A stretch of DNA of 64,000 bases from Hyphobacterium indicum. GTDB lineage: Bacteria; Pseudomonadota; Alphaproteobacteria; Caulobacterales; Maricaulaceae. Shown here one piece after another: positions 1-64,000 of the stretch (the stretch's first letter is position 1; the number at the start of each line of letters is the position of its first letter). Location: contig NZ_QBDX01000001.1 in NCBI RefSeq assembly GCF_003129605.1, forward strand, positions 186,001 through 250,000. Direction: 5' to 3'. Position numbers and translations under genes: made by a program. The notes under the pieces are model-generated. The model had not been told where the DNA came from and did not search any database. It worked only from the letters and a program-made list of their open reading frames with translations.

Positions 1-206
1 TGGTCGCCAAGCGCCAGCCGCATGTCCTCGGCATTGGACGACGCGCCATGCAGGATCAGCACGGCCGGGCCGGTGCCCTCCTCGACATAGCGGATGCGGG
101 CATTGTCGATCTCGATGAAGTGTCCGGCAGGAGGCATATCGTCAGCCAGGGCTTGAGGAGTAAACAGCAGGCACAGGGCCAGAAAAAGGGGCCCGCGAAA
201 GATCAA
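1..206 (-). CDS. Alpha/beta hydrolase, secreted (N-terminal part, cut by window edge)
   Basis: Reading leftward from a TTG at 206, the frame stays open to the window edge (68 codons). The first 21 residues form a signal peptide (charged start, a Leu-rich core, then LADD), so the enzyme is probably exported. The next part reads ARIRYVEEGTGPAVLILHG, the usual first strand and His-Gly oxyanion motif of alpha/beta hydrolases. The catalytic Ser, Asp and His lie beyond the edge, so substrate and exact family cannot be told. The TTG start overlaps the stop of the upstream TPR gene as TTGA, which suggests translational coupling. A later ATG would remove the signal peptide, so TTG is preferred. Confidence 0.75.
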   Translation of the reverse strand, partial: MIFRGPLFLALCLLFTPQALADDMPPAGHFIEIDNARIRYVEEGTGPAVLILHGASSNAEDMRLALGD

Positions 207-733
207 AGCGACCGGCCCGTCAATTGGGCCCGCATGCGCGCCGCACCGCGCCCGGCAAGCTCATAGGCGGGATAGATGGTCAGCGCTTCCTGATAGGCTT
301 CCAGCGCCGCTTCCGGCCGCTCGGCCGCTTCCAGCGTCGAGCCCAGAAGATAATAGGCATCGAAACGGCGCGGCTCCAGCGCCAGCGTCCGGTTCAGGGC
401 TTCCAGCGCGTAAGTGTAATCCTGCTGTTCGAAAGCCACCTGCGCGGCCCGCAACCAGCCTTCGGCATAATCAGGTTCCAGCCGGGTGACATGATCGAAC
501 ATGCGCGCGGCAATATCGGCATTATCGGCCGCCATGGCGGTTTCCCCGCGGTCCATCAGAAGGTCGATCGTGTCGCTGCCAGAGGTCGCCCAGAGCGCGA
601 GGATCTCGTCCACCAGAGGCGCGGCGTTTTCCGGCGTGGCGGTTTGCAGATGGTCCAGCCTTTCGGTCAGACGTTCCTGCGGCGTCTGGAAGGGCAGGGC
701 CTGGAGGAGAAGGGCAAGGATGAGGCTTTTCAT
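203..733 (-). CDS. Tetratricopeptide-repeat protein, probably periplasmic
   Basis: A 176-residue protein beginning MKSLILALLLQALPF, which looks like a signal peptide. At least two consecutive TPR units follow in the second half: the stretch around DYAEGWLRAAQVAFEQQDY, then EPRRFDAYYLLGSTLEAAER. TPR proteins are helical scaffolds that bind other proteins, and no catalytic role is implied. The frame extends 15 codons further upstream to 778, but the signal peptide favours 733. The gene is followed with a 4-base overlap by a secreted hydrolase gene, so the two may be co-produced. A terminator separates it from rpmJ upstream. Confidence 0.75.
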   Translation of the reverse strand: MKSLILALLLQALPFQTPQERLTERLDHLQTATPENAAPLVDEILALWATSGSDTIDLLMDRGETAMAADNADIAARMFDHVTRLEPDYAEGWLRAAQVAFEQQDYTYALEALNRTLALEPRRFDAYYLLGSTLEAAERPEAALEAYQEALTIYPAYELAGRGAARMRAQLTGRSL

Positions 734-827
734 GGCCGCAGAAGATAAGCGGCTTTGCGCCAAGGTCCAGCCGCGCACGCCGTGTCTGACGGAAGTTTAA
801 CGCGGGCGGCGTGATGGGGGCGGAATC

Positions 828-853
828 AAAAACGCCCCGGCAAGACCGGGGCG
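828..853 (-). terminator. Intrinsic terminator after rpmJ
   Basis: On the minus strand an 8-bp perfect stem (CGCCCCGG / CCGGGGCG, 5-base loop) is followed by five T residues. It lies 28 bases past the rpmJ stop, between rpmJ and the TPR gene. Confidence 0.85.
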
Positions 854-880
854 CATCGCAGTTCAGGGTCTGCAGCCAGA

Positions 881-1006
881 CTAGCCGGCGCGGGCCTTGA
901 AACGCGGGTCTTTCTTGTTGATCACGAAGACACGGCCGCGGCGGCGCACCACCTGACAGGCGGCATGGCGGTTTTTCAGCGATTTGAGCGAGCTGCGAAC
1001 TTTCAT
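881..1006 (-). CDS. rpmJ: 50S ribosomal protein L36
   Basis: A 41-residue, very basic protein that starts [14 protein letters not shown] and ends [11 protein letters not shown]. This matches bacterial L36, a small component of the large ribosomal subunit. Only one Cys is visible, so this appears to be the form lacking the zinc-ribbon cysteines. The 41-residue length is usual for alphaproteobacteria. It is transcribed alone, with its own terminator directly downstream and a divergent gene about 160 bases upstream. Confidence 0.95.
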
Positions 1007-1170
1007 CGGACCGGCCCCGTGCTTTCAATAAAAACCCGGCGCAAGCCGCCGGAGAGGCGCGGTATCTACGGGGCAGGGGGGGGAATGTCAACCGGAGGCT
1101 TCGGCAAAAATCAGCGCCTTACAAACCCGTTAGTTGCCCTTGCCATCAACCGCCCCTAGCTTCCCGCGCC

Positions 1171-1905
1171 ATGCGTATGATCACAGCTCTTCTGATCGGA
1201 CTGGCCGCTTCTGTCGAGGCAGCGGCTCAGGACATGATCGAGGTCGATCTCGAGCTCGTGCTCGCGGTCGATATTTCCTATTCCGTGGATGAAGACGAGG
1301 CCCGGCGCCAGCGCGAGGGCTATGTCGCCGCACTGGCCCATCCGGATGTCATTTCCGCAATCGAGGGCGGTCCGCTGGGCCGGATTGCCGTGACCTATGT
1401 CGAATGGGCCGATTCGCGTTTCCAGCGCGCCGCTGCCGACTGGACCGTTATCGCTTCGGAAGACGATGCACTGAATTTCGCTGCCATTGTGGCGGCAGCC
1501 CCGCTGGAGCGCGGTCATTATACCGCCATCGGCGCCGCGATCGCGGATTCGGTGCGCCGCATCGAAACCAATCAGTATCAGGGCTATCGCCGTCTGATCG
1601 ATATTTCCGGAGACGGGCCACAGAACCAGGGCATGGACCTCGATGAAGCCCGCGCCATGGCGGACGAGGCCCGCATCATCGTCAATGGCTTGCCGGTTAT
1701 CTCTGACCAGCCGGGCCGCTGGGTGCGCCCGGTCGAGGTCAATCTGGACGCCTATTTCCGGGAGAATGTCGTCACCGGCCCGGGGGCCTTTGTCCTGCCC
1801 GCCCGCACCGCCGACGAATTCCGCACCGCCATTCTGCGCAAGATGACGCTGGAAATCGCCGGCGCCGCGCCCATGCCCTCCGAACTGGTTGGTGCCGCAC
1901 CGTGA
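1171..1905 (+). CDS. DUF1194 secreted von Willebrand A-like protein (first of pair)
   Basis: 244 residues with an N-terminal signal peptide ending near AAAQ, so probably exported. The mature part resembles the DUF1194 family, a von Willebrand factor A-like fold. The metal-site motif D-x-S-x-S is present as DISYS (Asp34, Ser36, Ser38), so the fold probably binds a divalent cation. The function of DUF1194 proteins is not established. The next gene encodes a clear paralogue and starts inside this stop codon (GTGA). A lytic transglycosylase gene follows with the same kind of overlap, which suggests a shared envelope role. A second ATG two codons in is an alternative start. Confidence 0.8.
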   Translation: MRMITALLIGLAASVEAAAQDMIEVDLELVLAVDISYSVDEDEARRQREGYVAALAHPDVISAIEGGPLGRIAVTYVEWADSRFQRAAADWTVIASEDDALNFAAIVAAAPLERGHYTAIGAAIADSVRRIETNQYQGYRRLIDISGDGPQNQGMDLDEARAMADEARIIVNGLPVISDQPGRWVRPVEVNLDAYFRENVVTGPGAFVLPARTADEFRTAILRKMTLEIAGAAPMPSELVGAAP

Positions 1906-2699
1906 GGTGTCTCGCCGTCCTCGTGTTTGCGTGTCTGGCGGCGATGCCGCCGGCTTTTGCGCAGCATTTTGCGGACCCGTCTGTCTATGCTGGCGATGAC
2001 CTCATGACGCGCGAGCGTCAATATACCCAGGATGGCCGTCTGATCGTCGACCTCGAACTGGTCTTCGCCGTCGACGTCTCGGCCTCGATTGACGAGATGG
2101 AAGCGCTGCAACAGAGGCGCGGGCATGTGCAGGCGCTGGCCGATCCCGACGTCATTTCGTCAATCCAGGCCGGGGGGCATGGCCGGATTGCGGTTCTGTA
2201 TCTGGAATGGGCCGATGCCGATTTCCAGCGCGTGGTCGCGCCCTGGACGGTGATCGAGACAGAGGCCGATGCGCTCGCTTTCGCCGCTATTCTGGCGGAG
2301 GCCGATTTTGTGTCCGGGCGGCGGACGGCCATAGGAGCCGCCGTGTCCAATTCGGTTCAGCTTATTGAATCCAACCCCTATCATGGCATCCGCCGGGTGA
2401 TCGATCTGTCCGGTGACGGGCCGCAGAATGCCGGCCCCAGCCTTCCCGATGCCCGTGCCGCGGCAGAAGCGGCTGAAATCACCATTAATGGCATCTCCAT
2501 GCAGAGCGAGCGGCAGCATCCTTTCCGCCCGCCTGTCAATATTGATGTCGCGCGCTATTTTGAAAATCACGTCATTGTTGGGCCACGATCTTTTGTTCTA
2601 CCCAGCCGGACCCACGAAGATTTCGTGGAAGCTTTGCGCAGAAAGCTTATCATTGAGATTGCCGGATTGTTTCCGGAGGAGATGACGGACAAGGGATGA
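1902..2699 (+). CDS. DUF1194 secreted von Willebrand A-like protein (second of pair)
   Basis: 265 residues, GTG start overlapping the previous stop by four bases. It has a signal peptide of about 20 residues (ending PPAFA) and the same DUF1194 domain as its neighbour. The metal-site motif is DVSAS (Asp58, Ser60, Ser62). Parallel motifs such as YLEWADADFQR and DLSGDGPQNAG align with the first copy along the whole length, so this is a tandem duplication that has diverged. It has about 25 extra residues between signal peptide and domain. Its stop overlaps the start of the lytic transglycosylase gene (ATGA). Role unknown. Confidence 0.8.
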   Translation: MRCLAVLVFACLAAMPPAFAQHFADPSVYAGDDLMTRERQYTQDGRLIVDLELVFAVDVSASIDEMEALQQRRGHVQALADPDVISSIQAGGHGRIAVLYLEWADADFQRVVAPWTVIETEADALAFAAILAEADFVSGRRTAIGAAVSNSVQLIESNPYHGIRRVIDLSGDGPQNAGPSLPDARAAAEAAEITINGISMQSERQHPFRPPVNIDVARYFENHVIVGPRSFVLPSRTHEDFVEALRRKLIIEIAGLFPEEMTDKG

Positions 2700-3907
2700 C
2701 ACGTTTTATCATACTGATATGGCTTGCGGTCTCGCCGTTTGCGGCGCACGCGCAGGACGGGAGTTTTTCAGACTGGCTGGCCGATTTCCGGCCCAGGCTG
2801 GAGGCCAGCGGTGCCAGTGCCGCAACAGTCTCGGCCATGCTCGATGGTCTTGAGCCTGATCTGACAGCGATTGAACGCGACCGGACCCAGCCGGAATTTG
2901 TCCGCCCCTTGTGGGAATATCTCGACATCGCGGCCTCTGATCTGCGCGTCCGCAACGGTGCCAGTGAAATTTCCGGCCGCCGCGCCATGCTCACGAGCAT
3001 CGAGAACCGGTTTGGCGTGGATTACGAGATCCTTGTCGCGGTCTGGGGACTGGAAAGCTCCTATGGCGCCATCCAGGGCGACCGCGATGTGGTCCGGTCC
3101 CTGGCGACACTGGCCTGGGAAGGCCGCCGCCGGTCCTGGGCCGAGGCCCAGCTGATTGCCGTGTCCCGCATGATTGATCGCGGGCTGGCCCGCCGCGACG
3201 AGCTGTATGGCTCATGGGCCGGCGCGATGGGGCAGACCCAGTTCATCCCCGAAACCTATCTGGCCCGCGGCGCGGACTATGACGGCGACGGTCATATCGA
3301 CATCTGGAACAATGTCGGCGACGCCCTGTCCTCGTCGGCCAATCTTCTGAGCGAGGCGGGTTGGACACGCAATGCGCCGGTGATTGTCGAAGTGGTCCTG
3401 CCGGATGGATTCGATCTCACCAGCTGGGATCCGGGCGCGTCACGCATGACCGCGGAATGGTCGATGCGCGGCGTTACCCGTGCCGATGGAGAGAGCTGGA
3501 CAGCCGATACGCTGATGTATGCCTCCCGCCTGAACCTGCCGGCGGGTCTCAGAGGGCCGGCCTTCCTCACCTTCCCCAATTTCCGCGCCCTTATGCGCTA
3601 CAATAATTCGACCTCCTACGGTATTGGCGTCTGGCTGCTGTCACAGCGCTTCAACGGCGATTACAGCATTCGCGGCGAGTGGCCGGAAAATGATCCGCCG
3701 ATTACACGGTCCCAGACATTGGCCTTGCAGGAAGGGCTGGCGGCACTCGGCTATGATCCCGGCACGCCGGACGGCATGTTCGGCCCCAATACGCGCCGCG
3801 CCCTGATGGGTTTCCAGCGCGATCATGGCTATCCCGTCGACGGCTATGCCGGGCGCATCATGTATGATCAGGTCGTCGCCACGCTGGCGGCTTCCCCACG
3901 TGACTGA
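2696..3907 (+). CDS. Lytic murein transglycosylase, MltB family, with peptidoglycan-binding domain
   Basis: 403 residues with a signal peptide (cleavage near AAHAQ). Residues about 20-325 form an SLT_2/MltB-type catalytic domain. The catalytic Glu is Glu120 in VWGLESSYGAI, and MGQTQFIPETYLARG is also typical. Residues about 335-400 form a PG_binding_1 domain (LGYDPGTPDGMFGPNTRRA). Such enzymes cleave the MurNAc-GlcNAc bond of peptidoglycan and form 1,6-anhydro ends. No lipobox Cys is seen, so it is probably soluble in the periplasm. It is the last gene of the coupled trio with the two DUF1194 genes. The start at 2696 overlaps the previous stop (ATGA). Confidence 0.92.
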   Translation: MTRFIILIWLAVSPFAAHAQDGSFSDWLADFRPRLEASGASAATVSAMLDGLEPDLTAIERDRTQPEFVRPLWEYLDIAASDLRVRNGASEISGRRAMLTSIENRFGVDYEILVAVWGLESSYGAIQGDRDVVRSLATLAWEGRRRSWAEAQLIAVSRMIDRGLARRDELYGSWAGAMGQTQFIPETYLARGADYDGDGHIDIWNNVGDALSSSANLLSEAGWTRNAPVIVEVVLPDGFDLTSWDPGASRMTAEWSMRGVTRADGESWTADTLMYASRLNLPAGLRGPAFLTFPNFRALMRYNNSTSYGIGVWLLSQRFNGDYSIRGEWPENDPPITRSQTLALQEGLAALGYDPGTPDGMFGPNTRRALMGFQRDHGYPVDGYAGRIMYDQVVATLAASPRD

Positions 3908-3909
3908 CA

Positions 3910-4707
3910 ATGGCGTTTGATACCAAGCTGCTGGTTCCGCTGATCTTTGCGGGATTCGCATTGCTGGAGATTGCCACACAGCGGTTTTTCCAGAGCGGCA
4001 AGGGCAAGCCCCGCGATGTCTGGATCGAGGCCATCGGCACCCCGGTTTTCATCCTGATCACCGTGCCCGCCATTTTCTACGCCGCACCGGTGCTGATGGA
4101 GGGGGTCTTCCCCGGAAGCGCCAATGCCTGGGCGGATCTGCCCTGGTGGGTGATGGTACTGATCCTCCTGGTCGGCGATGACATGACCCAGTACTGGTGG
4201 CATCGCGCCTCGCACGCTCACCCCTGGCTCTACAATCTGCACCGCGCCCATCATTCCGGCGAATATATGAGCATCCGCATCGTCTACAGAAATGCGATTG
4301 CCTATTACATTTTCATGCCCGGCCTGTGGATCGCCGCCATGCTCGTGCATCTCGGTTTCGGGCCGGTCTATGCGGTCTATCTGCTGATCAAGATGACGGT
4401 GATTTTCGGCGCGCATTCATCGCTGCGCTGGGACGCGCCGCTCTACAAGGTCAACTGGCTTTCGCCTGTGATGTGGGTGATCGAGCGCACCATCTCCACG
4501 CCGGCCACCCATTTTGCCCATCATGGCATGCACAAGGATGACGGTGTCACTCATTACAAGGGCAATTACGGCAATCTGCTTTTCTTCTGGGATGTCCTGT
4601 TCGGCACGGCGCACATCACACGGCGCTTCCCGAAAAAATACGGCATCGAGAATCTCGAGGATCGCAGCGCTGCCGGTGAACTCGCCTGGCCCCTGATCCG
4701 GAAGTGA
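3910..4707 (+). CDS. Sterol desaturase / fatty acid hydroxylase family membrane enzyme
   Basis: 265 residues with several hydrophobic segments. It carries the histidine clusters of the di-iron FA_hydroxylase superfamily: HRASHAH and HRAHHSGEY near the middle and HFAHHGMH later. Members use a membrane di-iron centre and oxygen to hydroxylate or desaturate lipids, sterols or carotenoids. The substrate cannot be assigned. The gene starts two bases after the transglycosylase stop and may be on the same transcript. It converges with the MFS gene downstream with only 4 bases between the two stops. Confidence 0.85.
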   Translation: MAFDTKLLVPLIFAGFALLEIATQRFFQSGKGKPRDVWIEAIGTPVFILITVPAIFYAAPVLMEGVFPGSANAWADLPWWVMVLILLVGDDMTQYWWHRASHAHPWLYNLHRAHHSGEYMSIRIVYRNAIAYYIFMPGLWIAAMLVHLGFGPVYAVYLLIKMTVIFGAHSSLRWDAPLYKVNWLSPVMWVIERTISTPATHFAHHGMHKDDGVTHYKGNYGNLLFFWDVLFGTAHITRRFPKKYGIENLEDRSAAGELAWPLIRK

Positions 4708-4711
4708 TTTT

Positions 4712-5998
4712 CTAGATCGGTCCGCGCGGTTCCGGAACGGGTTTGGCGACCCGGGTGACCGAACGGATCTGCGGGTGCAGGAAAGCCAGAACCGCTGAGG
4801 CCGCAGCAATTCCGGCGCTGAGAATATAGGGCGTTTCCGGCCCGTAGGTCTGATACAGCCAGAGCCCGGCCACAGGTGCGATCAGAAAGCCGAGCCCGGC
4901 GGTCGCGGTGATCGTTCCGGCCGCGCGCCCCTGTTCTTCCGGCGCAACCGATATCGATGCGCCGCCGACAAAACCCGACCGCGCCAGGCCGAAGGCGAAA
5001 GAGGTCAGCATATAGCCGAAAACGATCGAGGCGTAATTTGCGGCGAAGACCATCTCGATATTGGCCACGATCATCAGCGCAGCTCCGGTCGTCATCAGGG
5101 CGCGCGGGCTTGCCTTTAATGCCGGGATGACCACGAGCTGGGCAAATATGAGCGCGCCCGCCCCGGCCGTCAGGGCCACGCCCGCCAGTTGCAGACCCTC
5201 GGCAGGCGTCAGATCCATCCGGTCCATGACATAGAAGCCGATGGCCTGCAGACTGATCGCCTGCACCAGCCATAATCCGCAGCCATAGGCAAAGAAGGGC
5301 GCAATCCGCCTGTCAAAGGCAAAGGCGAGCTGGGTAATCGGGTTGATCGGCCTTGATTGCTGACGCGGCGGCGTATTCTCCGGCAAAAGCAGGCGGACAA
5401 AAAAGGCCGCTGCGCCCACCAGAATGGCGACCGCCACCATGAAGGGCGCGATCCCGATCCGCTCCACAAAGGCTGCCGCCAGCGCCGGACCGACAATACC
5501 GCCCAGTCCGAAGGCCGCTGTCAGCCCGGCCAGGGCTTCGGTGCGCTCATCCGGCGAGGTGCGGTCGGCCACATAGGCCTGCGCCGCCGGATTGGTGGCC
5601 GAACCCAGTCCGCCAAACAGGGCCCGCGCCGCAGCCATGCCGAAAATGGCAATCAGCGGCGGCGCCCAGCCCATTTGTCCGGCCAGCGCCGCAGCGGCAA
5701 AAACCAGGGTCGAGACCGCAAAACTCGCGAGTCCGAAAATGATCAGCGGACGGCGGCCATAACGGTCGGACAACGCCCCCCAGATCGGACTCATGATCAG
5801 GAATAAAAGCGCCGATATCGTATAGATCGCACCGATAAAGGCTTCCGCCACACCCAGATCGCGGGCCAGCGGCGGCAGAATGGCGAACAGCATGGAATTG
5901 CCGATTCCGGTCGCCATCAGGCACAGGAAAAGCAGGCGGAAGGACCGCCGTCTTTCTTCAGGGCTCGATGGATTGGCAGGATCATAAACCGGAGGCAT
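4712..5998 (-). CDS. MFS transporter, TetA-like drug exporter
   Basis: 428 residues with about twelve hydrophobic segments. The MFS motif A is clear between segments 2 and 3 (GALSDRYGRRPLIIFG). The N-terminal half also has the pattern of the TetA/multidrug group (GFGLGGIVGPALAAAF). The protein probably exchanges protons for a small molecule across the inner membrane. The TetA label is a family label and does not show resistance. It is a single gene, divergent from motA across about 226 bases that hold no recognised gene and no promoter I could assign with confidence. Confidence 0.82.
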   Translation of the reverse strand: MPPVYDPANPSSPEERRRSFRLLFLCLMATGIGNSMLFAILPPLARDLGVAEAFIGAIYTISALLFLIMSPIWGALSDRYGRRPLIIFGLASFAVSTLVFAAAALAGQMGWAPPLIAIFGMAAARALFGGLGSATNPAAQAYVADRTSPDERTEALAGLTAAFGLGGIVGPALAAAFVERIGIAPFMVAVAILVGAAAFFVRLLLPENTPPRQQSRPINPITQLAFAFDRRIAPFFAYGCGLWLVQAISLQAIGFYVMDRMDLTPAEGLQLAGVALTAGAGALIFAQLVVIPALKASPRALMTTGAALMIVANIEMVFAANYASIVFGYMLTSFAFGLARSGFVGGASISVAPEEQGRAAGTITATAGLGFLIAPVAGLWLYQTYGPETPYILSAGIAAASAVLAFLHPQIRSVTRVAKPVPEPRGPI

Positions 5999-6224
5999 GC
6001 CGATCCATTAGGCCTGTTATTCAGAGCCGTAAAGCAAGCGGCCATAAATTGCGGTTACGATGTATTTCAGGCCGCCCGCATGGCGCGCTCCGGCCGGTTT
6101 CCGTAAACCACCTCCTAATGCCGGTTACACCGGGTATTAAACTTAATGCGCCATATTGCGTCCCGAAACCGGACAGTCCCGCCAAAAGAGGACACCGGGA
6201 AAAACAACGGGTGGTGGACGTAAG

Positions 6225-7094
6225 ATGTTTCAGATCATTGGGATAGTGGTCGTTGTGGCCATGGTGTTCGGCGGGTTTGCCCTGGCCGGCGGTCATTTCG
6301 ACATCATCATAGCGGCAATGCCGTTCGAACTGATGATGATTGGCGGTGCGGCTGTCGGGGCCTTTCTCATTGGCAATTCCGGCAAGACGGTGATGAAAAC
6401 CCTTGGCGATTTCGCCAAGATCATCGCCGGGCCGAAATGGAAGACGCAGGATTACCGCGATCTGCTGGCTCTGCTCTTCCAGCTGACCAAGACCATGAAA
6501 ACCAAGGGTGTGATTGCTCTGGAAGCGCATATCGAGAATCCGAAGGATTCGGCGATTTTCCAGAATTACCCCCGCATTCTGAAAGATCATTTCGCGACCG
6601 ATTTCATCTGCGACACACTGCGGATGATGACCATGAATCTGGAAGACCCGCACCAGGTCGAGGATGCCATGGAAGCCCAGCTGGAAAAGCATCACCATGA
6701 AGTGGCAGGCCCGGCCCATGCCATGCAGAACATGGCGGATGCCCTTCCGGCTCTGGGGATTGTCGCCGCGGTGCTGGGCATCATCAAGACCATGGGCGCG
6801 ATCAATTCTCCGCCCGAGGTTCTGGGCGCCAAGATCGGTTCGGCCCTGGTCGGCACCTTTCTGGGCGTGTTCCTCGCCTATGGATTTGTCGGCCCGATGG
6901 CCGCGCGCCTGAAGGAAGTCTATGACGAAGAGCATACCTTCTACGTGATCATCCAGGCGGTTCTGGTCGCTCATCTTCATGGCAATGCCGCCCAGATCTC
7001 GGTCGAGATCGGCCGCGGCAGCGTCCCGAGCTCTGCGCAGCCGACCTTCATGGAGCTGGAAGAAGCGCTGGGGAATATCCAGACCGAAGCTTGA
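6225..7094 (+). CDS. motA: Flagellar motor stator protein MotA
   Basis: 289 residues starting MFQIIGIVVVVAMVFGGF. It has two N-terminal and two C-terminal membrane segments and a large cytoplasmic loop. The conserved segment ADALPALGIVAAVLGIIKTM contains the proline region of MotA that couples proton flow to torque. MotA normally works with MotB in a stator complex, but no motB is adjacent. As I recall, the two genes are also separate in Caulobacter. An upstream in-frame ATG at 6156 exists, but the family N-terminus clearly begins at 6225. A strong hairpin with a T-run follows 38 bases after the stop. Confidence 0.93.
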   Translation: MFQIIGIVVVVAMVFGGFALAGGHFDIIIAAMPFELMMIGGAAVGAFLIGNSGKTVMKTLGDFAKIIAGPKWKTQDYRDLLALLFQLTKTMKTKGVIALEAHIENPKDSAIFQNYPRILKDHFATDFICDTLRMMTMNLEDPHQVEDAMEAQLEKHHHEVAGPAHAMQNMADALPALGIVAAVLGIIKTMGAINSPPEVLGAKIGSALVGTFLGVFLAYGFVGPMAARLKEVYDEEHTFYVIIQAVLVAHLHGNAAQISVEIGRGSVPSSAQPTFMELEEALGNIQTEA

Positions 7095-7132
7095 TAAATG
7101 GAAAGCTGACGCTTTCAACGTCCTTTGATAGA

Positions 7133-7169
7133 CTCCCTTGTCCCGTGGCGGACAAGGGAGTTTTCTTTT
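7133..7169 (+). terminator. Terminator of motA whose 3' arm holds the next gene's ribosome site
   Basis: A perfect 10-bp stem (CTCCCTTGTC / GACAAGGGAG, 8-base loop) is followed by TTTTCTTTT. It is a good intrinsic terminator for motA. The 3' arm contains AAGGGAG, seven bases before the TTG at 7168, so any read-through RNA would hide the ribosome site of the following small gene. Confidence 0.85.
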
Positions 7170-7368
7170 GGGCATCGAGATAGCCGGACCCTTAGGTCTG
7201 CTGATCCTGGTTTTCGACATTTATGCGATCCTGAACGTGGCCCGTTCGCAGGCGTCGTCTCTGGTGCGGGTTGTCTGGATCGCCCTGATCCTGATCGCTC
7301 CGATCATCGGCTTCTTGCTGTGGCTCTTTCTCGGGCCGCGGGAGGAACGCAGCCTTTTCCGCCGCTGA
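7168..7368 (+). CDS. Small membrane protein with PLDc_N-like domain
   Basis: 66 residues with two hydrophobic segments (GPLGLLILVFDIYAIL and VWIALILIAPIIGFLLWLFL) and a charged end (GPREERSLFRR). The pattern, including the Asp in the first segment, matches PLDc_N, the membrane domain often found before phospholipase D proteins and also alone. No enzyme activity is implied. TTG at 7168 is preferred because AAGGGAG lies 7 bases upstream. An earlier in-frame TTG at 7138 would start inside the terminator hairpin. The function of stand-alone copies is not known to me. Confidence 0.7.
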   Translation: MGIEIAGPLGLLILVFDIYAILNVARSQASSLVRVVWIALILIAPIIGFLLWLFLGPREERSLFRR

Positions 7369-7390
7369 TACCGCGCTATAAGCGCATCCC

Positions 7391-7945
7391 ATGAAAATCC
7401 GTGACGCTGACATTCTCATCATTCCCGGGCTCGGCAATGCCTCCCCCCTGCACTGGCAAAGCCGCTGGCAGGACAAGATGTCCACCGCCCGCCGCGTCGA
7501 GCAGGACAATTGGCAGCATCCGGTCCGTTCTGACTGGTCCGCACGCCTGAACGCGGACATCCGCGCCGCGTCCAGGCCCGTCATCCTGATCGCCCATTCC
7601 GTTGGCGTTTTGACGGTGGCCCATGCGGCCCGGGATTGGGAGGCTGGCAGGGTGGCGGGCGCATTCCTGGTCGGACCATCCGATTGGGAGCGTCCGGACA
7701 TGGAACAGAGATTTCCCGGGCACGGCTTTGCGCCCGTGCCCCGTGAACCGCTCGGCTGCCCGGCCCTTGTGCTGGCCAGTTCCAATGATCCGGCCTGCGA
7801 TGTCACAACGGCAGAGCGCTGGGCGCTCGACTGGCAGGCGCGGTTTGCGGTGGCCGGAGATGCCGGTCACTTTGATGAATCCGACGGCTTCGGACCGTGG
7901 CCGGAAGGCCTCATGGCCTTTGCCCAGTTTGCGAAAGCCCTGTGA
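7391..7945 (+). CDS. RBBP9/YdeN-family serine hydrolase
   Basis: 184 residues. Signature parts of the RBBP9/YdeN alpha/beta hydrolase family are visible: IIPGLGNASPLHWQS at the N-terminus, the nucleophile elbow LIAHSVGVL with the catalytic Ser, LASSNDPACD with the likely Asp, and GDAGHFDESDGFGPWPEG with the His. The family is cytoplasmic and substrates are mostly unknown. Its stop overlaps the GTG start of mnmC (GTGA), so the two genes are probably co-translated. A functional link to tRNA modification is not known. Confidence 0.88.
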   Translation: MKIRDADILIIPGLGNASPLHWQSRWQDKMSTARRVEQDNWQHPVRSDWSARLNADIRAASRPVILIAHSVGVLTVAHAARDWEAGRVAGAFLVGPSDWERPDMEQRFPGHGFAPVPREPLGCPALVLASSNDPACDVTTAERWALDWQARFAVAGDAGHFDESDGFGPWPEGLMAFAQFAKAL

Positions 7946-9717
7946 AGCTCTATTGCGACCCACCCCAGCTGGACTGGCGCGAGACGGGGCCGGTCGCCAC
8001 GGATTTCGGTGACATCTATTTTTCGGCGGAGGGCGGTCTGGAGGAGACCCGCGCGGTCTTCCTCACCGGCTGCGGCCTGCCCGGGCGCTGGCAGGACAGG
8101 GCCCGCTTCACCATTGCCGAGCTGGGCTTTGGCACTGGGCTGAACTTCCTGGCCGCCTGGCAGCTGTGGAACCGGACCCGGCCATCGCAAGGCTGGCTGC
8201 ATTTCATTTCGATCGAGAAATTCCCGCTATCCGCCGGCAACCTCCGCCGGGCCTTGTCAGCCTTTCCGGAGCTGGCGCCATTTTCAGAACAATTGATTGC
8301 CAGATGGCCACAACCCCAGAAAGGCGCGCACCGCCTGCGCTTTGATGCGGACCGGATCACCCTGACCCTGTTCCAGGACGATATCGCCAGCGCCCTGCCG
8401 CAGATCGAGGCCGGGGTCGACGCCTGGTTCCTCGACGGGTTTGCCCCGGCCAGCAATGCGGAGATGTGGGCTGAAACCCTCTGGCCGGAACTGGCGCGCC
8501 TGTCGCGGCCAGAGGCCCGCGCCGCCACCTTTACCGTCGCCGGTGCGGTCAGGCGCGGCCTGCAGTCCGCCGGTTTCGAGGTCGAAAAACAGCCCGGCTT
8601 CGGCCGCAAACGGGAACGTCTGGAAGCCCGCTTCAAGGGCGCCCAGCCTGCGGCCCTGCCGGCGCCTTTCCCCCGCCTCCTGCCGCAAGACGGCGTTGTG
8701 GTGATCCGCGGCGGTGGCATTGCCGGAGCGAGCCTCGCCCATGCTCTGCGAAAGCGCGGGCGGGAGGCCATCATCCTTGATCCGGGCGGCCTTGCGGGCG
8801 GCGCATCGGGCGCACCGTCGGGCCTGCTGACACCGCGGCTGGAAAATGCTGACAGGCCGCAGGTGCGGGCCACGCTGGCCGCGTTCGAATATGCCCGGCA
8901 GCTCTATACGGAACGGGGCGTGTTCGAACCGGAAGGCGCACTGCGGCTGCTGGAAAACGGCAAAGACAAGACCCGCTATGCCGCCATCGCAGACGCCATG
9001 GGCGAGGGCTATGACATGGGCCCGGACGGGCTTTGGATGGCGCGCGCCGGACGGTTTGACCCGGCTGCGATTGTCCACGCCCTCGCCGGCGATACGCGGG
9101 TGATCACCGATACAGGCCGTATGCTGGAAGCTTCCCTTGTCATTGACTGCCGGGGTGCGGACGCGGCGCTGTCGGGGCTCACGCACAGTGCCGGGCGCGT
9201 GGTCACATGGGACGGCACGCCGCCCTCCCACCCGATGGTCTGGGGCGGATATGTTTCAGCTGCACCTGATCGCCGCGTCCTGATCGGCGCAACCCATGAG
9301 AAAGGCCGCGATCCCGGCAATGCGGATGAGGCGGCCGGGCGATTGCTGGCCGATCTTGAGAACCGCCTGCCGGAGATCGCTTCGGGGCTCTCCGGCCCGC
9401 CGCAGCATTGGTCCGGCATCCGGGCCACAACACCGGACCGCCTGCCCGTCTATGGCGCTATCCCCGGGGCCGGTTTCGAGGCGCGCTGGCGGTTATGGGC
9501 CAAAGGCGGACCCCTGCCCGGGACGTCACCGGAGACGTCTGGCTGTCCCGCTATTTGCCTCACAGGTTTCGGATCGCGCGGCTTTGCCCATGCGCCGCTT
9601 TTGGCCGAAGCGCTGGCCTCAGATCTCTGCGGCGAGCCCTCACCGCTGGAGCGGGCCGGCCGCGAGGCCTTCCACCCGGCACGCTTCGCGATAAGGCGTC
9701 TGAAACGCGGTGGTTAA
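7942..9717 (+). CDS. mnmC: Bifunctional tRNA mnm5s2U biosynthesis enzyme MnmC
   Basis: 591 residues in the usual two-part layout. Residues about 1-235 are a SAM methyltransferase of the DUF752 type (LGFGTGLNFLAAW, then DAWFLDGFAPASNAEMW). Residues about 250-590 are a DAAO-like FAD oxidase with a Rossmann motif (IRGGGIAGASLAHALRKRG). MnmC removes the carboxymethyl group from cmnm5s2U34 and then methylates it in tRNAs for Lys, Glu and others. The GTG at 7942 is chosen because it overlaps the previous stop and gives the family N-terminus. The open frame runs 15 codons further upstream. Confidence 0.93.
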   Translation: MKLYCDPPQLDWRETGPVATDFGDIYFSAEGGLEETRAVFLTGCGLPGRWQDRARFTIAELGFGTGLNFLAAWQLWNRTRPSQGWLHFISIEKFPLSAGNLRRALSAFPELAPFSEQLIARWPQPQKGAHRLRFDADRITLTLFQDDIASALPQIEAGVDAWFLDGFAPASNAEMWAETLWPELARLSRPEARAATFTVAGAVRRGLQSAGFEVEKQPGFGRKRERLEARFKGAQPAALPAPFPRLLPQDGVVVIRGGGIAGASLAHALRKRGREAIILDPGGLAGGASGAPSGLLTPRLENADRPQVRATLAAFEYARQLYTERGVFEPEGALRLLENGKDKTRYAAIADAMGEGYDMGPDGLWMARAGRFDPAAIVHALAGDTRVITDTGRMLEASLVIDCRGADAALSGLTHSAGRVVTWDGTPPSHPMVWGGYVSAAPDRRVLIGATHEKGRDPGNADEAAGRLLADLENRLPEIASGLSGPPQHWSGIRATTPDRLPVYGAIPGAGFEARWRLWAKGGPLPGTSPETSGCPAICLTGFGSRGFAHAPLLAEALASDLCGEPSPLERAGREAFHPARFAIRRLKRGG

Positions 9718-9832
9718 CCAGGCAGAAACCATAGGCGTGACGGGCGGTCCGGACCGGCATGGCCCGGCGCACGGCTTGCAGTGACAGGTCTCGAAACCGC
9801 GCAATCTGGCGCGAAACGGGACGGTAGCGTTA

Positions 9833-10657
9833 ATGTCACGGCGAAGCACACATCGGGATGGTTCAGAACGGCGCGCCCGCGCGCGTCATATCTGGTTTCT
9901 GAACTCGGCCTTCGACAATATCGATTTTCCGACCACGGTGCTGCGTCTGGCGGAACGCGATCCCGACGCGCCTTTCCAGTTTGTGGTGACGCCGAATGTG
10001 GATCATCTGGTGCGTCTGCGCCGCGACGGTGTGCTGGCTCCGCTCTATGCCCAGGCTTGGCTGACCGTTTGTGACAGCCGGGTGCTTGAACTCATTGCCG
10101 CCCTGTCGGGTGAGGAGGTCGATGTTACGCCGGGCTCCGATCTCACCAAAACCCTCTTTGACAATGTCGTTTTGCGCCACGAACCGGTGACCATTATTGG
10201 CGGCACCAGGGAGGTGGTTGAAAACGTCAAGGCCCGCTACGGCCTGCGCGATGTGCGCTGGCATGAGCCGCCCATGGGCTTGCGCAATAATCCGCAAGCC
10301 ATCGCCGAATGCGCGCAATTTGTTGCCGACAATCCTTCCCGTTTCATTTTCCTGTGCGTCGGTTCGCCACAGCAGGAAATGATCGCCGAAGCCTGTCTCG
10401 ACCGGGGCGATTGCAAGGGCATCGGCCTGTGTGTCGGTGCCTCGCTGGACTTCCTTGGCGGCGCGGCCGAGCGCGCGCCTGTCTGGATGCAGAAAGCGCG
10501 CCTGGAATGGCTGCACCGTCTGGCGCAGGAACCACAGCGCATGTGGAAACGTTATCTGGTGGACGGGCCGAAAATCGCTTTCCTGTGGTGGGAATGGCGC
10601 AAGGCCCGCACCAAGCTGCGCGACTTTGAAAAGCGCCTGGCGGAAGCCGGCCTCTAG
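9833..10657 (+). CDS. WecG/TagA/CpsF family glycosyltransferase
   Basis: 274 residues. Family hallmarks are TPNVDHLVRLRRDG near the start, SDLTKTLF, VGSPQQEMIAE and GLCVGASLDFLGGAAERAP. Members (GT26) transfer a ManNAc-type sugar from UDP-sugar to an undecaprenyl-linked GlcNAc, or act in similar exopolysaccharide steps. They lack membrane segments and sit at the membrane surface. This copy is about 20 kb from the polysaccharide locus and has no carbohydrate gene beside it. The first 20 residues are Arg-rich and not part of the family core, so the true start could be slightly later. Confidence 0.87.
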   Translation: MSRRSTHRDGSERRARARHIWFLNSAFDNIDFPTTVLRLAERDPDAPFQFVVTPNVDHLVRLRRDGVLAPLYAQAWLTVCDSRVLELIAALSGEEVDVTPGSDLTKTLFDNVVLRHEPVTIIGGTREVVENVKARYGLRDVRWHEPPMGLRNNPQAIAECAQFVADNPSRFIFLCVGSPQQEMIAEACLDRGDCKGIGLCVGASLDFLGGAAERAPVWMQKARLEWLHRLAQEPQRMWKRYLVDGPKIAFLWWEWRKARTKLRDFEKRLAEAGL

Positions 10658-10687
10658 GCAAACACTCTTCGCCGCGCTAATCACGGC

Positions 10688-10846
10688 ATCGTACAGGTGG
10701 CCGCAAGGCCTTGATAGGGAAGTGGGGTGAAAGTCCCCCGCTGTGCCCGCAGCCGTAAGCGGAGAGTGGTCTCACACCAAGTCACTGGGTACACCCGGGA
10801 AGACGTGAGCTGCCACATTGACCCGTGAGCCGGAAGACCTGCCTGT
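10688..10846 (+). promoter_or_regulatory. Cobalamin (adenosylcobalamin) riboswitch
   Basis: The leader before btuB carries the conserved blocks of the B12 aptamer in order: GGGAAGTGGGGTGAAAGTCC, CCCGCAGCCGTAAGCGG, a B12-box-like AGTCACTGGGT, and the closing GAGCCGGAAGACCTGCC. The ends CAGGT and ACCTG can pair as P1. Bound cobalamin normally lowers expression of the downstream uptake genes. The next 118 bases to the btuB start contain GC-rich inverted repeats and probably form the expression platform. The exact switching fold was not worked out. Confidence 0.95.
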
Positions 10847-10964
10847 GCCGTCGCTCGTCCACCCGTGCGGGATCACGTGGGAATGGCACGGCCTGTCCGT
10901 TTGCAGCGACTCCTGAAAACCCGGCCGCGGGATATTTCGCGTGGCCGCACCGGAGTTGTTTGAA

Positions 10965-12839
10965 ATGCGCCTGAAACCCCTACTGCGGCGAAGTTGCGCC
11001 GCGATTTTCCTTCTCTCTCCTTCCGCGCTCGCGCAATCGGTAGATGATGACACCATCATCGTCATTGGCGGGCGCATCCCGGCCCTGGCGGAAGATGTCA
11101 CCTCCGCCACCAGCCTTGTCGATGAAGATGACATCGCTCTGCGCGGCGGGCTGACGCTCGCCGACACCTTGCGGTCGGTGCCCGGCATGGCCGTATCCCG
11201 GTCTGGTGCAACGGGCGGGCTGACCGATCTCCGCGTGCGGGGTTCGGAAGCCAATCATGTCCTGGTGCTGATGGATGGCATTGAAGCCTCCGTGCCACTG
11301 ACGGGCGGTTATGATTTCGCCCATGCGCCAGGCTTTGGCGTCGAACGTGTGGAAGTTCTACGCGGAGAACAATCCGCCCTCTGGGGGTCGGACGCGATTG
11401 GCGGTGTCATCAATATCCGCACCGCAGGCTCGACCGGAGAAGAGAGGGCGCAGGGGCGATTTGAAGCGGGGTCCTTTGGCACGCTGTTCGCAGGGGTCAG
11501 CGCCTCGGGCCGGCAAGGCCGGTTCAGCGGGGGCGTCAGTGCCTCGCACCTGCAAACCGATGGCATTGATGTCTCCGGTCTGGGCGGTGAAAAGGATGCG
11601 TATCAGCGCTTTTTTGTCTCCGGGACAGGAACGGCAAGGCTTGCGGAAGGCGAGTCGATTCAATGGGCTGCGCGATTTGCAGATTTTGAAAGCGAATTTG
11701 ATTCCGATTCTGATTTCAATGGCTTGCTGGACAACACCAACCAGCACAGCGCCGGTCAGCAATTCGCTGCGGGAGCGCAGCTAACGTTCCGGCGTTTCGG
11801 TTTGCGTCATGATCTTGCGCTCAATACCTCGCGCGATGAGCTGGCCAACTTCACTGGCGCCGCTTTTACCGGCGAAACCGCGGCGTCCCGCTGGCAGGCC
11901 TTCTATCAGCCCACGTTCAACTGGCAGACGGGATCTATCGGCCACCAGCTGACCGGCCTCGTCGAATTCGAGCGCGAGGAATTCGAGAGCTTTGCCGGGG
12001 CCGGGGCGGGCTCCAACCAGTCACGGCAGACCGGAAACACGGCCGCAGCTTTCGACTACCGTCTCGTTCGCGGCCCGCTGCGCGTGTCGGCGTCCATCCG
12101 CCAGGACTGGAATGACCGCTTCGACGATGCCGCCACCTGGCGCCTGGGCACGGCCTGGCATTTTGAAAGGCTTGGCGGCCACGTCCGCGCCAGCGTCGGT
12201 GAAGGCGTCAAGAATCCCGGCATCTACGAGCTGTTCGGCTTTTTTCCCGGCGTCTTCACCGGCAATCCCGGTCTGACACCGGAACGTTCCCGCGGCTGGG
12301 AGATCGGCTGGGATCAGGGGTTTGGACCGGATGCCCGCCTGTCGATCACCTGGTTCGAGGCGAATCTGGAAGACGAAATCTTCACCGATTTCAGCGTGTC
12401 GCCGGCCACGGCGCGCAATCGGGCGACGGGGTCTCACCGCGCAGGCCTCGAGCTTGACGGGGAAGCGGATATCACCGGCCAGCTCTCGATTTCCGGGTCC
12501 GCCACTTTCCTGCAGTCCGAAGAGAATGGCGTGCCTGAGCTCCGCCGTCCGGAATTCACCGGCAGTCTGGCCCTGAACTGGCAGTCCGCAGACGGGCGCT
12601 GGCAGGCGGGTTTTGCCGCGGATCATACGGGCGTACAGCTCGACACCGATTTCGGCAGTTTCTCGACCGTGACTTTGCCCGCCTATACGTTGTTGTCAGC
12701 GCGTCTCGCCTGGCAGTTGTCCCCCGCGGCGCAGATTTATCTGCGTGGCACAAATCTGAGCGATGAGGAGAGAGTGGATGTCTTCGGATATGCCTCTGAA
12801 GGCCGCGGCCTGTTTGTGGGCCTGCGTCTCGGCCGTTAG
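10965..12839 (+). CDS. btuB: TonB-dependent vitamin B12 outer-membrane receptor
   Basis: 624 residues with a signal peptide (MRLKPLLRRSCAAIFLL, ending SALAQ). A TonB-box-like DDTIIVIGG follows directly. The plug domain (LADTLRSVPGMAVSRSGATG, LRGEQSALWGSDAIGGVINI) precedes a beta-barrel that ends in aromatic FVGLRLGR. The cobalamin riboswitch upstream and the BtuFCD genes downstream identify the substrate. ATG 10965 has GGAG nine bases upstream. A GTG at 10941 is also in frame but would lengthen the signal peptide unnaturally. The 3' end overlaps btuF by 62 bases. Confidence 0.93.
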   Translation: MRLKPLLRRSCAAIFLLSPSALAQSVDDDTIIVIGGRIPALAEDVTSATSLVDEDDIALRGGLTLADTLRSVPGMAVSRSGATGGLTDLRVRGSEANHVLVLMDGIEASVPLTGGYDFAHAPGFGVERVEVLRGEQSALWGSDAIGGVINIRTAGSTGEERAQGRFEAGSFGTLFAGVSASGRQGRFSGGVSASHLQTDGIDVSGLGGEKDAYQRFFVSGTGTARLAEGESIQWAARFADFESEFDSDSDFNGLLDNTNQHSAGQQFAAGAQLTFRRFGLRHDLALNTSRDELANFTGAAFTGETAASRWQAFYQPTFNWQTGSIGHQLTGLVEFEREEFESFAGAGAGSNQSRQTGNTAAAFDYRLVRGPLRVSASIRQDWNDRFDDAATWRLGTAWHFERLGGHVRASVGEGVKNPGIYELFGFFPGVFTGNPGLTPERSRGWEIGWDQGFGPDARLSITWFEANLEDEIFTDFSVSPATARNRATGSHRAGLELDGEADITGQLSISGSATFLQSEENGVPELRRPEFTGSLALNWQSADGRWQAGFAADHTGVQLDTDFGSFSTVTLPAYTLLSARLAWQLSPAAQIYLRGTNLSDEERVDVFGYASEGRGLFVGLRLGR

Positions 12840-13623
12840 CGCGGCAGACGGACCTTCACGCATCGTTTCGGCGGATCTGTGCGCGGATGCCTATGTCTTC
12901 GCACTCGCAGACCGGGAGGCCGTTGCGGCGGTCTCCTGGCAGGCAGGGCAGACGGTTTCCGGCGCGCCGGACTGGGCGCTGGACCTGCCACGGGCCTCGG
13001 ATGACGCCGAGCGCCTGATCGCACTGCAACCGGATCTGGTGGTCTTCGGCCCCGCGGGCGCAGGTGATACGGCGCACTTTCTGGACCGGGCGGGCATTGC
13101 CCGTGTGAGCCTGCAATGGGGGGAGGACTGGGATGCCGTGATTGCCAATCTGCGCCTAATCGGCATGGCTCTGGATGAGACAGGACGGGCGGAGGCCCTG
13201 ATCGCAGAACTGGAGGCCCGCCGCGAGCACCTGGCCATGCGGGCGGCGGAGCATGGGCGGCCGTCCGTCTTCTATCTCAGCGTCACCGGCGGGGCGGCCG
13301 GGGCAGACACGCTGGTCGATGAAGCCATCCGCATGGCGGGCGGCCGCAACGCCGCAGCGGAAGCGGGGGCCAGAGGCTGGCTGGCCGCGGATGCTGCCTG
13401 GGCCTTTCGCGTGGATCCGGACCTCGTCATTACCAGCTATTTTGTTGATGGATATGCGACGCGCAACAATACGGGCGCGCGCCATTCGGCATTCCGGCGC
13501 CTGCTGCAGGACACGCCCCGGATCGATATTCCGGCCTCCGCCTGGTCCTGCGCGGGACCGGCGCTGATGGACGCCGCCGAACAGATCGCCGACGCACTCG
13601 ATGACGCAGGGCAGGGACTATGA
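12778..13623 (+). CDS. btuF: Cobalamin ABC transporter substrate-binding protein BtuF
   Basis: 281 residues with a short signal region (ACLWACVSAVSA). The rest matches periplasmic binding proteins of the BtuF/FhuD type: PSRIVSADLCADAYVFALAD, ALQPDLVVFG, and GGRNAAAEAGARGWLAADAA. It should carry B12 from the outer-membrane receptor to the inner-membrane permease. The ATG at 12778 is chosen because AGGAGAGAG lies just before it. ATGs at 12763 and 12790 are also in frame. The start lies inside the end of btuB and the stop overlaps btuC by four bases, so the operon is tightly coupled. Confidence 0.88.
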   Translation: MSSDMPLKAAACLWACVSAVSAADGPSRIVSADLCADAYVFALADREAVAAVSWQAGQTVSGAPDWALDLPRASDDAERLIALQPDLVVFGPAGAGDTAHFLDRAGIARVSLQWGEDWDAVIANLRLIGMALDETGRAEALIAELEARREHLAMRAAEHGRPSVFYLSVTGGAAGADTLVDEAIRMAGGRNAAAEAGARGWLAADAAWAFRVDPDLVITSYFVDGYATRNNTGARHSAFRRLLQDTPRIDIPASAWSCAGPALMDAAEQIADALDDAGQGL

Positions 13624-14591
13624 AGGATATCCGCCTGATACTGATTTTGTCGGGGGTTTGTGGTCTGGCGGGGCTGGCAGGCCTGCTCGTTGACGGGTTT
13701 CCGGTGGCGGCATTACGGGCGGGCGATGAAACCGCATGGCTATTGCTGACCGAGCTGCGGCTGCCGCGCATCGCGCTTGGCTTTCTGGTCGGAGCGGCAC
13801 TGGGCCTGTCCGGCGCGGCTTTGCAGGGCTATTTCCGCAATCCGCTCGCCGATCCCGGTGTTATCGGCGTGTCGGCCAGTGCCGGTCTGGGCGCGGTCGC
13901 GGCGCTCTATTTCGGACTGGCCAGCCTCTCGGCCCTGATCCTGCCTGTGACGGCGATTGCCGGAGCGGCTCTGGGCGGCACTGCGCTTCTCCTCATTGCC
14001 GGACGCGGCGCCACGGCGACCAGCCTCATCCTCTCCGGCGTAGCTGTCGGAGCACTGGCCAATGCGCTTGTGGCACTGGCCATGAATTTCTCTCCCAATC
14101 CCTGGGCCCTGTCGGAAATCGCCTACTGGCTGATGGGGTCGCTGCGCAATTCCAGCTGGACCGAGGTCAGGATTGCCCTGCCGCTTGTCGCAGCGGGGGC
14201 GGCGATATTGCTGACTACGGCACGCGATCTCCACAGCCTCACCATTGGCGAAGACGGGGCCCGCGCGCTCGGCGTCAATCTGCGCGGCTTGCAGATCCGC
14301 CTGATCGCCGGCACGGCTCTGGCGGTCGGCGCAGCGGTCGCGGTCGCGGGCGCCATCGGCTTTGTCGGACTGGTCGTGCCGCATCTGATCCGGCCCCGGG
14401 TTCAGCACGAGCCTTCCCGCCTGCTGCTTCCGTCGGCACTGGGGGGCGGGGCCTTGCTGATGACAGCGGATGCCGCCACTCGCCTTGTCTCCGGCGATGG
14501 CGTTCCACTCTATCTCGGCGTGATGACGGCGATCCTCGGCGTGCCATTCTTCTTCCACCTCATCCGGCAGACGGGGAGGCTGGCGCCATGA
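13620..14591 (+). CDS. btuC: Cobalamin ABC transporter permease BtuC (FecCD family)
   Basis: 323 residues with about ten hydrophobic segments. Typical FecCD features are RLPRIALGFLVGAALGLSGA, GYFRNPLADPGVIGVSASA and the loop GEDGARALGVNLRGLQIR. The last includes the cytoplasmic L-loop region that contacts the ATPase. GFVGLVVPHLIRP is also diagnostic. Two copies make the inner-membrane channel for B12. Both ends overlap neighbours by four bases (ATGA), so the gene is co-translated with btuF and btuD. Confidence 0.94.
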   Translation: MKDIRLILILSGVCGLAGLAGLLVDGFPVAALRAGDETAWLLLTELRLPRIALGFLVGAALGLSGAALQGYFRNPLADPGVIGVSASAGLGAVAALYFGLASLSALILPVTAIAGAALGGTALLLIAGRGATATSLILSGVAVGALANALVALAMNFSPNPWALSEIAYWLMGSLRNSSWTEVRIALPLVAAGAAILLTTARDLHSLTIGEDGARALGVNLRGLQIRLIAGTALAVGAAVAVAGAIGFVGLVVPHLIRPRVQHEPSRLLLPSALGGGALLMTADAATRLVSGDGVPLYLGVMTAILGVPFFFHLIRQTGRLAP

Positions 14592-15349
14592 CCGCCCGCT
14601 TTGAACTGGACCAGGTCCATTGCCGTTATGGCGAACGCACGGCGTTTGAAACCCGCCATCTGTCAATCGCGGCGGGGGAATTGACGGCGATTGTCGGTCC
14701 CAACGGGGCGGGCAAGTCCACACTCGTCAAGACGCTGGCCGGACTCATCACGCCGGTTCACGGAGAGATTCGTCTCGACGGTGTGGCGCTGCACCGCTTT
14801 GCCGACCGCGAACGTGCCCGCCGCATTGCCTATCTGCCCGCCGATTCGCGTCTCGCCTGGCCGCTGATCGCGGTCCGGGTGGTGGAATTGGGGCGTTATC
14901 CCTTCCTGAAGCCGCTTCACGGCTTCACCGATGAAGATGGTGAATACCTTGATGATGCCATTCAGCGGGCGGGCGCAACCGGGCTGACGGCGCGGCGGTT
15001 TGACGAACTGTCCTCCGGCGAGAAAGCGCGCATCCTGCTGGCGCGGGCGCTGGCCACAAATGCCGGCACCTTGCTCCTCGACGAGCCCGGCGCGGCGCTG
15101 GATCCGCGCCATCAGCTCGCCGTGATGAAGGTTCTGCAAGAGGAAGCGCGAAGGGGCGTCTGCACCGTTTTTGCCGGCCATAGCCTGGAGCTTGTCAGCC
15201 GCTTTGCGGACCGCGTCCTGGTCATGGATCAGGGCCGCATTGTCGCCGATGGCCCGCCTCGGGAGGCATTGTCGCCACCGATCCTTTCGGATGTCTTTGG
15301 TCTTGATGCGCCGGAAGGGATTACCCCGCCCGACTGGGCGATGGGCTAG
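14588..15349 (+). CDS. btuD: Cobalamin ABC transporter ATP-binding protein BtuD
   Basis: 253 residues. Walker A is GPNGAGKST, the signature is LSSGEKARILLARAL and Walker B is LLLDEPGAALD, with a switch His in FAGHS. It matches the BtuD/FhuC ATPase group that powers metal-chelate and B12 import. Its ATG overlaps the btuC stop. It converges on the mrp/apbC gene, and the two stop codons share one palindromic CTAG at 15346-15349, which leaves no room for a separate terminator. Confidence 0.93.
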   Translation: MTARFELDQVHCRYGERTAFETRHLSIAAGELTAIVGPNGAGKSTLVKTLAGLITPVHGEIRLDGVALHRFADRERARRIAYLPADSRLAWPLIAVRVVELGRYPFLKPLHGFTDEDGEYLDDAIQRAGATGLTARRFDELSSGEKARILLARALATNAGTLLLDEPGAALDPRHQLAVMKVLQEEARRGVCTVFAGHSLELVSRFADRVLVMDQGRIVADGPPREALSPPILSDVFGLDAPEGITPPDWAMG

Positions 15350-16422
15350 GCAGAGAAGACAATCTCCGGCGCCGGCTTGCGCACGTCATCGGCCGACACC
15401 AGCATGGCCTGGGCGGCACGGGCAAAAGCCTCCGCGACCGGCCCCTTGCCAAACGCCACCGGCTCGCCGGAATCCGAGCGCTCGCGCAATTCAATCGTCA
15501 GTGGAATCTCGCCCAGGAAGGGCACGCCCATCGCTTCGGCTTCGGCGCGTGTGCCGCCATGGCCGAATATCTCGCTGGCTTCACCGCAATGCGGGCAGAG
15601 AAACACGCTCATATTCTCGATCAGGCCGAGAATGGGCGTATGCGTCTTTTCAAACATGGCAATGGCCTTGCGGGCATCATCCAGCGCCAGATCCTGCGGC
15701 GTGCAGGCGATCACCACGCCGTCAATGGCGATGGTCTGGGCAATGGCCAGCTGGGCATCGCCCGTACCGGGCGGCATGTCGATGATCAGAAGGTCAGGCT
15801 GGCCCCAGTCGGTCTCGTTCAGGAATTGCTGTATCGCCCCCTGCACCATGGGCCCGCGCCAGACGACCGGCTGGCCGGGCTTTGTCAGGAAACCCATGGA
15901 CACGACGCGGACACCATGCGCCTCGGCGGGCTCTATGCCCTTGTCGGTCTTCTTCAGCCCCTTGATATCGCGCAGGCCGAAAAGCCGCGGAATGGACGGG
16001 CCGTAAATATCGGCATCCAGTATGCCGACCCGGTGGCCCTGTCGGGTCAGGGCGGCCGCCAAATTCGCTGCGACCGTGGATTTGCCAACCCCGCCCTTGC
16101 CGGCGGCCACCGCAATGATCCGCTTTGCCGGACGCGGCCCATCTGCGGCGGCTGTGGCCTGCCGCGGGCGCTCCTTCGGCTGTCCGGGTGCGCGCTGGAT
16201 CGTGGTGATGACACGGACCCGCTCGACGCCGCTGACCTCGCGCGCCGCCGATTCGATTTCGGCTTTCAGGCCCGCCGCATCTTCGTCCGCTGCCGCCTTG
16301 AGGACAATTGTGGCGACGCCCTTGTCGATGACGGCCCCATCGAGGCGTCCGGCCGCGGCCAGACCCTTGCCGCTGGACGGATCGGATATCGCGTCGAGGC
16401 GGGCCAGCAATGCATCAGACAT
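15346..16422 (-). CDS. apbC: Mrp/ApbC family iron-sulfur cluster carrier ATPase
   Basis: 358 residues. The N-terminal 90 residues are a DUF59/MIP18-like domain. The ParA/MinD-type ATPase follows with the deviant Walker A GKGGVGKSTVAANLAAAL, a motif II DADIYGPSIPRLFG and IDMPPGTGDAQL. The C-terminal CPHC pair (FLCPHCGEASEIFG) can hold a bridging 4Fe-4S cluster between two subunits. The protein is thought to carry clusters to apo-enzymes in the cytoplasm. ATG 16422 is preferred because AAGGA lies 8 bases upstream. An ATG three codons earlier (16431) is possible. Confidence 0.93.
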   Translation of the reverse strand: MSDALLARLDAISDPSSGKGLAAAGRLDGAVIDKGVATIVLKAAADEDAAGLKAEIESAAREVSGVERVRVITTIQRAPGQPKERPRQATAAADGPRPAKRIIAVAAGKGGVGKSTVAANLAAALTRQGHRVGILDADIYGPSIPRLFGLRDIKGLKKTDKGIEPAEAHGVRVVSMGFLTKPGQPVVWRGPMVQGAIQQFLNETDWGQPDLLIIDMPPGTGDAQLAIAQTIAIDGVVIACTPQDLALDDARKAIAMFEKTHTPILGLIENMSVFLCPHCGEASEIFGHGGTRAEAEAMGVPFLGEIPLTIELRERSDSGEPVAFGKGPVAEAFARAAQAMLVSADDVRKPAPEIVFSA

Positions 16423-16527
16423 GGCAGTCATCCTTCATAACCATCAGCGTCAACATAGGCATGCCCGCAGGACTGCCAATGCGTCCATCACGTCCGGTGT
16501 GTTATCGTGTTGTAAACAGGAAGAAAA

Positions 16528-16602
16528 TGGTGGGCGCGGCAAGGATTGAACTTGCGACCCCTACGATGTCAACGTAGTGCTCTCCCACTGAGCTACGCGC
16601 CC
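16528..16602 (-). tRNA. tRNA-Val (anticodon GAC), CCA end encoded
   Basis: On the minus strand the sequence folds as a 75-base tRNA. The acceptor stem is GGGCGCG with CGCGCCC, and the D-arm is GCTC-AGTGGGA-GAGC. The anticodon stem is CTACG/CGTAG with loop TTGACAT (anticodon GAC), and the T-arm is GCAAG-TTCAATC-CTTGC. The 3' ACCA is in the DNA. GAC reads valine codons GUC and GUU. Confidence 0.97.
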
Positions 16603-16871
16603 GTCCACCAAGGGAGGCGAGCTATTAGCCCTGCTGCGGCACGGATGCAAGACGAAGCTGCATTCTGTGCTGAAATGACAGGCGTCTGACGATCGTATGA
16701 CTTTTATGCAACATTCCCGGCGGAAATACGGCGAAGATGGGGCGCACGCTTTACGAGCGGGAATGCGGCGGCGATAGTGAGGTCAGGAAAGTAGCCACTT
16801 TCCGGCTGTGCGCGTTTGCCTCGGTGTCTGTTCTGTCGCGGTGAACCAAAATAAACAAGTCATGAAGGGGT
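16603..16871 (+). other. Intergenic leader before the TonB receptor gene, with a small hairpin
   Basis: 269 bases without a recognisable gene. At 16786-16803 a 7-bp perfect inverted repeat (GGAAAGT-AGCC-ACTTTCC) could form an RNA or operator hairpin. It has no T-run, so it is not an obvious terminator. The promoter of the downstream receptor should lie here, but I could not fix its boxes. Confidence 0.45.
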
Positions 16872-19800
16872 ATGACAGTGAGCAATTTCTGGGATCGCGA
16901 GCGTCTCTTGCGCTCAACCATTCTGGCGGGCTTCGCGGCAGCGGGTCTGGCCGGGGCGACTGCGTATGCGCAGGCCGTCGAAGAAGATGAGGAAGCCGTT
17001 GAGGAAGAGGAAGAAGAGGATACGGTTATTGTAACCGGTTCCCGGATTCAGCGCTCTGAATTCAACTCGCTTTCGCCGGTGCAGGTCATTTCGGGCGAAG
17101 TTTCGCGCGAAGTCGGCCTTGTAAATGCCGCAGACATTCTGCAGGCCCAGTCGCAAGCGACCGGTACACAGATCGACACCACATTCGTTGGTTTCGTTCT
17201 CGACAACGGCCCGGGTTCGGTTCAGCTAAACCTGCGTGGCCTGAATGCCGAGCGGACCCTGACGCTGATCAATGGCCGCCGTCTGGCGCCGGCCGGTATC
17301 GGTGGCGCACCGACCAGCCCGGATCTCACACTGATCCCGGGACTGATCATCGAGCGCATCGACCTGCTGCTTGATGGTGCCTCCTCGATCTACGGTTCGG
17401 ACGCTGTGGCCGGTGTGGCCAACGTCGTGCTCCGTCAGGATTTCGAAGGCGTCGAGTTTGAATACAACCGCACCACACCCTTCGACAGTGGCGGTGAGCA
17501 AACCCAGTTCGCAGCCGCCTGGGGTATCAACTCCGACCGTGGCTTCGCCGGTTTTGCCTTTGAATATTCGCAAACCGAAGTCCAGCGCCTCGGCGACCGT
17601 GATTTTACCCGCGGATGTCCGCGCAATTACGAGATCGGCAATGACGGTGTGATCCGCCAGGACGACGTGTCGACATTCGATTTCCGCACGGCAGCCCCGG
17701 GCGACATCAATGCCGGACGTAATGTCGGTCTGTTCACTGGTACGAACTCCAATTGTAACACTTCCCTGATCAACCGCCTCTTTATCCCGGTCGGTTTCGG
17801 TTCCACCTACTACACACCGGGTTTCTCCAATATCGGTGTTCCGGACTTCTCGGAATCCAATCTTGGGGGCCGTTTCGGCGGTCCGTTGGGGTCGAACGTC
17901 TGGAGCCTGGCGCGTCTGCAAGGTCAGCCCGGACCGTACACGTCCGATTTCGACTTTGCTTCGCCGCTGTACAACCAGAATACGGCATCGAACTATAACG
18001 ATCAGGACTTCATTCCCGAGCAGCAGCGCTGGAGCTTCTACAGCTATGGCGAGCACGATGTCAGCTGGGGCAGCAATACCTCGGCTTACTACGAGTTGCT
18101 GGTGGCCAATCGTCAAACGACCATCAATTCGCTGGATCCGGGCTTCTTCCCGACCGTGCCGGGGAACAACCCGTTCAACCCGTGTAACCAGACCAGCAAC
18201 CCGAATGGCGTGAACTGCCTGGGTACGGTCTTTGGCGTGAACTTCGGCAACCTCGATGTTGTGCCGATCGTCCAGATTCTGGGCGAACGGGACCGTCAGG
18301 AAGCGGACATCACACAGATCAGCTCTGTGGTTGGTTTCCGCGGCGATCTGCCCTTCTTTAATTCCTGGAGCTATGACCTCTTCACGAGCTATGCCCGCTC
18401 GGAAGGCTTCAGCCGCTTCGTCGGGGTTGATAATGACCGCCTGCAATTGTCGCTCAACACCTCCGTCCGCCTGCCCAATGGCCAGGTGGTCTGCGGTATC
18501 GACATCAATGGTGATGGCATTCCGGACAATGAAGTCGGCGCCTTTGGCGGTGAATTCCTTAGCAATACGCCATGTGTTCCGGTCAACCTGTTCCAGCCTT
18601 CCCTCTATCAGGAAGGCGGCGGTGTCCTTTCGCAAGCCGAAATGGACTATCTCCTGGCACCGGCGACCATCCGGACTGTTTACGAGCAATTGCTCGTTGG
18701 CGGTACAACGACCGGCAATCTGTTCACACTGAACAATGGTTCTGACGTCCCGCTCGTTCTCGGTTTCGAATATCGCCGTGACACCATCCAGTCCCAGGCA
18801 GACGATACTTTTGGCCGCGGTGACATCATCTTCCGTTCGGCTGACCAGGGCGCAACCGGTAACCGCTATCTGTGGGAAGTTTTCGCAGAAACGGAATTCC
18901 AGCCAATCCTGGGCCGCCGCTTCGCTGAAGAAGTGACGATCAACCTCTCGGGCCGCTGGACGGATGAGAGCAATTACGGTTCAGATGTCACCTACTCGAT
19001 CAAGGGTAACTGGCGTCCGACCAACTGGCTGAACTTCCGCGGTTCCTACGGCACCTCCTATCGTGCGCCGAATGCCCGCGAGCAGTTCCTGGCGGGTCAG
19101 ACCGGTTTTGCCACTGTCGCCGACCCGTGTGTGGTTCCGACCGCAGCCCGTGTCGATCATGACAACAATCCGGCGACACAGCTGCAATACGATCCGAATC
19201 TCGACACCCGCTCGCAGATCACGATCGCCAACTGTCAGGCCGCCGGTGTCGATCCGACATCACTGGGTCTTGCAGGCAATCTTCTGCCGAACACTTCAGT
19301 GGAAACGGCATCGGGTGGTACGACAGCGCTGGATCCGGAAACCTCACGCTCGCAAACTTGGGGCGTTGTGGCAGAACAGCCCTGGTTTGAAGCCTTCGAT
19401 CTTCGTTTTGCAGTGACCTATTACGACATCGTCGTCAGCGACTCGGTCAATGAGCCGACCGCCGGCTTTATCGTGAATGATTGCTACAATACGATCCCGG
19501 GCTTCCAGTCCGCCTTCTGTAACCGTATCCGGCGTGATGGACAGGGCTTCCTGAATTTCATCGATGCCTCCTTCATCAACATCGGTACGATCAACTCGAA
19601 GGGTGTGGACTTCAACATTCTCTATGAGGATGAGCTCCCGTGGTTTGGCGGCTGGGGTCTGACCACCGACCTCCGCGCGACGCGCCTGAACGAGCAGGTC
19701 TTCAATGTTCAGGGAACGCCGGATGACAACGCTGGGGAAACCGAAGCGCCGCATTGGACAGGTTCTGTCCGTGTCGCACTCGATCGGAATAACTGGCGCT

Positions 19801-20129
19801 TCACGTGGCTCGCCCAGTACATCGGCGGCGGTGAAGAAAACAATCCGGGCGCGACCGGTTCGACCTGCCGTCAGGTCAATCCGACAGGAACCGGCCTCAT
19901 CAACTGCGGTACGCCGGTCTACTGGACCGAGGATTACATCACCAATACGCTCGGTGTCTCCTGGACGCCGGATACGTGGGTCGTGAACTTCGGTATCCAG
20001 AACGTGTTCGACGTCGCTCCGCCGACGGTTGACCCGGCTGGTGTGTTCGCCATCGGCAATGTGCCGATCGGTATTGGCCACGACCTCCGCGGTCGCCGCT
20101 GGTTCCTTGGCGTACGCAAGTCGTTCTAA
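16872..20129 (+). CDS. TonB-dependent receptor, large (Caulobacter/sphingomonad type)
   Basis: 1085 residues. The signal peptide ends near AYAQA. A run of Glu and Asp (residues 37-50) comes next, then TVIVTGSRIQ, the usual start of the plug in this class. LNLRGLNAERTLTLINGRR and LLLDGASSIYGSDAVAGVAN are plug motifs, and the barrel ends in a terminal Phe (FLGVRKSF). The substrate is unknown. Receptors of this size class often take up oligopeptides or glycans, and the S9 peptidase gene just downstream favours peptides. The ATG at 16872 is only one base from AAGGGG, so GTG at 16878 (7 bases away) may be the true start. A strong terminator follows. Confidence 0.9.
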   Translation: MTVSNFWDRERLLRSTILAGFAAAGLAGATAYAQAVEEDEEAVEEEEEEDTVIVTGSRIQRSEFNSLSPVQVISGEVSREVGLVNAADILQAQSQATGTQIDTTFVGFVLDNGPGSVQLNLRGLNAERTLTLINGRRLAPAGIGGAPTSPDLTLIPGLIIERIDLLLDGASSIYGSDAVAGVANVVLRQDFEGVEFEYNRTTPFDSGGEQTQFAAAWGINSDRGFAGFAFEYSQTEVQRLGDRDFTRGCPRNYEIGNDGVIRQDDVSTFDFRTAAPGDINAGRNVGLFTGTNSNCNTSLINRLFIPVGFGSTYYTPGFSNIGVPDFSESNLGGRFGGPLGSNVWSLARLQGQPGPYTSDFDFASPLYNQNTASNYNDQDFIPEQQRWSFYSYGEHDVSWGSNTSAYYELLVANRQTTINSLDPGFFPTVPGNNPFNPCNQTSNPNGVNCLGTVFGVNFGNLDVVPIVQILGERDRQEADITQISSVVGFRGDLPFFNSWSYDLFTSYARSEGFSRFVGVDNDRLQLSLNTSVRLPNGQVVCGIDINGDGIPDNEVGAFGGEFLSNTPCVPVNLFQPSLYQEGGGVLSQAEMDYLLAPATIRTVYEQLLVGGTTTGNLFTLNNGSDVPLVLGFEYRRDTIQSQADDTFGRGDIIFRSADQGATGNRYLWEVFAETEFQPILGRRFAEEVTINLSGRWTDESNYGSDVTYSIKGNWRPTNWLNFRGSYGTSYRAPNAREQFLAGQTGFATVADPCVVPTAARVDHDNNPATQLQYDPNLDTRSQITIANCQAAGVDPTSLGLAGNLLPNTSVETASGGTTALDPETSRSQTWGVVAEQPWFEAFDLRFAVTYYDIVVSDSVNEPTAGFIVNDCYNTIPGFQSAFCNRIRRDGQGFLNFIDASFINIGTINSKGVDFNILYEDELPWFGGWGLTTDLRATRLNEQVFNVQGTPDDNAGETEAPHWTGSVRVALDRNNWRFTWLAQYIGGGEENNPGATGSTCRQVNPTGTGLINCGTPVYWTEDYITNTLGVSWTPDTWVVNFGIQNVFDVAPPTVDPAGVFAIGNVPIGIGHDLRGRRWFLGVRKSF

Positions 20130-20154
20130 GAAACGGCAACAGGACTGAGAATGA

Positions 20155-20190
20155 GCGGCTCCGGAGATATCCGGGGCCGCTTTTTTTTTT
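20155..20190 (+). terminator. Intrinsic terminator after the TonB receptor gene
   Basis: A GC-rich hairpin (GCGGCTCCGG / CCGGGGCCGC, 6-base loop, one T-G pair) is followed by ten T residues. It separates the receptor from the S9 peptidase gene, so the two are probably separate transcripts. Confidence 0.95.
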
Positions 20191-20303
20191 GGCAGAGACA
20201 TTCAAGCACGCTGCGCATTGCGCCCTGACGGGCCTTGCCCTTGGCGGCCAATTTGCGCACTCTATCTTCCAACCGGGATCAGACAGCCTCAGGGGATGTG
20301 AAT

Positions 20304-22289
20304 ATGCGTAAACTTGTTTTGGGAGCGGTCGCGAGCCTGTTGGCCGCAGGCAGCAGCTACGCCGTTCAGGGCGAAGTCGTGCCGCTGGAATACTTTGCAA
20401 CCTATCCGGCGGTGGCGAATGTCTCCCTGTCGCCCGATGGCGAGCATATCGCCATGCGACGCCTGACCGCCCGCGATGGTGATTATATTGTCGAGGTCTA
20501 TTCGACGGACGACTTCTCCGCCGCCCCGGTGCGCCTCGGCGCCGACCGCATGGAAGTGTTGAGCGTCAGCTGGGTGTCACCTGAATATCTGATCGTGAAT
20601 TTCCGGCAGCAGGTCAGAGACCGGATTGAAGGTGTCAATCAGGGCGTTTTTGAATTCCGGCAGGCCATTGTTCACTGGTCGGGCGAGGGCGGTTTCCGCA
20701 CGCTGAATGATGACGTCCAGATCGTGCGCCGCATGGCAGACGATCCGGATCATATCATTATCCGCACGGCAGGCCTGGATGCGGACACCACGGTCGAAGA
20801 TCTCCGCGGCCGGTCAATCGGCCGGGTCAGCACGCCTGATTTCTATCGCTATAATGTCCGCACCGGCCGCCAGACGCGGATCCTTCGCGGCAGCAGCCGG
20901 TTCGGCAATTACGTGCTGGATCAGGAAGGCAATCCCCGTTTTGCAACCGAGATCGATGTCGGCAGCGAGGAAGTGATCTATTTCTGGCGTCCCGATCCGG
21001 ATGATCCGGAATGGCGCGAAGTGATGCGCTGGTCGCTGACGGAATACGACACCTACGGCCAGTCGGGTGTCAGCGTTGTGGGCTTTGATCCGGATCGCGA
21101 TTACCGCGCCTATGTGCTCGCCCATAATGGTGAAAACACGGTCGGGGCCCACATCATGGATTTGCGCTCGGGCGAATATGTCCGCACCATCTATCAGCGC
21201 GAGGATGTCGATATGCAGGGGCCGCGTTTCGAGCCCCATATCGACCGTGAGCCGGAACTCGCAGGTTTCAGCTTCTATGCGGATGGCGAACGCCAGTATG
21301 CGTGGATCAGTCAGGAAATGGCAGATCTGCAGGCCGTCGTCGACAATGCCTTTCCGGACACACGCAACACCATTCTCAGCTGTGTGAATGAATGCGCCCA
21401 GATGCTGGTCTTCTCGCAATCCGCGCAGGAACCGGGCGTCTATTACTATATCGAGGGTGGACAGCCGGTCGTCATCGGCCGCGCCTTCCCGCAATTGATG
21501 GAGGCCGCATTCGGCCGCGAGGAATTCATCACCTATGAAGCCCGCGACGGTCTTCAAATTCCGGCCATTCTCACTTTGCCGCCCTTCGGCGAAGCGCCTT
21601 ATCCGCTTGTGGTCATGCCGCACGGTGGTCCCTGGGTGTCCGAAACCCGGGCGTTTGATGAATGGGCTACCGTTCTCGCCAATCGCGGCTACATGGTCAT
21701 GCAGCCGCAATACCGCGGATCGCTTGGCTACGGCATTGATCACTGGCTGCGCAGCTGGGGACAGTGGGGCATCACCATGTCGGACGACAAGGATGATGGC
21801 GTCCGCTATCTCATTGATGCCGGGCTGACCGAGCCGGATCAGGTGGCCATGTTCGGCTGGAGCTATGGCGGCTATGCAGCGTTTGCAGCTGCGGTCCGTC
21901 AGCCACCGGTCTATAATTGCGCCATTGCCGGCGCCGGCGTGTCCGATCTCGATGTCATCCAGCGCGACTTCGGTGGTGGCGGCATTCAGAGCGAGCTGAT
22001 TGATGAAGGCTATGCCGGCATGTCACCCAGTGAATTTGCTGGGGATATGCGTATCCCGCTGCTCATCATCCATGGTGAAGTTGATCAGCGCGTGCCGCAA
22101 TATCAGAGCCAGTTCATGATCCGGGCGCTGGAACGCAACGGTATTCCGCACCGCTATGTCGAATTGCCGGACGCGGACCACTTCTCGAACACGCTCAATT
22201 TTGACAACCAGCTGACGCTTTATACCGAGCTGACCAGCTGGCTGGCCAATGAGTGTGGCATGCCGACACCGCAAAACCCGGCGCGGTAG
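20304..22289 (+). CDS. Secreted S9 family prolyl-oligopeptidase-like peptidase
   Basis: 661 residues with a signal peptide (MRKLVLGAVASLLAAGSSYA). The N-terminal 400 residues look like a beta-propeller with no strong motif. The C-terminal alpha/beta-hydrolase domain has the nucleophile GWSYGGY (Ser about 520), an Asp in HGEVDQRVP and the His in DADHFSN (about 626). The family cuts short peptides, as prolyl oligopeptidases or acylaminoacyl/dipeptidyl peptidases do. The signal peptide places it in the periplasm, where it could process peptides brought in by the neighbouring receptor. ATG 20304 has AGGGG 8 bases upstream. Confidence 0.9.
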   Translation: MRKLVLGAVASLLAAGSSYAVQGEVVPLEYFATYPAVANVSLSPDGEHIAMRRLTARDGDYIVEVYSTDDFSAAPVRLGADRMEVLSVSWVSPEYLIVNFRQQVRDRIEGVNQGVFEFRQAIVHWSGEGGFRTLNDDVQIVRRMADDPDHIIIRTAGLDADTTVEDLRGRSIGRVSTPDFYRYNVRTGRQTRILRGSSRFGNYVLDQEGNPRFATEIDVGSEEVIYFWRPDPDDPEWREVMRWSLTEYDTYGQSGVSVVGFDPDRDYRAYVLAHNGENTVGAHIMDLRSGEYVRTIYQREDVDMQGPRFEPHIDREPELAGFSFYADGERQYAWISQEMADLQAVVDNAFPDTRNTILSCVNECAQMLVFSQSAQEPGVYYYIEGGQPVVIGRAFPQLMEAAFGREEFITYEARDGLQIPAILTLPPFGEAPYPLVVMPHGGPWVSETRAFDEWATVLANRGYMVMQPQYRGSLGYGIDHWLRSWGQWGITMSDDKDDGVRYLIDAGLTEPDQVAMFGWSYGGYAAFAAAVRQPPVYNCAIAGAGVSDLDVIQRDFGGGGIQSELIDEGYAGMSPSEFAGDMRIPLLIIHGEVDQRVPQYQSQFMIRALERNGIPHRYVELPDADHFSNTLNFDNQLTLYTELTSWLANECGMPTPQNPAR

Positions 22290-22312
22290 GCATACGAAAC
22301 TCCAACGGGAAA

Positions 22313-22339
22313 GGCCCGCTCGAAAGAGCGGGCCTTTTT
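22313..22339 (+). terminator. Intrinsic terminator after the S9 peptidase gene
   Basis: A 9-bp perfect stem GGCCCGCTC / GAGCGGGCC with a GAAA tetraloop is followed by TTTTTG and more T residues. On the opposite strand only three T residues follow, so it may also weakly end the convergent cpdR transcript. Confidence 0.95.
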
Positions 22340-22361
22340 GTTTTTGCCGATACGATGAAAC

Positions 22362-22727
22362 TCAGGCCGCCATCACCCGGTCAACCTCATCCACCAGCTC
22401 CCGCAGATGGAAAGGCTTGGACAGCACTTTGGCATTGCTCGGCGCGCTCGAACCCGGATTCAGGGCAACCGCTGCAAATCCGGTAATGAACATGATCTTC
22501 AGTGCCGGTGTCAGCTCTGCGGCCCGTCGTGCCAGCTCGATCCCGTCAATGCCGGGCATGACAATATCAGTCAACAGCAGGTCAAATGCGTCCTTGTTTG
22601 CTTCGAAGACCGACAGGCCCTCATCGCCATCGGCGCATGCCACGACATCATGACCGGCCCGTTTCAGGGCCTTGGCCAGAAAGTCACGCATGGAGCCATC
22701 ATCTTCAGCCAAAAGGATTTTCGCCAT
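22362..22727 (-). CDS. cpdR: Single-domain response regulator CpdR
   Basis: 121 residues, a receiver domain only. The acidic pair is LLAEDD at the start, the phospho-acceptor is Asp54 in LLLTDIVMPG, and the switch Thr and Lys lie in FITGF and LSKPF. The sequence is close to the alphaproteobacterial CpdR. In Caulobacter the unphosphorylated form brings ClpXP protease to the cell pole, which leads to CtrA destruction, and the ChpT phosphotransferase controls it. The lack of an output domain fits an adaptor. It is a single gene converging on the S9 peptidase gene. Confidence 0.88.
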   Translation of the reverse strand: MAKILLAEDDGSMRDFLAKALKRAGHDVVACADGDEGLSVFEANKDAFDLLLTDIVMPGIDGIELARRAAELTPALKIMFITGFAAVALNPGSSAPSNAKVLSKPFHLRELVDEVDRVMAA

Positions 22728-22856
22728 TCCGGGATCTCCACCAATCCGTTTCCTGACCCCCGTCTAGCGCATTAAGGTAAAAGTCCGCTGAACGCGCGCT
22801 GTCAGTGGCATTTGAAATACTTGACCGGTACACCCGCCCTTCGCCATTGTGCGGCG

Positions 22857-23741
22857 ATGTCACGGCTCTTATCCCCTCAACCGGCTCAGGCCATGGATCC
22901 GTCTCCGGCCGTCATCGCCCGGATCACGGATCCCGTGATCGTGCACCGTCCGGCCGAGCGGCGCTCGCCCCTGCTGGCCGCATCACCGCACAGCGGGCGG
23001 ACCTACCCACCGGATCTCCTGGCGCAGTCAGCCTTGCCGCTGGACCAGTTGCGGCGCTCCGAAGATGCCTATGTCGACAAGCTGATCGAAGCGGCTCCGG
23101 GACTTGGAATCACCAGTGTCATTGCGCCTTTTCCGCGGGTCTTCATTGATCCCAACCGTTCGACAAGGGAACTTGATCCTGCACTATTTGCGGACTTGGC
23201 CGCCACACCTCCCGGAACGACCCCGCATGTCCAGGCTGGTCTGGGCATCATCCCGCGGGTCAGCGCGGGCGGTCGCGCCCTCTACCATGGCCCGCTATCC
23301 ACTGCCGAAGCCCGGCAACGCATAGCGGATTACTACCGGCCGTATCATGGGGCCGTAGATGTCGAGCTGAAATCCGCCTGTGATATTTTCGGCAAGGCGA
23401 TATTGCTCGACTTTCATTCCATGCCGGCCATAGCGGCCGGCGGCGCAGATATTGTGCTGGGCGACCGGCATGGCAGCGCCTGCGACGCAGCCATCATGAC
23501 CCGCGTCGAGGCGGCATTCCTTGCGCAAGGTTTTCTGGTCCGCCGTAATCGGCCTTACGCCGGCGGCTATACAACGGCGTGTTATGGCAAGCCGGGTCAG
23601 AATCGGCATGCCATTCAGATCGAGATCAATCGCGGCCTGTATCTGAACGAGGAAACAGTGACCCGTTCCGGCACATTTCCCGCCACGCGGGAGAAAATCG
23701 AAGCCGTACTCCGCGCGCTTGTGCAGGAAAAATGGTCATAA
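22857..23741 (+). CDS. N-formylglutamate amidohydrolase family protein
   Basis: About 294 residues. Motifs of the FGase/HutG2 family are present: ASPHSGRTYP, RSEDAYVDKL, PRVFIDPNRS, LLDFHSMP and the late IQIEINRGLYL. The family hydrolyses N-formylglutamate or similar N-acyl amino acids and uses zinc held by His and Glu. No histidine-degradation genes are nearby, so the physiological substrate is uncertain. Three in-frame starts exist (TTG 22812, ATG 22857, ATG 22893) and none has a strong ribosome site. 22857 is a compromise. Confidence 0.85.
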   Translation: MSRLLSPQPAQAMDPSPAVIARITDPVIVHRPAERRSPLLAASPHSGRTYPPDLLAQSALPLDQLRRSEDAYVDKLIEAAPGLGITSVIAPFPRVFIDPNRSTRELDPALFADLAATPPGTTPHVQAGLGIIPRVSAGGRALYHGPLSTAEARQRIADYYRPYHGAVDVELKSACDIFGKAILLDFHSMPAIAAGGADIVLGDRHGSACDAAIMTRVEAAFLAQGFLVRRNRPYAGGYTTACYGKPGQNRHAIQIEINRGLYLNEETVTRSGTFPATREKIEAVLRALVQEKWS

Positions 23742-23871
23742 AATGTCACATAAATATCTGAAATAATGCATTAAAACTTCGTCTCGTCATGCGCGGCATG
23801 GCCTTTGCTCCCCTCTAGCGCGAACGCGTCGAGCGGACGTAGGTCAACAAGCGATTACTGGAGCCGATAAC

Positions 23872-24261
23872 ATGACGAACGAGATTGATTTCCACATTGG
23901 CAAGCGGTTGCGCCGCCGCCGCCGTCTCTTGGGGCTGACCCAGCAACAGCTGGCAGAATCCGTCGGAATCCGCTTTCAGCAAATCCAGAAATACGAGTGT
24001 GGCGCCAACCGCGTCAGTGCCAGCCGTCTGTTCGAGTTGTCACAGTCCCTCGATGTGCCGGCCCAGTATTTCTATGAAGGCCTGATTCCGGATGATGCAA
24101 AAGACGATGATCCGGACGCCATGGCGGCCGATATCCTGTCAAAGAAAGAGACCATGGATCTCGTCCGCGCCTATTACCGGCTCGGCGAACGGCCGCGCAA
24201 ACGGCTGCTCGAGCTCGCCAAGTCGCTGGAACCGGCAGAACCGGCCAACGATGCCGCTTGA
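23872..24261 (+). CDS. XRE-family transcriptional regulator
   Basis: 129 residues. Residues about 8-62 are a helix-turn-helix of the Cro/C1 type (RLRRRRRLLGLTQQQLAESV followed by QIQKYECGANRVSASRLFEL). The rest is a charged, helical tail with a basic RPRKRLLELAKSLE segment. Small XRE regulators of this form are common in Caulobacterales and rhizobia. Targets are unknown. The start has GGAG nine bases upstream. It stands alone between the FGase and hisN genes, and the AT-richer 130 bases upstream probably hold its promoter. Confidence 0.88.
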   Translation: MTNEIDFHIGKRLRRRRRLLGLTQQQLAESVGIRFQQIQKYECGANRVSASRLFELSQSLDVPAQYFYEGLIPDDAKDDDPDAMAADILSKKETMDLVRAYYRLGERPRKRLLELAKSLEPAEPANDAA

Positions 24262-24307
24262 AATCTTGATAGCTGACAATCGCTGACCGCCCTGATAGGT
24301 CAGCGGC

Positions 24308-25099
24308 ATGACAGCACGTAATCTCGAAAACGACCTCTCGTTTGCGCACCGGTTGGCAGATGCCGCCGGTGCCGCCATTTTACCGCATTTCCGCCGCCGC
24401 CCTCCGGTGCAGAATAAGGCCGCGGCAGGGTTTGATCCGGTCACGATTGCGGACCGGTCCTCCGAACAGGCGATGCGTGATCTCATCAATGTCGAGCGCC
24501 CCGGCGATGGCGTTCTAGGCGAGGAATTTCCGCCGCTTGAGAGCCGCAATGGCTGGTCCTGGACGCTGGATCCGATTGATGGCACGCGCGGCTTCATCGC
24601 CGGAACCCCGGCCTGGACCGTGCTGATTGCCCTGACATACGAAAACCGGCCCGTGCTCGGCGTGATCGATCAGCCGCATACCGGCGAGCGGTTTTCAGGC
24701 CATGCCGGCGGTGCCGAGCTGGCAACCCGGGAGTCGCGCCATGCCATGCAGGTTTCAGGAGTCACGGAGCTCGGCGAGGCCATCCTTGTAACCACCGATC
24801 CCTATCTGTTTCAGGACCGCGAAGCCGGTCAGTTCGCCGCCGTCCGGAAGGCTGCCCGCCTGACCCGGTATGGTATGGATGCCTATGGCTATGGTCTTCT
24901 GGCGGCCGGATGCGTCGATCTGGTCATCGAATCCGGCCTGTCTGCCTATGACATCCATGCGCTCATACCGGTCGTGAAGGGCGCAGGTGGAATCATCACC
25001 AACTGGCAGGGTGAGGACGATGTCAGCACCGGAGCGCTGGTCGCCGCGGCGACACCTAAACTCCATGCCCGTGCGATCGATAAACTGAATTCGGTCTAG
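24308..25099 (+). CDS. hisN: Histidinol-phosphatase, inositol monophosphatase family
   Basis: 263 residues with all marks of the Mg-dependent inositol monophosphatase fold: VTIADRSSEQAMRDLI, GEEF, the metal-site motif WTLDPIDGTRGFIAG and the later SAYDIHALIPVVKGAGG. It most resembles the HisN type, which removes phosphate from histidinol phosphate in histidine synthesis. An inositol-1-phosphatase or other small sugar phosphatase is the alternative. No his genes are adjacent. Its stop shares a CTAG with the convergent lipoprotein gene. Confidence 0.82.
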   Translation: MTARNLENDLSFAHRLADAAGAAILPHFRRRPPVQNKAAAGFDPVTIADRSSEQAMRDLINVERPGDGVLGEEFPPLESRNGWSWTLDPIDGTRGFIAGTPAWTVLIALTYENRPVLGVIDQPHTGERFSGHAGGAELATRESRHAMQVSGVTELGEAILVTTDPYLFQDREAGQFAAVRKAARLTRYGMDAYGYGLLAAGCVDLVIESGLSAYDIHALIPVVKGAGGIITNWQGEDDVSTGALVAAATPKLHARAIDKLNSV

Positions 25100-26028
25100 C
25101 CCTCGTCCTCTGCAGGCACCGGATCGGTCTCCGGCTTGCGGAATAACAGCGTCATCCGGTCGCTTTCGCCAATCGCCTCATAGGGGGTGGAATCAAACCC
25201 TTCGGCTTCCCAGCCGCTGCGGGAAGGCGGCAGTGTCCAGACCCCGTTCGGATGATCGGCGGTATCCGCAGGATTGGCGTTGATCTCGCTGCTCCCGACC
25301 AGTTCAAAGCCCGCCTCGCGGGCGATCGCGACAACATAGGCTTCCTGGACATAGCCGGATCCAGCCAGCGGATCCTGTTCGCGTGTGTCCGGCAGGCGGT
25401 GTTCAACCACGCCCAGCACGCCGCCCGGGCGCAGAACCGCGTAAAAATCCGAAAAGGCACGTTCGGTAAATCCGCCACGCATCCAGTTATGGACATTGCG
25501 GAATGTCAGAACGGCGTCCGCGGAACCGGGCGCACCCAGCCCCCGATTTTCCGGACCCCAATCACGGATTACGACATCGCCAAACAGGTCAGAGCCGGTA
25601 AACCGGTCTTCAAAGCTGGCCCGGCTGCGGCGGCGGAATTCGCTCTCGCTGTCAGCAGGGAAATGCGCCGCGATATAGGTGCCGCCATTGGCATTCAGCC
25701 AGGGCGCCAGGATTTCCGCATACCAGCCACCGCCCGGCCAGATCTCGATCACCGTATTGGACGGCTCGATCTCGAAGAAGGCCAGCGTCTCAGACGGATG
25801 GCGGAATTCATCGCGCGCGCCATTTTCGCCGCGCCAGTCGCCAGCCAGAGCCCATTCCAGCGTTCCGCTCTCGGCCGCGCTCTGCGTCTCGGCGACAACC
25901 GTTCCGGTGTCCTGTTCAGCAGCAGGTTCGGGATCCGCCGCGATTTCATCAATGGCCGCGTCTTCACCACCACTGCAAGCTGTCAGAACCAAGCTTGCCA
26001 GACCGGCCATCCAAAGTGCGCGTTGCAT
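25096..26028 (-). CDS. Lipoprotein with a class I methyltransferase fold
   Basis: 310 residues. The start MQRALWMAGLASLVLTAC is a lipoprotein signal with lipobox LTAC (Cys18). An acidic linker of about 40 residues follows. The domain after it resembles the COG4798-type predicted methyltransferases: VIEIWPGGGWYAEILAPWL in the SAM motif I place, DAVLTFRNVHNWM and a post-motif block LRPGGVLGVVEHR. An exported SAM-dependent enzyme is odd because SAM is cytoplasmic, so activity is uncertain. ATG 26028 has GGGAG six bases upstream. An earlier in-frame ATG (26058) would spoil the lipoprotein signal. Confidence 0.82.
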   Translation of the reverse strand: MQRALWMAGLASLVLTACSGGEDAAIDEIAADPEPAAEQDTGTVVAETQSAAESGTLEWALAGDWRGENGARDEFRHPSETLAFFEIEPSNTVIEIWPGGGWYAEILAPWLNANGGTYIAAHFPADSESEFRRRSRASFEDRFTGSDLFGDVVIRDWGPENRGLGAPGSADAVLTFRNVHNWMRGGFTERAFSDFYAVLRPGGVLGVVEHRLPDTREQDPLAGSGYVQEAYVVAIAREAGFELVGSSEINANPADTADHPNGVWTLPPSRSGWEAEGFDSTPYEAIGESDRMTLLFRKPETDPVPAEDEG

Positions 26029-26086
26029 GTGAAACTCCCGGAATTGCTGATTTTTCAACGTCTACGACTAAAGAAGCACAGCCCCT

Positions 26087-26115
26087 CTTGCAAGCACTGA
26101 TCGGCATTCCTACCT
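26087..26115 (+). promoter_or_regulatory. Possible heat-shock (RpoH) promoter of hsp20
   Basis: CTTG at 26087, 18 bases, then CCTACCT at 26109 resembles the alphaproteobacterial sigma-32 pattern (CTTG, 17-18 bases, CYTATNT) with one mismatch. It would give a leader of roughly 130 bases before hsp20. Assigned by eye. Confidence 0.45.
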
Positions 26116-26196
26116 CGTTTGATGCAGGCCGCCATAACGGGGTCTGCGCATCGGACGATCCGGCCTGAATGGCGGATCAAACCCGGTGCGGAACCT

Positions 26197-26255
26197 GTCC
26201 GGTCCAGGGCAAGGGCCGGACGCAATACTTGTCGCTTCTGAAGGAGGATAAGACT
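26197..26255 (+). promoter_or_regulatory. ROSE-type RNA thermometer in the hsp20 leader
   Basis: TCGCT at 26232-26236 precedes the ribosome site AAGGAGGA (26241-26248). UC-G-CUUC can pair with GGAG-GA, leaving one bulged G and the loop UGAA. A UYGCU strand with a bulged G opposite the Shine-Dalgarno is the defining mark of ROSE elements, which open on heating. A second hairpin with nine pairs lies just upstream (26197-26221, arms GTCCGGTCC and GGGCCGGAC), as expected for the multi-hairpin ROSE layout. Confidence 0.72.
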
Positions 26256-26732
26256 ATGAGAAGCCTTGATTACACACCGCTCTACCGTTCGATCGTCGGT
26301 TTTGACCGTCTGGCGAACATGATCGATTCAGCCTCGAAAGCTGATCCGTCAGCCGGGTTCCCGCCCTATAATATCGAACAGCTTGGCGAGAATGATTACC
26401 GTATCGAACTGGCCGTTGCCGGCTTCGGCGAAGACGAGCTGACCGTTGAGGTCCAGGAAAACGTGCTAACGGTTTCCGGACGCAAGGAGGCCCGGTCAGA
26501 GGAAGATGGTCCGAATTACCTCTATCGCGGCATTGCCGAGCGCGCCTTCGAGCGCCGCTTCCATCTTGCGGACCATGTCGTCGTCGACAACGCGGAGCTG
26601 AAGAATGGCCTGCTGGCCGTAACGCTCCGCCGTGAGATCCCGGAAAGCGCAAAGCCGCGCCGGATTTCCATCGGCAACACATCCGCGAAAGGCCGGAAGG
26701 TCATTGAAGGTGGCAAGTCGAAAGCTGCCTAG
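26256..26732 (+). CDS. Small heat-shock protein Hsp20 (IbpA type)
   Basis: 158 residues. The N-terminal part (SIVGFDRLANMI) and the alpha-crystallin core (PPYNIEQLGENDYRIELAVA, ending in GLLAVTLRREIPE) match class A small heat-shock proteins of alphaproteobacteria. These proteins bind unfolding proteins and hold them for refolding, without using ATP. ATG 26256 sits 7 bases after a strong AAGGAGGA. The frame is open 29 codons further upstream, but that part is the leader RNA. Temperature control by the leader fits the family. A terminator follows. Confidence 0.95.
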   Translation: MRSLDYTPLYRSIVGFDRLANMIDSASKADPSAGFPPYNIEQLGENDYRIELAVAGFGEDELTVEVQENVLTVSGRKEARSEEDGPNYLYRGIAERAFERRFHLADHVVVDNAELKNGLLAVTLRREIPESAKPRRISIGNTSAKGRKVIEGGKSKAA

Positions 26733-26760
26733 ACCCTGACACAGCAACGTACACAGCGAG

Positions 26761-26796
26761 AGCGCGCGCCTTATTCCCTTCAGGCGCGCGCTTTTT
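26761..26796 (+). terminator. Intrinsic terminator after hsp20
   Basis: An 11-bp perfect stem AGCGCGCGCCT / AGGCGCGCGCT with a 10-base loop is followed by five T residues. It lies between hsp20 and the convergent pentapeptide gene. Confidence 0.93.
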
Positions 26797-26800
26797 GTTG

Positions 26801-28099
26801 TCAGGCGGCATCCAGATCAACCACGCCATCCGCTGCATCAATGTCGGTCAGAAAGGATTCGCTGACTCGCGCGCCGGTAAAACAGGAGCCGGAGAAATGG
26901 GCATGGCGCACATCGGCACCGTAAAGCGTGGAATAGGAAAAATCCGCGCCCGTCGCCTTGATGCGCCGGAGATCGGCACCGGATAGGTCGGAATAGCGCA
27001 CCTTGGCTGCCGCCAGTGAGGCGGGCAGAATGCGGTCCTCCTCCAGCAATAAGGGCCCCAGCTTGCAGTCGCGCAGATCAGCATTATTCAGCTTCGCGCC
27101 AGTCAGATCCGCACCGCGCAAATCCGCCCCCCGCAGGCAGGTCATCCGCAAGTCAGCGCGTTCCAGCCGCGCCCCCTGTAATTGCGCTCCCTCGAGATCC
27201 AGGCCGTACAGCGTCGCACCGCGCGCATGGAAGGCGGTCAGCGTTTTGCCAGCCAGTGACACCAGCGGGCGCAGATCGGTATCATCAAAGGAAGAGGGCT
27301 GCCCTTCTTTCCCGTTGGTCGCGCACCAGCGGATATGATCCTCGATCATGTCTTCGACCGGGCGGTCGAGCTCCCGCATATTCCGGCCCACGGGCTCGTC
27401 CGTCAGGGCACCGGTGCGATCACAATTATCCAGCCGTGCCATCGTCATCGTCGTGCCGATCAGGACGGCATCGGTCATATCCGCATCGGTAAGATCGGCC
27501 CCGGACAGGTCCGCGCCTTCAAGATTGGCGCCCGAAAACACGGTTGATCGCAGATTGGCGCGCACCAGCCGCGTACCCAGAAGGACAGCATCCGTGAAAT
27601 CCGCCCGCTGTGCCGACGAACCGGACATTTTCGAGCGCGAGAGATTGGCGCCCTGGAAATTCGCCATCGTCATCTCGCCGGGCCGGGATTTGTGCTTGAG
27701 TACGGAAAGACCCCGCTCGCGGTCCATCTGCGCGATTGTGCCTTCGCGCAGATCGCACTCGGACAGGTCCGCGCCCTGCAGATTCGCCCCCCGCAGGGCG
27801 GCCCCGCGCATGTCCGCGCGCCGCAGCGATGCGCCTTGCAGATTGGCCCGCCGCATATCGCACCCGTAGAGACTGCTGGAATTGAGCACCGCGCCGGACA
27901 GATCCGCCCCGACCAGTGTCGAGCCCGTAAAATCGGCATCGGAGAGGTCGCGGTTGGACAGGATCAGCCCGTCGAGCACGCAATAGGTAAAGGAGGCGCG
28001 CGCCCCGCCGGGCTTGCCGCTCCACAACAGCTCATGACGGCGGCAGATCTCATCAACCTGCGCCTGATTGAGCGTACGGTATTGAACGCGATCCGGCAT
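26801..28099 (-). CDS. Pentapeptide-repeat protein with two repeat blocks
   Basis: 432 residues. Two blocks of A(D/N)LXX pentapeptides (about 44-225 and 280-415) should each form a right-handed quadrilateral beta-helix. Before each block lies a related short motif: CRRHELLWSGKPGGARAS (19-36) and MIEDHIRWCATNGKEGQPSS (251-270). The gene therefore looks like an internal duplication. No signal peptide or membrane segment is present, so it is probably cytoplasmic. Function is not known. DNA-gyrase protection is known for some pentapeptide proteins but nothing here supports it specifically. Confidence 0.88.
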   Translation of the reverse strand: MPDRVQYRTLNQAQVDEICRRHELLWSGKPGGARASFTYCVLDGLILSNRDLSDADFTGSTLVGADLSGAVLNSSSLYGCDMRRANLQGASLRRADMRGAALRGANLQGADLSECDLREGTIAQMDRERGLSVLKHKSRPGEMTMANFQGANLSRSKMSGSSAQRADFTDAVLLGTRLVRANLRSTVFSGANLEGADLSGADLTDADMTDAVLIGTTMTMARLDNCDRTGALTDEPVGRNMRELDRPVEDMIEDHIRWCATNGKEGQPSSFDDTDLRPLVSLAGKTLTAFHARGATLYGLDLEGAQLQGARLERADLRMTCLRGADLRGADLTGAKLNNADLRDCKLGPLLLEEDRILPASLAAAKVRYSDLSGADLRRIKATGADFSYSTLYGADVRHAHFSGSCFTGARVSESFLTDIDAADGVVDLDAA

Positions 28100-28147
28100 G
28101 AGCGGCTCTAATTCCCTGAGACGAAGGAAAATTATCCCGAAATTGGG

Positions 28148-28801
28148 TTAACGCAGGGTGTTTAACCCCGGCACTGTCACATCGACGAGACGCGCCGCAT
28201 GGGCCGCTTCTGCGGCCGGCGAGCCGGGAACAAGCCGTAGCCGGGTGATTCCGGTATCCCCGAGGGCACGAAGCGCTGCAAGAACATCCGGATAATCGAA
28301 ATCCTTGAGGCTCAAATCATAGCTGACGGGATTGGTATCAATCGCAACAAGCGGCCAGCCCCGCCGGATCCGGTGAAAGAAACCGGCATGCAAGGCTTCC
28401 GCCTCTGCCCTGCGCAGACCTGTGTCCACGATAATGCCTGCGGCTTTGAGCCTGTCCGCCCCCTGACCGGCGGTGCGCGGGTCCGGGTCGGCACAGGCGA
28501 TCACGGCACGGGCGATGCCCGCTTTGATCAGCGCGTCTGCGCAGGGCGGAGTCTGGCCGGTATGAGCGCAGGGTTCCAGCGTGACATAGGCTGTCGCCCC
28601 GCCGGCTTCCTGACCTGCCATGTCGAGCGCCAGCCGCTCGGCATGGGGCCGCCCGCCGGGCGCGGTCACACCGGCACCGATGATTGCGCCATTCTTGAAG
28701 AGGACGCAGCCGACGCTGGGATTGGGCGCGGTCGTGCCGAGCCCCGATCGCGCCAGGGCCAGCGCTGTATCCATCATGCGAAGGTCGGTCAGCCGACTCA
28801 A
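28148..28801 (-). CDS. ribD: RibD-like pyrimidine deaminase with a remnant reductase domain
   Basis: 217 residues, against about 360 for usual RibD. Residues 1-145 are a complete deaminase domain: zinc ligands in PHAER (His53, Glu55), EPCAH (Cys78) and PPCADAL (Cys87), plus TAPNPSVGCVLF. After the linker RRGWPLVAIDTNP, only a short tail like the end of the RibD reductase is left (GITRLRLVPGSP, ARLVDVTVPG). Roughly 100 or more residues with the NADPH site are missing. It should still deaminate the riboflavin precursor, but the reduction step would need another enzyme. TTG start overlaps the gpmA stop (TTGA). ATG at 28777 is the alternative. Confidence 0.8.
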   Translation of the reverse strand: MSRLTDLRMMDTALALARSGLGTTAPNPSVGCVLFKNGAIIGAGVTAPGGRPHAERLALDMAGQEAGGATAYVTLEPCAHTGQTPPCADALIKAGIARAVIACADPDPRTAGQGADRLKAAGIIVDTGLRRAEAEALHAGFFHRIRRGWPLVAIDTNPVSYDLSLKDFDYPDVLAALRALGDTGITRLRLVPGSPAAEAAHAARLVDVTVPGLNTLR

Positions 28802-29523
28802 GGAATATCGGGCAGCGGCTGGGCCCGCTCAGTATCGAGATAGCGGGCGGTCACCGGCAATTTGCCTTCTCCGTCCATACCGATCTCCAGCGGATTGCCG
28901 GTCGGAATCTCGATGCGGACGATTTCATCGCCGGTCAGCTGGAAGAGCAGCTTCACTATGGCACGAAGTGAATTGCCATGGGCCACGACCAGCACGTCCT
29001 CGCCGGCCTCCAGCAAGGGCGCAATCGTGCTGTCCCAATAGGGCTGCACGCGATCCAGCGTGACCTTGAGGGACTCCGTTGCCGGCAATTGATCGGAGGG
29101 CAGGTCCGTATAGCGTGGATCATGCGAGGGGTGGCGCTCGTCGGTGATATCCAGCGGCGGCGGCGGTGTATCAAAACTGCGGCGCCAGATCTGGACCTGG
29201 GCATCGCCATGACGCTCGCGGGTTTCATCCTTGTTGAGCCCGGTCAGCGCCCCATAATGCCGCTCGTTCAGCCGCCAGGACTTCTCCACCGGAATCCAGA
29301 CACGGTCCATTTCTTCCAGGGTCAGCCAGAGCGTGCGGATGGCACGCGTCAGGACCGAGGTGAAGGCCCGTTTCGGGGCAAACCCGGTCTCTGCCAGCAG
29401 CGTGCCAGCCTTCCGGGCCTGGGCTTCGCCTTCTGCGGTCAGCTTCACATCCACCCAGCCGGTGAAGCGGTTTTGCAAATTCCATTCGCTCTGCCCGTGA
29501 CGGATCAATACCAGCTTTGCCAT
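28798..29523 (-). CDS. gpmA: 2,3-bisphosphoglycerate-dependent phosphoglycerate mutase
   Basis: 241 residues. The phosphohistidine motif LIRHGQSEWNLQNRFTGW is at the start, and the second catalytic His is in VVAHGNSLRAIVK. RERHGDAQVQIWRRSFDTPP is typical of dPGM. The enzyme interconverts 3- and 2-phosphoglycerate in glycolysis and gluconeogenesis. The start is the ATG that gives MAKLVLIRHG. The frame is open 23 codons further upstream without family similarity. The next gene (ribD-like) begins within its stop codon. Confidence 0.95.
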   Translation of the reverse strand: MAKLVLIRHGQSEWNLQNRFTGWVDVKLTAEGEAQARKAGTLLAETGFAPKRAFTSVLTRAIRTLWLTLEEMDRVWIPVEKSWRLNERHYGALTGLNKDETRERHGDAQVQIWRRSFDTPPPPLDITDERHPSHDPRYTDLPSDQLPATESLKVTLDRVQPYWDSTIAPLLEAGEDVLVVAHGNSLRAIVKLLFQLTGDEIVRIEIPTGNPLEIGMDGEGKLPVTARYLDTERAQPLPDIP

Positions 29524-29653
29524 ATACACTCCCGAGGCTGTCCTGCTCCGGATAGCGCGGGGGCGGAGGCGGAGCAAGCCAAAGGGCAGCAAACGCCCTT
29601 TCCGCCAAGCGCGCCCTTCTGCTATGCCGGGACAGGATCAAGGCAGATGGCAG

Positions 29654-30619
29654 ATGACACAGATAAATTCGCTGGAAGTGGCCCGCCGTGTAATCCGTCT
29701 GGAACAGGACGGTCTGGGGCAATTGGCTGACAGTCTCGATGACGGCTTCAATGCGATCGTCGAGCGCCTGAAGAATATCAAGGGCCGGATCATCTGCGCC
29801 GGCATAGGCAAATCCGGGCATGTGGCGCGCAAGATCGCGGCGACCCTGGCGTCGACGGGCGCACCTGCGCAATTCGTTCACCCGACAGAGGCCAGCCATG
29901 GCGATCTCGGCATGATCACGCCGGATGATGCCGTGCTCGCCCTGTCAAAATCCGGCGAGACGCGGGAGCTGGGCGATCTGATGGCCTATTGCCGCCGCTT
30001 CGGAACGCCGCTCATCGGCATGACCTGCGGGGCAGAGTCGGGCCTGGCCAGGGCCAGCGATTATCTCCTGCTCGTGCCCGATGCCCCGGAGGCCTGTGCG
30101 GAGACCCGGGCGCCGACCACCTCCACAACGCTGATGCTCGCTTTAGGGGATGCGCTGGCCGTCGCGCTTCTGGAAGCCCGCGGATTCACCGCCCAGGATT
30201 TCAAGATGTATCACCCCGGTGGCGCGCTGGGCGCCGCGCTCGCGACCGTTGGAGATCTGATGCATTCCGGCGACGCCATTCCGTTGATCGGGCTCGAGGC
30301 GCGCATGGGCGAGGCCCTGATCGAAATCAGCGCGAAAGGGCTGGGATGTGTCGGTGTGATTGACGCCCAGGGATGTCTGATCGGCATGGTGACGGATGGC
30401 GATCTGCGCCGCCATATGGGCCCGGACCTTCTGGACCAGCCCGTTGCCGAAGTCATGACGCGTGGCCCGAAAACCGTTCAGCCCGGGACGCTCGCTGCCG
30501 ATGCGCTGCGGATCATGACCGCGGGTCCGGTCAAGATCACTCAGCTTTTCGCGGTCGAGGACAAAAAGCCGGCCGGGCTGCTTCACATTCACGACCTCTT
30601 GCGGGCCGGTGTTAAATAG
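29654..30619 (+). CDS. kdsD: Arabinose-5-phosphate isomerase, KpsF/GutQ/KdsD family
   Basis: 321 residues. Residues about 30-170 are a SIS sugar-isomerase domain (ICAGIGKSGHVARKIAATLA, ALSKSGETRELGDL), and about 200-320 hold two CBS domains. The enzyme turns ribulose-5-phosphate into arabinose-5-phosphate, the first step towards Kdo of the LPS inner core. It opens the polysaccharide region, next to ugd. The ATG at 29654 gives the family N-terminus (MTQINSLEVARRV). An in-frame start ten codons earlier is less likely. Confidence 0.93.
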   Translation: MTQINSLEVARRVIRLEQDGLGQLADSLDDGFNAIVERLKNIKGRIICAGIGKSGHVARKIAATLASTGAPAQFVHPTEASHGDLGMITPDDAVLALSKSGETRELGDLMAYCRRFGTPLIGMTCGAESGLARASDYLLLVPDAPEACAETRAPTTSTTLMLALGDALAVALLEARGFTAQDFKMYHPGGALGAALATVGDLMHSGDAIPLIGLEARMGEALIEISAKGLGCVGVIDAQGCLIGMVTDGDLRRHMGPDLLDQPVAEVMTRGPKTVQPGTLAADALRIMTAGPVKITQLFAVEDKKPAGLLHIHDLLRAGVK

Positions 30620-30690
30620 GCCTTGCGCATTGACCGCGCTGCCCCCTTATCGGTAGACGGTCAGCAACACGGAACAAGAAGGAAATCCCC

Positions 30691-31992
30691 ATGCGCATAG
30701 CCATGATCGGGACCGGATATGTGGGACTGGTTTCCGGCGCCTGTTTCGCCGATTTCGGTCACCACGTCACCTGCATCGACAAGGATCAGGAGAAGGTGGA
30801 CATGCTGCGCTCGGGCGGCATTCCCATTTACGAGCCCGGCCTCGATCAACTGGTCCAGCGCAATGTGCGCGAGGAGCGTCTGGGTTTTGATACCGACCTG
30901 ACGCGCGCGGTGAAGGAAGCGGATGCCGTTTTTATCGCCGTGGGCACACCGTCGCGGCGCGGTGACGGCTTTGCCGATCTGTCCTATGTCCATGCTGCGG
31001 CAAAGGAAATTGCCAGCGTGATGGAGGGCTATACGGTCGTCGTTACCAAGTCGACCGTGCCGGTCGGCACCGGCGACGAAGTCGAGAAAATCATCCGCGA
31101 AACCCGTCCGGATGGCGATTTTGCCGTGGTCTCCAATCCGGAATTCCTGCGTGAAGGGGCCGCGATCGATGATTTCAAACGCCCGGACCGGGTGGTGGTT
31201 GGCACGGATGATGCGCGCGCCCGCGAGGTGATGAGCGAAGTCTATCGCCCGCTCTATCTCAACGAGACGCCCATCCTGTTTACCAGCCGCCGGACATCCG
31301 AGCTGATCAAATACGCTGCCAACGCCTTTCTGGCCATGAAGATCACCTTCATCAACGAAATGGCCGATCTGTGCGAAGGCGTGGGGGCCAATGTCCAGGA
31401 AGTCGCCCGTGGCGTCGGTCTCGACAACCGGATCGGCAGCAAATTCCTTCATGCCGGACCGGGTTATGGCGGTTCCTGCTTTCCCAAGGACACGCTGGCC
31501 CTGACCCGCACCGCCCAGGAAGCCGGCACGCCCTTGCGCCTGATCGAGACAACCGTGGAGGTCAATGACCGCCGCAAGCACGACATGGCCAAGAAAATCA
31601 TCAGGGCCATGGGCGGTGATGTCAGCGGCAAGACGATTTCGGTTCTGGGCCTGACCTTCAAACCGGGGACGGATGATATGCGCGAAGCGCCGTCGCTGGA
31701 CATCATCCCGGCCTTGCAGGATGCGGGCGCGAAAGTCCGCGCCTATGATCCGGCAGGTATCGTGGAGGCTGAAAAACTGCTGAAGGATGTGGAGTTCACC
31801 TCCGGCCCCTATCTTTGCGCCGAAGGCGCTGATGCGCTGGTCATCATCACCGAGTGGAATGAATTCCGCGCCCTCGACACCAATCGTTTGAAAGAGATCA
31901 TGGCCGGCGATGTCGTGGTGGATCTGCGCAATATCTACAGCCCCGATGACATGAAAAATCGCGGCTTTACCTATGTCAGTGTCGGCCGCTAG
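30691..31992 (+). CDS. ugd: UDP-glucose 6-dehydrogenase
   Basis: 433 residues. The NAD-binding motif MIGTGYVGLVSGACFADFGH starts the protein. TKSTVPVGTG, NPEFLREGAAI and the catalytic Cys segment GPGYGGSCFPKDTLAL follow, with the C-terminal UDP-binding domain at GLTFKPGTDDMREAPS. The enzyme makes UDP-glucuronate from UDP-glucose in two NAD-dependent oxidations. With galU and the mutase genes nearby, the route from glucose-phosphate to UDP-GlcA is nearly complete in this window. AAGGAAA precedes the start. Confidence 0.96.
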   Translation: MRIAMIGTGYVGLVSGACFADFGHHVTCIDKDQEKVDMLRSGGIPIYEPGLDQLVQRNVREERLGFDTDLTRAVKEADAVFIAVGTPSRRGDGFADLSYVHAAAKEIASVMEGYTVVVTKSTVPVGTGDEVEKIIRETRPDGDFAVVSNPEFLREGAAIDDFKRPDRVVVGTDDARAREVMSEVYRPLYLNETPILFTSRRTSELIKYAANAFLAMKITFINEMADLCEGVGANVQEVARGVGLDNRIGSKFLHAGPGYGGSCFPKDTLALTRTAQEAGTPLRLIETTVEVNDRRKHDMAKKIIRAMGGDVSGKTISVLGLTFKPGTDDMREAPSLDIIPALQDAGAKVRAYDPAGIVEAEKLLKDVEFTSGPYLCAEGADALVIITEWNEFRALDTNRLKEIMAGDVVVDLRNIYSPDDMKNRGFTYVSVGR

Positions 31993-32016
31993 GCCAACCT
32001 CCGGAGGAGTGTCAGT

Positions 32017-33525
32017 ATGAGCCAGCCCCCGCGCGCCGATCTCGTGCCCAATAGTTGGGATTTTGAAACCTCGGCCCAGATCAAGCCGACCGGTTTCCGC
32101 GAATATGATGCGCGCTGGTGGTTCGGCCATCCCGGCTCGGACAAGACGCCCGAGATCAACCTCTATGGCATTCAGGCGCTTGGCCTGGGCCTCGGTACGC
32201 TGATCCACGAGCTCGGCGTTGCGCCGGAAATCGTCACCGGTCATGATTTCCGCGGCTATTCGCTGGGCGTGAAACAGGCGCTCATGGTCGGCCTGATGTC
32301 AGCCGGTATCAAGGTTCATGACATCGGACTGGCCCTGTCGCCCACGGCCTATTTTTCGCAGTTCGACCTGGACATCGATTGCGTGGCAATGGTCACCGCC
32401 AGCCATAATTCCAATGGCTGGACCGGCGTGAAAATGGGCGTTGAAAAAGCCCTGACCTTTGGCCCGGACGAGATGGCCCGCCTGAAGGAGATCGTGCTGA
32501 AAGGTGAGGGCGTCACCCGTCCCGGTGGCGGCTATGTCCGCGAAGAGGGCGTGGCGCAGCGCTATCTCGCCGACCTTTCAGACGGCGTGAATATCACCCG
32601 CCCGTTGAAAGTCGTGGCCGCCTGCGGCAATGGCACGGCCGGCGCATTCGCGCCCAAAGCCCTGGCCGCCATGGGGGTTGAGGTCATCCCGCTGGATTGC
32701 GAACTGGATCACACCTTTCCGCGCTACAATCCCAATCCGGAAGACATGAAGATGCTGCATGCACTGCGTGATGCCGTGCTCGAGCATAAGGCAGATGTCG
32801 GCCTCGCCTTCGATGGCGATGGCGACCGTTGCGGCGTCGTTGACAATGAGGGCGAGGAAATCTTCGCCGACAAGGTCGGCCTGATGCTGGCCCGCGATCT
32901 GTCGGCGCGGCACGCCAATGCGAAATTCGTGGTCGATGTAAAATCGACAGGCCTGTTCCTCACCGACCCGGTCCTGAAGGAAAACAACGCCACCACCGAA
33001 TACTGGAAAACCGGCCACTCCTATATCAAGCGCTATTCGAAGCAGACCGGCGCCCTGGTCGGCTTTGAAAAGTCCGGCCACTTCTTCTTCCAGCCGCCAC
33101 TGGGACGCGGTTATGACGATGGCATCGTCGCCGCCCGCGCCGTCCTCGACATGCTGGATCGCAATCCCGGCCAGACCATGGCGGACATGCGCCGCGCCTT
33201 GCCGGTGAGCTTTTCCTCACCCACCATGTCGCCCGCCTGCACGGACGAGGAGAAATACGCGATCGTCGATCAGATCGCGGAAGCCTATAAGGCCCGCAGC
33301 GAAATCCTCGGACGCAAGGTGCGCGACGTGCTGACGGTCAATGGCGTCCGCTTCACGCTGGAAGATGGGGCCTGGGGGCTGGTGCGCGCCTCATCCAACA
33401 CGCCCAACCTGGTGATTGTGGTCGAAAGCCCGAATTCCGCCGAAGACATGAAGGCCATCTTCCGGGACATTCAGACCGAACTCGCCAAACACCCGGAAAT
33501 CGGAGCCTTCGATCAGGAACTCTGA
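32017..33525 (+). CDS. Phosphomannomutase/phosphoglucomutase
   Basis: 502 residues in the alpha-D-phosphohexomutase family. The phosphoserine loop is MVTASHNSNGWTGVKMG, the metal loop is DGDGDRCGVVD and the sugar-binding loop is FEKSGHFFF. Similar enzymes (ManB/AlgC) interconvert the 1- and 6-phosphates of mannose and glucose, feeding GDP-mannose or UDP-glucose synthesis. A strong GGAGGAG lies before the start. It is 24 bases from ugd and probably in the same operon. The last 13 bases overlap the convergent glycosyltransferase gene. Confidence 0.93.
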   Translation: MSQPPRADLVPNSWDFETSAQIKPTGFREYDARWWFGHPGSDKTPEINLYGIQALGLGLGTLIHELGVAPEIVTGHDFRGYSLGVKQALMVGLMSAGIKVHDIGLALSPTAYFSQFDLDIDCVAMVTASHNSNGWTGVKMGVEKALTFGPDEMARLKEIVLKGEGVTRPGGGYVREEGVAQRYLADLSDGVNITRPLKVVAACGNGTAGAFAPKALAAMGVEVIPLDCELDHTFPRYNPNPEDMKMLHALRDAVLEHKADVGLAFDGDGDRCGVVDNEGEEIFADKVGLMLARDLSARHANAKFVVDVKSTGLFLTDPVLKENNATTEYWKTGHSYIKRYSKQTGALVGFEKSGHFFFQPPLGRGYDDGIVAARAVLDMLDRNPGQTMADMRRALPVSFSSPTMSPACTDEEKYAIVDQIAEAYKARSEILGRKVRDVLTVNGVRFTLEDGAWGLVRASSNTPNLVIVVESPNSAEDMKAIFRDIQTELAKHPEIGAFDQEL

Positions 33526-34751
33526 GACGATAGCAGGGCAATCAGTTTCGCTTTCTCGTCTTGCCAGGACAGGGTCTTGGCGGTCCGCTGGCATGCGGAT
33601 TTCATGGCGGACAGATCAGGGCCGGACAGACTCTTTATCGCCGCGGAAATACTGCCAGCCGTAATCGGTCCGGAAACCACCCGCCCGCACCCGGCATCGT
33701 CGGTATATCGCTTCAGTTCCGGCAGGTTGCTGGTCAGAAGCGGCACACCCAGCGCAATATACTCATAGAGCTTGTTGGGGCTGCAATTGTGCTGGTTGAG
33801 GCCGGCATCCTCATAGAGAATTGCGCCCATATCCGCACCAGCCACCCAAAGTGGCAAGGCATCATAATCCACCGGGTCAAGGAAGATGGCTGCGCTGTCT
33901 TGCGCCATTAGTTCAGCTTTAAGCGGTCCATCACCCAGCACGACGAGCTTCCAGTCGTCCGGAAGATGATTTGACGCATCAATAAGCTCCGGCAAATGCC
34001 GCAAGGTCCTCAAAGAGCCATGATAAAGCAGGATCTTCTCATCATCCCTGACGCCCGCCGCAGCCCGCAAGGGCGATGACAGGCGATCAAGATTGTGTGG
34101 ATCAATGGCGTTACAGATTACCGCGGGATGACTGCCGGAGATGGCCTCAGCATAGAGTTTTGCGATAGATTCGTTGATGGTCACCCATTGGTTTATGCGG
34201 GGAGCAGCGTTCTCTTCCTCGCGGGTCACCCATGCCCGGCGCGCGTCATCGCCCGGCGCTTCCTCGCGGTGAAATTCGTGCGCATCGAATATCAGCCGTG
34301 CGGCATCACGGTCGGCAACCGCCCGCGCCAGGCGAAGCGATTCCGGGTCAACTGCCCAGACGAGGCCATAGCGTGTCTTGCCGGTTTCAATCCGGCCGAG
34401 GAATTCGGATGTGCGGGTGATCAGCGCCAGCCGGTAGCGGCGGCCGAAAGGACTTGCGAGGGCGATCATCACGGCAATGAGCGACCAGAAACCGATCGTC
34501 ATGGCAACCGGAAAGAAGCGATTGAAATATCCGGCAATGATTCCCGCCATGATCAGCTGGCTTGCGAGCATCAAGAGGCCGGTGGCGCGGGGGCGCAAAT
34601 CCTTCGTCTCAGGGTCGCGGCGGGCATCGCCGCCGGAGTCCATGGCGAGTGATGTCACGACATAGCCGGCTTCTCGCAAGGCGTCGCGAATCCGGAGCAA
34701 GCGGCCATCGCGTTTGTCGAAACGCTGGGCGAGTAAAAGGGCGTGGCGCAT
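33513..34751 (-). CDS. Glycosyltransferase, GT-B fold, with two internal membrane segments
   Basis: 412 residues. The N-terminal Rossmann half has an unusual insertion of two hydrophobic segments (about residues 58-100, LMLASQLIMAGIIAGYF and GFWSLIAVMIALA). RLIFDAHEFHRE and the donor-domain part GSLRTLRHLPELI and NCSPNKLYEYIALGVPLL match group 1 (GT4-like) transferases. The DAHE and SPNKL motifs recur in the two giant glycosyltransferases further right. It is likely to act on lipid-linked glycans at the inner membrane face. The specific sugar is unknown. Divergent from the first asnB-like gene by 75 bases. Confidence 0.82.
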   Translation of the reverse strand: MRHALLLAQRFDKRDGRLLRIRDALREAGYVVTSLAMDSGGDARRDPETKDLRPRATGLLMLASQLIMAGIIAGYFNRFFPVAMTIGFWSLIAVMIALASPFGRRYRLALITRTSEFLGRIETGKTRYGLVWAVDPESLRLARAVADRDAARLIFDAHEFHREEAPGDDARRAWVTREEENAAPRINQWVTINESIAKLYAEAISGSHPAVICNAIDPHNLDRLSSPLRAAAGVRDDEKILLYHGSLRTLRHLPELIDASNHLPDDWKLVVLGDGPLKAELMAQDSAAIFLDPVDYDALPLWVAGADMGAILYEDAGLNQHNCSPNKLYEYIALGVPLLTSNLPELKRYTDDAGCGRVVSGPITAGSISAAIKSLSGPDLSAMKSACQRTAKTLSWQDEKAKLIALLSSQSS

Positions 34752-34826
34752 GGCGTTGATCCTTGCCGGTTGGCGCGGGGGCGAATAGGGGTTGTTTCCA
34801 ACTTAGGTCGTTTCGGGGCAAGACCC

Positions 34827-36722
34827 ATGTGCGGGATTTGGGCATCTATCAATGCGCCGGATGCGGTGGCCGGACTTCACGCGGCGGCTCATCGCGGCCC
34901 CGATGGTGAAGGCTGGGCGCGGTTTGATACGCCGGCCGGGCGACTGGAACTCGGCCACCGGCGGCTTGCCATATATGATCCCAGCGATGAAAGCGCCCAG
35001 CCCATGCAGACTGCGGAAGGGCGTTACACGCTTATCTTCAACGGCGCGCTCTACAATTACCGGGAGCTGCGTGACGCGCTGAAAGCCAACGGCCATGTCT
35101 TCCGGACAACGGGAGATACGGAAGTTTTCCTTGCCGCCTTCGCGGAATGGGGAACGGATTGTTTCGCGAAAATCGACGGTATGTTCGCGGCGGTGTTCTA
35201 CGATGCGCAGAGGCAGGTCCTCACCATCGCCCGTGACCGCTTTGGCGAGAAGCCTTTGTTTGTGGCCGGGAGCGATGGCAAATCACTGGCGTTTGCGTCA
35301 GAGGCAGGTCAGCTGATGGCCGGAATGAAAGTGCCCGCCAGGACCGACACCTTCACCCTCGACGCCTTTATCGGTTCAGGTCAGGTAGACAATCGCTACA
35401 ACTCTACCAGCTGGAAAGACGTAAGCCGTTGCCCGGCAGGGCTTTGGTATGAAGTCGAGTTAAAGAATGGCGCGGTGCCCGATCATAAGGCCGTGTCTGG
35501 ACACAAGGGGACGACGTTCTGGGAACCGGACGCGGAGTCGCCGATGTGGGAAGACGGCGCCGTTTCGAAGCTACGCGAAGCGATGGACGAAGCTGTTTCC
35601 CGTCAACTTGTGGCCGATGTGCCGGTCGGCACATGCCTGTCCGGCGGTCTGGATTCATCCATCATTCTCGGCACGGTTGATCGGCTGCGGGATGCAAACA
35701 GTGACCCCTTCATATGCGTTTCTGCCATCTTCGACGAGGCGAATGATGGCGGGCAGTCGCTCTCGGAACGTCCTTTTGTCGAGGCGGCGATCAAGGGGAA
35801 GAATGTCGAACTGGTCGAAGTGCATCCCGGTGAGGAGGATGTGGCGGCGCGTCTGGACGATATCCTCCGGACACAAGGCGAGCCGTTCCCCGGGACCTCC
35901 ATTTGTGCCCAGTATTTTGTTTTCGAGGCGGCCCGGAAGGCCGGCATCAAGGTTATGCTCGATGGCCAGGGCGCGGACGAGCTGTTTGCCGGTTATGCGC
36001 CGATGGCAGGCTATGCCATGGCCGACCGGCTGGCGCGGCTGGACCCGTCATTTCTCAAGGAATTCAACGCCCTAATAGCCGAGCCGTCGGACCTGACAAC
36101 CGGCCGTCTCGGCCGCGGCATCTGGCGGGCGGTGGTTTCCGAGCGTTTCCGGCGCGCCATGTTCAGGGCCATCGGCCGCTATCCACCCAAGGGCGGACCG
36201 GTTCGTGAGGCTTTCCTGCCGGAGCCATTTTCGCCTGCGCCCGGCCAGTACCGGCTCGAAACTCTCATCCGCAATCTCGTCCTTCGCGACAGCCTCCCTG
36301 GTTTGCTCCGCTATGAAGACCGCAATGCGATGGCGTTCGCGGTCGAGACGCGGTTGCCTTTCCTGTCGCAGGCCATTGGCGATCTCGCCTTCCGGATTCC
36401 CGGTGAACTCAAGGTAAAAAAGGGCTACACCAAATACATTCTACGCAAGGCGTTTGAGGACCGTCTGCCACCGGAAATTGCCTGGCGGCGCAAAAAGCTG
36501 GGCTTTGTGACGCCGCAGCAGAAATGGATGCGGGGCAAGGTCGGGATCTGGGTCGACCGGCATCTCGAGAACGCCATTGAGGCATTCCGCCCGATGCTCA
36601 ATGATGACTGGATCGTGCACGAACGCGTCCGGAAAGCTGCAGGTGCCGCGCCGGGTGAAACGGCTTTCCGCGTCGCCTGCGCCGGACGCTGGGCGGAACT
36701 GACCGGCGCAGTGCTGGACTAG
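34827..36722 (+). CDS. AsnB-like glutamine amidotransferase (first copy)
   Basis: 631 residues. The start at 34827 puts the nucleophile at Cys2 (MCGIWASI). The glutaminase half has HRGPDGEGW and NGALYNYREL. The synthetase half has the ATP pyrophosphatase loop CLSGGLDSSIILG and GQGADELFAGY. It could make asparagine, but in polysaccharide loci AsnB-like proteins such as WbpS amidate uronic acids. The surrounding uronate genes favour that role. It converges on the wzt gene, sharing a CTAG for both stops. 28 in-frame codons upstream would displace Cys2 and are excluded. Confidence 0.88.
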   Translation: MCGIWASINAPDAVAGLHAAAHRGPDGEGWARFDTPAGRLELGHRRLAIYDPSDESAQPMQTAEGRYTLIFNGALYNYRELRDALKANGHVFRTTGDTEVFLAAFAEWGTDCFAKIDGMFAAVFYDAQRQVLTIARDRFGEKPLFVAGSDGKSLAFASEAGQLMAGMKVPARTDTFTLDAFIGSGQVDNRYNSTSWKDVSRCPAGLWYEVELKNGAVPDHKAVSGHKGTTFWEPDAESPMWEDGAVSKLREAMDEAVSRQLVADVPVGTCLSGGLDSSIILGTVDRLRDANSDPFICVSAIFDEANDGGQSLSERPFVEAAIKGKNVELVEVHPGEEDVAARLDDILRTQGEPFPGTSICAQYFVFEAARKAGIKVMLDGQGADELFAGYAPMAGYAMADRLARLDPSFLKEFNALIAEPSDLTTGRLGRGIWRAVVSERFRRAMFRAIGRYPPKGGPVREAFLPEPFSPAPGQYRLETLIRNLVLRDSLPGLLRYEDRNAMAFAVETRLPFLSQAIGDLAFRIPGELKVKKGYTKYILRKAFEDRLPPEIAWRRKKLGFVTPQQKWMRGKVGIWVDRHLENAIEAFRPMLNDDWIVHERVRKAAGAAPGETAFRVACAGRWAELTGAVLD

Positions 36723-37456
36723 CTGTCACCGGAGTTCTCGTACGCGCGGACGATGTCCTCGACGGCACCGGACTTCCGGATCATGCCTTGGTCAAGCCAG
36801 ATAGCCTGCTCGCAATGCTTCAGCACGAGCTCGGGATTGTGGCTGGCAAGAACAACAATTCCGGCATTCGCCACGATTTCCTGCATGCGGGCATCCGCCT
36901 TCTTTCGGAAGTTCTTGTCTCCTGTCCCAATCCACTCATCCAGCAAAGCGATTTCTGCACCGAAAGAAGTCGTGAGGGCGAAGGCCAGCCGCATCATCAT
37001 GCCTTGTGAGTAGGTCCGGACCGGCAGGTCGAGAAAATCACGCAGCTCGACAAAGTCGGCAATCTGGTCAACGCGCGCTTCGGCTTCGTCCCGGGTATCA
37101 CCCTCCATAAGGGCCCGCAGAATGATATTTCGCCGTCCTGTTGCTTCGATCCGCATACCGAGCCCGACTTCGAACAGTCCGGCGGTTTGCCCTTCTATAA
37201 GCACTGCACCCGCATCCGGCGCATAAATGCCTGCCATTACGCGCAGAAGCGTGGATTTGCCGGACCCATTGCGTCCAATCAGGCCGACCCGGTCGCCTTG
37301 CCTTATGGACAGCGTGATGTCGTGAAGCGCGCGCAGGCCGAGCCCGCCATGTTTGCGCTTTTCGATCCGGCCGGCACCGTCTGGCGAGTCCTCGACCGTA
37401 TTGCTGTCGAAGATCGGATAGGTCAGCGAAACGTGATTGAGGGTCAGCGAAACCAT
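36719..37456 (-). CDS. Polysaccharide ABC exporter ATP-binding protein (Wzt/KpsT type, short)
   Basis: 245 residues. Walker A GRNGSGKSTLLRVMAGIY, signature TYSQGMMMRLAFAL and Walker B IALLDEWIGTGD place it in the Wzt/KpsT/TagH group. The DEWI and the N-terminal extension before ALHDITLSI are usual for this group. It ends right after the ATPase domain, so the C-terminal glycan-binding domain of Wzt from E. coli O9a is absent. That fits exporters which do not read a chain-end cap. The start is 4 bases after the wzm stop. Confidence 0.9.
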   Translation of the reverse strand: MVSLTLNHVSLTYPIFDSNTVEDSPDGAGRIEKRKHGGLGLRALHDITLSIRQGDRVGLIGRNGSGKSTLLRVMAGIYAPDAGAVLIEGQTAGLFEVGLGMRIEATGRRNIILRALMEGDTRDEAEARVDQIADFVELRDFLDLPVRTYSQGMMMRLAFALTTSFGAEIALLDEWIGTGDKNFRKKADARMQEIVANAGIVVLASHNPELVLKHCEQAIWLDQGMIRKSGAVEDIVRAYENSGDS

Positions 37457-37460
37457 GGAT

Positions 37461-38288
37461 CTAGAACCAGAACACGATGCGGCGGCGGAAATGCGCAAAC
37501 AGGCTGAATGCGATCAGGCAGAACACCGCCGAGAATGTCAGACAGAATAGCCAGCTGCTCCAGGGAATGATGCCATCCACAATCGGTGCCCGGAAGATAT
37601 CAATGAAATAGGTAAAGGGGTTCCACCACAGCCAGTCGCGCAGTCCGCCCGCCTGTTCCGGTGTCCAGATCAGGGGGGTCAGAAAGAAAAGCACACGCAT
37701 GGCTGTCTGTATGATCTGCGCAATGTCGCGATACCGAGTGACCAGAACACCGAAGAAGAGATGGCTGGCGACAGCATTGATCAGATAGAGCATCAGGGCC
37801 GGCAGAGCGGCGAGCGCCGTCCATGCCAGATCATGACCGGTCAGGACGATGATGGCGGCGGCAATCGCTCCACCATATCCGAATATGATAGTCTCGCGGG
37901 CAATGCTCTGGAATACGAAAAGCGAAAAAGGCAGGCGCAGGCCCGCAATCCAGTTTTCTGTATTTATGAAAACAGTGCAGCCATCTGTCACCGAAGCGTT
38001 GATAAAATTCCAGGCAAGATAACCGACCGCGACATATACCATGAAGGGATAGAGAGCGGTGCCGGTCATTTGGGAGCCGATCAGCGCGATGGTGACGGCG
38101 AAGACAAGATAGGAGACACTGACCCAGAGCGCCCCGAACACGGTGCGGCGATACCGCTGGCGCAAATCGTCAAGGGCTAGCTCGAACCACAAACGCCAAA
38201 GCTTCAACCCGCGATGCAAATCCGCTATCGCCCGCGTGAAATCACGGCGTTCGTCTGCATGGTATTTGAATACGGCAGGCTGGGTCAT
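37461..38288 (-). CDS. Polysaccharide ABC exporter permease (Wzm/KpsM type)
   Basis: 275 residues with about six membrane segments. The amphipathic N-terminal part WFELALDDLRQRYRRTVFGA leads into the first segment, as in Wzm/KpsM/TagG ABC-2 permeases. It should form the inner-membrane channel for undecaprenyl-linked polysaccharide, powered by the ATPase encoded next to it. The C-terminal end AHFRRRIVFWF is typical. Its overall pattern is shared with the second permease at 62725-63657 (RYRRTV and RRRI/KRI endings), so they are paralogues. Confidence 0.9.
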   Translation of the reverse strand: MTQPAVFKYHADERRDFTRAIADLHRGLKLWRLWFELALDDLRQRYRRTVFGALWVSVSYLVFAVTIALIGSQMTGTALYPFMVYVAVGYLAWNFINASVTDGCTVFINTENWIAGLRLPFSLFVFQSIARETIIFGYGGAIAAAIIVLTGHDLAWTALAALPALMLYLINAVASHLFFGVLVTRYRDIAQIIQTAMRVLFFLTPLIWTPEQAGGLRDWLWWNPFTYFIDIFRAPIVDGIIPWSSWLFCLTFSAVFCLIAFSLFAHFRRRIVFWF

Positions 38289-38359
38289 GCGCGCTCCGGC
38301 AGAATCCGCACGAGCCTAGCCAGTCTCTGCGCAGAGGCTATGGCGGGATGCAGGCGGTT

Positions 38360-39727
38360 TTATTCCGCAGCGGCTGGCTTGGTGTTGGCGGCGGCATCCG
38401 CCACCGAGTTGGCGACCGAGTCAACAACCGATTCGACCAAACCAATATCATCGCCTTCTGCCATGACGCGGATAAGCGGTTCGGTGCCCGAGGCCCGCAC
38501 CAGCAAACGGCCCCGACCGTTCAGCCGCATCATGCCATCTTCAATCGCTTGCTGTACGGGCTGCGTGTTCAACGGCGAGGCGTTGGAATAGCGGACATTC
38601 TTGAGCACCTGAGGCGCACGTTCGAACAGATTACACAATTCGCTGACCGGTTTTTCGTGCCGTACGCTTGCTGCCAGTACTTGCAAGGCGGCAATCATGC
38701 CATCACCAGTCGTGGCATGATCCGTCAGCACGATATGGCCGGAGGGTTCGCCTCCGATATTGATCCCGGTCGCGCGCATGCGTTCAACCACATAGCGGTC
38801 ACCAACAGGTGCGCGGTGAAGCGTCAATCCCAGATCATTCACAAAGCGCTCAAAGCCGAGATTGGACATCACCGTGCCGACAACGCCGCCACCCCGCAAG
38901 GCGGATTGGTCCATCTGGTCCTTGACCACGCGGGCCATGATCTTGTCGCCATCAACAATCTGGCCGTTTTCATCGGACAGGATCACCCGGTCGCCATCAC
39001 CATCCAGTGCAATGCCGATATCGGCACCGGCTTCCCGGACTTTCGCGGATAATGCTTCCGGCATGGTTGAGCCGCAATCCTTGTTGATATTCAAACCGTT
39101 AGGGCTAGCGCCGATAACGGTGATGTCGGCGCCCAATTCCCATAATGTTTGCGGTGCCACCCGATAGGCAGCTCCATTGGCGCAATCGATGACAATCTTG
39201 ATCCCGTCCAATCGCAATCCGCGCGGGAAAGACGCTTTGACGATTTCTGCATAGCGGCCCTTGGCATCCGGAAAATGCCGCACCTGACCGATCTCGCCGG
39301 GTTGCACGAGCGTGGTGTCATCCAGCTCATCCATCATCGCTTCAATTTCGAGTTCGGCCTCATCGGGCAGCTTGAATCCGTCAGGCCCGAACAGCTTGAT
39401 GCCATTGTCCTCGAACCCATTGTGGGACGCGGTGATCATGACACCCAGATCGGCACGCATGGAACGGGTCAGAATGCCGACGGCCGGGGTGGGGGCTGGC
39501 CCGATTCCGGACACATCCATTCCGGCTGACGTGAAACCGGCGGTCAGGGCCGCCTCGATCATATAACAGGACAACCGCGTGTCTTTGCCGATCACCACCG
39601 TGTGGCGGTGGCTGCCACGCCGGAAATACTGTCCGGCAGCGCGGCCCAGCTTCAACGCCACATCCGGCGTCATGGGAAAGCTGTTGGCGCGGCCCCGCAC
39701 GCCGTCGGTTCCGAAATACGTTTTCAT
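38360..39727 (-). CDS. glmM: Phosphoglucosamine mutase
   Basis: 455 residues. The start [14 protein letters not shown], the active-site Ser loop [20 protein letters not shown], the metal loop [12 protein letters not shown] and [12 protein letters not shown] all fit GlmM. The enzyme converts glucosamine-6-phosphate to glucosamine-1-phosphate for UDP-GlcNAc. ATG 39727 gives the family start. The frame extends 42 codons upstream without similarity. It is divergent from glmS, which makes its substrate, across 155 bases that should hold both promoters. Confidence 0.96.
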
Positions 39728-39882
39728 AACACCCCCAGGTACACATAAGAAAAGGCTTGGAGAATTCTGTATGCAATTGGCATGCAAACCATAGCCATTT
39801 CCATTTCTATCGTTTACATCGCTTGGCGTGCGGCGTCTATTGCAGACGCACAATTTTCGGTGCCGGAAGCGGGGGTGGCTAC

Positions 39883-41703
39883 ATGTGCGGAATCGTTGGA
39901 ATTGCTGGAACTGCTCCGACTTCTGAACGTTTGATAGAAGGTTTACGCCGCCTGGAGTACCGCGGCTATGATTCCGCCGGGATTGCCGTCATTCAGGACG
40001 GAAGTGTCCAACGCTGCCGCGCCGAAGGTAAAATCCGGAACCTTGACAATGCCTTGCGCGACAACCCGATCGACGGGGTGACCGGTATTGCGCATACCCG
40101 ATGGGCGACCCATGGCCGTCCGACAACGGATAATGCCCATCCGCACACCTCGGGAAATGTTGCCATTGTTCACAATGGGATCATCGAGAATTTCAAGGAT
40201 TTACGCGACGATTTGTCCGCCAAGGGGCACGTTTTTGTCACCGAGACGGACTCCGAAGTCATCGCCCATCTGATTGATCATCATATCCAGGCCGGGCTCA
40301 GTCACGACAAGGCTTTTGCAAAAACCCTCTCCGAACTGCGGGGTGCCTATGGTGTGGCAGCGATTTTTGCTGACAAGCCGGATACGGTCATGGCCGCGCG
40401 TCAGGGCAGCCCGCTGGCTGTCGGTCTGGCTGAAGACGAGACCTTTATCGGTTCAGACTCCATGGCACTCGCGCCCTTCACGCGCCAGATCGTCTATCTT
40501 GAAGAAGGTGACTGGTGCATCGCCACGCCCGGCGATGTCAGGATATTCGATGCATCCGGCAAGCCGGCCAATCGCGAAGTCGTGATTTCGACGGCCGCCG
40601 CCGAACTTGTCGACAAGGCCGGGTGCCGCCATTTCATGGAAAAGGAAATCCATGAGCAGCCGGAGTCCGTGGGCCGGACGCTGTCGCAGTATATCTCCGC
40701 TGTCGATGAGAGCTTCGCCTTCCAGCCCGGCGAGCTGGGGCTGTCTAAGGCCGACCGCCTGATTTCCGTCGCCTGCGGCACAGCCTTCTATGCCGGAGCG
40801 ACGGCGAAGTATTGGTTTGAACGCTATGCCGGTCTCGCGGTGGAGGCTGACATTGCTTCGGAATACCGTTACCGGCAACCGGTCATGCCGCAACATGGGG
40901 CCGCGATATTCATTTCCCAATCCGGCGAGACGGCCGACACGCTGGCGGCCCTGCGCCATTGCAAGCAGAACGGCGTACGGACCATCGGCGTTGTCAATGT
41001 TCCCGAGAGCTCTATTGCCCGGGAGGCGGATCTGCATCTGCGCACGCTGGCCGGTCCGGAAATCGGCGTGGCCTCGACCAAGGCCTATACCGCACAGCTT
41101 TCCGCGCTCGCCTGCATTGCGCTTGCGGCGGCTTCCAGCCGCGGCAAGATGACGAAGGAAGAGACAGCCGAGAAAGTTCGCGCCCTTCTGGAAGTGCCGC
41201 GCCTGATCAACGAAGTCATGCTCGTCGAGCCGCAGATTGAAGAGCTCGCGCGCGCGCTCACCCATCACACCGACGTCCTCTATCTAGGCCGTGGCCAGTT
41301 CTTTCCGCTGGCCATGGAAGGGGCGCTCAAGCTCAAGGAAATCGCCTATATTCACGCGGAAGGCTATGCCGCTGGCGAGCTCAAGCATGGCCCCATCGCG
41401 CTGATCGAGGATGGCACGCCCGTCATTGTGATCGCACCGTGGGACGAGTTGTTCGAGAAAACGATTTCCAATGTTCAGGAAGTCGCGGCGCGCGGCGCCG
41501 ATGTGACGCTCTTCACCGATCCACGAGGCGCCAAAGAGGCCGGCGACAGTGTCCGCACCATCATTATTCCGGAATGCGATCCGATCGCGCAGGCCATCGT
41601 CGCTGCCATTCCGATACAATTGCTCGCTTATCATACGGCGGTTTTGATGGGCACGGATGTCGATCAGCCACGCAATCTCGCAAAATCAGTCACAGTGGAA
41701 TAG
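39883..41703 (+). CDS. glmS: Glutamine-fructose-6-phosphate aminotransferase (isomerizing)
   Basis: 606 residues. The nucleophile Cys2 starts the protein (MCGIVGIAG), and [15 protein letters not shown] and [18 protein letters not shown] belong to the glutaminase half. Two SIS domains follow ([18 protein letters not shown] and [20 protein letters not shown]), and the end LAKSVTVE is conserved. The enzyme makes glucosamine-6-phosphate from fructose-6-phosphate and glutamine. ATG 39883 is required for Cys2. It is two bases from galU, so the two are probably one operon. Confidence 0.97.
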
Positions 41704-41705
41704 CC

Positions 41706-42575
41706 ATGGCCCGAGTCCGAAAAGCCGTCCTCCCCGTTGCGGGTCTGGGAACGCGCGTACTTCCGGCAACCAAGTCCATTCCCAAGGAGATGCTGCCCGT
41801 CTTTGACCGCCCGGCTATCCAGTATGTGGTCGATGAAGCCAAGGCGGCGGGTATAGAACATTTTGTTTTCGTCACCGGCCGAAACAAGGGCGCCATCGAG
41901 GACTATTTCGACCGCGCCTACGAACTCGAATCCACCTTGTCGAGCAAGAACAAAACCGGCGTCCTCGAGGAACTCGAATCCACCTTGCCGGAGCCGGGCT
42001 CGATGAGTTTCGTGCGTCAGCAGGCACCAAAAGGTCTGGGTCATGCCATCTGGTGCGCCCGCGATGTTATCGGCGACGAGCCCTTTGCCATTCTTCTGCC
42101 GGACGTCATCGTCAAGGCGGAGCCCAGTTGCCTGGCGCAGATGATCAGCGTGTATGACAAGGTCGGCGGCAATGTGATCGCGGTGGAGGAAGTGCCAGAA
42201 GCGCGGGTCTCATCCTATGGCGTGATCGACCCCATGGAGCGTGACGGTGCAATGGTCCGCATGAAAGGCATGGTCGAAAAGCCATCACGTGAGACGGCCC
42301 CGTCAAACCTGGCCATTACCGGCCGTTATGTGTTGCAGCCCGAAATCTTCGGTCTGCTGGCCGAACAGGGCGCGGGGGCCGGCGGCGAGATCCAGCTGAC
42401 CGATGCCATGGCGCGGATGATGGAAACGCAGGACTTCCATGCTGTTGTCTATGACGGCAAGAGCTATGATTGCGGTTCCAAGATTGGCTATCTCGAAGCG
42501 ACGGTTGCTCATGCCTTGGCTGATGCCGAAAACGGCGCCGCCGCGCGGGCCTTGCTGAAAGCGATGCTGGGTTAG
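41706..42575 (+). CDS. galU: UTP-glucose-1-phosphate uridylyltransferase
   Basis: 289 residues. The nucleotide-binding start AVLPVAGLGTRVLPATKS, KEMLPVFDRPAIQYVVDEA, and VEKPSRETAPSNLAITGRYV are classic GalU. It forms UDP-glucose, which feeds Ugd. The gene starts two bases after glmS. An 18-base in-frame direct repeat (41922-41939 and 41970-41987) doubles ELESTL, in a region where GalU proteins commonly show a similar partial repeat. It converges on a glycosyltransferase gene with both stops in one TTAG. Confidence 0.96.
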   Translation: MARVRKAVLPVAGLGTRVLPATKSIPKEMLPVFDRPAIQYVVDEAKAAGIEHFVFVTGRNKGAIEDYFDRAYELESTLSSKNKTGVLEELESTLPEPGSMSFVRQQAPKGLGHAIWCARDVIGDEPFAILLPDVIVKAEPSCLAQMISVYDKVGGNVIAVEEVPEARVSSYGVIDPMERDGAMVRMKGMVEKPSRETAPSNLAITGRYVLQPEIFGLLAEQGAGAGGEIQLTDAMARMMETQDFHAVVYDGKSYDCGSKIGYLEATVAHALADAENGAAARALLKAMLG

Positions 42576-43684
42576 AGCGTCCGCAAGGTCTTCGCCACCA
42601 TTGCCATCGCATCATCATAGAACAGCACTCCGGACACATCGCCCTCGCCGGAGAATGACGTGACGGCGGCCAGCCGCTCGGCATCACTGCCCGGCAAGTT
42701 ATCCACCAGCTTACGCCAGTCACCGTCACCCACCGGAATGACCGGTCGGCCGGTGGCCCGGTATTCCTGGAGCTTTCCGGGCGGGACGGGCGCCTCCGGC
42801 GCGGCCAGGACGATCAGCGCATCCGCGCTCGCCTGAATCGACAGTGACGTAGCCAGCGGCACTACTCCCATCAGCTCGATCCGGTCCGCTTTCGTGGACG
42901 CTTTCACCGCCTCGATCTCGTCGTCCCGCAATCGTCCGGCGAGGTGCAAAAACAGGTCAGGATTATGCTCCAGCGCCGTCTCGAAAGCCCGCAGCAGCGG
43001 TTCGATAGATACATCCGGGTCTGACAGTTTGAAGCTGCCAGTATGGACCAGGTGAACGCCATCACGTTTGAAATGGTAGGGGTCGGCGGCGCGGACCACA
43101 AAATGCGGCAGGCTTTCGGCATGGGCTTTGGGTGCGTAACCGGCGAATTCATCCCGGATCAGATCATTGACCGCGAAGATCGCGCGGGCGGGCGATAGCA
43201 TCCGCCGCGCAAAGGCTTGTTCGACTTTTTTGCGCACCGGATTCAGACGCTGCTTGCGGAAGGGCCGCACCAGCCAGTGATCGCGTGCATCAATTGCCCA
43301 TTTCGCTTCGGGCCAGTGCGCCAGCAGCGCTTGGCCGGCCGCATGGATCGATTCCGGCGGGCTGGTCGTGAGGATCCAGTCAGGCACAAAAGGGCAGGCA
43401 TCTTTTGCGGCGGTGATTGCGCGTTTTGTCCAACGGATGTCCGGGTCCGGCCACAAGAGGAGATCGCGTGCATGATCGCGCAGGGTTTTCCGCCCGGGCA
43501 GACCCGTCGGCGGATCCCGGAACGGATGCGGGACCATATGGCCGGGGATATCATTGGGGATGTCTGGCGCCACAACGAAGACGTCCGCGCCGTTCGCCAT
43601 CAATCCTTTGGCCCAGAGATACGGCCGCCGCGCACCACCGGAAACGGCGGGCGGAAAATGGCGGGTGAGGAACAGGAATTTCAT
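42572..43684 (-). CDS. Glycosyltransferase, GT-B fold (GT4-like)
   Basis: 370 residues. It starts MKFLFLTRHFPPAVSGGARR, a usual first strand of GT4 enzymes, and has HLVHTGSFKLSDPDVS at the start of the donor half and APVPPGKLQEYRATGRPVIP near the C-terminal nucleotide site. The donor and acceptor sugars cannot be assigned. An upstream GTG (43693) is possible, but ATG 43684 is better spaced from GGTGAG. A terminator of the WbpA-like gene lies just upstream, so this gene must have its own promoter or be read through. Confidence 0.85.
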   Translation of the reverse strand: MKFLFLTRHFPPAVSGGARRPYLWAKGLMANGADVFVVAPDIPNDIPGHMVPHPFRDPPTGLPGRKTLRDHARDLLLWPDPDIRWTKRAITAAKDACPFVPDWILTTSPPESIHAAGQALLAHWPEAKWAIDARDHWLVRPFRKQRLNPVRKKVEQAFARRMLSPARAIFAVNDLIRDEFAGYAPKAHAESLPHFVVRAADPYHFKRDGVHLVHTGSFKLSDPDVSIEPLLRAFETALEHNPDLFLHLAGRLRDDEIEAVKASTKADRIELMGVVPLATSLSIQASADALIVLAAPEAPVPPGKLQEYRATGRPVIPVGDGDWRKLVDNLPGSDAERLAAVTSFSGEGDVSGVLFYDDAMAMVAKTLRTL

Positions 43685-43701
43685 GGCACTCACCCATAAA
43701 G

Positions 43702-43728
43702 AAAAAACGCGCCACTGTCGCGGCGCGT
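43702..43728 (-). terminator. Intrinsic terminator after the WbpA-like gene
   Basis: On the minus strand a 7-bp stem ACGCGCC / GGCGCGT with an 8-base loop is followed by TTTTT. It ends the three-gene group of WbpB-, WbpE- and WbpA-like proteins. Confidence 0.85.
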
Positions 43729-43755
43729 TTCCAATATTCTCATGAAGACCGTGGC

Positions 43756-45129
43756 TTAGGCCTTTACGATTTTCTCGCGTAGCTTGCCGGAAATCATGTG
43801 CGTTGCATTCCGTGTGTCGACGACAAAGGGGATGTTCTTCAACAGGACATCATAGTCGACATTATCATGATCGGTCGCGATCAGCGCAGCATCATATTTC
43901 TTCAGCGTTTCCGTGTTCCATTCAATCGATTTCCGGCCCTCATAATCGGGATGGTCATGATCATAGGGAACAACCGGAATATGCGGGTCATAATAATCGA
44001 CATTCGCACCACGCGATTCAAGCATTTCCAGAAGCGTGAGTGACGGACTTTCCCGCATATCGTCAACATTCTTCTTGTAGGCGAGCCCGACGAGCAGGAT
44101 TTTTGAACCCTTGATCGATTTTTCGAGGCGCCCGGACAATTCCTCTGCCACTGTCTGGACAACAATACCCGGCATGTTGGCGTTGATTTCGCCGGACAGT
44201 TCGATGAAGCGCGTGGTCATCCCGTATTCGCGCGCTTTCCAGGACAGGTAGAAAGGATCGATCGGAATGCAGTGCCCGCCGAGGCCCGGACCCGGATAGA
44301 AGGCCTGGAAGCCGAATGGCTTGGTTGCCGCCGCATTGATGACTTCCCATACGTCAATGCCCATAACCGAATAGACAGATTTCAGTTCGTTCACCAGAGC
44401 GATATTGACGGCGCGATAAATGTTCTCGGTCAGCTTTACCGCCTCTGCCGTACGAACATCGCTGACCGGCACAACTTGCGGCACGATGGCCTGATAGACC
44501 GCCACGGCCATACGTTTTTCCGCGGCAGTGTCAGCGCCCACCACTTTCGGGATGGTCGAGGTTTCAAATTTGGGATTGCCGGGGTCTTCGCGTTCCGGTG
44601 AATAGGCAATCGCAAAATCAATGCCGGCTTTCAGACCGCTATTCTTCTCCAGAATGGGTTTCATCACCTCATCAGAGGTGCCCGGATAGGTCGTCGATTC
44701 CAGCACCACCATCTGGCCCTTGCGAAGGCGGGTCGAGATCGCATCCGTTGCCGAGACGACATAAGAAAGGTCCGGATCGCGATGCGCATCCAGCGGTGTC
44801 GGCACGCAGATCAGAAGAGCGTCCGGCTCGCTCAGACGGTCAAAATCCGTTGTCGCTTCGAAACGGCCGGTATCTCGCATGACTTTGACCGAGTCATTCG
44901 AGATGTGCTTGATGAAGGACTTTCCCTCCTCGAGCATTTTGACTTTGCTTTGGGAAACATCGAAGCCGATGACGCGAAAACCCTGGCGGCAATATGCTTG
45001 CGCCAGCGGCAGGCCGACATAGCCGAGGCCAAGCACCCCGATTACGAGCTCGCGCGATTGCGCCTTATTTTCCCATTCGGTCGCGATCATTTCCATGGAG
45101 GCGAACTCCGTTTCGGTCGGGGCGTTCAT
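43756..45129 (-). CDS. Nucleotide-sugar 6-dehydrogenase, WbpA/WecC type
   Basis: 457 residues. The NAD motif VLGLGYVGLPLAQAYCRQGF, the mid part PLDAHRDPDLSYV, and the active-site Cys segment GPGLGGHCIPIDPFYLSWK identify the UDP-HexNAc dehydrogenase group rather than Ugd. Likely substrate is UDP-GlcNAc, giving UDP-GlcNAc-uronate; UDP-ManNAc is the alternative. It sits behind WbpE- and WbpB-like genes, an order that fits the synthesis of 2,3-diamino-uronic acids. AAGGAAA precedes the start, and a terminator follows. Confidence 0.92.
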   Translation of the reverse strand: MNAPTETEFASMEMIATEWENKAQSRELVIGVLGLGYVGLPLAQAYCRQGFRVIGFDVSQSKVKMLEEGKSFIKHISNDSVKVMRDTGRFEATTDFDRLSEPDALLICVPTPLDAHRDPDLSYVVSATDAISTRLRKGQMVVLESTTYPGTSDEVMKPILEKNSGLKAGIDFAIAYSPEREDPGNPKFETSTIPKVVGADTAAEKRMAVAVYQAIVPQVVPVSDVRTAEAVKLTENIYRAVNIALVNELKSVYSVMGIDVWEVINAAATKPFGFQAFYPGPGLGGHCIPIDPFYLSWKAREYGMTTRFIELSGEINANMPGIVVQTVAEELSGRLEKSIKGSKILLVGLAYKKNVDDMRESPSLTLLEMLESRGANVDYYDPHIPVVPYDHDHPDYEGRKSIEWNTETLKKYDAALIATDHDNVDYDVLLKNIPFVVDTRNATHMISGKLREKIVKA

Positions 45130-45141
45130 GACAGACTTTCC

Positions 45142-46296
45142 TTAGCCGTTAAAACTGCGGACCGCATCAATGATCTGGTCCTGCGTATCTTCGTCGAGAT
45201 AGGGGTGCATTGGCAGGGACATGACGCGTTCCGCTTTTTCTTCCGAGACCGGAAGACCGCCCGGGCCGAGCGGGTAACGGGAATAGATGTCCTGCTTGTG
45301 AATCGGGATCGGATAATAAACTGCCGTCGGCACGCCTTTTCCTTTCAGGTGAGCCTGAAGGCCGGCGCGATTTTCGTGCTCCAGCGTATATTGGGCCCAG
45401 ACTGAGACGCCGCCATCAATGACAAAAGGCACCGATGCAACATGGTCCGCCAGATGCTCGTTATAGCGCGCAGCAATGCGGTTCCGGGCCTCGATCTCGT
45501 CAGCGAAAATCGCCAGTTTCTCGATCAGGATCGCGGCCTGGATCGTATCGAGCCTGGAATTCATTCCGATCCGCATATTGAGATATTTCGGATCGTGTTC
45601 GAATGACCGGCCTTCGATATCCGACTGCGTGGCCTTTCCGTGAACGCGCAAAGAATCCATGATTTCCGCAGTTTCGTCATCATTGGTCAGAACCGCACCG
45701 CCATCTCCATAACAGCCCAGAGGCTTGGCCGGAAAGAAAGAGGTCGTCACCGCATCGGCCCAATGGCCCGGATGCTTGCCGTGAATGGTGCAGCCAAAGC
45801 CCTGCGCGGAATCGGCGATCAGCTTCAGACCGTGTTTCTTGGCAATGGCCGAAATCGCCGGGTAATCGGCGGGCTGACCGAATAGATCAACGGCGATGAT
45901 GACTTTCGGGGTCAGCTTGCCTTCAGCCTTGACCGCTTCGATTGAGGCTTCGAGGTGCGCCGGGTCCATATTGTAGGTCCGTGGGTCGATATCGACAAAG
46001 ACCGGTGAGGCGCCGAGCCACGGAACGACTTCGCCGGTCGCGGCGAAAGTGAAGGACGGGCAGAACACCGCGTCGCCGGGGCGGATGTCCCAAGCCATTA
46101 GCGGCAATGCAATGGCCTCGGTCCCATTGGCACAGCCCAGCGCATGTTTGGTGTTCGAGAACTCGGCCATCTGGGCTTCGAAAGTCTTCACTTCCGGTCC
46201 CATGATGTATTTGCCGTCTTCGATCACTTTCATGACGGCGGCATTGATCTTGTCTGCGATACGGGCCCGTTGGGCCTGGAGGTCGATGAATTGCAT
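45142..46296 (-). CDS. DegT/DnrJ/EryC1 sugar aminotransferase, WbpE-like
   Basis: 384 residues. Start MQFIDLQAQRARIADKIN and the glycine-rich part ALGCANGTEAIALPLMAW match PLP-dependent sugar aminotransferases. The PLP lysine is in TSFFPAKPLGCYGDGGAV. In the neighbouring-gene setting it probably aminates the 3-keto sugar made by the WbpB-like enzyme, giving UDP-GlcNAc(3NH2)A. Only 12 bases separate it from the WbpA-like gene. An in-frame start 22 codons earlier has no similarity and is rejected. Confidence 0.9.
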   Translation of the reverse strand: MQFIDLQAQRARIADKINAAVMKVIEDGKYIMGPEVKTFEAQMAEFSNTKHALGCANGTEAIALPLMAWDIRPGDAVFCPSFTFAATGEVVPWLGASPVFVDIDPRTYNMDPAHLEASIEAVKAEGKLTPKVIIAVDLFGQPADYPAISAIAKKHGLKLIADSAQGFGCTIHGKHPGHWADAVTTSFFPAKPLGCYGDGGAVLTNDDETAEIMDSLRVHGKATQSDIEGRSFEHDPKYLNMRIGMNSRLDTIQAAILIEKLAIFADEIEARNRIAARYNEHLADHVASVPFVIDGGVSVWAQYTLEHENRAGLQAHLKGKGVPTAVYYPIPIHKQDIYSRYPLGPGGLPVSEEKAERVMSLPMHPYLDEDTQDQIIDAVRSFNG

Positions 46297-46376
46297 GGCG
46301 GTCTCGCCTTTGTCCTGTTCTGGTTTCGCGGGCCTTTTGACGTGTAAACCCGCTGAATTCAACTCACTTTTCGTGA

Positions 46377-47327
46377 CTATGCCGCCTTACCCTTGATCAG
46401 CACGTCCAGCACCCGCAATGCCTCGTCTGCATCAGTGAGCGGCGGATGCTTGCCAGCACAGGCCTCGAGGAAATGGCGGCATTCGGTCTGGAGGGGCTCG
46501 TCATCGCCATATACCAGGGGCTCCCACTCGGCTTTTGACGGCACGGGCTCGCGGCCTGACGTGTCGATTGTGTGCCGATAGAGGCGCAGTTTTTCGGCGC
46601 CCTGAGCTGAATCCTCGAAGACCGCCATACCGGTTTCACCGACAACGATCAGGCGGTGTTCCTTGAAAGGGTGCAGCCAGGTGGCCAGCACATGGGCCCG
46701 TCCGCCGCCAGCAAAGGTCATGTCCAGCCGGCATTCATCTTCAATACCCTCGGTGATATAGGCTCCGCCCATGCCGCGCACGCTTTCGGGCGCTCCGCCA
46801 AACAGGGCGAGCAGCATCGATACATCATGCGGCGCAAAGCTCCAGAGCGCATTCTCCTCAACCCGGAATTTGCCCAGTGAGCAGCGGTGAGAATAGGCGT
46901 AACGCAGCTTTCCGAGCCCCCCATCCAGCACAAAATTGCGGAGCGCGACGAAAGCCGGGTGGTACTGCAACAGGTGGCCGACCATCAGCGTCTTGCCGGC
47001 CTTTTCGGCGGCGGCCTTCATCCGCTCTCCGTCTTCCATGGTCAGTGCGATCGGCTTCTCGACGAAGACATGCTTGCCATTATCATAGGCCTTGATCGCC
47101 AGATCGGCATGCAGCTCGGCGGGCGCCGAAATCACAACACCATCTATTTCGGCGGACGCAATCGCCTCATCGAATGACAGGGCGGGGACACCATATTCCT
47201 GTGCAAATTTCTCTGCGGTCGGAGCATGCGGATCGACCACGGCAGCCAGGGCGCCCAGCTCCGCAAAATTACGGACATGATTCTTGCCCCAATGGCCGCA
47301 GCCAATCACCGCTATCTTCACACTCAT
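46377..47327 (-). CDS. Gfo/Idh/MocA family oxidoreductase, WbpB-like
   Basis: 316 residues. The Rossmann start KIAVIGCGHWGKNHVRNFAE, the motif HVFVEKPIALTMEDGERM with the conserved EKP, and the acceptor-like HRCSLGKFRVEENALW are typical. In the WbpA-B-E pathway this enzyme oxidises the 3-OH of UDP-GlcNAcA and passes electrons through a tightly bound NAD. ATG 47327 is preceded by GGGGG. Upstream is a 294-base region that may hold its promoter. A WbpD-like acetyltransferase gene is not in the window. Confidence 0.9.
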   Translation of the reverse strand: MSVKIAVIGCGHWGKNHVRNFAELGALAAVVDPHAPTAEKFAQEYGVPALSFDEAIASAEIDGVVISAPAELHADLAIKAYDNGKHVFVEKPIALTMEDGERMKAAAEKAGKTLMVGHLLQYHPAFVALRNFVLDGGLGKLRYAYSHRCSLGKFRVEENALWSFAPHDVSMLLALFGGAPESVRGMGGAYITEGIEDECRLDMTFAGGGRAHVLATWLHPFKEHRLIVVGETGMAVFEDSAQGAEKLRLYRHTIDTSGREPVPSKAEWEPLVYGDDEPLQTECRHFLEACAGKHPPLTDADEALRVLDVLIKGKAA

Positions 47328-47621
47328 GCAAGCCCCCGGATTTCGTCGCCTCGGAATAGTTATTGCGGCGCACCAATTTGCCGGGCTTATAGCAGGCTGT
47401 TTGTGACGGTAAAGCGAAGCTTGTGTGACTACTGCAACACATGACCGATAATCACGCTGATCTGGCGCCAATTGACATGATCAACACAACCAAAGGCAAT
47501 CAGATCAGATAGTTTCGGGTCCGGCAAGCGCGCCGGTCGGGGTTGAAAGGCGTCAGTTTTGCATTCTGGATGGAGGAAATTGAACGGGGGGTCGAATTAT
47601 GTTTGCCGGCATCATTTCCCG
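47328..47621 (-). other. Intergenic region between polysaccharide gene groups
   Basis: 294 bases without a recognised gene, AT-richer than the flanks. It probably holds the promoter of the WbpB-like gene. A small inverted repeat (CCGGC-GCGCTT-GCCGG on the minus strand) has no T-run, so it is not a clear terminator of the upstream glycosyltransferase operon. Confidence 0.4.
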
Positions 47622-49517
47622 TCAGGGAAGCGTCAAATTGAAGGCCTTTTCCAATGACCTTTTTTCCTCTGGTGAGGCGGGGGTCAGCGCCGCGTGCAGA
47701 GCTGATGCGACCGCCTCGGGCGCAAAAGTCGCGATCTTCGTTAATGCGGAGAGATGAAAATACTCATCTGAAGTCGAACGGAAAATCGCGACCTTGTCCT
47801 CGACGCTCCAGACAAACTGTGTGCTGTGACCAAATAGCTGGATCGGCCAGCACCGGGACAGGTCCAGACGAATATCTCCGGCAATACCGTCTCGTAGCCG
47901 GGGTTCAACATTATCCTGCCAGTCGGTGTCACTAGGGTCGTTCACGCTCCCGGCGGGCACCGGCCTGCCTTCCAGAATGATATTGTCTTGAACAAGGCAT
48001 ATCCGGGAATGGAACCCTTCACCGTATGGGGCCGCTCCGGACTGTGCTGCCTTGACAAGTCCGAGCAGAAGCACGGATTTGAGCAGGTCAGCGGTCAGGA
48101 TTTTCTGTCCGTACCTGTGCTCCGGATGATGCAACCAAGCTGAAAGCAGCGGCCGGAAACCCTTCACACCCACGATCAACCGCAGAGCCGCGCGGCCTTT
48201 GGCGGCTTTCATCAGCGGGTCGCCGCCTGCTTGCCTGAATATGGGGCCGACGAGAGGAGCTCGAACCAGCAATCGGGACTTCTGTTCCTGTCTTTGGATT
48301 CGGCGGCCTTCCGCCGTGTCGATATACACCGGACCGGAGCGCCTGAAAAAAAGCACCTGGTTGAATCTTTCAGTCATCATCGATTCGAAGGCTTCCGCAT
48401 TCACGCGATCTCCCCGATCAATGTCTTCGATATTTCGTTCGATGATCGCGTCGAAGTCGCGGACAAATTTCTCGGCACTGAATCGTCCGCTCTCGATAAG
48501 GTGGGCATGAGCCCTGTCTGCCATCCGCCGACAATGGGCGTGATCCCGGATCTGGCGCGCGACATCGTCGAGATTGGAATAGTCGGGTTCAACCGGAATG
48601 TAATGTTCGTCGGCATTCAGGTAGCCGCCATAATGACCTTTCACCAGCGCCATTGTGGCCCCGGTCGCGGCATATTCGAAATGGCGTGGCGAGACGGTGT
48701 CGATCGTCATTTTGCCTTCATGCGGTTTCAAAACTTTTTCGAAGACTTCCTCGAAAGTCGCATGAGGTTTTTCCGCCCGGTATTGCTGTTCGGCTTCAAT
48801 CAGCGAGCCATCCAGATCGACGATACTGGTTCCGCTCGGGGAGCCGAGCTGGACGCGTGTATCGCGCAAGAAGTCAAACCATTGCTTGCCGCTTAGCCTG
48901 TCATCTTCCTGACACGAGATATTGTGCCGCAAACCCTCGCGTTCGCACAGGGCCGTGAACTCTCGTGCAATCCTTATTTTATGCTGCCCGAGCTGGCCCA
49001 TGTAATAAATTGGGGGACGCCCGCGATAACCGACATCCCAGCGGCGCGTTCCGAATGCGCGCACTCCCGGTTTTCTAAGCTCGTCTGTGACATACCCGGT
49101 AAGATTCTGGTGTATTTCCCTCAGGCTGCGGATCCGGTTACGCGGGTAGAATTTCTTGAAATCCTTCTCTGCCGCGCAGGTAAACATGATTTCGATTCCG
49201 ACTTCATTCATGACCTTGTTGAAGACGCGCAGATACTGGAATTCATCCTGGAGGAAGAGAACCTTCAAGGCCTTGATGTTCCGGATTGCATGCTTTTGCG
49301 CATCCGTCAGTGATGGCATCCAGAAATTATGCGTGAAGACGACAACGTCGAACTTCGAGAAATCCATATCCGGATCAAATTGATAGATGAAATTGTGATA
49401 GAAGCAGCGATGTCTCGAATGGCGCGCGAACATTCCGATATGATCAAGGAATGACGGCACGCCGTTATTGCCCACTGAATTGAAAATCAGGATGTCGAGG
49501 GGCCGCTCCAAACCCAT
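47622..49517 (-). CDS. CgeB-like glycosyltransferase with unassigned C-terminal region
   Basis: 631 residues. Residues about 1-395 resemble the N-terminal module of the giant gene at 59559-62525: both have a DFDGS/DLDGS segment, an ISPRHFE/VSPRHFE motif followed by AAVGA/AATGA, and DLSNLDEA/DYSNLDDVA. This fits the CgeB/Glyco_trans_1_2 family. Residues about 400-631 have no motif I recognise. They contain a Leu-rich stretch (TADLLKSVLLLGLVKAA) and two conserved-looking Trp. No signal peptide is present. The start overlaps the stop of the upstream reductase gene by one base (TGATG). The sugar is unknown. Confidence 0.75.
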   Translation of the reverse strand: MGLERPLDILIFNSVGNNGVPSFLDHIGMFARHSRHRCFYHNFIYQFDPDMDFSKFDVVVFTHNFWMPSLTDAQKHAIRNIKALKVLFLQDEFQYLRVFNKVMNEVGIEIMFTCAAEKDFKKFYPRNRIRSLREIHQNLTGYVTDELRKPGVRAFGTRRWDVGYRGRPPIYYMGQLGQHKIRIAREFTALCEREGLRHNISCQEDDRLSGKQWFDFLRDTRVQLGSPSGTSIVDLDGSLIEAEQQYRAEKPHATFEEVFEKVLKPHEGKMTIDTVSPRHFEYAATGATMALVKGHYGGYLNADEHYIPVEPDYSNLDDVARQIRDHAHCRRMADRAHAHLIESGRFSAEKFVRDFDAIIERNIEDIDRGDRVNAEAFESMMTERFNQVLFFRRSGPVYIDTAEGRRIQRQEQKSRLLVRAPLVGPIFRQAGGDPLMKAAKGRAALRLIVGVKGFRPLLSAWLHHPEHRYGQKILTADLLKSVLLLGLVKAAQSGAAPYGEGFHSRICLVQDNIILEGRPVPAGSVNDPSDTDWQDNVEPRLRDGIAGDIRLDLSRCWPIQLFGHSTQFVWSVEDKVAIFRSTSDEYFHLSALTKIATFAPEAVASALHAALTPASPEEKRSLEKAFNLTLP

Positions 49518-50377
49518 CAGATCGCTCGCTCTCCGGTCATGGTCCGTTCCAGTCCTGTCCGCACCGGCACCATTGAATGCATGGGATATCGCGACTTCAG
49601 CCGTTCGACCGAAGCGACCAGGTCCGGGCTGTCTGCCCCCTTCAATTCGAATTTTGCAGGTTGCCCTGCAATTTCGGCGATGATCTCACTGAATGCGCGC
49701 AATGTAATGCTTTCCGGCCCCGCGATATTATAGCTCCCCTGCCAGCCATCATTGACGGCAGCGTTTACGATCCTGGCAATGTCTTCAACAAACAATGGAG
49801 AAAATACAAGTCCGTTCTGGCCGGCCAGTGTGACTGAATCACCTTTTCGGATACGGTCAATTATATTTGGAACCATCCGTTGGGTCTGACCGGGACCATA
49901 GGGAAAGAACAGCCGGAGCCGGCTGACAGCCATTTCAGAATCATAAGCCCGGGTCAGTATTTCGGCAGCCAGCTTCGTCGTGCCGTTGAGACTCGTGGGT
50001 GCCAGGGCGGCAGTCTCTTCAAGCACGCCGTCATACGGCTCATAAACAGATCCGCTTGAAATCAGGCAAAAGCGTTCGACGCCGATCTGCACCGACCAGT
50101 CGAGAAGACGGGCGGTGGACGCACAATTGATTGCAAAGGCATCCGCCGCGCCCTCCGGGAATGCGGTATAGTGGCGTGATTGGGCGGCATGGACGATGGC
50201 ATCCACCTTCGGGAATGTGCCGGGCAAGTCTGTGGCGAGGTCCCATTCGACGGTCTGCGCCGGTTGCTGCAGCCGGGATCCGGGACGGACCGCACAGACG
50301 ACGTCGTGGCTGCGGGACAGTTCACGTAGCATCCAGCCGCCCAGATATCCTGTGGCTCCAGTCAGAAGGATGCGCAT
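49517..50377 (-). CDS. Extended SDR (NAD-dependent epimerase-like), catalytic Tyr replaced
   Basis: 286 residues. The nucleotide motif MRILLTGATGYLGGWML and the Ser segment CLISSGSVYEPYD are those of extended short-chain dehydrogenases. Where YxxxK is expected the protein reads LNGTTKLAAE, with Asn131 in place of Tyr and Lys135 kept. A usual epimerase or dehydratase would need that Tyr, so the enzyme may be inactive, use another residue, or only bind. AGGAG lies 7 bases before ATG 50377. It lies between a glycosyltransferase and an AsnB-like gene in one operon. Confidence 0.82.
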   Translation of the reverse strand: MRILLTGATGYLGGWMLRELSRSHDVVCAVRPGSRLQQPAQTVEWDLATDLPGTFPKVDAIVHAAQSRHYTAFPEGAADAFAINCASTARLLDWSVQIGVERFCLISSGSVYEPYDGVLEETAALAPTSLNGTTKLAAEILTRAYDSEMAVSRLRLFFPYGPGQTQRMVPNIIDRIRKGDSVTLAGQNGLVFSPLFVEDIARIVNAAVNDGWQGSYNIAGPESITLRAFSEIIAEIAGQPAKFELKGADSPDLVASVERLKSRYPMHSMVPVRTGLERTMTGERAI

Positions 50378-50397
50378 GGCGGGCTCCTGTTTTAAGG

Positions 50398-52284
50398 TCA
50401 AGGCCCGGCCGGATCGACGAATTCGTCCATCCAGCTTTCGAGGCTGAGTAGCGACCAGATAAGAAGGCGCTTGTTCTCCGCACCGCTCATATGCGCATCG
50501 ACCAACTTGTGAACAGCGGAGGAATTCATGAATTCGTAAATCCGGCTGTTCGGATCATTCACGATACGATTCACATAATCGATACTTTCGCCCTTGAACC
50601 AGCTTGCGTCGGGCGCCGAGAAGCCTTGCTTGACGGCATTTGCGACCTCCTCTGGAATATAGCGGCTCATCAGTTTCCGCAGAATCAGCTTGCCATCTCG
50701 TGTTTTCTGAAAATGTTTCTGGGATTTGCCGGGCTGGTTCTCGTCTTCCCGCACAACTTCAGTCAGGTTTCCGAGTTTCATTCCGGTCGGCAACCGCATG
50801 GCAAAATCGACGAGGTCATTGTCGAGAAAGGGCACCCGGGTTTCGAGAGAATGGGCCATTGAAAGCTTGTCTTCCACGACAAGAAGTCCGTGCAGGAAGG
50901 TCCGCGCTTCGAAATACAGTGACTGGTTTATATAGTCTTCTGGGCTGTTGAGCTCGCTGGGCCGGTTGGCGAAGACGTCGCGGAAAATATCTGTTGGTGA
51001 AATGTGCTTGACGTCCTCCCAGACCGGTTCGAGCACATCACGCAGCTGGTCCCGATCCAGAAGGCGTTGCCAGAATCCGAAATACTTGTTGATATAATCG
51101 TCGAAATCCGAATTCACTACGGCGCGGTAATAGCGCCAGGGATAGCCGGCAAATATCTCGTCGCCGCCCGAGCCGGAAAGAACGACTTTAACGAATTTGC
51201 TGGCCAGTTGCGCTGCATAGAAATTCGGGTAGCTCTGGCCAACACGCGGTTCTTCCAGATGGCGGGCGATACGCGGCATGGCGCGTTCCATATCCCCTGC
51301 CTTCAAGACCATTTCATATTGCTCTGTCTTGAATCTGTATGACATCAGTTCGGCAGCGCGGCGTTCATCAAACGCCAATTCGACGCCCGAGGCTGAATGC
51401 AGATCAAAGCCGACGGTAAACGTCCGCATGTAAGGCAGAGTTTTGGCCGCAATTGCTGTGATTGAGCCGGAGTCCATACCACCAGAGAGATAGGAGCCCA
51501 CATCTACATCAGCGACAAGCTGGCGCGTGACCGCTTGACGGAAGAGATGATCGAGTTCTTCAAGGTAGTCATCTTCGCTGCGGGCTTCGGTCGGTTCCTG
51601 AAAACAGTAGTCCCAATAGCGCGTAATGACCGGCTCCCGGCCATCGGTTCGAACGTCCATGACCGAGCCAGCAGGCAGCATCTTCACATTGCCGAAAATC
51701 GTCCGCTCGGTGAAGAAATTTTGAAACGTCAGGTACTCAACGAGACCTTCCGCGCAGAGGTGCGCCTTGACGAAATCGCTGGCGAGAATGGCTTTTATCT
51801 CTGATCCGAAAACAAACTGGCGGTTTGCCCGGGCATAATAGAGCGGCTTTATGCCATAGCGGTCGCGGGCAAGCTGCAGGACGCGTTCCTTGCGGTCCCA
51901 AACGGCAATGGCAAACATCCCGTTGAAGCGAGACGCAGCGCCCGTGAGCCCCCATTCGTCAATGGCTTCGAGTACGACCTCCGTATCGCCCGTCGTTCGG
52001 AAAATATGCCCCTTCGCGGCCAGTACGTCACGTATTTCGGCATAATTGTAGAGTTCGCCATTATAAACCATGACGTAGCGGCCATTGGCCGAAACCATCG
52101 GCTGCAACGAGGCGTCACTGAGGTCAATGATGGATAGACGGCGGTGGGCAAGACCGCAGGCGCCTTCCACGATCTGGCCTTCACCATCCGGCCCACGGTG
52201 GATAATTGCATCCGACATGGCCTTGAGTGTGGCAAGGTCGGCGGATTCACCGTCATTGTTTATGTAGCCTGCTATGCCGCACAT
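50398..52284 (-). CDS. AsnB-like glutamine amidotransferase (second copy)
   Basis: 628 residues. Cys2 nucleophile in MCGIAGYINN, IHRGPDGEGQIVEG and NGELYNYAEI form the glutaminase. The ATP loop YLSGGMDSGSITAIA and GSGGDEIFAGYPWRYY form the synthetase half, so both active sites look intact. Its position between two SDR genes and giant glycosyltransferases argues for sugar amidation (WbpS-like) rather than asparagine synthesis. It is clearly divergent from the copy at 34827 (for example SGGMDSG against SGGLDSS), so the two are not a recent duplication. Confidence 0.88.
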   Translation of the reverse strand: MCGIAGYINNDGESADLATLKAMSDAIIHRGPDGEGQIVEGACGLAHRRLSIIDLSDASLQPMVSANGRYVMVYNGELYNYAEIRDVLAAKGHIFRTTGDTEVVLEAIDEWGLTGAASRFNGMFAIAVWDRKERVLQLARDRYGIKPLYYARANRQFVFGSEIKAILASDFVKAHLCAEGLVEYLTFQNFFTERTIFGNVKMLPAGSVMDVRTDGREPVITRYWDYCFQEPTEARSEDDYLEELDHLFRQAVTRQLVADVDVGSYLSGGMDSGSITAIAAKTLPYMRTFTVGFDLHSASGVELAFDERRAAELMSYRFKTEQYEMVLKAGDMERAMPRIARHLEEPRVGQSYPNFYAAQLASKFVKVVLSGSGGDEIFAGYPWRYYRAVVNSDFDDYINKYFGFWQRLLDRDQLRDVLEPVWEDVKHISPTDIFRDVFANRPSELNSPEDYINQSLYFEARTFLHGLLVVEDKLSMAHSLETRVPFLDNDLVDFAMRLPTGMKLGNLTEVVREDENQPGKSQKHFQKTRDGKLILRKLMSRYIPEEVANAVKQGFSAPDASWFKGESIDYVNRIVNDPNSRIYEFMNSSAVHKLVDAHMSGAENKRLLIWSLLSLESWMDEFVDPAGP

Positions 52285-52301
52285 GAGATGTCGACCGGTC
52301 C

Positions 52302-53297
52302 CTAAATCTGTGCTTTGCGCTGGCGGGACTGGACTTCCTCAATATGCGAGGCCCGCCATTCAATGAGATGGCGCAAACCTTCCTCAAGCGTCACTTCGGC
52401 GGTGAAACCTATCTCCTCGGACGCCTTTTTCGGACAACCGATTCGATTGCGGACCAGCGTTGCCTGGCTACGTTCCTTGTACTGGATTTCCTGATTGGAG
52501 CCGGTGAGATTGAGCAGCATTTCAGCCAGCTCCTTCAGCGTCGTACGCTTACCCGTGCCGACATTGTAGAACTCGTCTGTTGCGTCAGCTTTCATGGCGC
52601 ACACATTGGCGCGTCCGCAGTCGCGCACAGCGACAAAATCGAAGGCTTCGCTGCCATCTCCCAGAATAGTGGGGCCTTCGCCGCGGTCGATCGCATCGAG
52701 CATTTTCATGATCACGGCGATATAGGCGCCGCGATAATCCTGACGCGGGCCATAGACATTCATATAGCGCATGCCGGTATAGTTGAGGCCGTAACGGTGG
52801 TGATAGGCCCGGGCCATCGCTTCCCCGCATATCTTGGTTGCGCCGTAAAAATTACGGTTATTGAAGGGATGGTCCTCGGTCATCGGCTCTTCGACCGCGT
52901 CGCCATAAACCGATGCCGACGACGACCAGACCAGGCGCGAAACGCCATTTCGCACGCAGGAATCAAGTACGTTGAAAGTACCTTTGACATTCACCTCGAA
53001 AGCCGAGCGAGGATAGTCATGGCATTGCAGAAGCCACAGCGCGGCAAGGTGGAAAACGCCATCGGCATTCTTCAGGGCGCTGTCGAGAATGTCGGTATGG
53101 AGGATGTCACCGCCCACCTCATAGACCTTGACGCGCGGGTCTTTGAGCGCATCGGAAAGGTTCTCGATCGTGCCGCGGACGAAATTGTCGTAGATCACGA
53201 CCTCGCCGACATCTTCCCGGATCAGTTCATCGACCACATGCGAACCTATGAGGCCGGCACCGCCGATGACCACAAGGCGTTTGCCGCGGATATCCAT
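52302..53297 (-). CDS. NAD-dependent nucleotide-sugar epimerase/dehydratase
   Basis: 331 residues. The Rossmann motif VVIGGAGLIGSHVVDELI, SSSASVYGDAVEEPM and the intact catalytic pair in NFYGATKICGE (Tyr, Lys) identify an extended SDR. RYMNVYGPRQDYRGAYIAVI is typical of UDP-glucose or UDP-HexNAc epimerases. The precise sugar is unknown: a UDP-GlcNAc(A) 4-epimerase is plausible given the WbpA-like gene. AGGAG is ten bases before the start. The 146 bases between it and the giant gene upstream show no clear terminator. Confidence 0.88.
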   Translation of the reverse strand: MDIRGKRLVVIGGAGLIGSHVVDELIREDVGEVVIYDNFVRGTIENLSDALKDPRVKVYEVGGDILHTDILDSALKNADGVFHLAALWLLQCHDYPRSAFEVNVKGTFNVLDSCVRNGVSRLVWSSSASVYGDAVEEPMTEDHPFNNRNFYGATKICGEAMARAYHHRYGLNYTGMRYMNVYGPRQDYRGAYIAVIMKMLDAIDRGEGPTILGDGSEAFDFVAVRDCGRANVCAMKADATDEFYNVGTGKRTTLKELAEMLLNLTGSNQEIQYKERSQATLVRNRIGCPKKASEEIGFTAEVTLEEGLRHLIEWRASHIEEVQSRQRKAQI

Positions 53298-53443
53298 GCT
53301 GAATACTCCTGTTGAGAAATGGCTGGTAGGAAATGATCTCGTGAACTGGCGTCGCCAATTTGCCCCTACCGAGGGTCAGATAGCCTGTTAGGGTAAATGG
53401 ATGCAACCGCCTATCTTGGCCATTGCTGAATTAGAGGAATGAG

Positions 53444-56400
53444 TCATTGATCATCCTGACGCCAGACAGGTTCGTCTTTCATCAGCCGGTCATAAACGGT
53501 CTCGAATCGTGCCGCGCAACTCTCCTTTGAATGCCATTTGATCGCATATTCACGGCTGGCCTGTCCCGCGGCTTCGCGCTTCTGCGGATGATCCAGCAAA
53601 TCCTTCAGAGCGTCATAGACGGTGGTTTCATCGGCATGGATAAGAGGGCATTCGGCAAGAGCGTTTGAGGCCGGAACGTCATCGGGCTGTTCGGGGATGA
53701 ACCGTGAAATCACGGGCAGACCCAGGGCCATGCATTCGCGTGCGCTGGCTCCATAGCGCCCGTAATTGAGCTGGTCGACCACAATATCAGCCTGGACCTG
53801 GTAGAATCTCATATCCTTGCTTGGAACCCCGGTCTTGAACACGAGGCGAACAGGGTAACCTTCGGCCTGCAGCCGTTCGATCGCATCTATGACAGCACCG
53901 GTCCCCTTGATGTTCCTGCTGTTTTTTGCGCGCTTGTCGAAATTTCCAACAGCATGGAAAACGAGAATCTCCCCCGTCTCCCGTTCGAACTTCATGGCAT
54001 CCGGAACGGCAAGATCTGGCGACCAGATTTCCGTATCCACGCAATAGGTCAGCGGATCATAATAGGAAGCCTTCGTATGGCGCGATGTATCGGCGGGCCA
54101 GTCGATCTCGAGCGCATTGAGGTCAAGCAGCGACTCCAGCATGGTGTTCTGGGCACCGATCAGAGGGTCCGAGCAGATCTCGGGGTGCAGTTGCCAGATA
54201 CATTTGTCGCAGACGCCACCCGAAGCCTTGTATAGCCGCGACGGACGCTGCCCCGTATTGCAGCCGCTTATGGAGTGACCAATCTTGACGCCGCGCCGCT
54301 TGAGTTCAAGGAAATCCCAGGGGATCGTGTCGCGGGCCCGCGGTTGATAATTCTGTTCGAACATCGTCGCGACTTCAGCGCCGTGGAAATGCAGCATGTC
54401 AAAATGTTGGGTGACGGCCTCCATCAGATCATAGGCGCGGGCCTTGCGAACGGCGGGGTCCGGATGCCAGAGATTGAGATCTTCGCCATGATAGAAGGGA
54501 GCGTTTGCGCTGTCAGGTGATTCAAAGCTGACGAGAAGGGCATGAAAACCACGCTCCCGGAGCGCCCGAGCGAGATGGTAGAAGTGATAATAGGAATGAT
54601 TGAGAAACAATACCGATTTTTGCCCATCCCGGGCCGGAGCGAGACTTTCGACGAGCGAAGTCTCGAGCTTTGTTTCTTCGATTGACGGCAGCGGCGGAAT
54701 AATGAACCGTCGGCTGCGTTTGCCGTTGTTATATTCGACCACCTCCTTTTCATAAGGAGGTGCCGGAACAGGGGTTTGAAGCGCCATGAAGTCGGAAGCT
54801 GCTTCCGGGAGTGTGCCCAGATTTTCAGCCAGAGTCTTGCCCAGCTCGACATTTGAGCTGCGGGGCTGAATTCGCTTCAGTTCGGTGAAGCTATTAAATA
54901 TCTCCAGCGTTTTGTTTGGTGCGGGGTTTTTCCCCTCGTACAAATCAAGCAATGTGGAGGCAAAAACAGAAAAGCTATACATGGCTGCAGCGTAGCTTTT
55001 TCCGGCTTCTCCGTATTGGCGCACGAGATCCGGGGCGGCAGCAAAACGGTTGATCTTATCTGCCAAGGCTCCGTCAGTTGTGTCATCATACACTTCACCG
55101 CATTGCGCGGCATCGAGGATGGGCTCGATCGATGGAAGATTGACACTCAGGATCGCGGCCCCGGCCTGCATGTATTGAGAGAGCTTGTTCGGACTGGCGC
55201 CTTTGTGATTTTCGACATGCGACCGGTAGGTGATCAGGCCGACATCGGCGTGCCGCGCGGATGCAATCAGATCGCCTTCACCAATGCTCGGCAGGAAGAA
55301 TATGGACTTGTCGAGGCGGCCTGTTGCGCGGGCCTGCTCGATCAGGCCTTTCCGGTGAGCGTTTTCAGGTCCCCGGATGAACAGAACGGCCTTGCTGTCA
55401 TCGACCTGCTTCCACTCCTCGATCAGCTGATCAATGCCGCGATGCGGGGCGATTCCGCCCTGGAACATGAATCGCATCCGGCCCTGAGCGGCTTCTGCAA
55501 TGTCCGGGAGCTCAATATGCTTTTCAGGCCGTTCGATCGGTGCGGCATTTGGAACCGCATGAAATCCGACGATGTGACCGTAATGACGATTGAATTCGGA
55601 GGCGATGGGTGTCGAGACGGTGACTGCGCCGTCGACGTGATTGAACATGTGACGTTCATAGGAGCGAAAAAGCCAGCGTGGCCGCGGATGCATCAAATAG
55701 GCGTCGGGCCCGAATTCGTGGGCATCATAAACAAGCCTAGCGCCATATTCCGCTTTGAGCAAAGCACCGGTGACCAGCGTGTCCGGATCATTGGCGTGGA
55801 CGACGGTCGGCGCCCATCCCGAGGCGCGGATTTCATGTAGCACATGTCCGGCTTGCCGCACCGCATAGTCCAGCAGATACCAATAATAGCCATCCCACCC
55901 CTTGAACGGCAGTCTTGATTTGATGGGCCTGCGCCACAGATGTTCAAGCGCAATAGATGCCCAGCTGTTTATTCTGTCTGTTGTAAATCTGGCGATGCGT
56001 GCCTTTTGTGCCAGCCAGCAGATGGCCATCCACGGGGAGCCCAGCAGCGCCATGATCGCGCGCCGCGCCTGGCGAATCCGTTTGAGCAGAACAAACCAGC
56101 GCGGGATGATGCGGTGCTTGATCAGAAGCGCCCACAATTCCCGCTCGGATATGGTCTCGTCGCTGCTGCCATAACGCAAGACCACAGCGCCTGCCGGGTC
56201 TTCGGTTTTTGGATCGCCATACCCGTCGGTCCACCCGAATATCCATGTATCATACAGTTTGCCCACGGCGGTCTGTGCGGTCCAGACCACTCTCGGATCG
56301 ACAGTGGGCTCATGCCCGCAAAGGATGGCCAGACGCGGCGTTCCATCATCGCTATCGCGGCTGGCGGCGCCAGCATTCCCGCTGCCCAACAAGATGGTAA

Positions 56401-57118
56401 AGCGGTGAGGTGTTACATGTCCGGGTGTCACACCGACCTTGCTGAACGCACCATATTTTCTTTGAAAACGCGCTTTCAGCTCGCCAGATGAAACGCTCAA
56501 CGCCTGGACCGATTTAAGAGCCGCTCGTTCAAGGTAATGGAAAATAGCCCGCGGGCGGGGCGAAACCAGCATATTGTCCGGCCCGAAGCTCTGCGCATCA
56601 TAGACGATCCGGCATGAATATTCGGCCTTGAGTCCGAGCGCCGCCAGCAGGGAAATGCTGTCTGTCGCAATGACGATCTCGGGCGGATCATCGGTGCCCC
56701 GGAAGTGAGCCAGAACCTGACGGGCCCGGGGAATTGCATGGCTATTGATCAGCCAGCTATACCCAGCCAGTCCTTCTGCCGACGGGCAGACGCGGCCCTC
56801 GGCCTGTGCGGCTTCGACTTTGGCAAGTGCCCTTGCGAGCGAATCCAGCTTTCGCAGATCTCTGTCCGTAATTATTTCCTGGTCCCGGAGCAGGGATACG
56901 AAATCATCAGAAGGAACTTCGGGGCTTCCTGCACGGCAGTAAGTGACCGGCGTACCATCCTCAAACCCGGCATCCGGCACTTCATCCGTGTCGGTAAACC
57001 CATGCGCGGACGGCACGAAGCCGGCCGAACGCACCGTCTTTGCGATCCACGAACACCGCGGATCGGCAAGGGGGTTCATGCTCGATAGTATGACTACCCG
57101 TGTCCGGTCCCGGTCCAT
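53444..57118 (-). CDS. Giant three-module glycosyltransferase
   Basis: 1224 residues. Module 1 (about 1-250) is only the acceptor half of a GT-B enzyme, with IVYDAQSFGPDN at 171. Module 2 (about 260-725) is a complete GT-B with the parallel LVYDAHEFGPDA at 462, FQGGIAPHRGID at the start of the donor half and NHKGASPNKLSQYMQAG near the nucleotide site. Module 3 (about 835-1224) is another, less similar GT with HFHGAEVATMF, a Cys-rich CDKCIWQLHPEIC and NYGRYGASARECMALGLPV. It could therefore form two different linkages. It contains no membrane segment. AGGGG precedes ATG 57118. Confidence 0.85.
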   Translation of the reverse strand: MDRDRTRVVILSSMNPLADPRCSWIAKTVRSAGFVPSAHGFTDTDEVPDAGFEDGTPVTYCRAGSPEVPSDDFVSLLRDQEIITDRDLRKLDSLARALAKVEAAQAEGRVCPSAEGLAGYSWLINSHAIPRARQVLAHFRGTDDPPEIVIATDSISLLAALGLKAEYSCRIVYDAQSFGPDNMLVSPRPRAIFHYLERAALKSVQALSVSSGELKARFQRKYGAFSKVGVTPGHVTPHRFTILLGSGNAGAASRDSDDGTPRLAILCGHEPTVDPRVVWTAQTAVGKLYDTWIFGWTDGYGDPKTEDPAGAVVLRYGSSDETISERELWALLIKHRIIPRWFVLLKRIRQARRAIMALLGSPWMAICWLAQKARIARFTTDRINSWASIALEHLWRRPIKSRLPFKGWDGYYWYLLDYAVRQAGHVLHEIRASGWAPTVVHANDPDTLVTGALLKAEYGARLVYDAHEFGPDAYLMHPRPRWLFRSYERHMFNHVDGAVTVSTPIASEFNRHYGHIVGFHAVPNAAPIERPEKHIELPDIAEAAQGRMRFMFQGGIAPHRGIDQLIEEWKQVDDSKAVLFIRGPENAHRKGLIEQARATGRLDKSIFFLPSIGEGDLIASARHADVGLITYRSHVENHKGASPNKLSQYMQAGAAILSVNLPSIEPILDAAQCGEVYDDTTDGALADKINRFAAAPDLVRQYGEAGKSYAAAMYSFSVFASTLLDLYEGKNPAPNKTLEIFNSFTELKRIQPRSSNVELGKTLAENLGTLPEAASDFMALQTPVPAPPYEKEVVEYNNGKRSRRFIIPPLPSIEETKLETSLVESLAPARDGQKSVLFLNHSYYHFYHLARALRERGFHALLVSFESPDSANAPFYHGEDLNLWHPDPAVRKARAYDLMEAVTQHFDMLHFHGAEVATMFEQNYQPRARDTIPWDFLELKRRGVKIGHSISGCNTGQRPSRLYKASGGVCDKCIWQLHPEICSDPLIGAQNTMLESLLDLNALEIDWPADTSRHTKASYYDPLTYCVDTEIWSPDLAVPDAMKFERETGEILVFHAVGNFDKRAKNSRNIKGTGAVIDAIERLQAEGYPVRLVFKTGVPSKDMRFYQVQADIVVDQLNYGRYGASARECMALGLPVISRFIPEQPDDVPASNALAECPLIHADETTVYDALKDLLDHPQKREAAGQASREYAIKWHSKESCAARFETVYDRLMKDEPVWRQDDQ

Positions 57119-57196
57119 TTTGTGCCCCTGTCATCTCGATCGCTCTCACCTTCTGTTGCCGGCAAGGCGGTCGAGTCCCCCGTATTTGCAAAACAA

Positions 57197-59473
57197 CTAT
57201 GTCTTGGTTGATTTCTCTGTTGTCTTTGCGCTGCCGCTCTGCGCCGCTCCGGAAGGCTTTTTCCCGTTTTCACCGGGCTTGCTTGCCGATTTCACGGCGC
57301 GTGTGCGGGCAGGCTTTTTGCGGGCCGGAACTGACGGCTTCGCGACTGTCTTCTCTGCAGGCGTCTCACTTTTTGCCGATGCTGGCCTGTCGGCCTTGGT
57401 CGCCGAAGGCGCGCTGGGCGCGACAGCGGATGGCTTCAGAGCAGCCGTCTTCGCAGACGACGCATTTTTGCTGGATGCAGGCTTTCCGGCTTTGGTGCCG
57501 GAAGGCTTGCGTCGCGCTGCGGATGCCGGTTTTACGGTTGTCTTCTTTGCAGAAGTTTTTGCCTTGTCGGACGCTGGCGGGTTGGCCTTGGTCCCGGAAG
57601 GTTTGCGGCGCTCCGGTGTCGGCCGTGGCTTTGATTTTCTGCCCCCGGGCCGTTTGTCTTTGACGACCGTCTCGCGAGGTCTGAAAACGCCAAACACATC
57701 GGTGACATTTCCGCCTGCAGGTATATGCCGCATGTCCACGACGTCGAACCATTTGGCGAGAAGCGGCTGGAACCAGACATCATCGATATGGAAGAGGTGA
57801 TAATTATCGACCGCAGCCCTGTCGGCCGCCGGAGTTGACGGGTAATCCGCCATGCCCGGGACATCGGCATACCAGAGAACCAGCCGTCCATCCTTTTTCA
57901 GAACGCGATGCATTTCTGACAGGGCACGCTCAAGGTCCATGACATGATCCAGGGCCGTCGCGCATATTACGGTCGCAAAGCTCTCCGCCGGCCATGGCAG
58001 GAATTCTGCGACCCCGCGTGTCACATCAAATCCGGCATCTTGTTTCACTTCGAGAGGCTCGATGCCCATGATCTGGCCGGGATCGTAACCTTGCAAATAT
58101 ACCGGGATACCGACGGGGCCGCATCCAATATCCAGCATCGGGCCTTCGGCGAATAATGACAGATAATCACGGAATCCGCGTGCCACGGCTGACGTCCATG
58201 TGGCGCAATTCTCATTCGGATTATCAGCGTAAGACGCAGCGCCCGCCCGAAACACCGGTTTCCATTTTTCAAACGTGACCGGATCAAGTGCCTTCAGGCG
58301 GTCCTCGAATCTGGTTTCGTCGTACGAGCCGGACTTGGCCGGAGCTTTTGCAGCCGGGTTCCGCTGCCACGCCATCTTCTGCAACGCGGCGGCTTCAATG
58401 GCAGCAAAACGGCCTGTGCGGTCGGCAAAAGCGGGGTCAACCGCTCCAACTGACGATGTTTCGCTGCTTGAAATCTCCGCTATCGCGCGATTGGTTTCCT
58501 GATAATAATATCTCATGGCATCAGCGACTTGGCTGCCGATGTCAGTGAGCAAATTTCGAGTATCCGTGATTGAAGATTGAAGCATTTCCATTGTCGGAGC
58601 AGCAATACTCTCATCGGTTTCGGAAATAGGCGTTCCGGCATTCAACACGCGGGCAATCTGGCCGATCTGATGGTCGATATCCTCGATCGATTTCAGGGTC
58701 CGGCGCGCCATCGGCGGGCTGGCCACGTCTTCCTGTATTGACGCCAGCTTGTTGCCAAGCGCAGCAACATTCTGGCCAACGGATTGAAGTGTCCAGTCGA
58801 GCTTGGAAATTTGAGCCCTGATTTCGTCGGACGGAAGGCTGCTAGCGGGAGACGTCATTTCGTCAAATTGTGCAGTCAAGCTACTCAGCTGTTCGCGAAG
58901 CCCTTCCTGACCAAGTGTCAGATCTCTAAGAGCAATGGAAATCTGACCTTGCCCACCATGTAGGTTATCTAGCTGTGTGCCGAATTCATCGAAGCCTTGG
59001 ACATTCAATTGTTCGACGGTACTCAATGCAGCTCGAAGCGATGTGGCGGCTGTTGTCAATTCAGATTGGCCGCTTGCAAATTGCTCACTGAAGGGGCGAA
59101 GAATATCCAGAATCTCATTCGAGCGTTCCGTGAGCTGGTTCACAGTGTTCGCGCTTGATGATTCGACCTGCTTCAATTCGACCGAATATTGTTCAATTCT
59201 TAGCTTTAAATCCTGAATTGCGGATGAAAGCGCATTGTCCTGTTTCTGGAGTTCTTCAAGTAACGGCCAGGAAACGGCCAGATTCTTTTTCAGATCCTGG
59301 GAAAGCGGCGCAACCACTTCCTTGTAGGCGATAATCTGGTCGCGCAACGGCGTGACCAGTTTCTCGACGCTAACGGATAGCCGGGCGTGCAGCGCCGAGA
59401 TATGCTGTAGCAATTGCTCTTCGGCATCCCGGTCCACTGCACTGGGCGTCTGGTTTGATGATCGCGAATTCAC
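57197..59473 (-). CDS. Coiled-coil SAM methyltransferase with basic repeat tail (possible chain-length terminator)
   Basis: 758 residues, GTG start with GGAGAG nine bases upstream. Residues about 15-335 are Gln-, Leu- and Ser-rich heptad-like helix (coiled coil), with repeated patterns such as LKKNLAVSWPLLEELQKQ. Residues about 380-600 are a class I methyltransferase: motif I LDIGCGPVG at 447-455, then VICATALDHVMDLERALSEM and LKKDGRLVLWY. Residues 600-758 are a Lys/Ala/Pro/Ser tail made of 32-residue repeats. Methyltransferases with long coiled coils such as WbdD end O-polysaccharide chains and set their length. That role here is inference. There is no kinase domain. Base composition dips in the coiled-coil part (47% GC at 58921-58980). 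Confidence 0.82.
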   Translation of the reverse strand: MNSRSSNQTPSAVDRDAEEQLLQHISALHARLSVSVEKLVTPLRDQIIAYKEVVAPLSQDLKKNLAVSWPLLEELQKQDNALSSAIQDLKLRIEQYSVELKQVESSSANTVNQLTERSNEILDILRPFSEQFASGQSELTTAATSLRAALSTVEQLNVQGFDEFGTQLDNLHGGQGQISIALRDLTLGQEGLREQLSSLTAQFDEMTSPASSLPSDEIRAQISKLDWTLQSVGQNVAALGNKLASIQEDVASPPMARRTLKSIEDIDHQIGQIARVLNAGTPISETDESIAAPTMEMLQSSITDTRNLLTDIGSQVADAMRYYYQETNRAIAEISSSETSSVGAVDPAFADRTGRFAAIEAAALQKMAWQRNPAAKAPAKSGSYDETRFEDRLKALDPVTFEKWKPVFRAGAASYADNPNENCATWTSAVARGFRDYLSLFAEGPMLDIGCGPVGIPVYLQGYDPGQIMGIEPLEVKQDAGFDVTRGVAEFLPWPAESFATVICATALDHVMDLERALSEMHRVLKKDGRLVLWYADVPGMADYPSTPAADRAAVDNYHLFHIDDVWFQPLLAKWFDVVDMRHIPAGGNVTDVFGVFRPRETVVKDKRPGGRKSKPRPTPERRKPSGTKANPPASDKAKTSAKKTTVKPASAARRKPSGTKAGKPASSKNASSAKTAALKPSAVAPSAPSATKADRPASAKSETPAEKTVAKPSVPARKKPARTRAVKSASKPGENGKKPSGAAQSGSAKTTEKSTKT
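57245..57610 (-). repeat. 96-bp in-frame tandem repeat coding for a basic tail
   Basis: Within the methyltransferase gene, three 32-residue units (residues 622-653, 654-685, 686-717) and part of a fourth begin RRKPSGTKA, RRKPSGTKA, PSAPSATKA and RKKPARTRA. Each continues with PAS near position 12 and ends KPS or KPA. The units are diverged, so the array is old rather than a recent slippage. Confidence 0.85.
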
Positions 59474-59558
59474 AGGTAAAAACTCTCCATAAAGCTCAAC
59501 GCTGGCAATCAGGGTGCCTAAGGATACCGTCTAACGAGACTGAAAGAAAGCAGGGCCT

Positions 59559-62525
59559 TCATGCATCCCCACGCTTCGAGATGCGGCGGAATAGCTCTGA
59601 AAGCAAGGTTCTGGCTGGCACCTGGGAAAGCGACAAAACCTTTCTATCCATGGCGGATTCGTCCGGGCCGGGTTGTACCTGTTCGGCCGGGACCTCCGGA
59701 TCTGCGCTGGGCATTTCGTCATCGGCCTGCGTGTCAGGCGGTGAAGCCTCCGGTTCGCCATTGTCGATTTCCCCGCCGTCCGATGGCGCATCTGGTGGTG
59801 CGGCGTCTGTGTTCTCGGCTGGCACCGCTGCAGGTGGCTCTAGAGCGGCAGGGGCAAAATTGGGCCAGCCATAGACAGGGCCGGCAGTCTGCAGTTCGAG
59901 ATCAATTGCCGCTGCTTCGCCCGGCGTTAACAGATCGGCAAGTGGTCTCCGCCCATCAGGGCAGGGACGTTGCGTCACTAGAGCATCTATGCCGTCAAGC
60001 AGCCTCGGTGACCGCTGATCCCAATTATAGCTGGTTTCAAAAAACGCCCTGGCCCGCTCACCCATGGCGCGGCGTTCATCGGCATTATCGATAAACCACT
60101 GGACTTGCGCGACAAGATCGGCCGGGTCAAGTGTATCGTAGATGCGTCCGATCTTCTCGGCGTCGAGCAGGCTCCGCACGAATGTCAGATCGGTTGAAAG
60201 TGTGGGCAGTCCGGCCGCCGAGTACTGGGATAACTTGTTGGGGCAGGCATGCTGATAATTGAGCCCATTGTGCGGGCTGTAGGGAATGATGCCGACATCA
60301 CCGGCGCGGGCACTCTCGATCAGTTCGTTCTCTGCGGCAGGCTCCGGAAAGAAAATGCGTTTATCAAGAAGGCCGTTGGCGCGCGCCAACTCGATCAGCT
60401 CGTCACGCAGCGGTGACCTGATCGCCCGGATCCACAAAATCGCGCGCTCGTCCGTTTGCGGCCAGGAATTGACAAGAAATTCGACCGGGCGTTCGCGGTG
60501 AAGGCCACCGTGGAACAGGAAGACGACCTGGTCTTCCGTCCGGGGAGGAATGTCGATGGCGGCCTTGACGTCATCCGGCAGGGGCTTTGAAGCTTCGAGT
60601 GACGCGCAGTTGGGCAGGACGATATAGTCGCGCGCGTATTCTGCAGACATGATGTCTGCCAGTGGTTTTGAAACCGTCGCGGCGAGATCGAGGCCGGCCA
60701 CCAGCGCCTGTTCGATTTTCGACCAGAAATCGAATTCCCAATTGGTCGTGGAACGGGCAGCGGGCCAGTATTCGTGGGCGTCATACACACTCACGGCGCC
60801 GATCTCTCGGGCGAGCGCATTGGCGACGGGCGCACCGTGAAGATCGACCCCGATGACCACGTCGAAATCGCCGAGTTGACGGCCAATATCCAGCAGTATG
60901 CTCGGACCGTTGATCATCTCCCAGCAAGCATGGCGGAAACTCTCGGTGTCCTTGCCCGGATCGACAGCTCCGAAGCGTTTTTCGAGCGCCGAATTGGGCG
61001 CGAATACACACTGGGCCATCAAAGACAGAACATACTCCGGCAAGGCAAGCGGCTGACCAGCCTCGGGCAGTCGCAGGCCGGGCCATGTGTGGGGGACCAG
61101 CCGGCTGCGGATCTGCACACGCGTCTCGCTGACCGTTTTCAGTTCGATCGGCGAGGTCAGATCGTGATGAACGCCGAGCTCTACCACTTCATAACCGCGG
61201 GCTTCGAGGCTTTCGCTGAGCCAGGTGACCCGAGGATCAACATCCGGATCATGGTACATGGCGACCAGTGCCCGCTTCGGAAGAGCCGGGCGGGGCAAAG
61301 TGCGCGACGGCCGCGCCCGGATCATAATGCCTTTTTCATCCAGCTTCTCGCGGACCGCTGCATCAAATGCCTCGACGAAACGGTCATAGGTATGATTGTC
61401 GGAAAGAATGATTTCTTCGAAAGCGGCAGACGTCATCTGCGTCCACGCTTTTTCGTCTCGTATGAGATCGAACGCTTCGTCAAGATTGGAGAGGTCGCGT
61501 TTCAGCGGGAAGAAATGGCGCCCCGGTATGAAAATATCTGAATATCTTCCCTCATACAGGATTTGCAGCGCCCCGACAGCTGCGGCTTCGAAATGGCGCG
61601 GAGAAATCTGGGCGTAATCGATATTGTCCTCGTATTTGTGAAGGAAAGCCTCGTGAGCTTTCAGGTAATAGGCCTCACTGCCGGGATCCATATCGGCGTT
61701 TTCCGCCGCGAATTCGTCGCACGCGGCAGTGACGGACCCGTCGAAATCAAACAGGTTGGAGCCGCTTTCCACTCCCAGCACAGCTTTGGAAGATGCCAGG
61801 AACCGGGTCCAGGCTTCGCCATTGATCCGGTCCTCCCAACGGCTGGAGATGTCGGTTGTCAGCCCGGCAGCCTCCGCTGGCCCCCGCACAGCCTTGCCAA
61901 TGGCCCGCTTTTCGAATCCGAGCCGACCGCAAATCAGGGGTTGGATAGACCCGCGATAGCTGATGTCTATGGGCCGGCGGTCGTAAGGCGGGCGTTGCGC
62001 CTTGCGCATGTTTTCAGAAACGAATGCGGTCAACTGCTGAACGACGCGTACGCCTTCCAGCGCTTCGGCTGTGTAGGCTTTCTCCAGCTCGTGCGGCGGA
62101 ACGCAGGTCACCAGAATGTCGAACCGGTTTGCCTTCAAAAAGGCCCCGAACTCATGGGTGCGGAAATGTTCATCCTGCTTCACCAGGATTTTCAAGCCAT
62201 CGTAATCGGGAAATTTCGTTTCTAGATTGGCGTCCAGGCTGACCAAATTGGTCGGGAAATAACAGACCGCCGGATGAATCATGACGCCGGCATATTCATT
62301 CAGATCGATATGCGCCGGGATACGCAGTGGCGAAAACCCGCATTTCCAGAGATTTAATACTTCGAAATCATATGCGCTCGCCTTTGCCCAAGCGGCAACG
62401 TTTTCCCGGATCGTCATGAGACCGATCGGGTCAAAATAGGCGATCAACAGGATTGTGTTCCGCCGAAATGCGGCTCTGCCATGTTGGGGTGTAAGTGGAA
62501 TGGCGTGAGTCGTGGTTCCGGTCAT
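59559..62525 (-). CDS. Giant two-module glycosyltransferase with acidic tail
   Basis: 988 residues. Residues 1-410 are a CgeB-like module related to the product of 47622-49517 (FDFDGSVTAACDEF, ISPRHFEAAAVGA, DLSNLDEAFD). Residues about 420-850 are a GT4-like module with SVYDAHEYWPAARS, FLFHGGLHRERPVEFL and NYQHACPNKLSQYSAAGLP, related to module 2 of the 1224-residue protein. The last 120 residues are rich in Pro, Glu and Asp (SDGGEIDNGEPEASPPD) and may be disordered. ATG 62525 follows GGGGGACACC. ATG 62537 has no ribosome site. It is the first gene of the long leftward operon. Confidence 0.85.
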   Translation of the reverse strand: MTGTTTHAIPLTPQHGRAAFRRNTILLIAYFDPIGLMTIRENVAAWAKASAYDFEVLNLWKCGFSPLRIPAHIDLNEYAGVMIHPAVCYFPTNLVSLDANLETKFPDYDGLKILVKQDEHFRTHEFGAFLKANRFDILVTCVPPHELEKAYTAEALEGVRVVQQLTAFVSENMRKAQRPPYDRRPIDISYRGSIQPLICGRLGFEKRAIGKAVRGPAEAAGLTTDISSRWEDRINGEAWTRFLASSKAVLGVESGSNLFDFDGSVTAACDEFAAENADMDPGSEAYYLKAHEAFLHKYEDNIDYAQISPRHFEAAAVGALQILYEGRYSDIFIPGRHFFPLKRDLSNLDEAFDLIRDEKAWTQMTSAAFEEIILSDNHTYDRFVEAFDAAVREKLDEKGIMIRARPSRTLPRPALPKRALVAMYHDPDVDPRVTWLSESLEARGYEVVELGVHHDLTSPIELKTVSETRVQIRSRLVPHTWPGLRLPEAGQPLALPEYVLSLMAQCVFAPNSALEKRFGAVDPGKDTESFRHACWEMINGPSILLDIGRQLGDFDVVIGVDLHGAPVANALAREIGAVSVYDAHEYWPAARSTTNWEFDFWSKIEQALVAGLDLAATVSKPLADIMSAEYARDYIVLPNCASLEASKPLPDDVKAAIDIPPRTEDQVVFLFHGGLHRERPVEFLVNSWPQTDERAILWIRAIRSPLRDELIELARANGLLDKRIFFPEPAAENELIESARAGDVGIIPYSPHNGLNYQHACPNKLSQYSAAGLPTLSTDLTFVRSLLDAEKIGRIYDTLDPADLVAQVQWFIDNADERRAMGERARAFFETSYNWDQRSPRLLDGIDALVTQRPCPDGRRPLADLLTPGEAAAIDLELQTAGPVYGWPNFAPAALEPPAAVPAENTDAAPPDAPSDGGEIDNGEPEASPPDTQADDEMPSADPEVPAEQVQPGPDESAMDRKVLSLSQVPARTLLSELFRRISKRGDA

Positions 62526-62724
62526 GGTGTCCCCCATTTCAAAGTCGGCATCTTCTTTACCGTTTCACAGCCCAAACACAATGAATCTTGGGGCCCGGTG
62601 CCAATGTTTGGTCAGCTTGCCCGGTTCAGTATTTTCTGGCACGAGGAAGCAGGAGCAGGTTGATGTCAACACTGCCATGTTTTTCGGGCGTATCGGCCCG
62701 GCCGACACTCAGGGTGTAAGTTAA

Positions 62725-63657
62725 GTGTCTGATAGCAAATCACCAATCTCATTTGGCGCCGATGAGCCGGAAATTCTCGTTGTTTTGCCGAAGTCGGCGA
62801 ACCAGTCGAATCTGGCAGTCGCATTTAACGATCTGTTTTCGTCTCTCGCCAACTGGAAGCTGTGGCTTCGGCTCTCAGTGATCGATATTCGCAATCGCTA
62901 TCGCCGGACTGTTCTGGGACCGTTCTGGAATGTCCTCAGCATGGCGATCCTGATCACGACGCTGGGTGTTCTGTGGTCAACGATTTTCCAGCAGGACTTG
63001 CGCACCCACGTGCCCTATTTCTCGGCCGGCTACGTGACCTGGATTCTGATTGTGTCCGTGTTCAATGACCATACGCAGGCATTCGCGGCCAATGGGGCCA
63101 TTATCCGGGCGATATCGCTGCCGTTTTCTATTCATATTGTCAGGCCGATATCGCGAAATCTCATGGTATTCGCTCATTCGCTGATCGTTCATATTGTCGT
63201 TATGATCGTCACGCAGACGGCAATACTTGAATATATTCCCGGAACCGGCGAGTTGGTGCCCGTCCAGTATAGCTATGATATCGTGACGCTTTTGCTTTTC
63301 CCTGTAGGGCTTCTGATCCTGTCGCTGAATTTCATCTGGATCGGTTTGATTTTGGCCACGGTCTGCGCGCGATATCGCGATGTCTCGCAGGTCGTGGTCG
63401 CGCTTCTTCAGGTTGCCTTTTTCGCGACACCGATATTCTGGCCGCGCACGGTGATCCAGGATAATGTCGTTGCGGACACGATTCTGGCTAAATTCAATCC
63501 ATTCTTTCATTGGGTGGAGGTTGTGCGGTCCCCCCTGCTCGGCAGGGTGCCTTCAGAGCTGACATATGCTGTGACACTGGGCGGAATGGTTTTGGGCTTC
63601 ATGGTGGCCATTTTCATTTACAGCCGATATCGCAAACGCATCTCCTACTGGGTATAA
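62725..63657 (+). CDS. Polysaccharide ABC exporter permease (second Wzm/KpsM type)
   Basis: 310 residues, GTG start. About 40 soluble residues precede the conserved [20 protein letters not shown] and then about six membrane segments. It ends [11 protein letters not shown]. It belongs with the ABC-2 permeases that export undecaprenyl-linked polysaccharide and is a paralogue of the permease at 37461-38288. It is divergent from the giant glycosyltransferase operon across about 200 bases, which should hold both promoters. The ATPase gene starts four bases after its stop. Confidence 0.9.
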
Positions 63658-63661
63658 AAAA

Positions 63662-64000
63662 ATGAGTGGAATAAAAGTCGACCGCCTGACGGTCGAATAC
63701 CCTGTGATCGATATGAGCCGCAGTTTCCGGCGAGAGATCATGCACAATTGGTTTGGATCCATAACCATGCGTGGCGAGGGTAGCAGCAAATATGCAACCG
63801 TGCGGGCGCTGCAAAACCTTTCCTTCGATCTGAAGGACGGCGACCGCTTGGGATTGATCGGGCCAAACGGGGCAGGCAAGTCGACATTGCTGCGGACTTT
63901 GGCCGGCGTTTATACGCCAACATCAGGAAGCGTTCGCGTCGAGGGAAGAATTTCAACTCTGCTGACGATCGGCGTCGGCATGGAGCTGGATGATTCCGGT
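63662..64000 (+). CDS. Polysaccharide ABC exporter ATP-binding protein (second Wzt/KpsT type), cut by window edge
   Basis: The first 113 residues are visible, running off the right edge. ATG follows a run of A residues right after the permease gene. The extended N-terminal lead ([15 protein letters not shown]) before ALQNLSF and the Walker [19 protein letters not shown] fit the Wzt/TagH group, as does the later [17 protein letters not shown]. Signature and Walker B motifs are beyond the edge, as would be any C-terminal glycan-binding domain, which would matter for understanding chain termination. Confidence 0.9.

What the first reader, a model, noticed from the sequence alone, without database searches (positions are those of the whole stretch)
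57197..59473. Coiled-coil methyltransferase as a candidate O-polysaccharide chain terminator and ruler
The protein joins about 320 residues of coiled coil to a SAM methyltransferase and a basic repeat tail, and sits between two giant glycosyltransferases near a Wzm/Wzt exporter. In the E. coli O9a system, WbdD methylates the chain end and its coiled coil sets chain length. Here the order is coiled coil first, no kinase, plus a new tail, so this would be a separate design.
Basis: partly seen in the sequence, partly recalled or inferred. Interest (0 to 1): 0.75.

Follow-up and report, generated by a model that had tools for sequence, protein, structure and literature searches.

The report
Coil-tethered glycan methyltransferase, possible length ruler
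A bacterial gene for making a surface sugar coat encodes a methyl-adding enzyme on a long helical stalk; it resembles known enzymes that cap sugar chains at a set length, but it is built back to front and the export pump beside it lacks the usual cap-sensing part, so the capping role is plausible but unproven.

Summary
The ORF is real (57197-59473, minus strand, GTG start, 758 aa): an interrupted coiled coil over roughly the first 330 residues, a class I SAM methyltransferase (MT), then a Lys/Ala/Pro-rich tail. It lies between two multi-module glycosyltransferases beside Wzm/Wzt.

Orthologues of the MT are rare in the genomes sampled. The three found (G867, G863, G310) all lie in polysaccharide clusters within 2 kb of wzt. 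They share the order N-terminal region then MT, but have 63-137 residues before the MT (350-377 here) and no basic tail. Coil-first is therefore a family trait and N-terminal length varies about three- to six-fold.

The WbdD reading is only partly supported. The MT is not specifically WbdD-like; WbdD is MT first, then coil; and O8 WbdD already lacks a kinase. Most important, the 255-aa Wzt has no Wzt_C carbohydrate-binding domain and none was found in the genome, whereas passages of PMC11231755 give it to all terminated O-antigens examined there.

Best reading: a coil-tethered glycan methyltransferase of the assembly complex that probably methylates chain ends, with export not gated by the end group. 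A ruler role is possible. New variant of a known kind.

The parts
57197..59473 (-). Coiled coil - methyltransferase - basic tail protein, 758 aa, GTG start; GGAG at about 59485-59488
58487..59428 (-). Interrupted N-terminal coiled coil, about residues 16-329 (upper bound)
   Evidence: periodicity, unspecific heptad score, breaks; helix segments in a low-confidence model
57674..58324 (-). Class I SAM methyltransferase domain, about residues 384-600 (Pfam core 447-533); family motifs LDIGCG, ATxLDHV, HLFH
57200..57667 (-). Lys/Ala/Pro/Ser-rich basic tail, residues 603-758, absent from the three orthologues
59559..62537 (-). 992-aa protein: N-terminal part like the 431-aa protein of L004, C-terminal part a GT4 like the 494-aa one of L004, then an acidic tail
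59682..59921 (-). Acidic tail of the 992-aa protein, residues 873-952, net -19
53444..57118 (-). 1224-aa glycosyltransferase with several GT4/GT1 modules
62725..63657 (+). Wzm, ABC-2 permease; best NCBIfam model is the galactan-export Wzm/RfbD (223 bits, below its cut-off of 380)
63662..64000 (+). Start of Wzt (255 aa in all, continues beyond the window): ABC ATPase, no Wzt_C domain
52302..53297 (-). NAD-dependent epimerase/dehydratase; 69% identical to one in the G310 cluster
50398..52284 (-). Asparagine-synthase-like amidotransferase; 57% identical to one in the G310 cluster

Best explanation
The gene encodes a cytoplasmic, coil-tethered SAM methyltransferase of an ABC-transporter-dependent polysaccharide assembly complex. 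SHOWN by sequence: the domains, their order, and the N-terminal-region-then-MT order in three orthologues that all lie near wzm/wzt. INFERRED: the N-terminal coil oligomerises and holds the MT at a distance from the glycosyltransferases; the MT methylates the growing glycan, most likely its non-reducing end; this ends or discourages elongation, so coil length can influence chain length. Because Wzt has no carbohydrate-binding domain, export is not gated by the methylated end as in E. coli O8/O9a; capping would act beside an O2a-like, ungated exporter.
For: MT domain here and in the orthologues. Three orthologues, all in clusters with glycosyltransferases and an ABC exporter; gap between wzt and MT 0.2, 1.2 and 1.8 kb in G863, G310 and G867, and 3.25 kb from MT to wzm here. 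Full-length alignment: same order, invariant motifs. In G863 the order wzm-wzt-MT matches wzm-wzt-wbdD of E. coli O8/O9. Strong helical periodicity in the window protein. Extended coils are called a characteristic marker of the terminator strategy (PMC11231755, passages). Neighbouring GTs are multi-module proteins.
Against: No Wzt_C in this genome, G867 or G863, although the passages say that all terminated O-antigen examples have it. G310 has Wzt_C, but its N-terminus is short and not periodic (347 of 500 shuffles). G867 and G863 N-termini are weakly periodic (10 and 46 of 500); the WbdD O9a and O8 coils score no better (18 and 105 of 500), so this test neither supports nor excludes coils there. 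Polarity is reversed relative to known terminators. The WbdD SRSWR segment after the coil (read) was not found by a motif search of 23 cluster and orthologue proteins. No direct evidence of end methylation.
Confidence: 0.4

Rival explanations
1. The MT decorates internal residues, side chains or the sugar precursor, and the coil is only a scaffold that keeps it in the glycosyltransferase complex. It does not terminate chains or measure length.
For: The Wzt is of the short, ungated kind and Wzm is closest to the galactan-export model here and in G867 and G863 (223, 142 and 138 bits, cut-off 380), as in Klebsiella O2a, where length follows from stoichiometry and not from a cap (PMC11231755, passages). 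The N-terminal region varies from 63 to about 370 residues. The MT domain is generic by sequence.
Against: A long coil on a glycan-modifying enzyme next to an ABC exporter is described as the marker of the terminator strategy. Ordinary decorating methyltransferases do not need a 300-residue stalk (recalled, not tested).
Confidence: 0.4
2. A full WbdD-type terminator: the methylated end is the export signal read by Wzt.
For: MT plus coil beside wzm/wzt, in the position of wbdD in G863. The G310 orthologue coexists with a Wzt that has Wzt_C.
Against: No Wzt_C in the window's Wzt (255 aa) or genome. MT not specifically WbdD-like. Reversed polarity.
Confidence: 0.08
3. The MT is not a glycan enzyme and is in the cluster by chance.
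For: The best NCBIfam matches are non-carbohydrate or general methyltransferase models, far below their cut-offs (best 41.7 bits against 155).
Against: All four members found here lie near glycosyltransferases and wzm/wzt.
Confidence: 0.05

Closest known systems
WbdD of E. coli O8 (MT-coil, no kinase)
   Same: SAM methyltransferase plus coiled coil in one protein, encoded beside wzm/wzt and a large glycosyltransferase; no kinase (PMC3482155 passages)
   Different: MT first and coil second; SRSWR segment after the coil; Wzt 404 aa by its coordinates (its domains were not scanned). The window protein is coil first, has a basic tail and a 255-aa Wzt
WbdD of E. coli O9a
   Same: MT plus coil in an ABC-dependent O-antigen locus
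   Different: Has a kinase; MT first; Wzt of 431 aa with Wzt_C, E 2.9e-25; BLASTP E 0.24
Klebsiella O7 ORF6 and O12 WbbB (PMC11231755, passages)
   Same: A modifying enzyme separated by a coil from polymerase GT modules
   Different: Terminator N-terminal and polymerase modules C-terminal in one chain; here the polymerase-like GTs are separate proteins
Klebsiella O1/O2a system (PMC11231755, passages)
   Same: Wzt without carbohydrate-binding domain; the window's Wzm is closest to the galactan-export Wzm model
   Different: Chain length there follows from stoichiometry; the O1 pyruvyl cap only diversifies the structure
   Same: GT-MT-GT order, epimerase (69%) and amidotransferase (57%) homologues, 38% identical MT
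   Different: Only 63 residues before the MT match, no tail, Wzt with Wzt_C

Membership tests
WbdD-type chain terminators | MT domain specifically related to WbdD by sequence | tested here: not met
   BLASTP E 0.24 against O9a; no WbdD-named chain in 39 PDB matches at E up to 10 (presence of WbdD in that copy not separately checked); hhalign prob 87.6, E 3.5e-6, only the common MT core, 87 columns, 21% identity (no hhalign control against other MT families was run)
WbdD-type chain terminators | Order: catalytic domain N-terminal, coil, membrane/polymerase-binding C-terminus | tested here: not met
   Order is coil, MT, tail
WbdD-type chain terminators | Extended coiled coil in the same chain | tested here: met
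   with breaks; not confirmed by a good structure model
WbdD-type chain terminators | Cognate Wzt with C-terminal carbohydrate-binding domain | tested here: not met
   Wzt 255 aa without Wzt_C; no PF14524 match in the genome; positive controls: E. coli O9 Wzt, G310, and 2 of 30 genomes over the cut-off
WbdD-type chain terminators | Methylates (or phosphomethylates) the non-reducing end and stops elongation | not testable with these tools
   needs biochemistry
WbdD-type chain terminators | Coil length sets modal chain length | not testable with these tools
   needs coil-length mutants
Class I SAM methyltransferases (Methyltransf_11) | Family profile above curated cut-off and SAM motif I | tested here: met
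   50.2 bits against 21.2; LDIGCG invariant in the four members
ABC-transporter-dependent polysaccharide locus | Wzm and Wzt with glycosyltransferases in one cluster | tested here: met
O2a-like ungated exporter | Wzt without carbohydrate-binding domain | tested here: met
   coupling of export and extension itself not tested

The most novel reading that the evidence does not exclude
A reverse-polarity capping machine working without end-group gating at the exporter: a coil-first methyltransferase family whose ruler length has diverged three- to six-fold among relatives, and in which this genome has added a basic tail (+21 per 80 residues) that docks on an acidic tail (-19) of the neighbouring fused glycosyltransferase, replacing the polymerase-recruitment region of WbdD.
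Probability: 0.12. Interest if true: 0.75.

Novelty: new variant of a known kind. Interest (0 to 1): 0.45.

Why it matters
Coil-borne terminators are an experimentally established way in which cytoplasmic glycan assembly measures length (PMC11231755 and PMC5082667, passages). A family with opposite polarity, next to an exporter without the end-reading domain, would separate two functions that go together in the systems described there: capping with length control, and export gating. The natural series of N-terminal lengths (63, about 120-140 and about 370 residues before the MT) makes the ruler idea testable by comparing polysaccharide lengths between relatives.

Tried and rejected
Tried without result. 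Structure prediction of the whole protein and of the MT alone gave models too poor for fold search. A plasmid search gave two distant MT-core hits in archaeal plasmids. Phage families gave nothing informative. Papers: PMC11231755, PMC3482155 and PMC5082667 were seen as found passages; others only as search listings. The Whitfield review and the 2015 ruler paper are not held. The listings of paper searches showed no title or abstract on a coil-first methyltransferase terminator; this covers only that open-access library, and only the rows listed.

Rejected. 'No kinase makes it new' (O8 WbdD has none). 'Repeat tail' as a true repeat. Membership in the WbdD family. The Bordetella wbm comparison (WbmS-like and formyltransferase genes downstream; search 64) was not pursued.

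Limits of the counts. Genome samples overlap and each includes the own genome; at most 7 candidates per genome were scored, so orthologues may have been missed. Charge ranking used 113 mechanically called ORFs of five loci, some perhaps spurious, not the whole genome. The heptad score is a home-made measure that also marks parts of catalytic domains.

I mended the N-terminal lengths, the genome counts and the description of the heptad score.

Full report
OBSERVATION. The ORF at 57197-59473 on the minus strand is real. It starts with GTG, preceded by GGAG at 11 nt. Residues 447-533 match Methyltransf_11 at E 4.2e-13. Residues 15-205 have a strong hydrophobic period of 3.55 (0 of 1000 shuffles as high) and residues 205-340 one of 3.65 (p 0.006). 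The MT domain shows no such signal (81 of 500 shuffles). A home-made heptad score covers residues 16-329 but also marks 498-541 of the MT domain, so it is not specific; prolines and a Gly cluster break the region. The tail is basic (37 K+R against 7 D+E in residues 613-758) and not a proper repeat. Structure models were uninformative beyond low-confidence helix placement (mean pLDDT 40.4 and 37.9).

NEIGHBOURHOOD. The gene lies between a 992-aa and a 1224-aa glycosyltransferase on the same strand. Pairwise comparison shows the 992-aa protein to be a 431-like plus a 494-like module; those two are adjacent separate genes further along (L004:8554-9849 and 7060-8544). The 1224-aa protein contains a 494-like module (41% over its residues 260-730). 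Wzm and Wzt are encoded divergently, about 190 bases from the start of the 992-aa gene. Downstream of Wzt are WbqC-like, formyltransferase and WbmS-like genes, which suggests a polysaccharide of modified sugars.

ORTHOLOGUES. A full-length search of 30 genomes (own included) gave besides the own gene only MT-core hits. In a class sample of 385 only G310 stood out beside the own genome (38% identity, E 3e-40; the next hit was 6e-10). In a phylum sample of 398 none besides the own genome passed 1e-15 (next 3e-14). In the order of G310, 1 of 10 passed, G310 itself. In the family 3 of 137 (own, G863, G867) passed 1e-15. In an order sample 3 of 398, the same three, passed 1e-20. All samples include the own genome except that, they overlap, and candidates per genome were capped. 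The four members lie in clusters with glycosyltransferases and an ABC exporter: wzm-wzt-GT-MT-GT in G310; wzm-wzt-MT in G863, and in G867 with an integrase-core gene (rve_3) between wzt and MT. The permeases of G867 and G863 had no Pfam match at 1e-3 but match the galactan-export Wzm model at 142 and 138 bits (below its cut-off) and the window's Wzm at 27-29% identity. The G310 amidotransferase and epimerase are 57% and 69% identical to the window's. All four MTs have an N-terminal region before the MT. By BLAST boundaries that region is 63 residues in G310 against 370 here, 137 in G863 against 377, and 118 in G867 against 350. Of these four only the window protein has the basic tail. The two sister proteins are 68% identical over nearly their whole length, N-terminus included. 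Periodicity in their N-termini is weak (G867 10, G863 46, G310 347 of 500 shuffles), but the WbdD coils score no better than the first two (O9a 18, O8 105 of 500), so the test cannot decide for these.

RELATION TO WbdD. I took WbdD O9a and O8 from E. coli genomes. BLASTP of the window protein against O9a WbdD gives E 0.24. The profile of window plus G310 matches 39 PDB sequences at E up to 10 and none is named WbdD. Profile comparison of the four-member MT alignment with the two WbdDs gives probability 87.6 and E 3.5e-6 over 87 columns of the common MT core; this is expected of two class I methyltransferases, though I ran no control against other MT families. Both WbdDs are MT first and coil second, with SRSWR after the coil; a search for that motif in 23 cluster and orthologue proteins found none. 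The absence of a kinase is shared with O8 WbdD (PMC3482155, passages).

EXPORT GATING. Passages of PMC11231755 say that in all the terminated O-antigen examples the Wzt has a C-terminal carbohydrate-binding module that reads the cap, whereas the O1/O2 transporter lacks it and length follows from the stoichiometry of transporter and biosynthesis complex. The window's Wzt is 255 aa with the ATPase domain and no Wzt_C. PF14524 is not found in this genome nor in G863 or G867. The test works: it finds the domain in E. coli O9 Wzt and in G310. The G310 case shows that the same MT family can coexist with a Wzt that has the domain.

MECHANISM. I commit to a coil-tethered glycan methyltransferase in the assembly complex, probably acting at chain ends, with ungated export. 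Whether the coil is a ruler or a scaffold is open, and I give the two about equal weight. For scale, 191 residues of straight coil would span about 28 nm and 314 residues about 47 nm, against about 20 nm quoted for WbdD (PMC5082667, passages); the breaks make these upper limits.

TAILS. Among 113 mechanically called ORFs of five loci the tail of this protein has the most basic 80-residue stretch (+21, tied with the integrase-core gene of G867) and the 992-aa neighbour has the most acidic one (-19). In six other genomes searched with the 992-aa protein at E up to 1e-20 (G867, G863, G310, G005, G007, G017), 2 gave matches, each to one module at a time. In both of these, G867 and G863, the 431-like and 494-like genes abut in one frame with TAG-ATG at the junction. 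Charge pairing as a docking device is therefore possible but rests on a single genome.

VERDICT. Sequence observation confirmed; interpretation partly supported; not a WbdD family member; a new variant of the coil-tethered glycan-modifying enzyme kind, with a natural N-terminal length series that makes the ruler question testable.

Noticed in passing
59682-59921 (-) and 57200-57667 (-): Oppositely charged low-complexity tails on two adjacent gene products: -19 and +21 net charge per 80 residues.
   Followed up: partly
59559-62537; L004:7060-9849; L082:14148-16976; L083:13041-15836: The 992-aa protein looks like a fusion of two modules that also exist as adjacent separate genes in the same cluster; in G867 and G863 the equivalent genes abut in one frame with a single TAG between them.
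   Followed up: partly
L082:2713-4371 and L083:1426-3108: In the sister genomes a different cluster protein (552/560 aa, related to the 431-aa family) carries a basic C-terminal tail.
   Followed up: no
L082:10733-11845: An integrase-core/HTH gene (rve_3), probably a transposase, sits between wzt and the MT gene in G867.
   Followed up: partly
L004:957-4824: WbqC-like, formyltransferase and WbmS-like deacetylase genes downstream of Wzt suggest N-formylated amino sugars in the polysaccharide.
   Followed up: no
L004:5344-6429 and 16423-17580: Two proteins with a Transglut_core match (E 4.7e-07; 7.4e-07) in a polysaccharide cluster.
   Followed up: no
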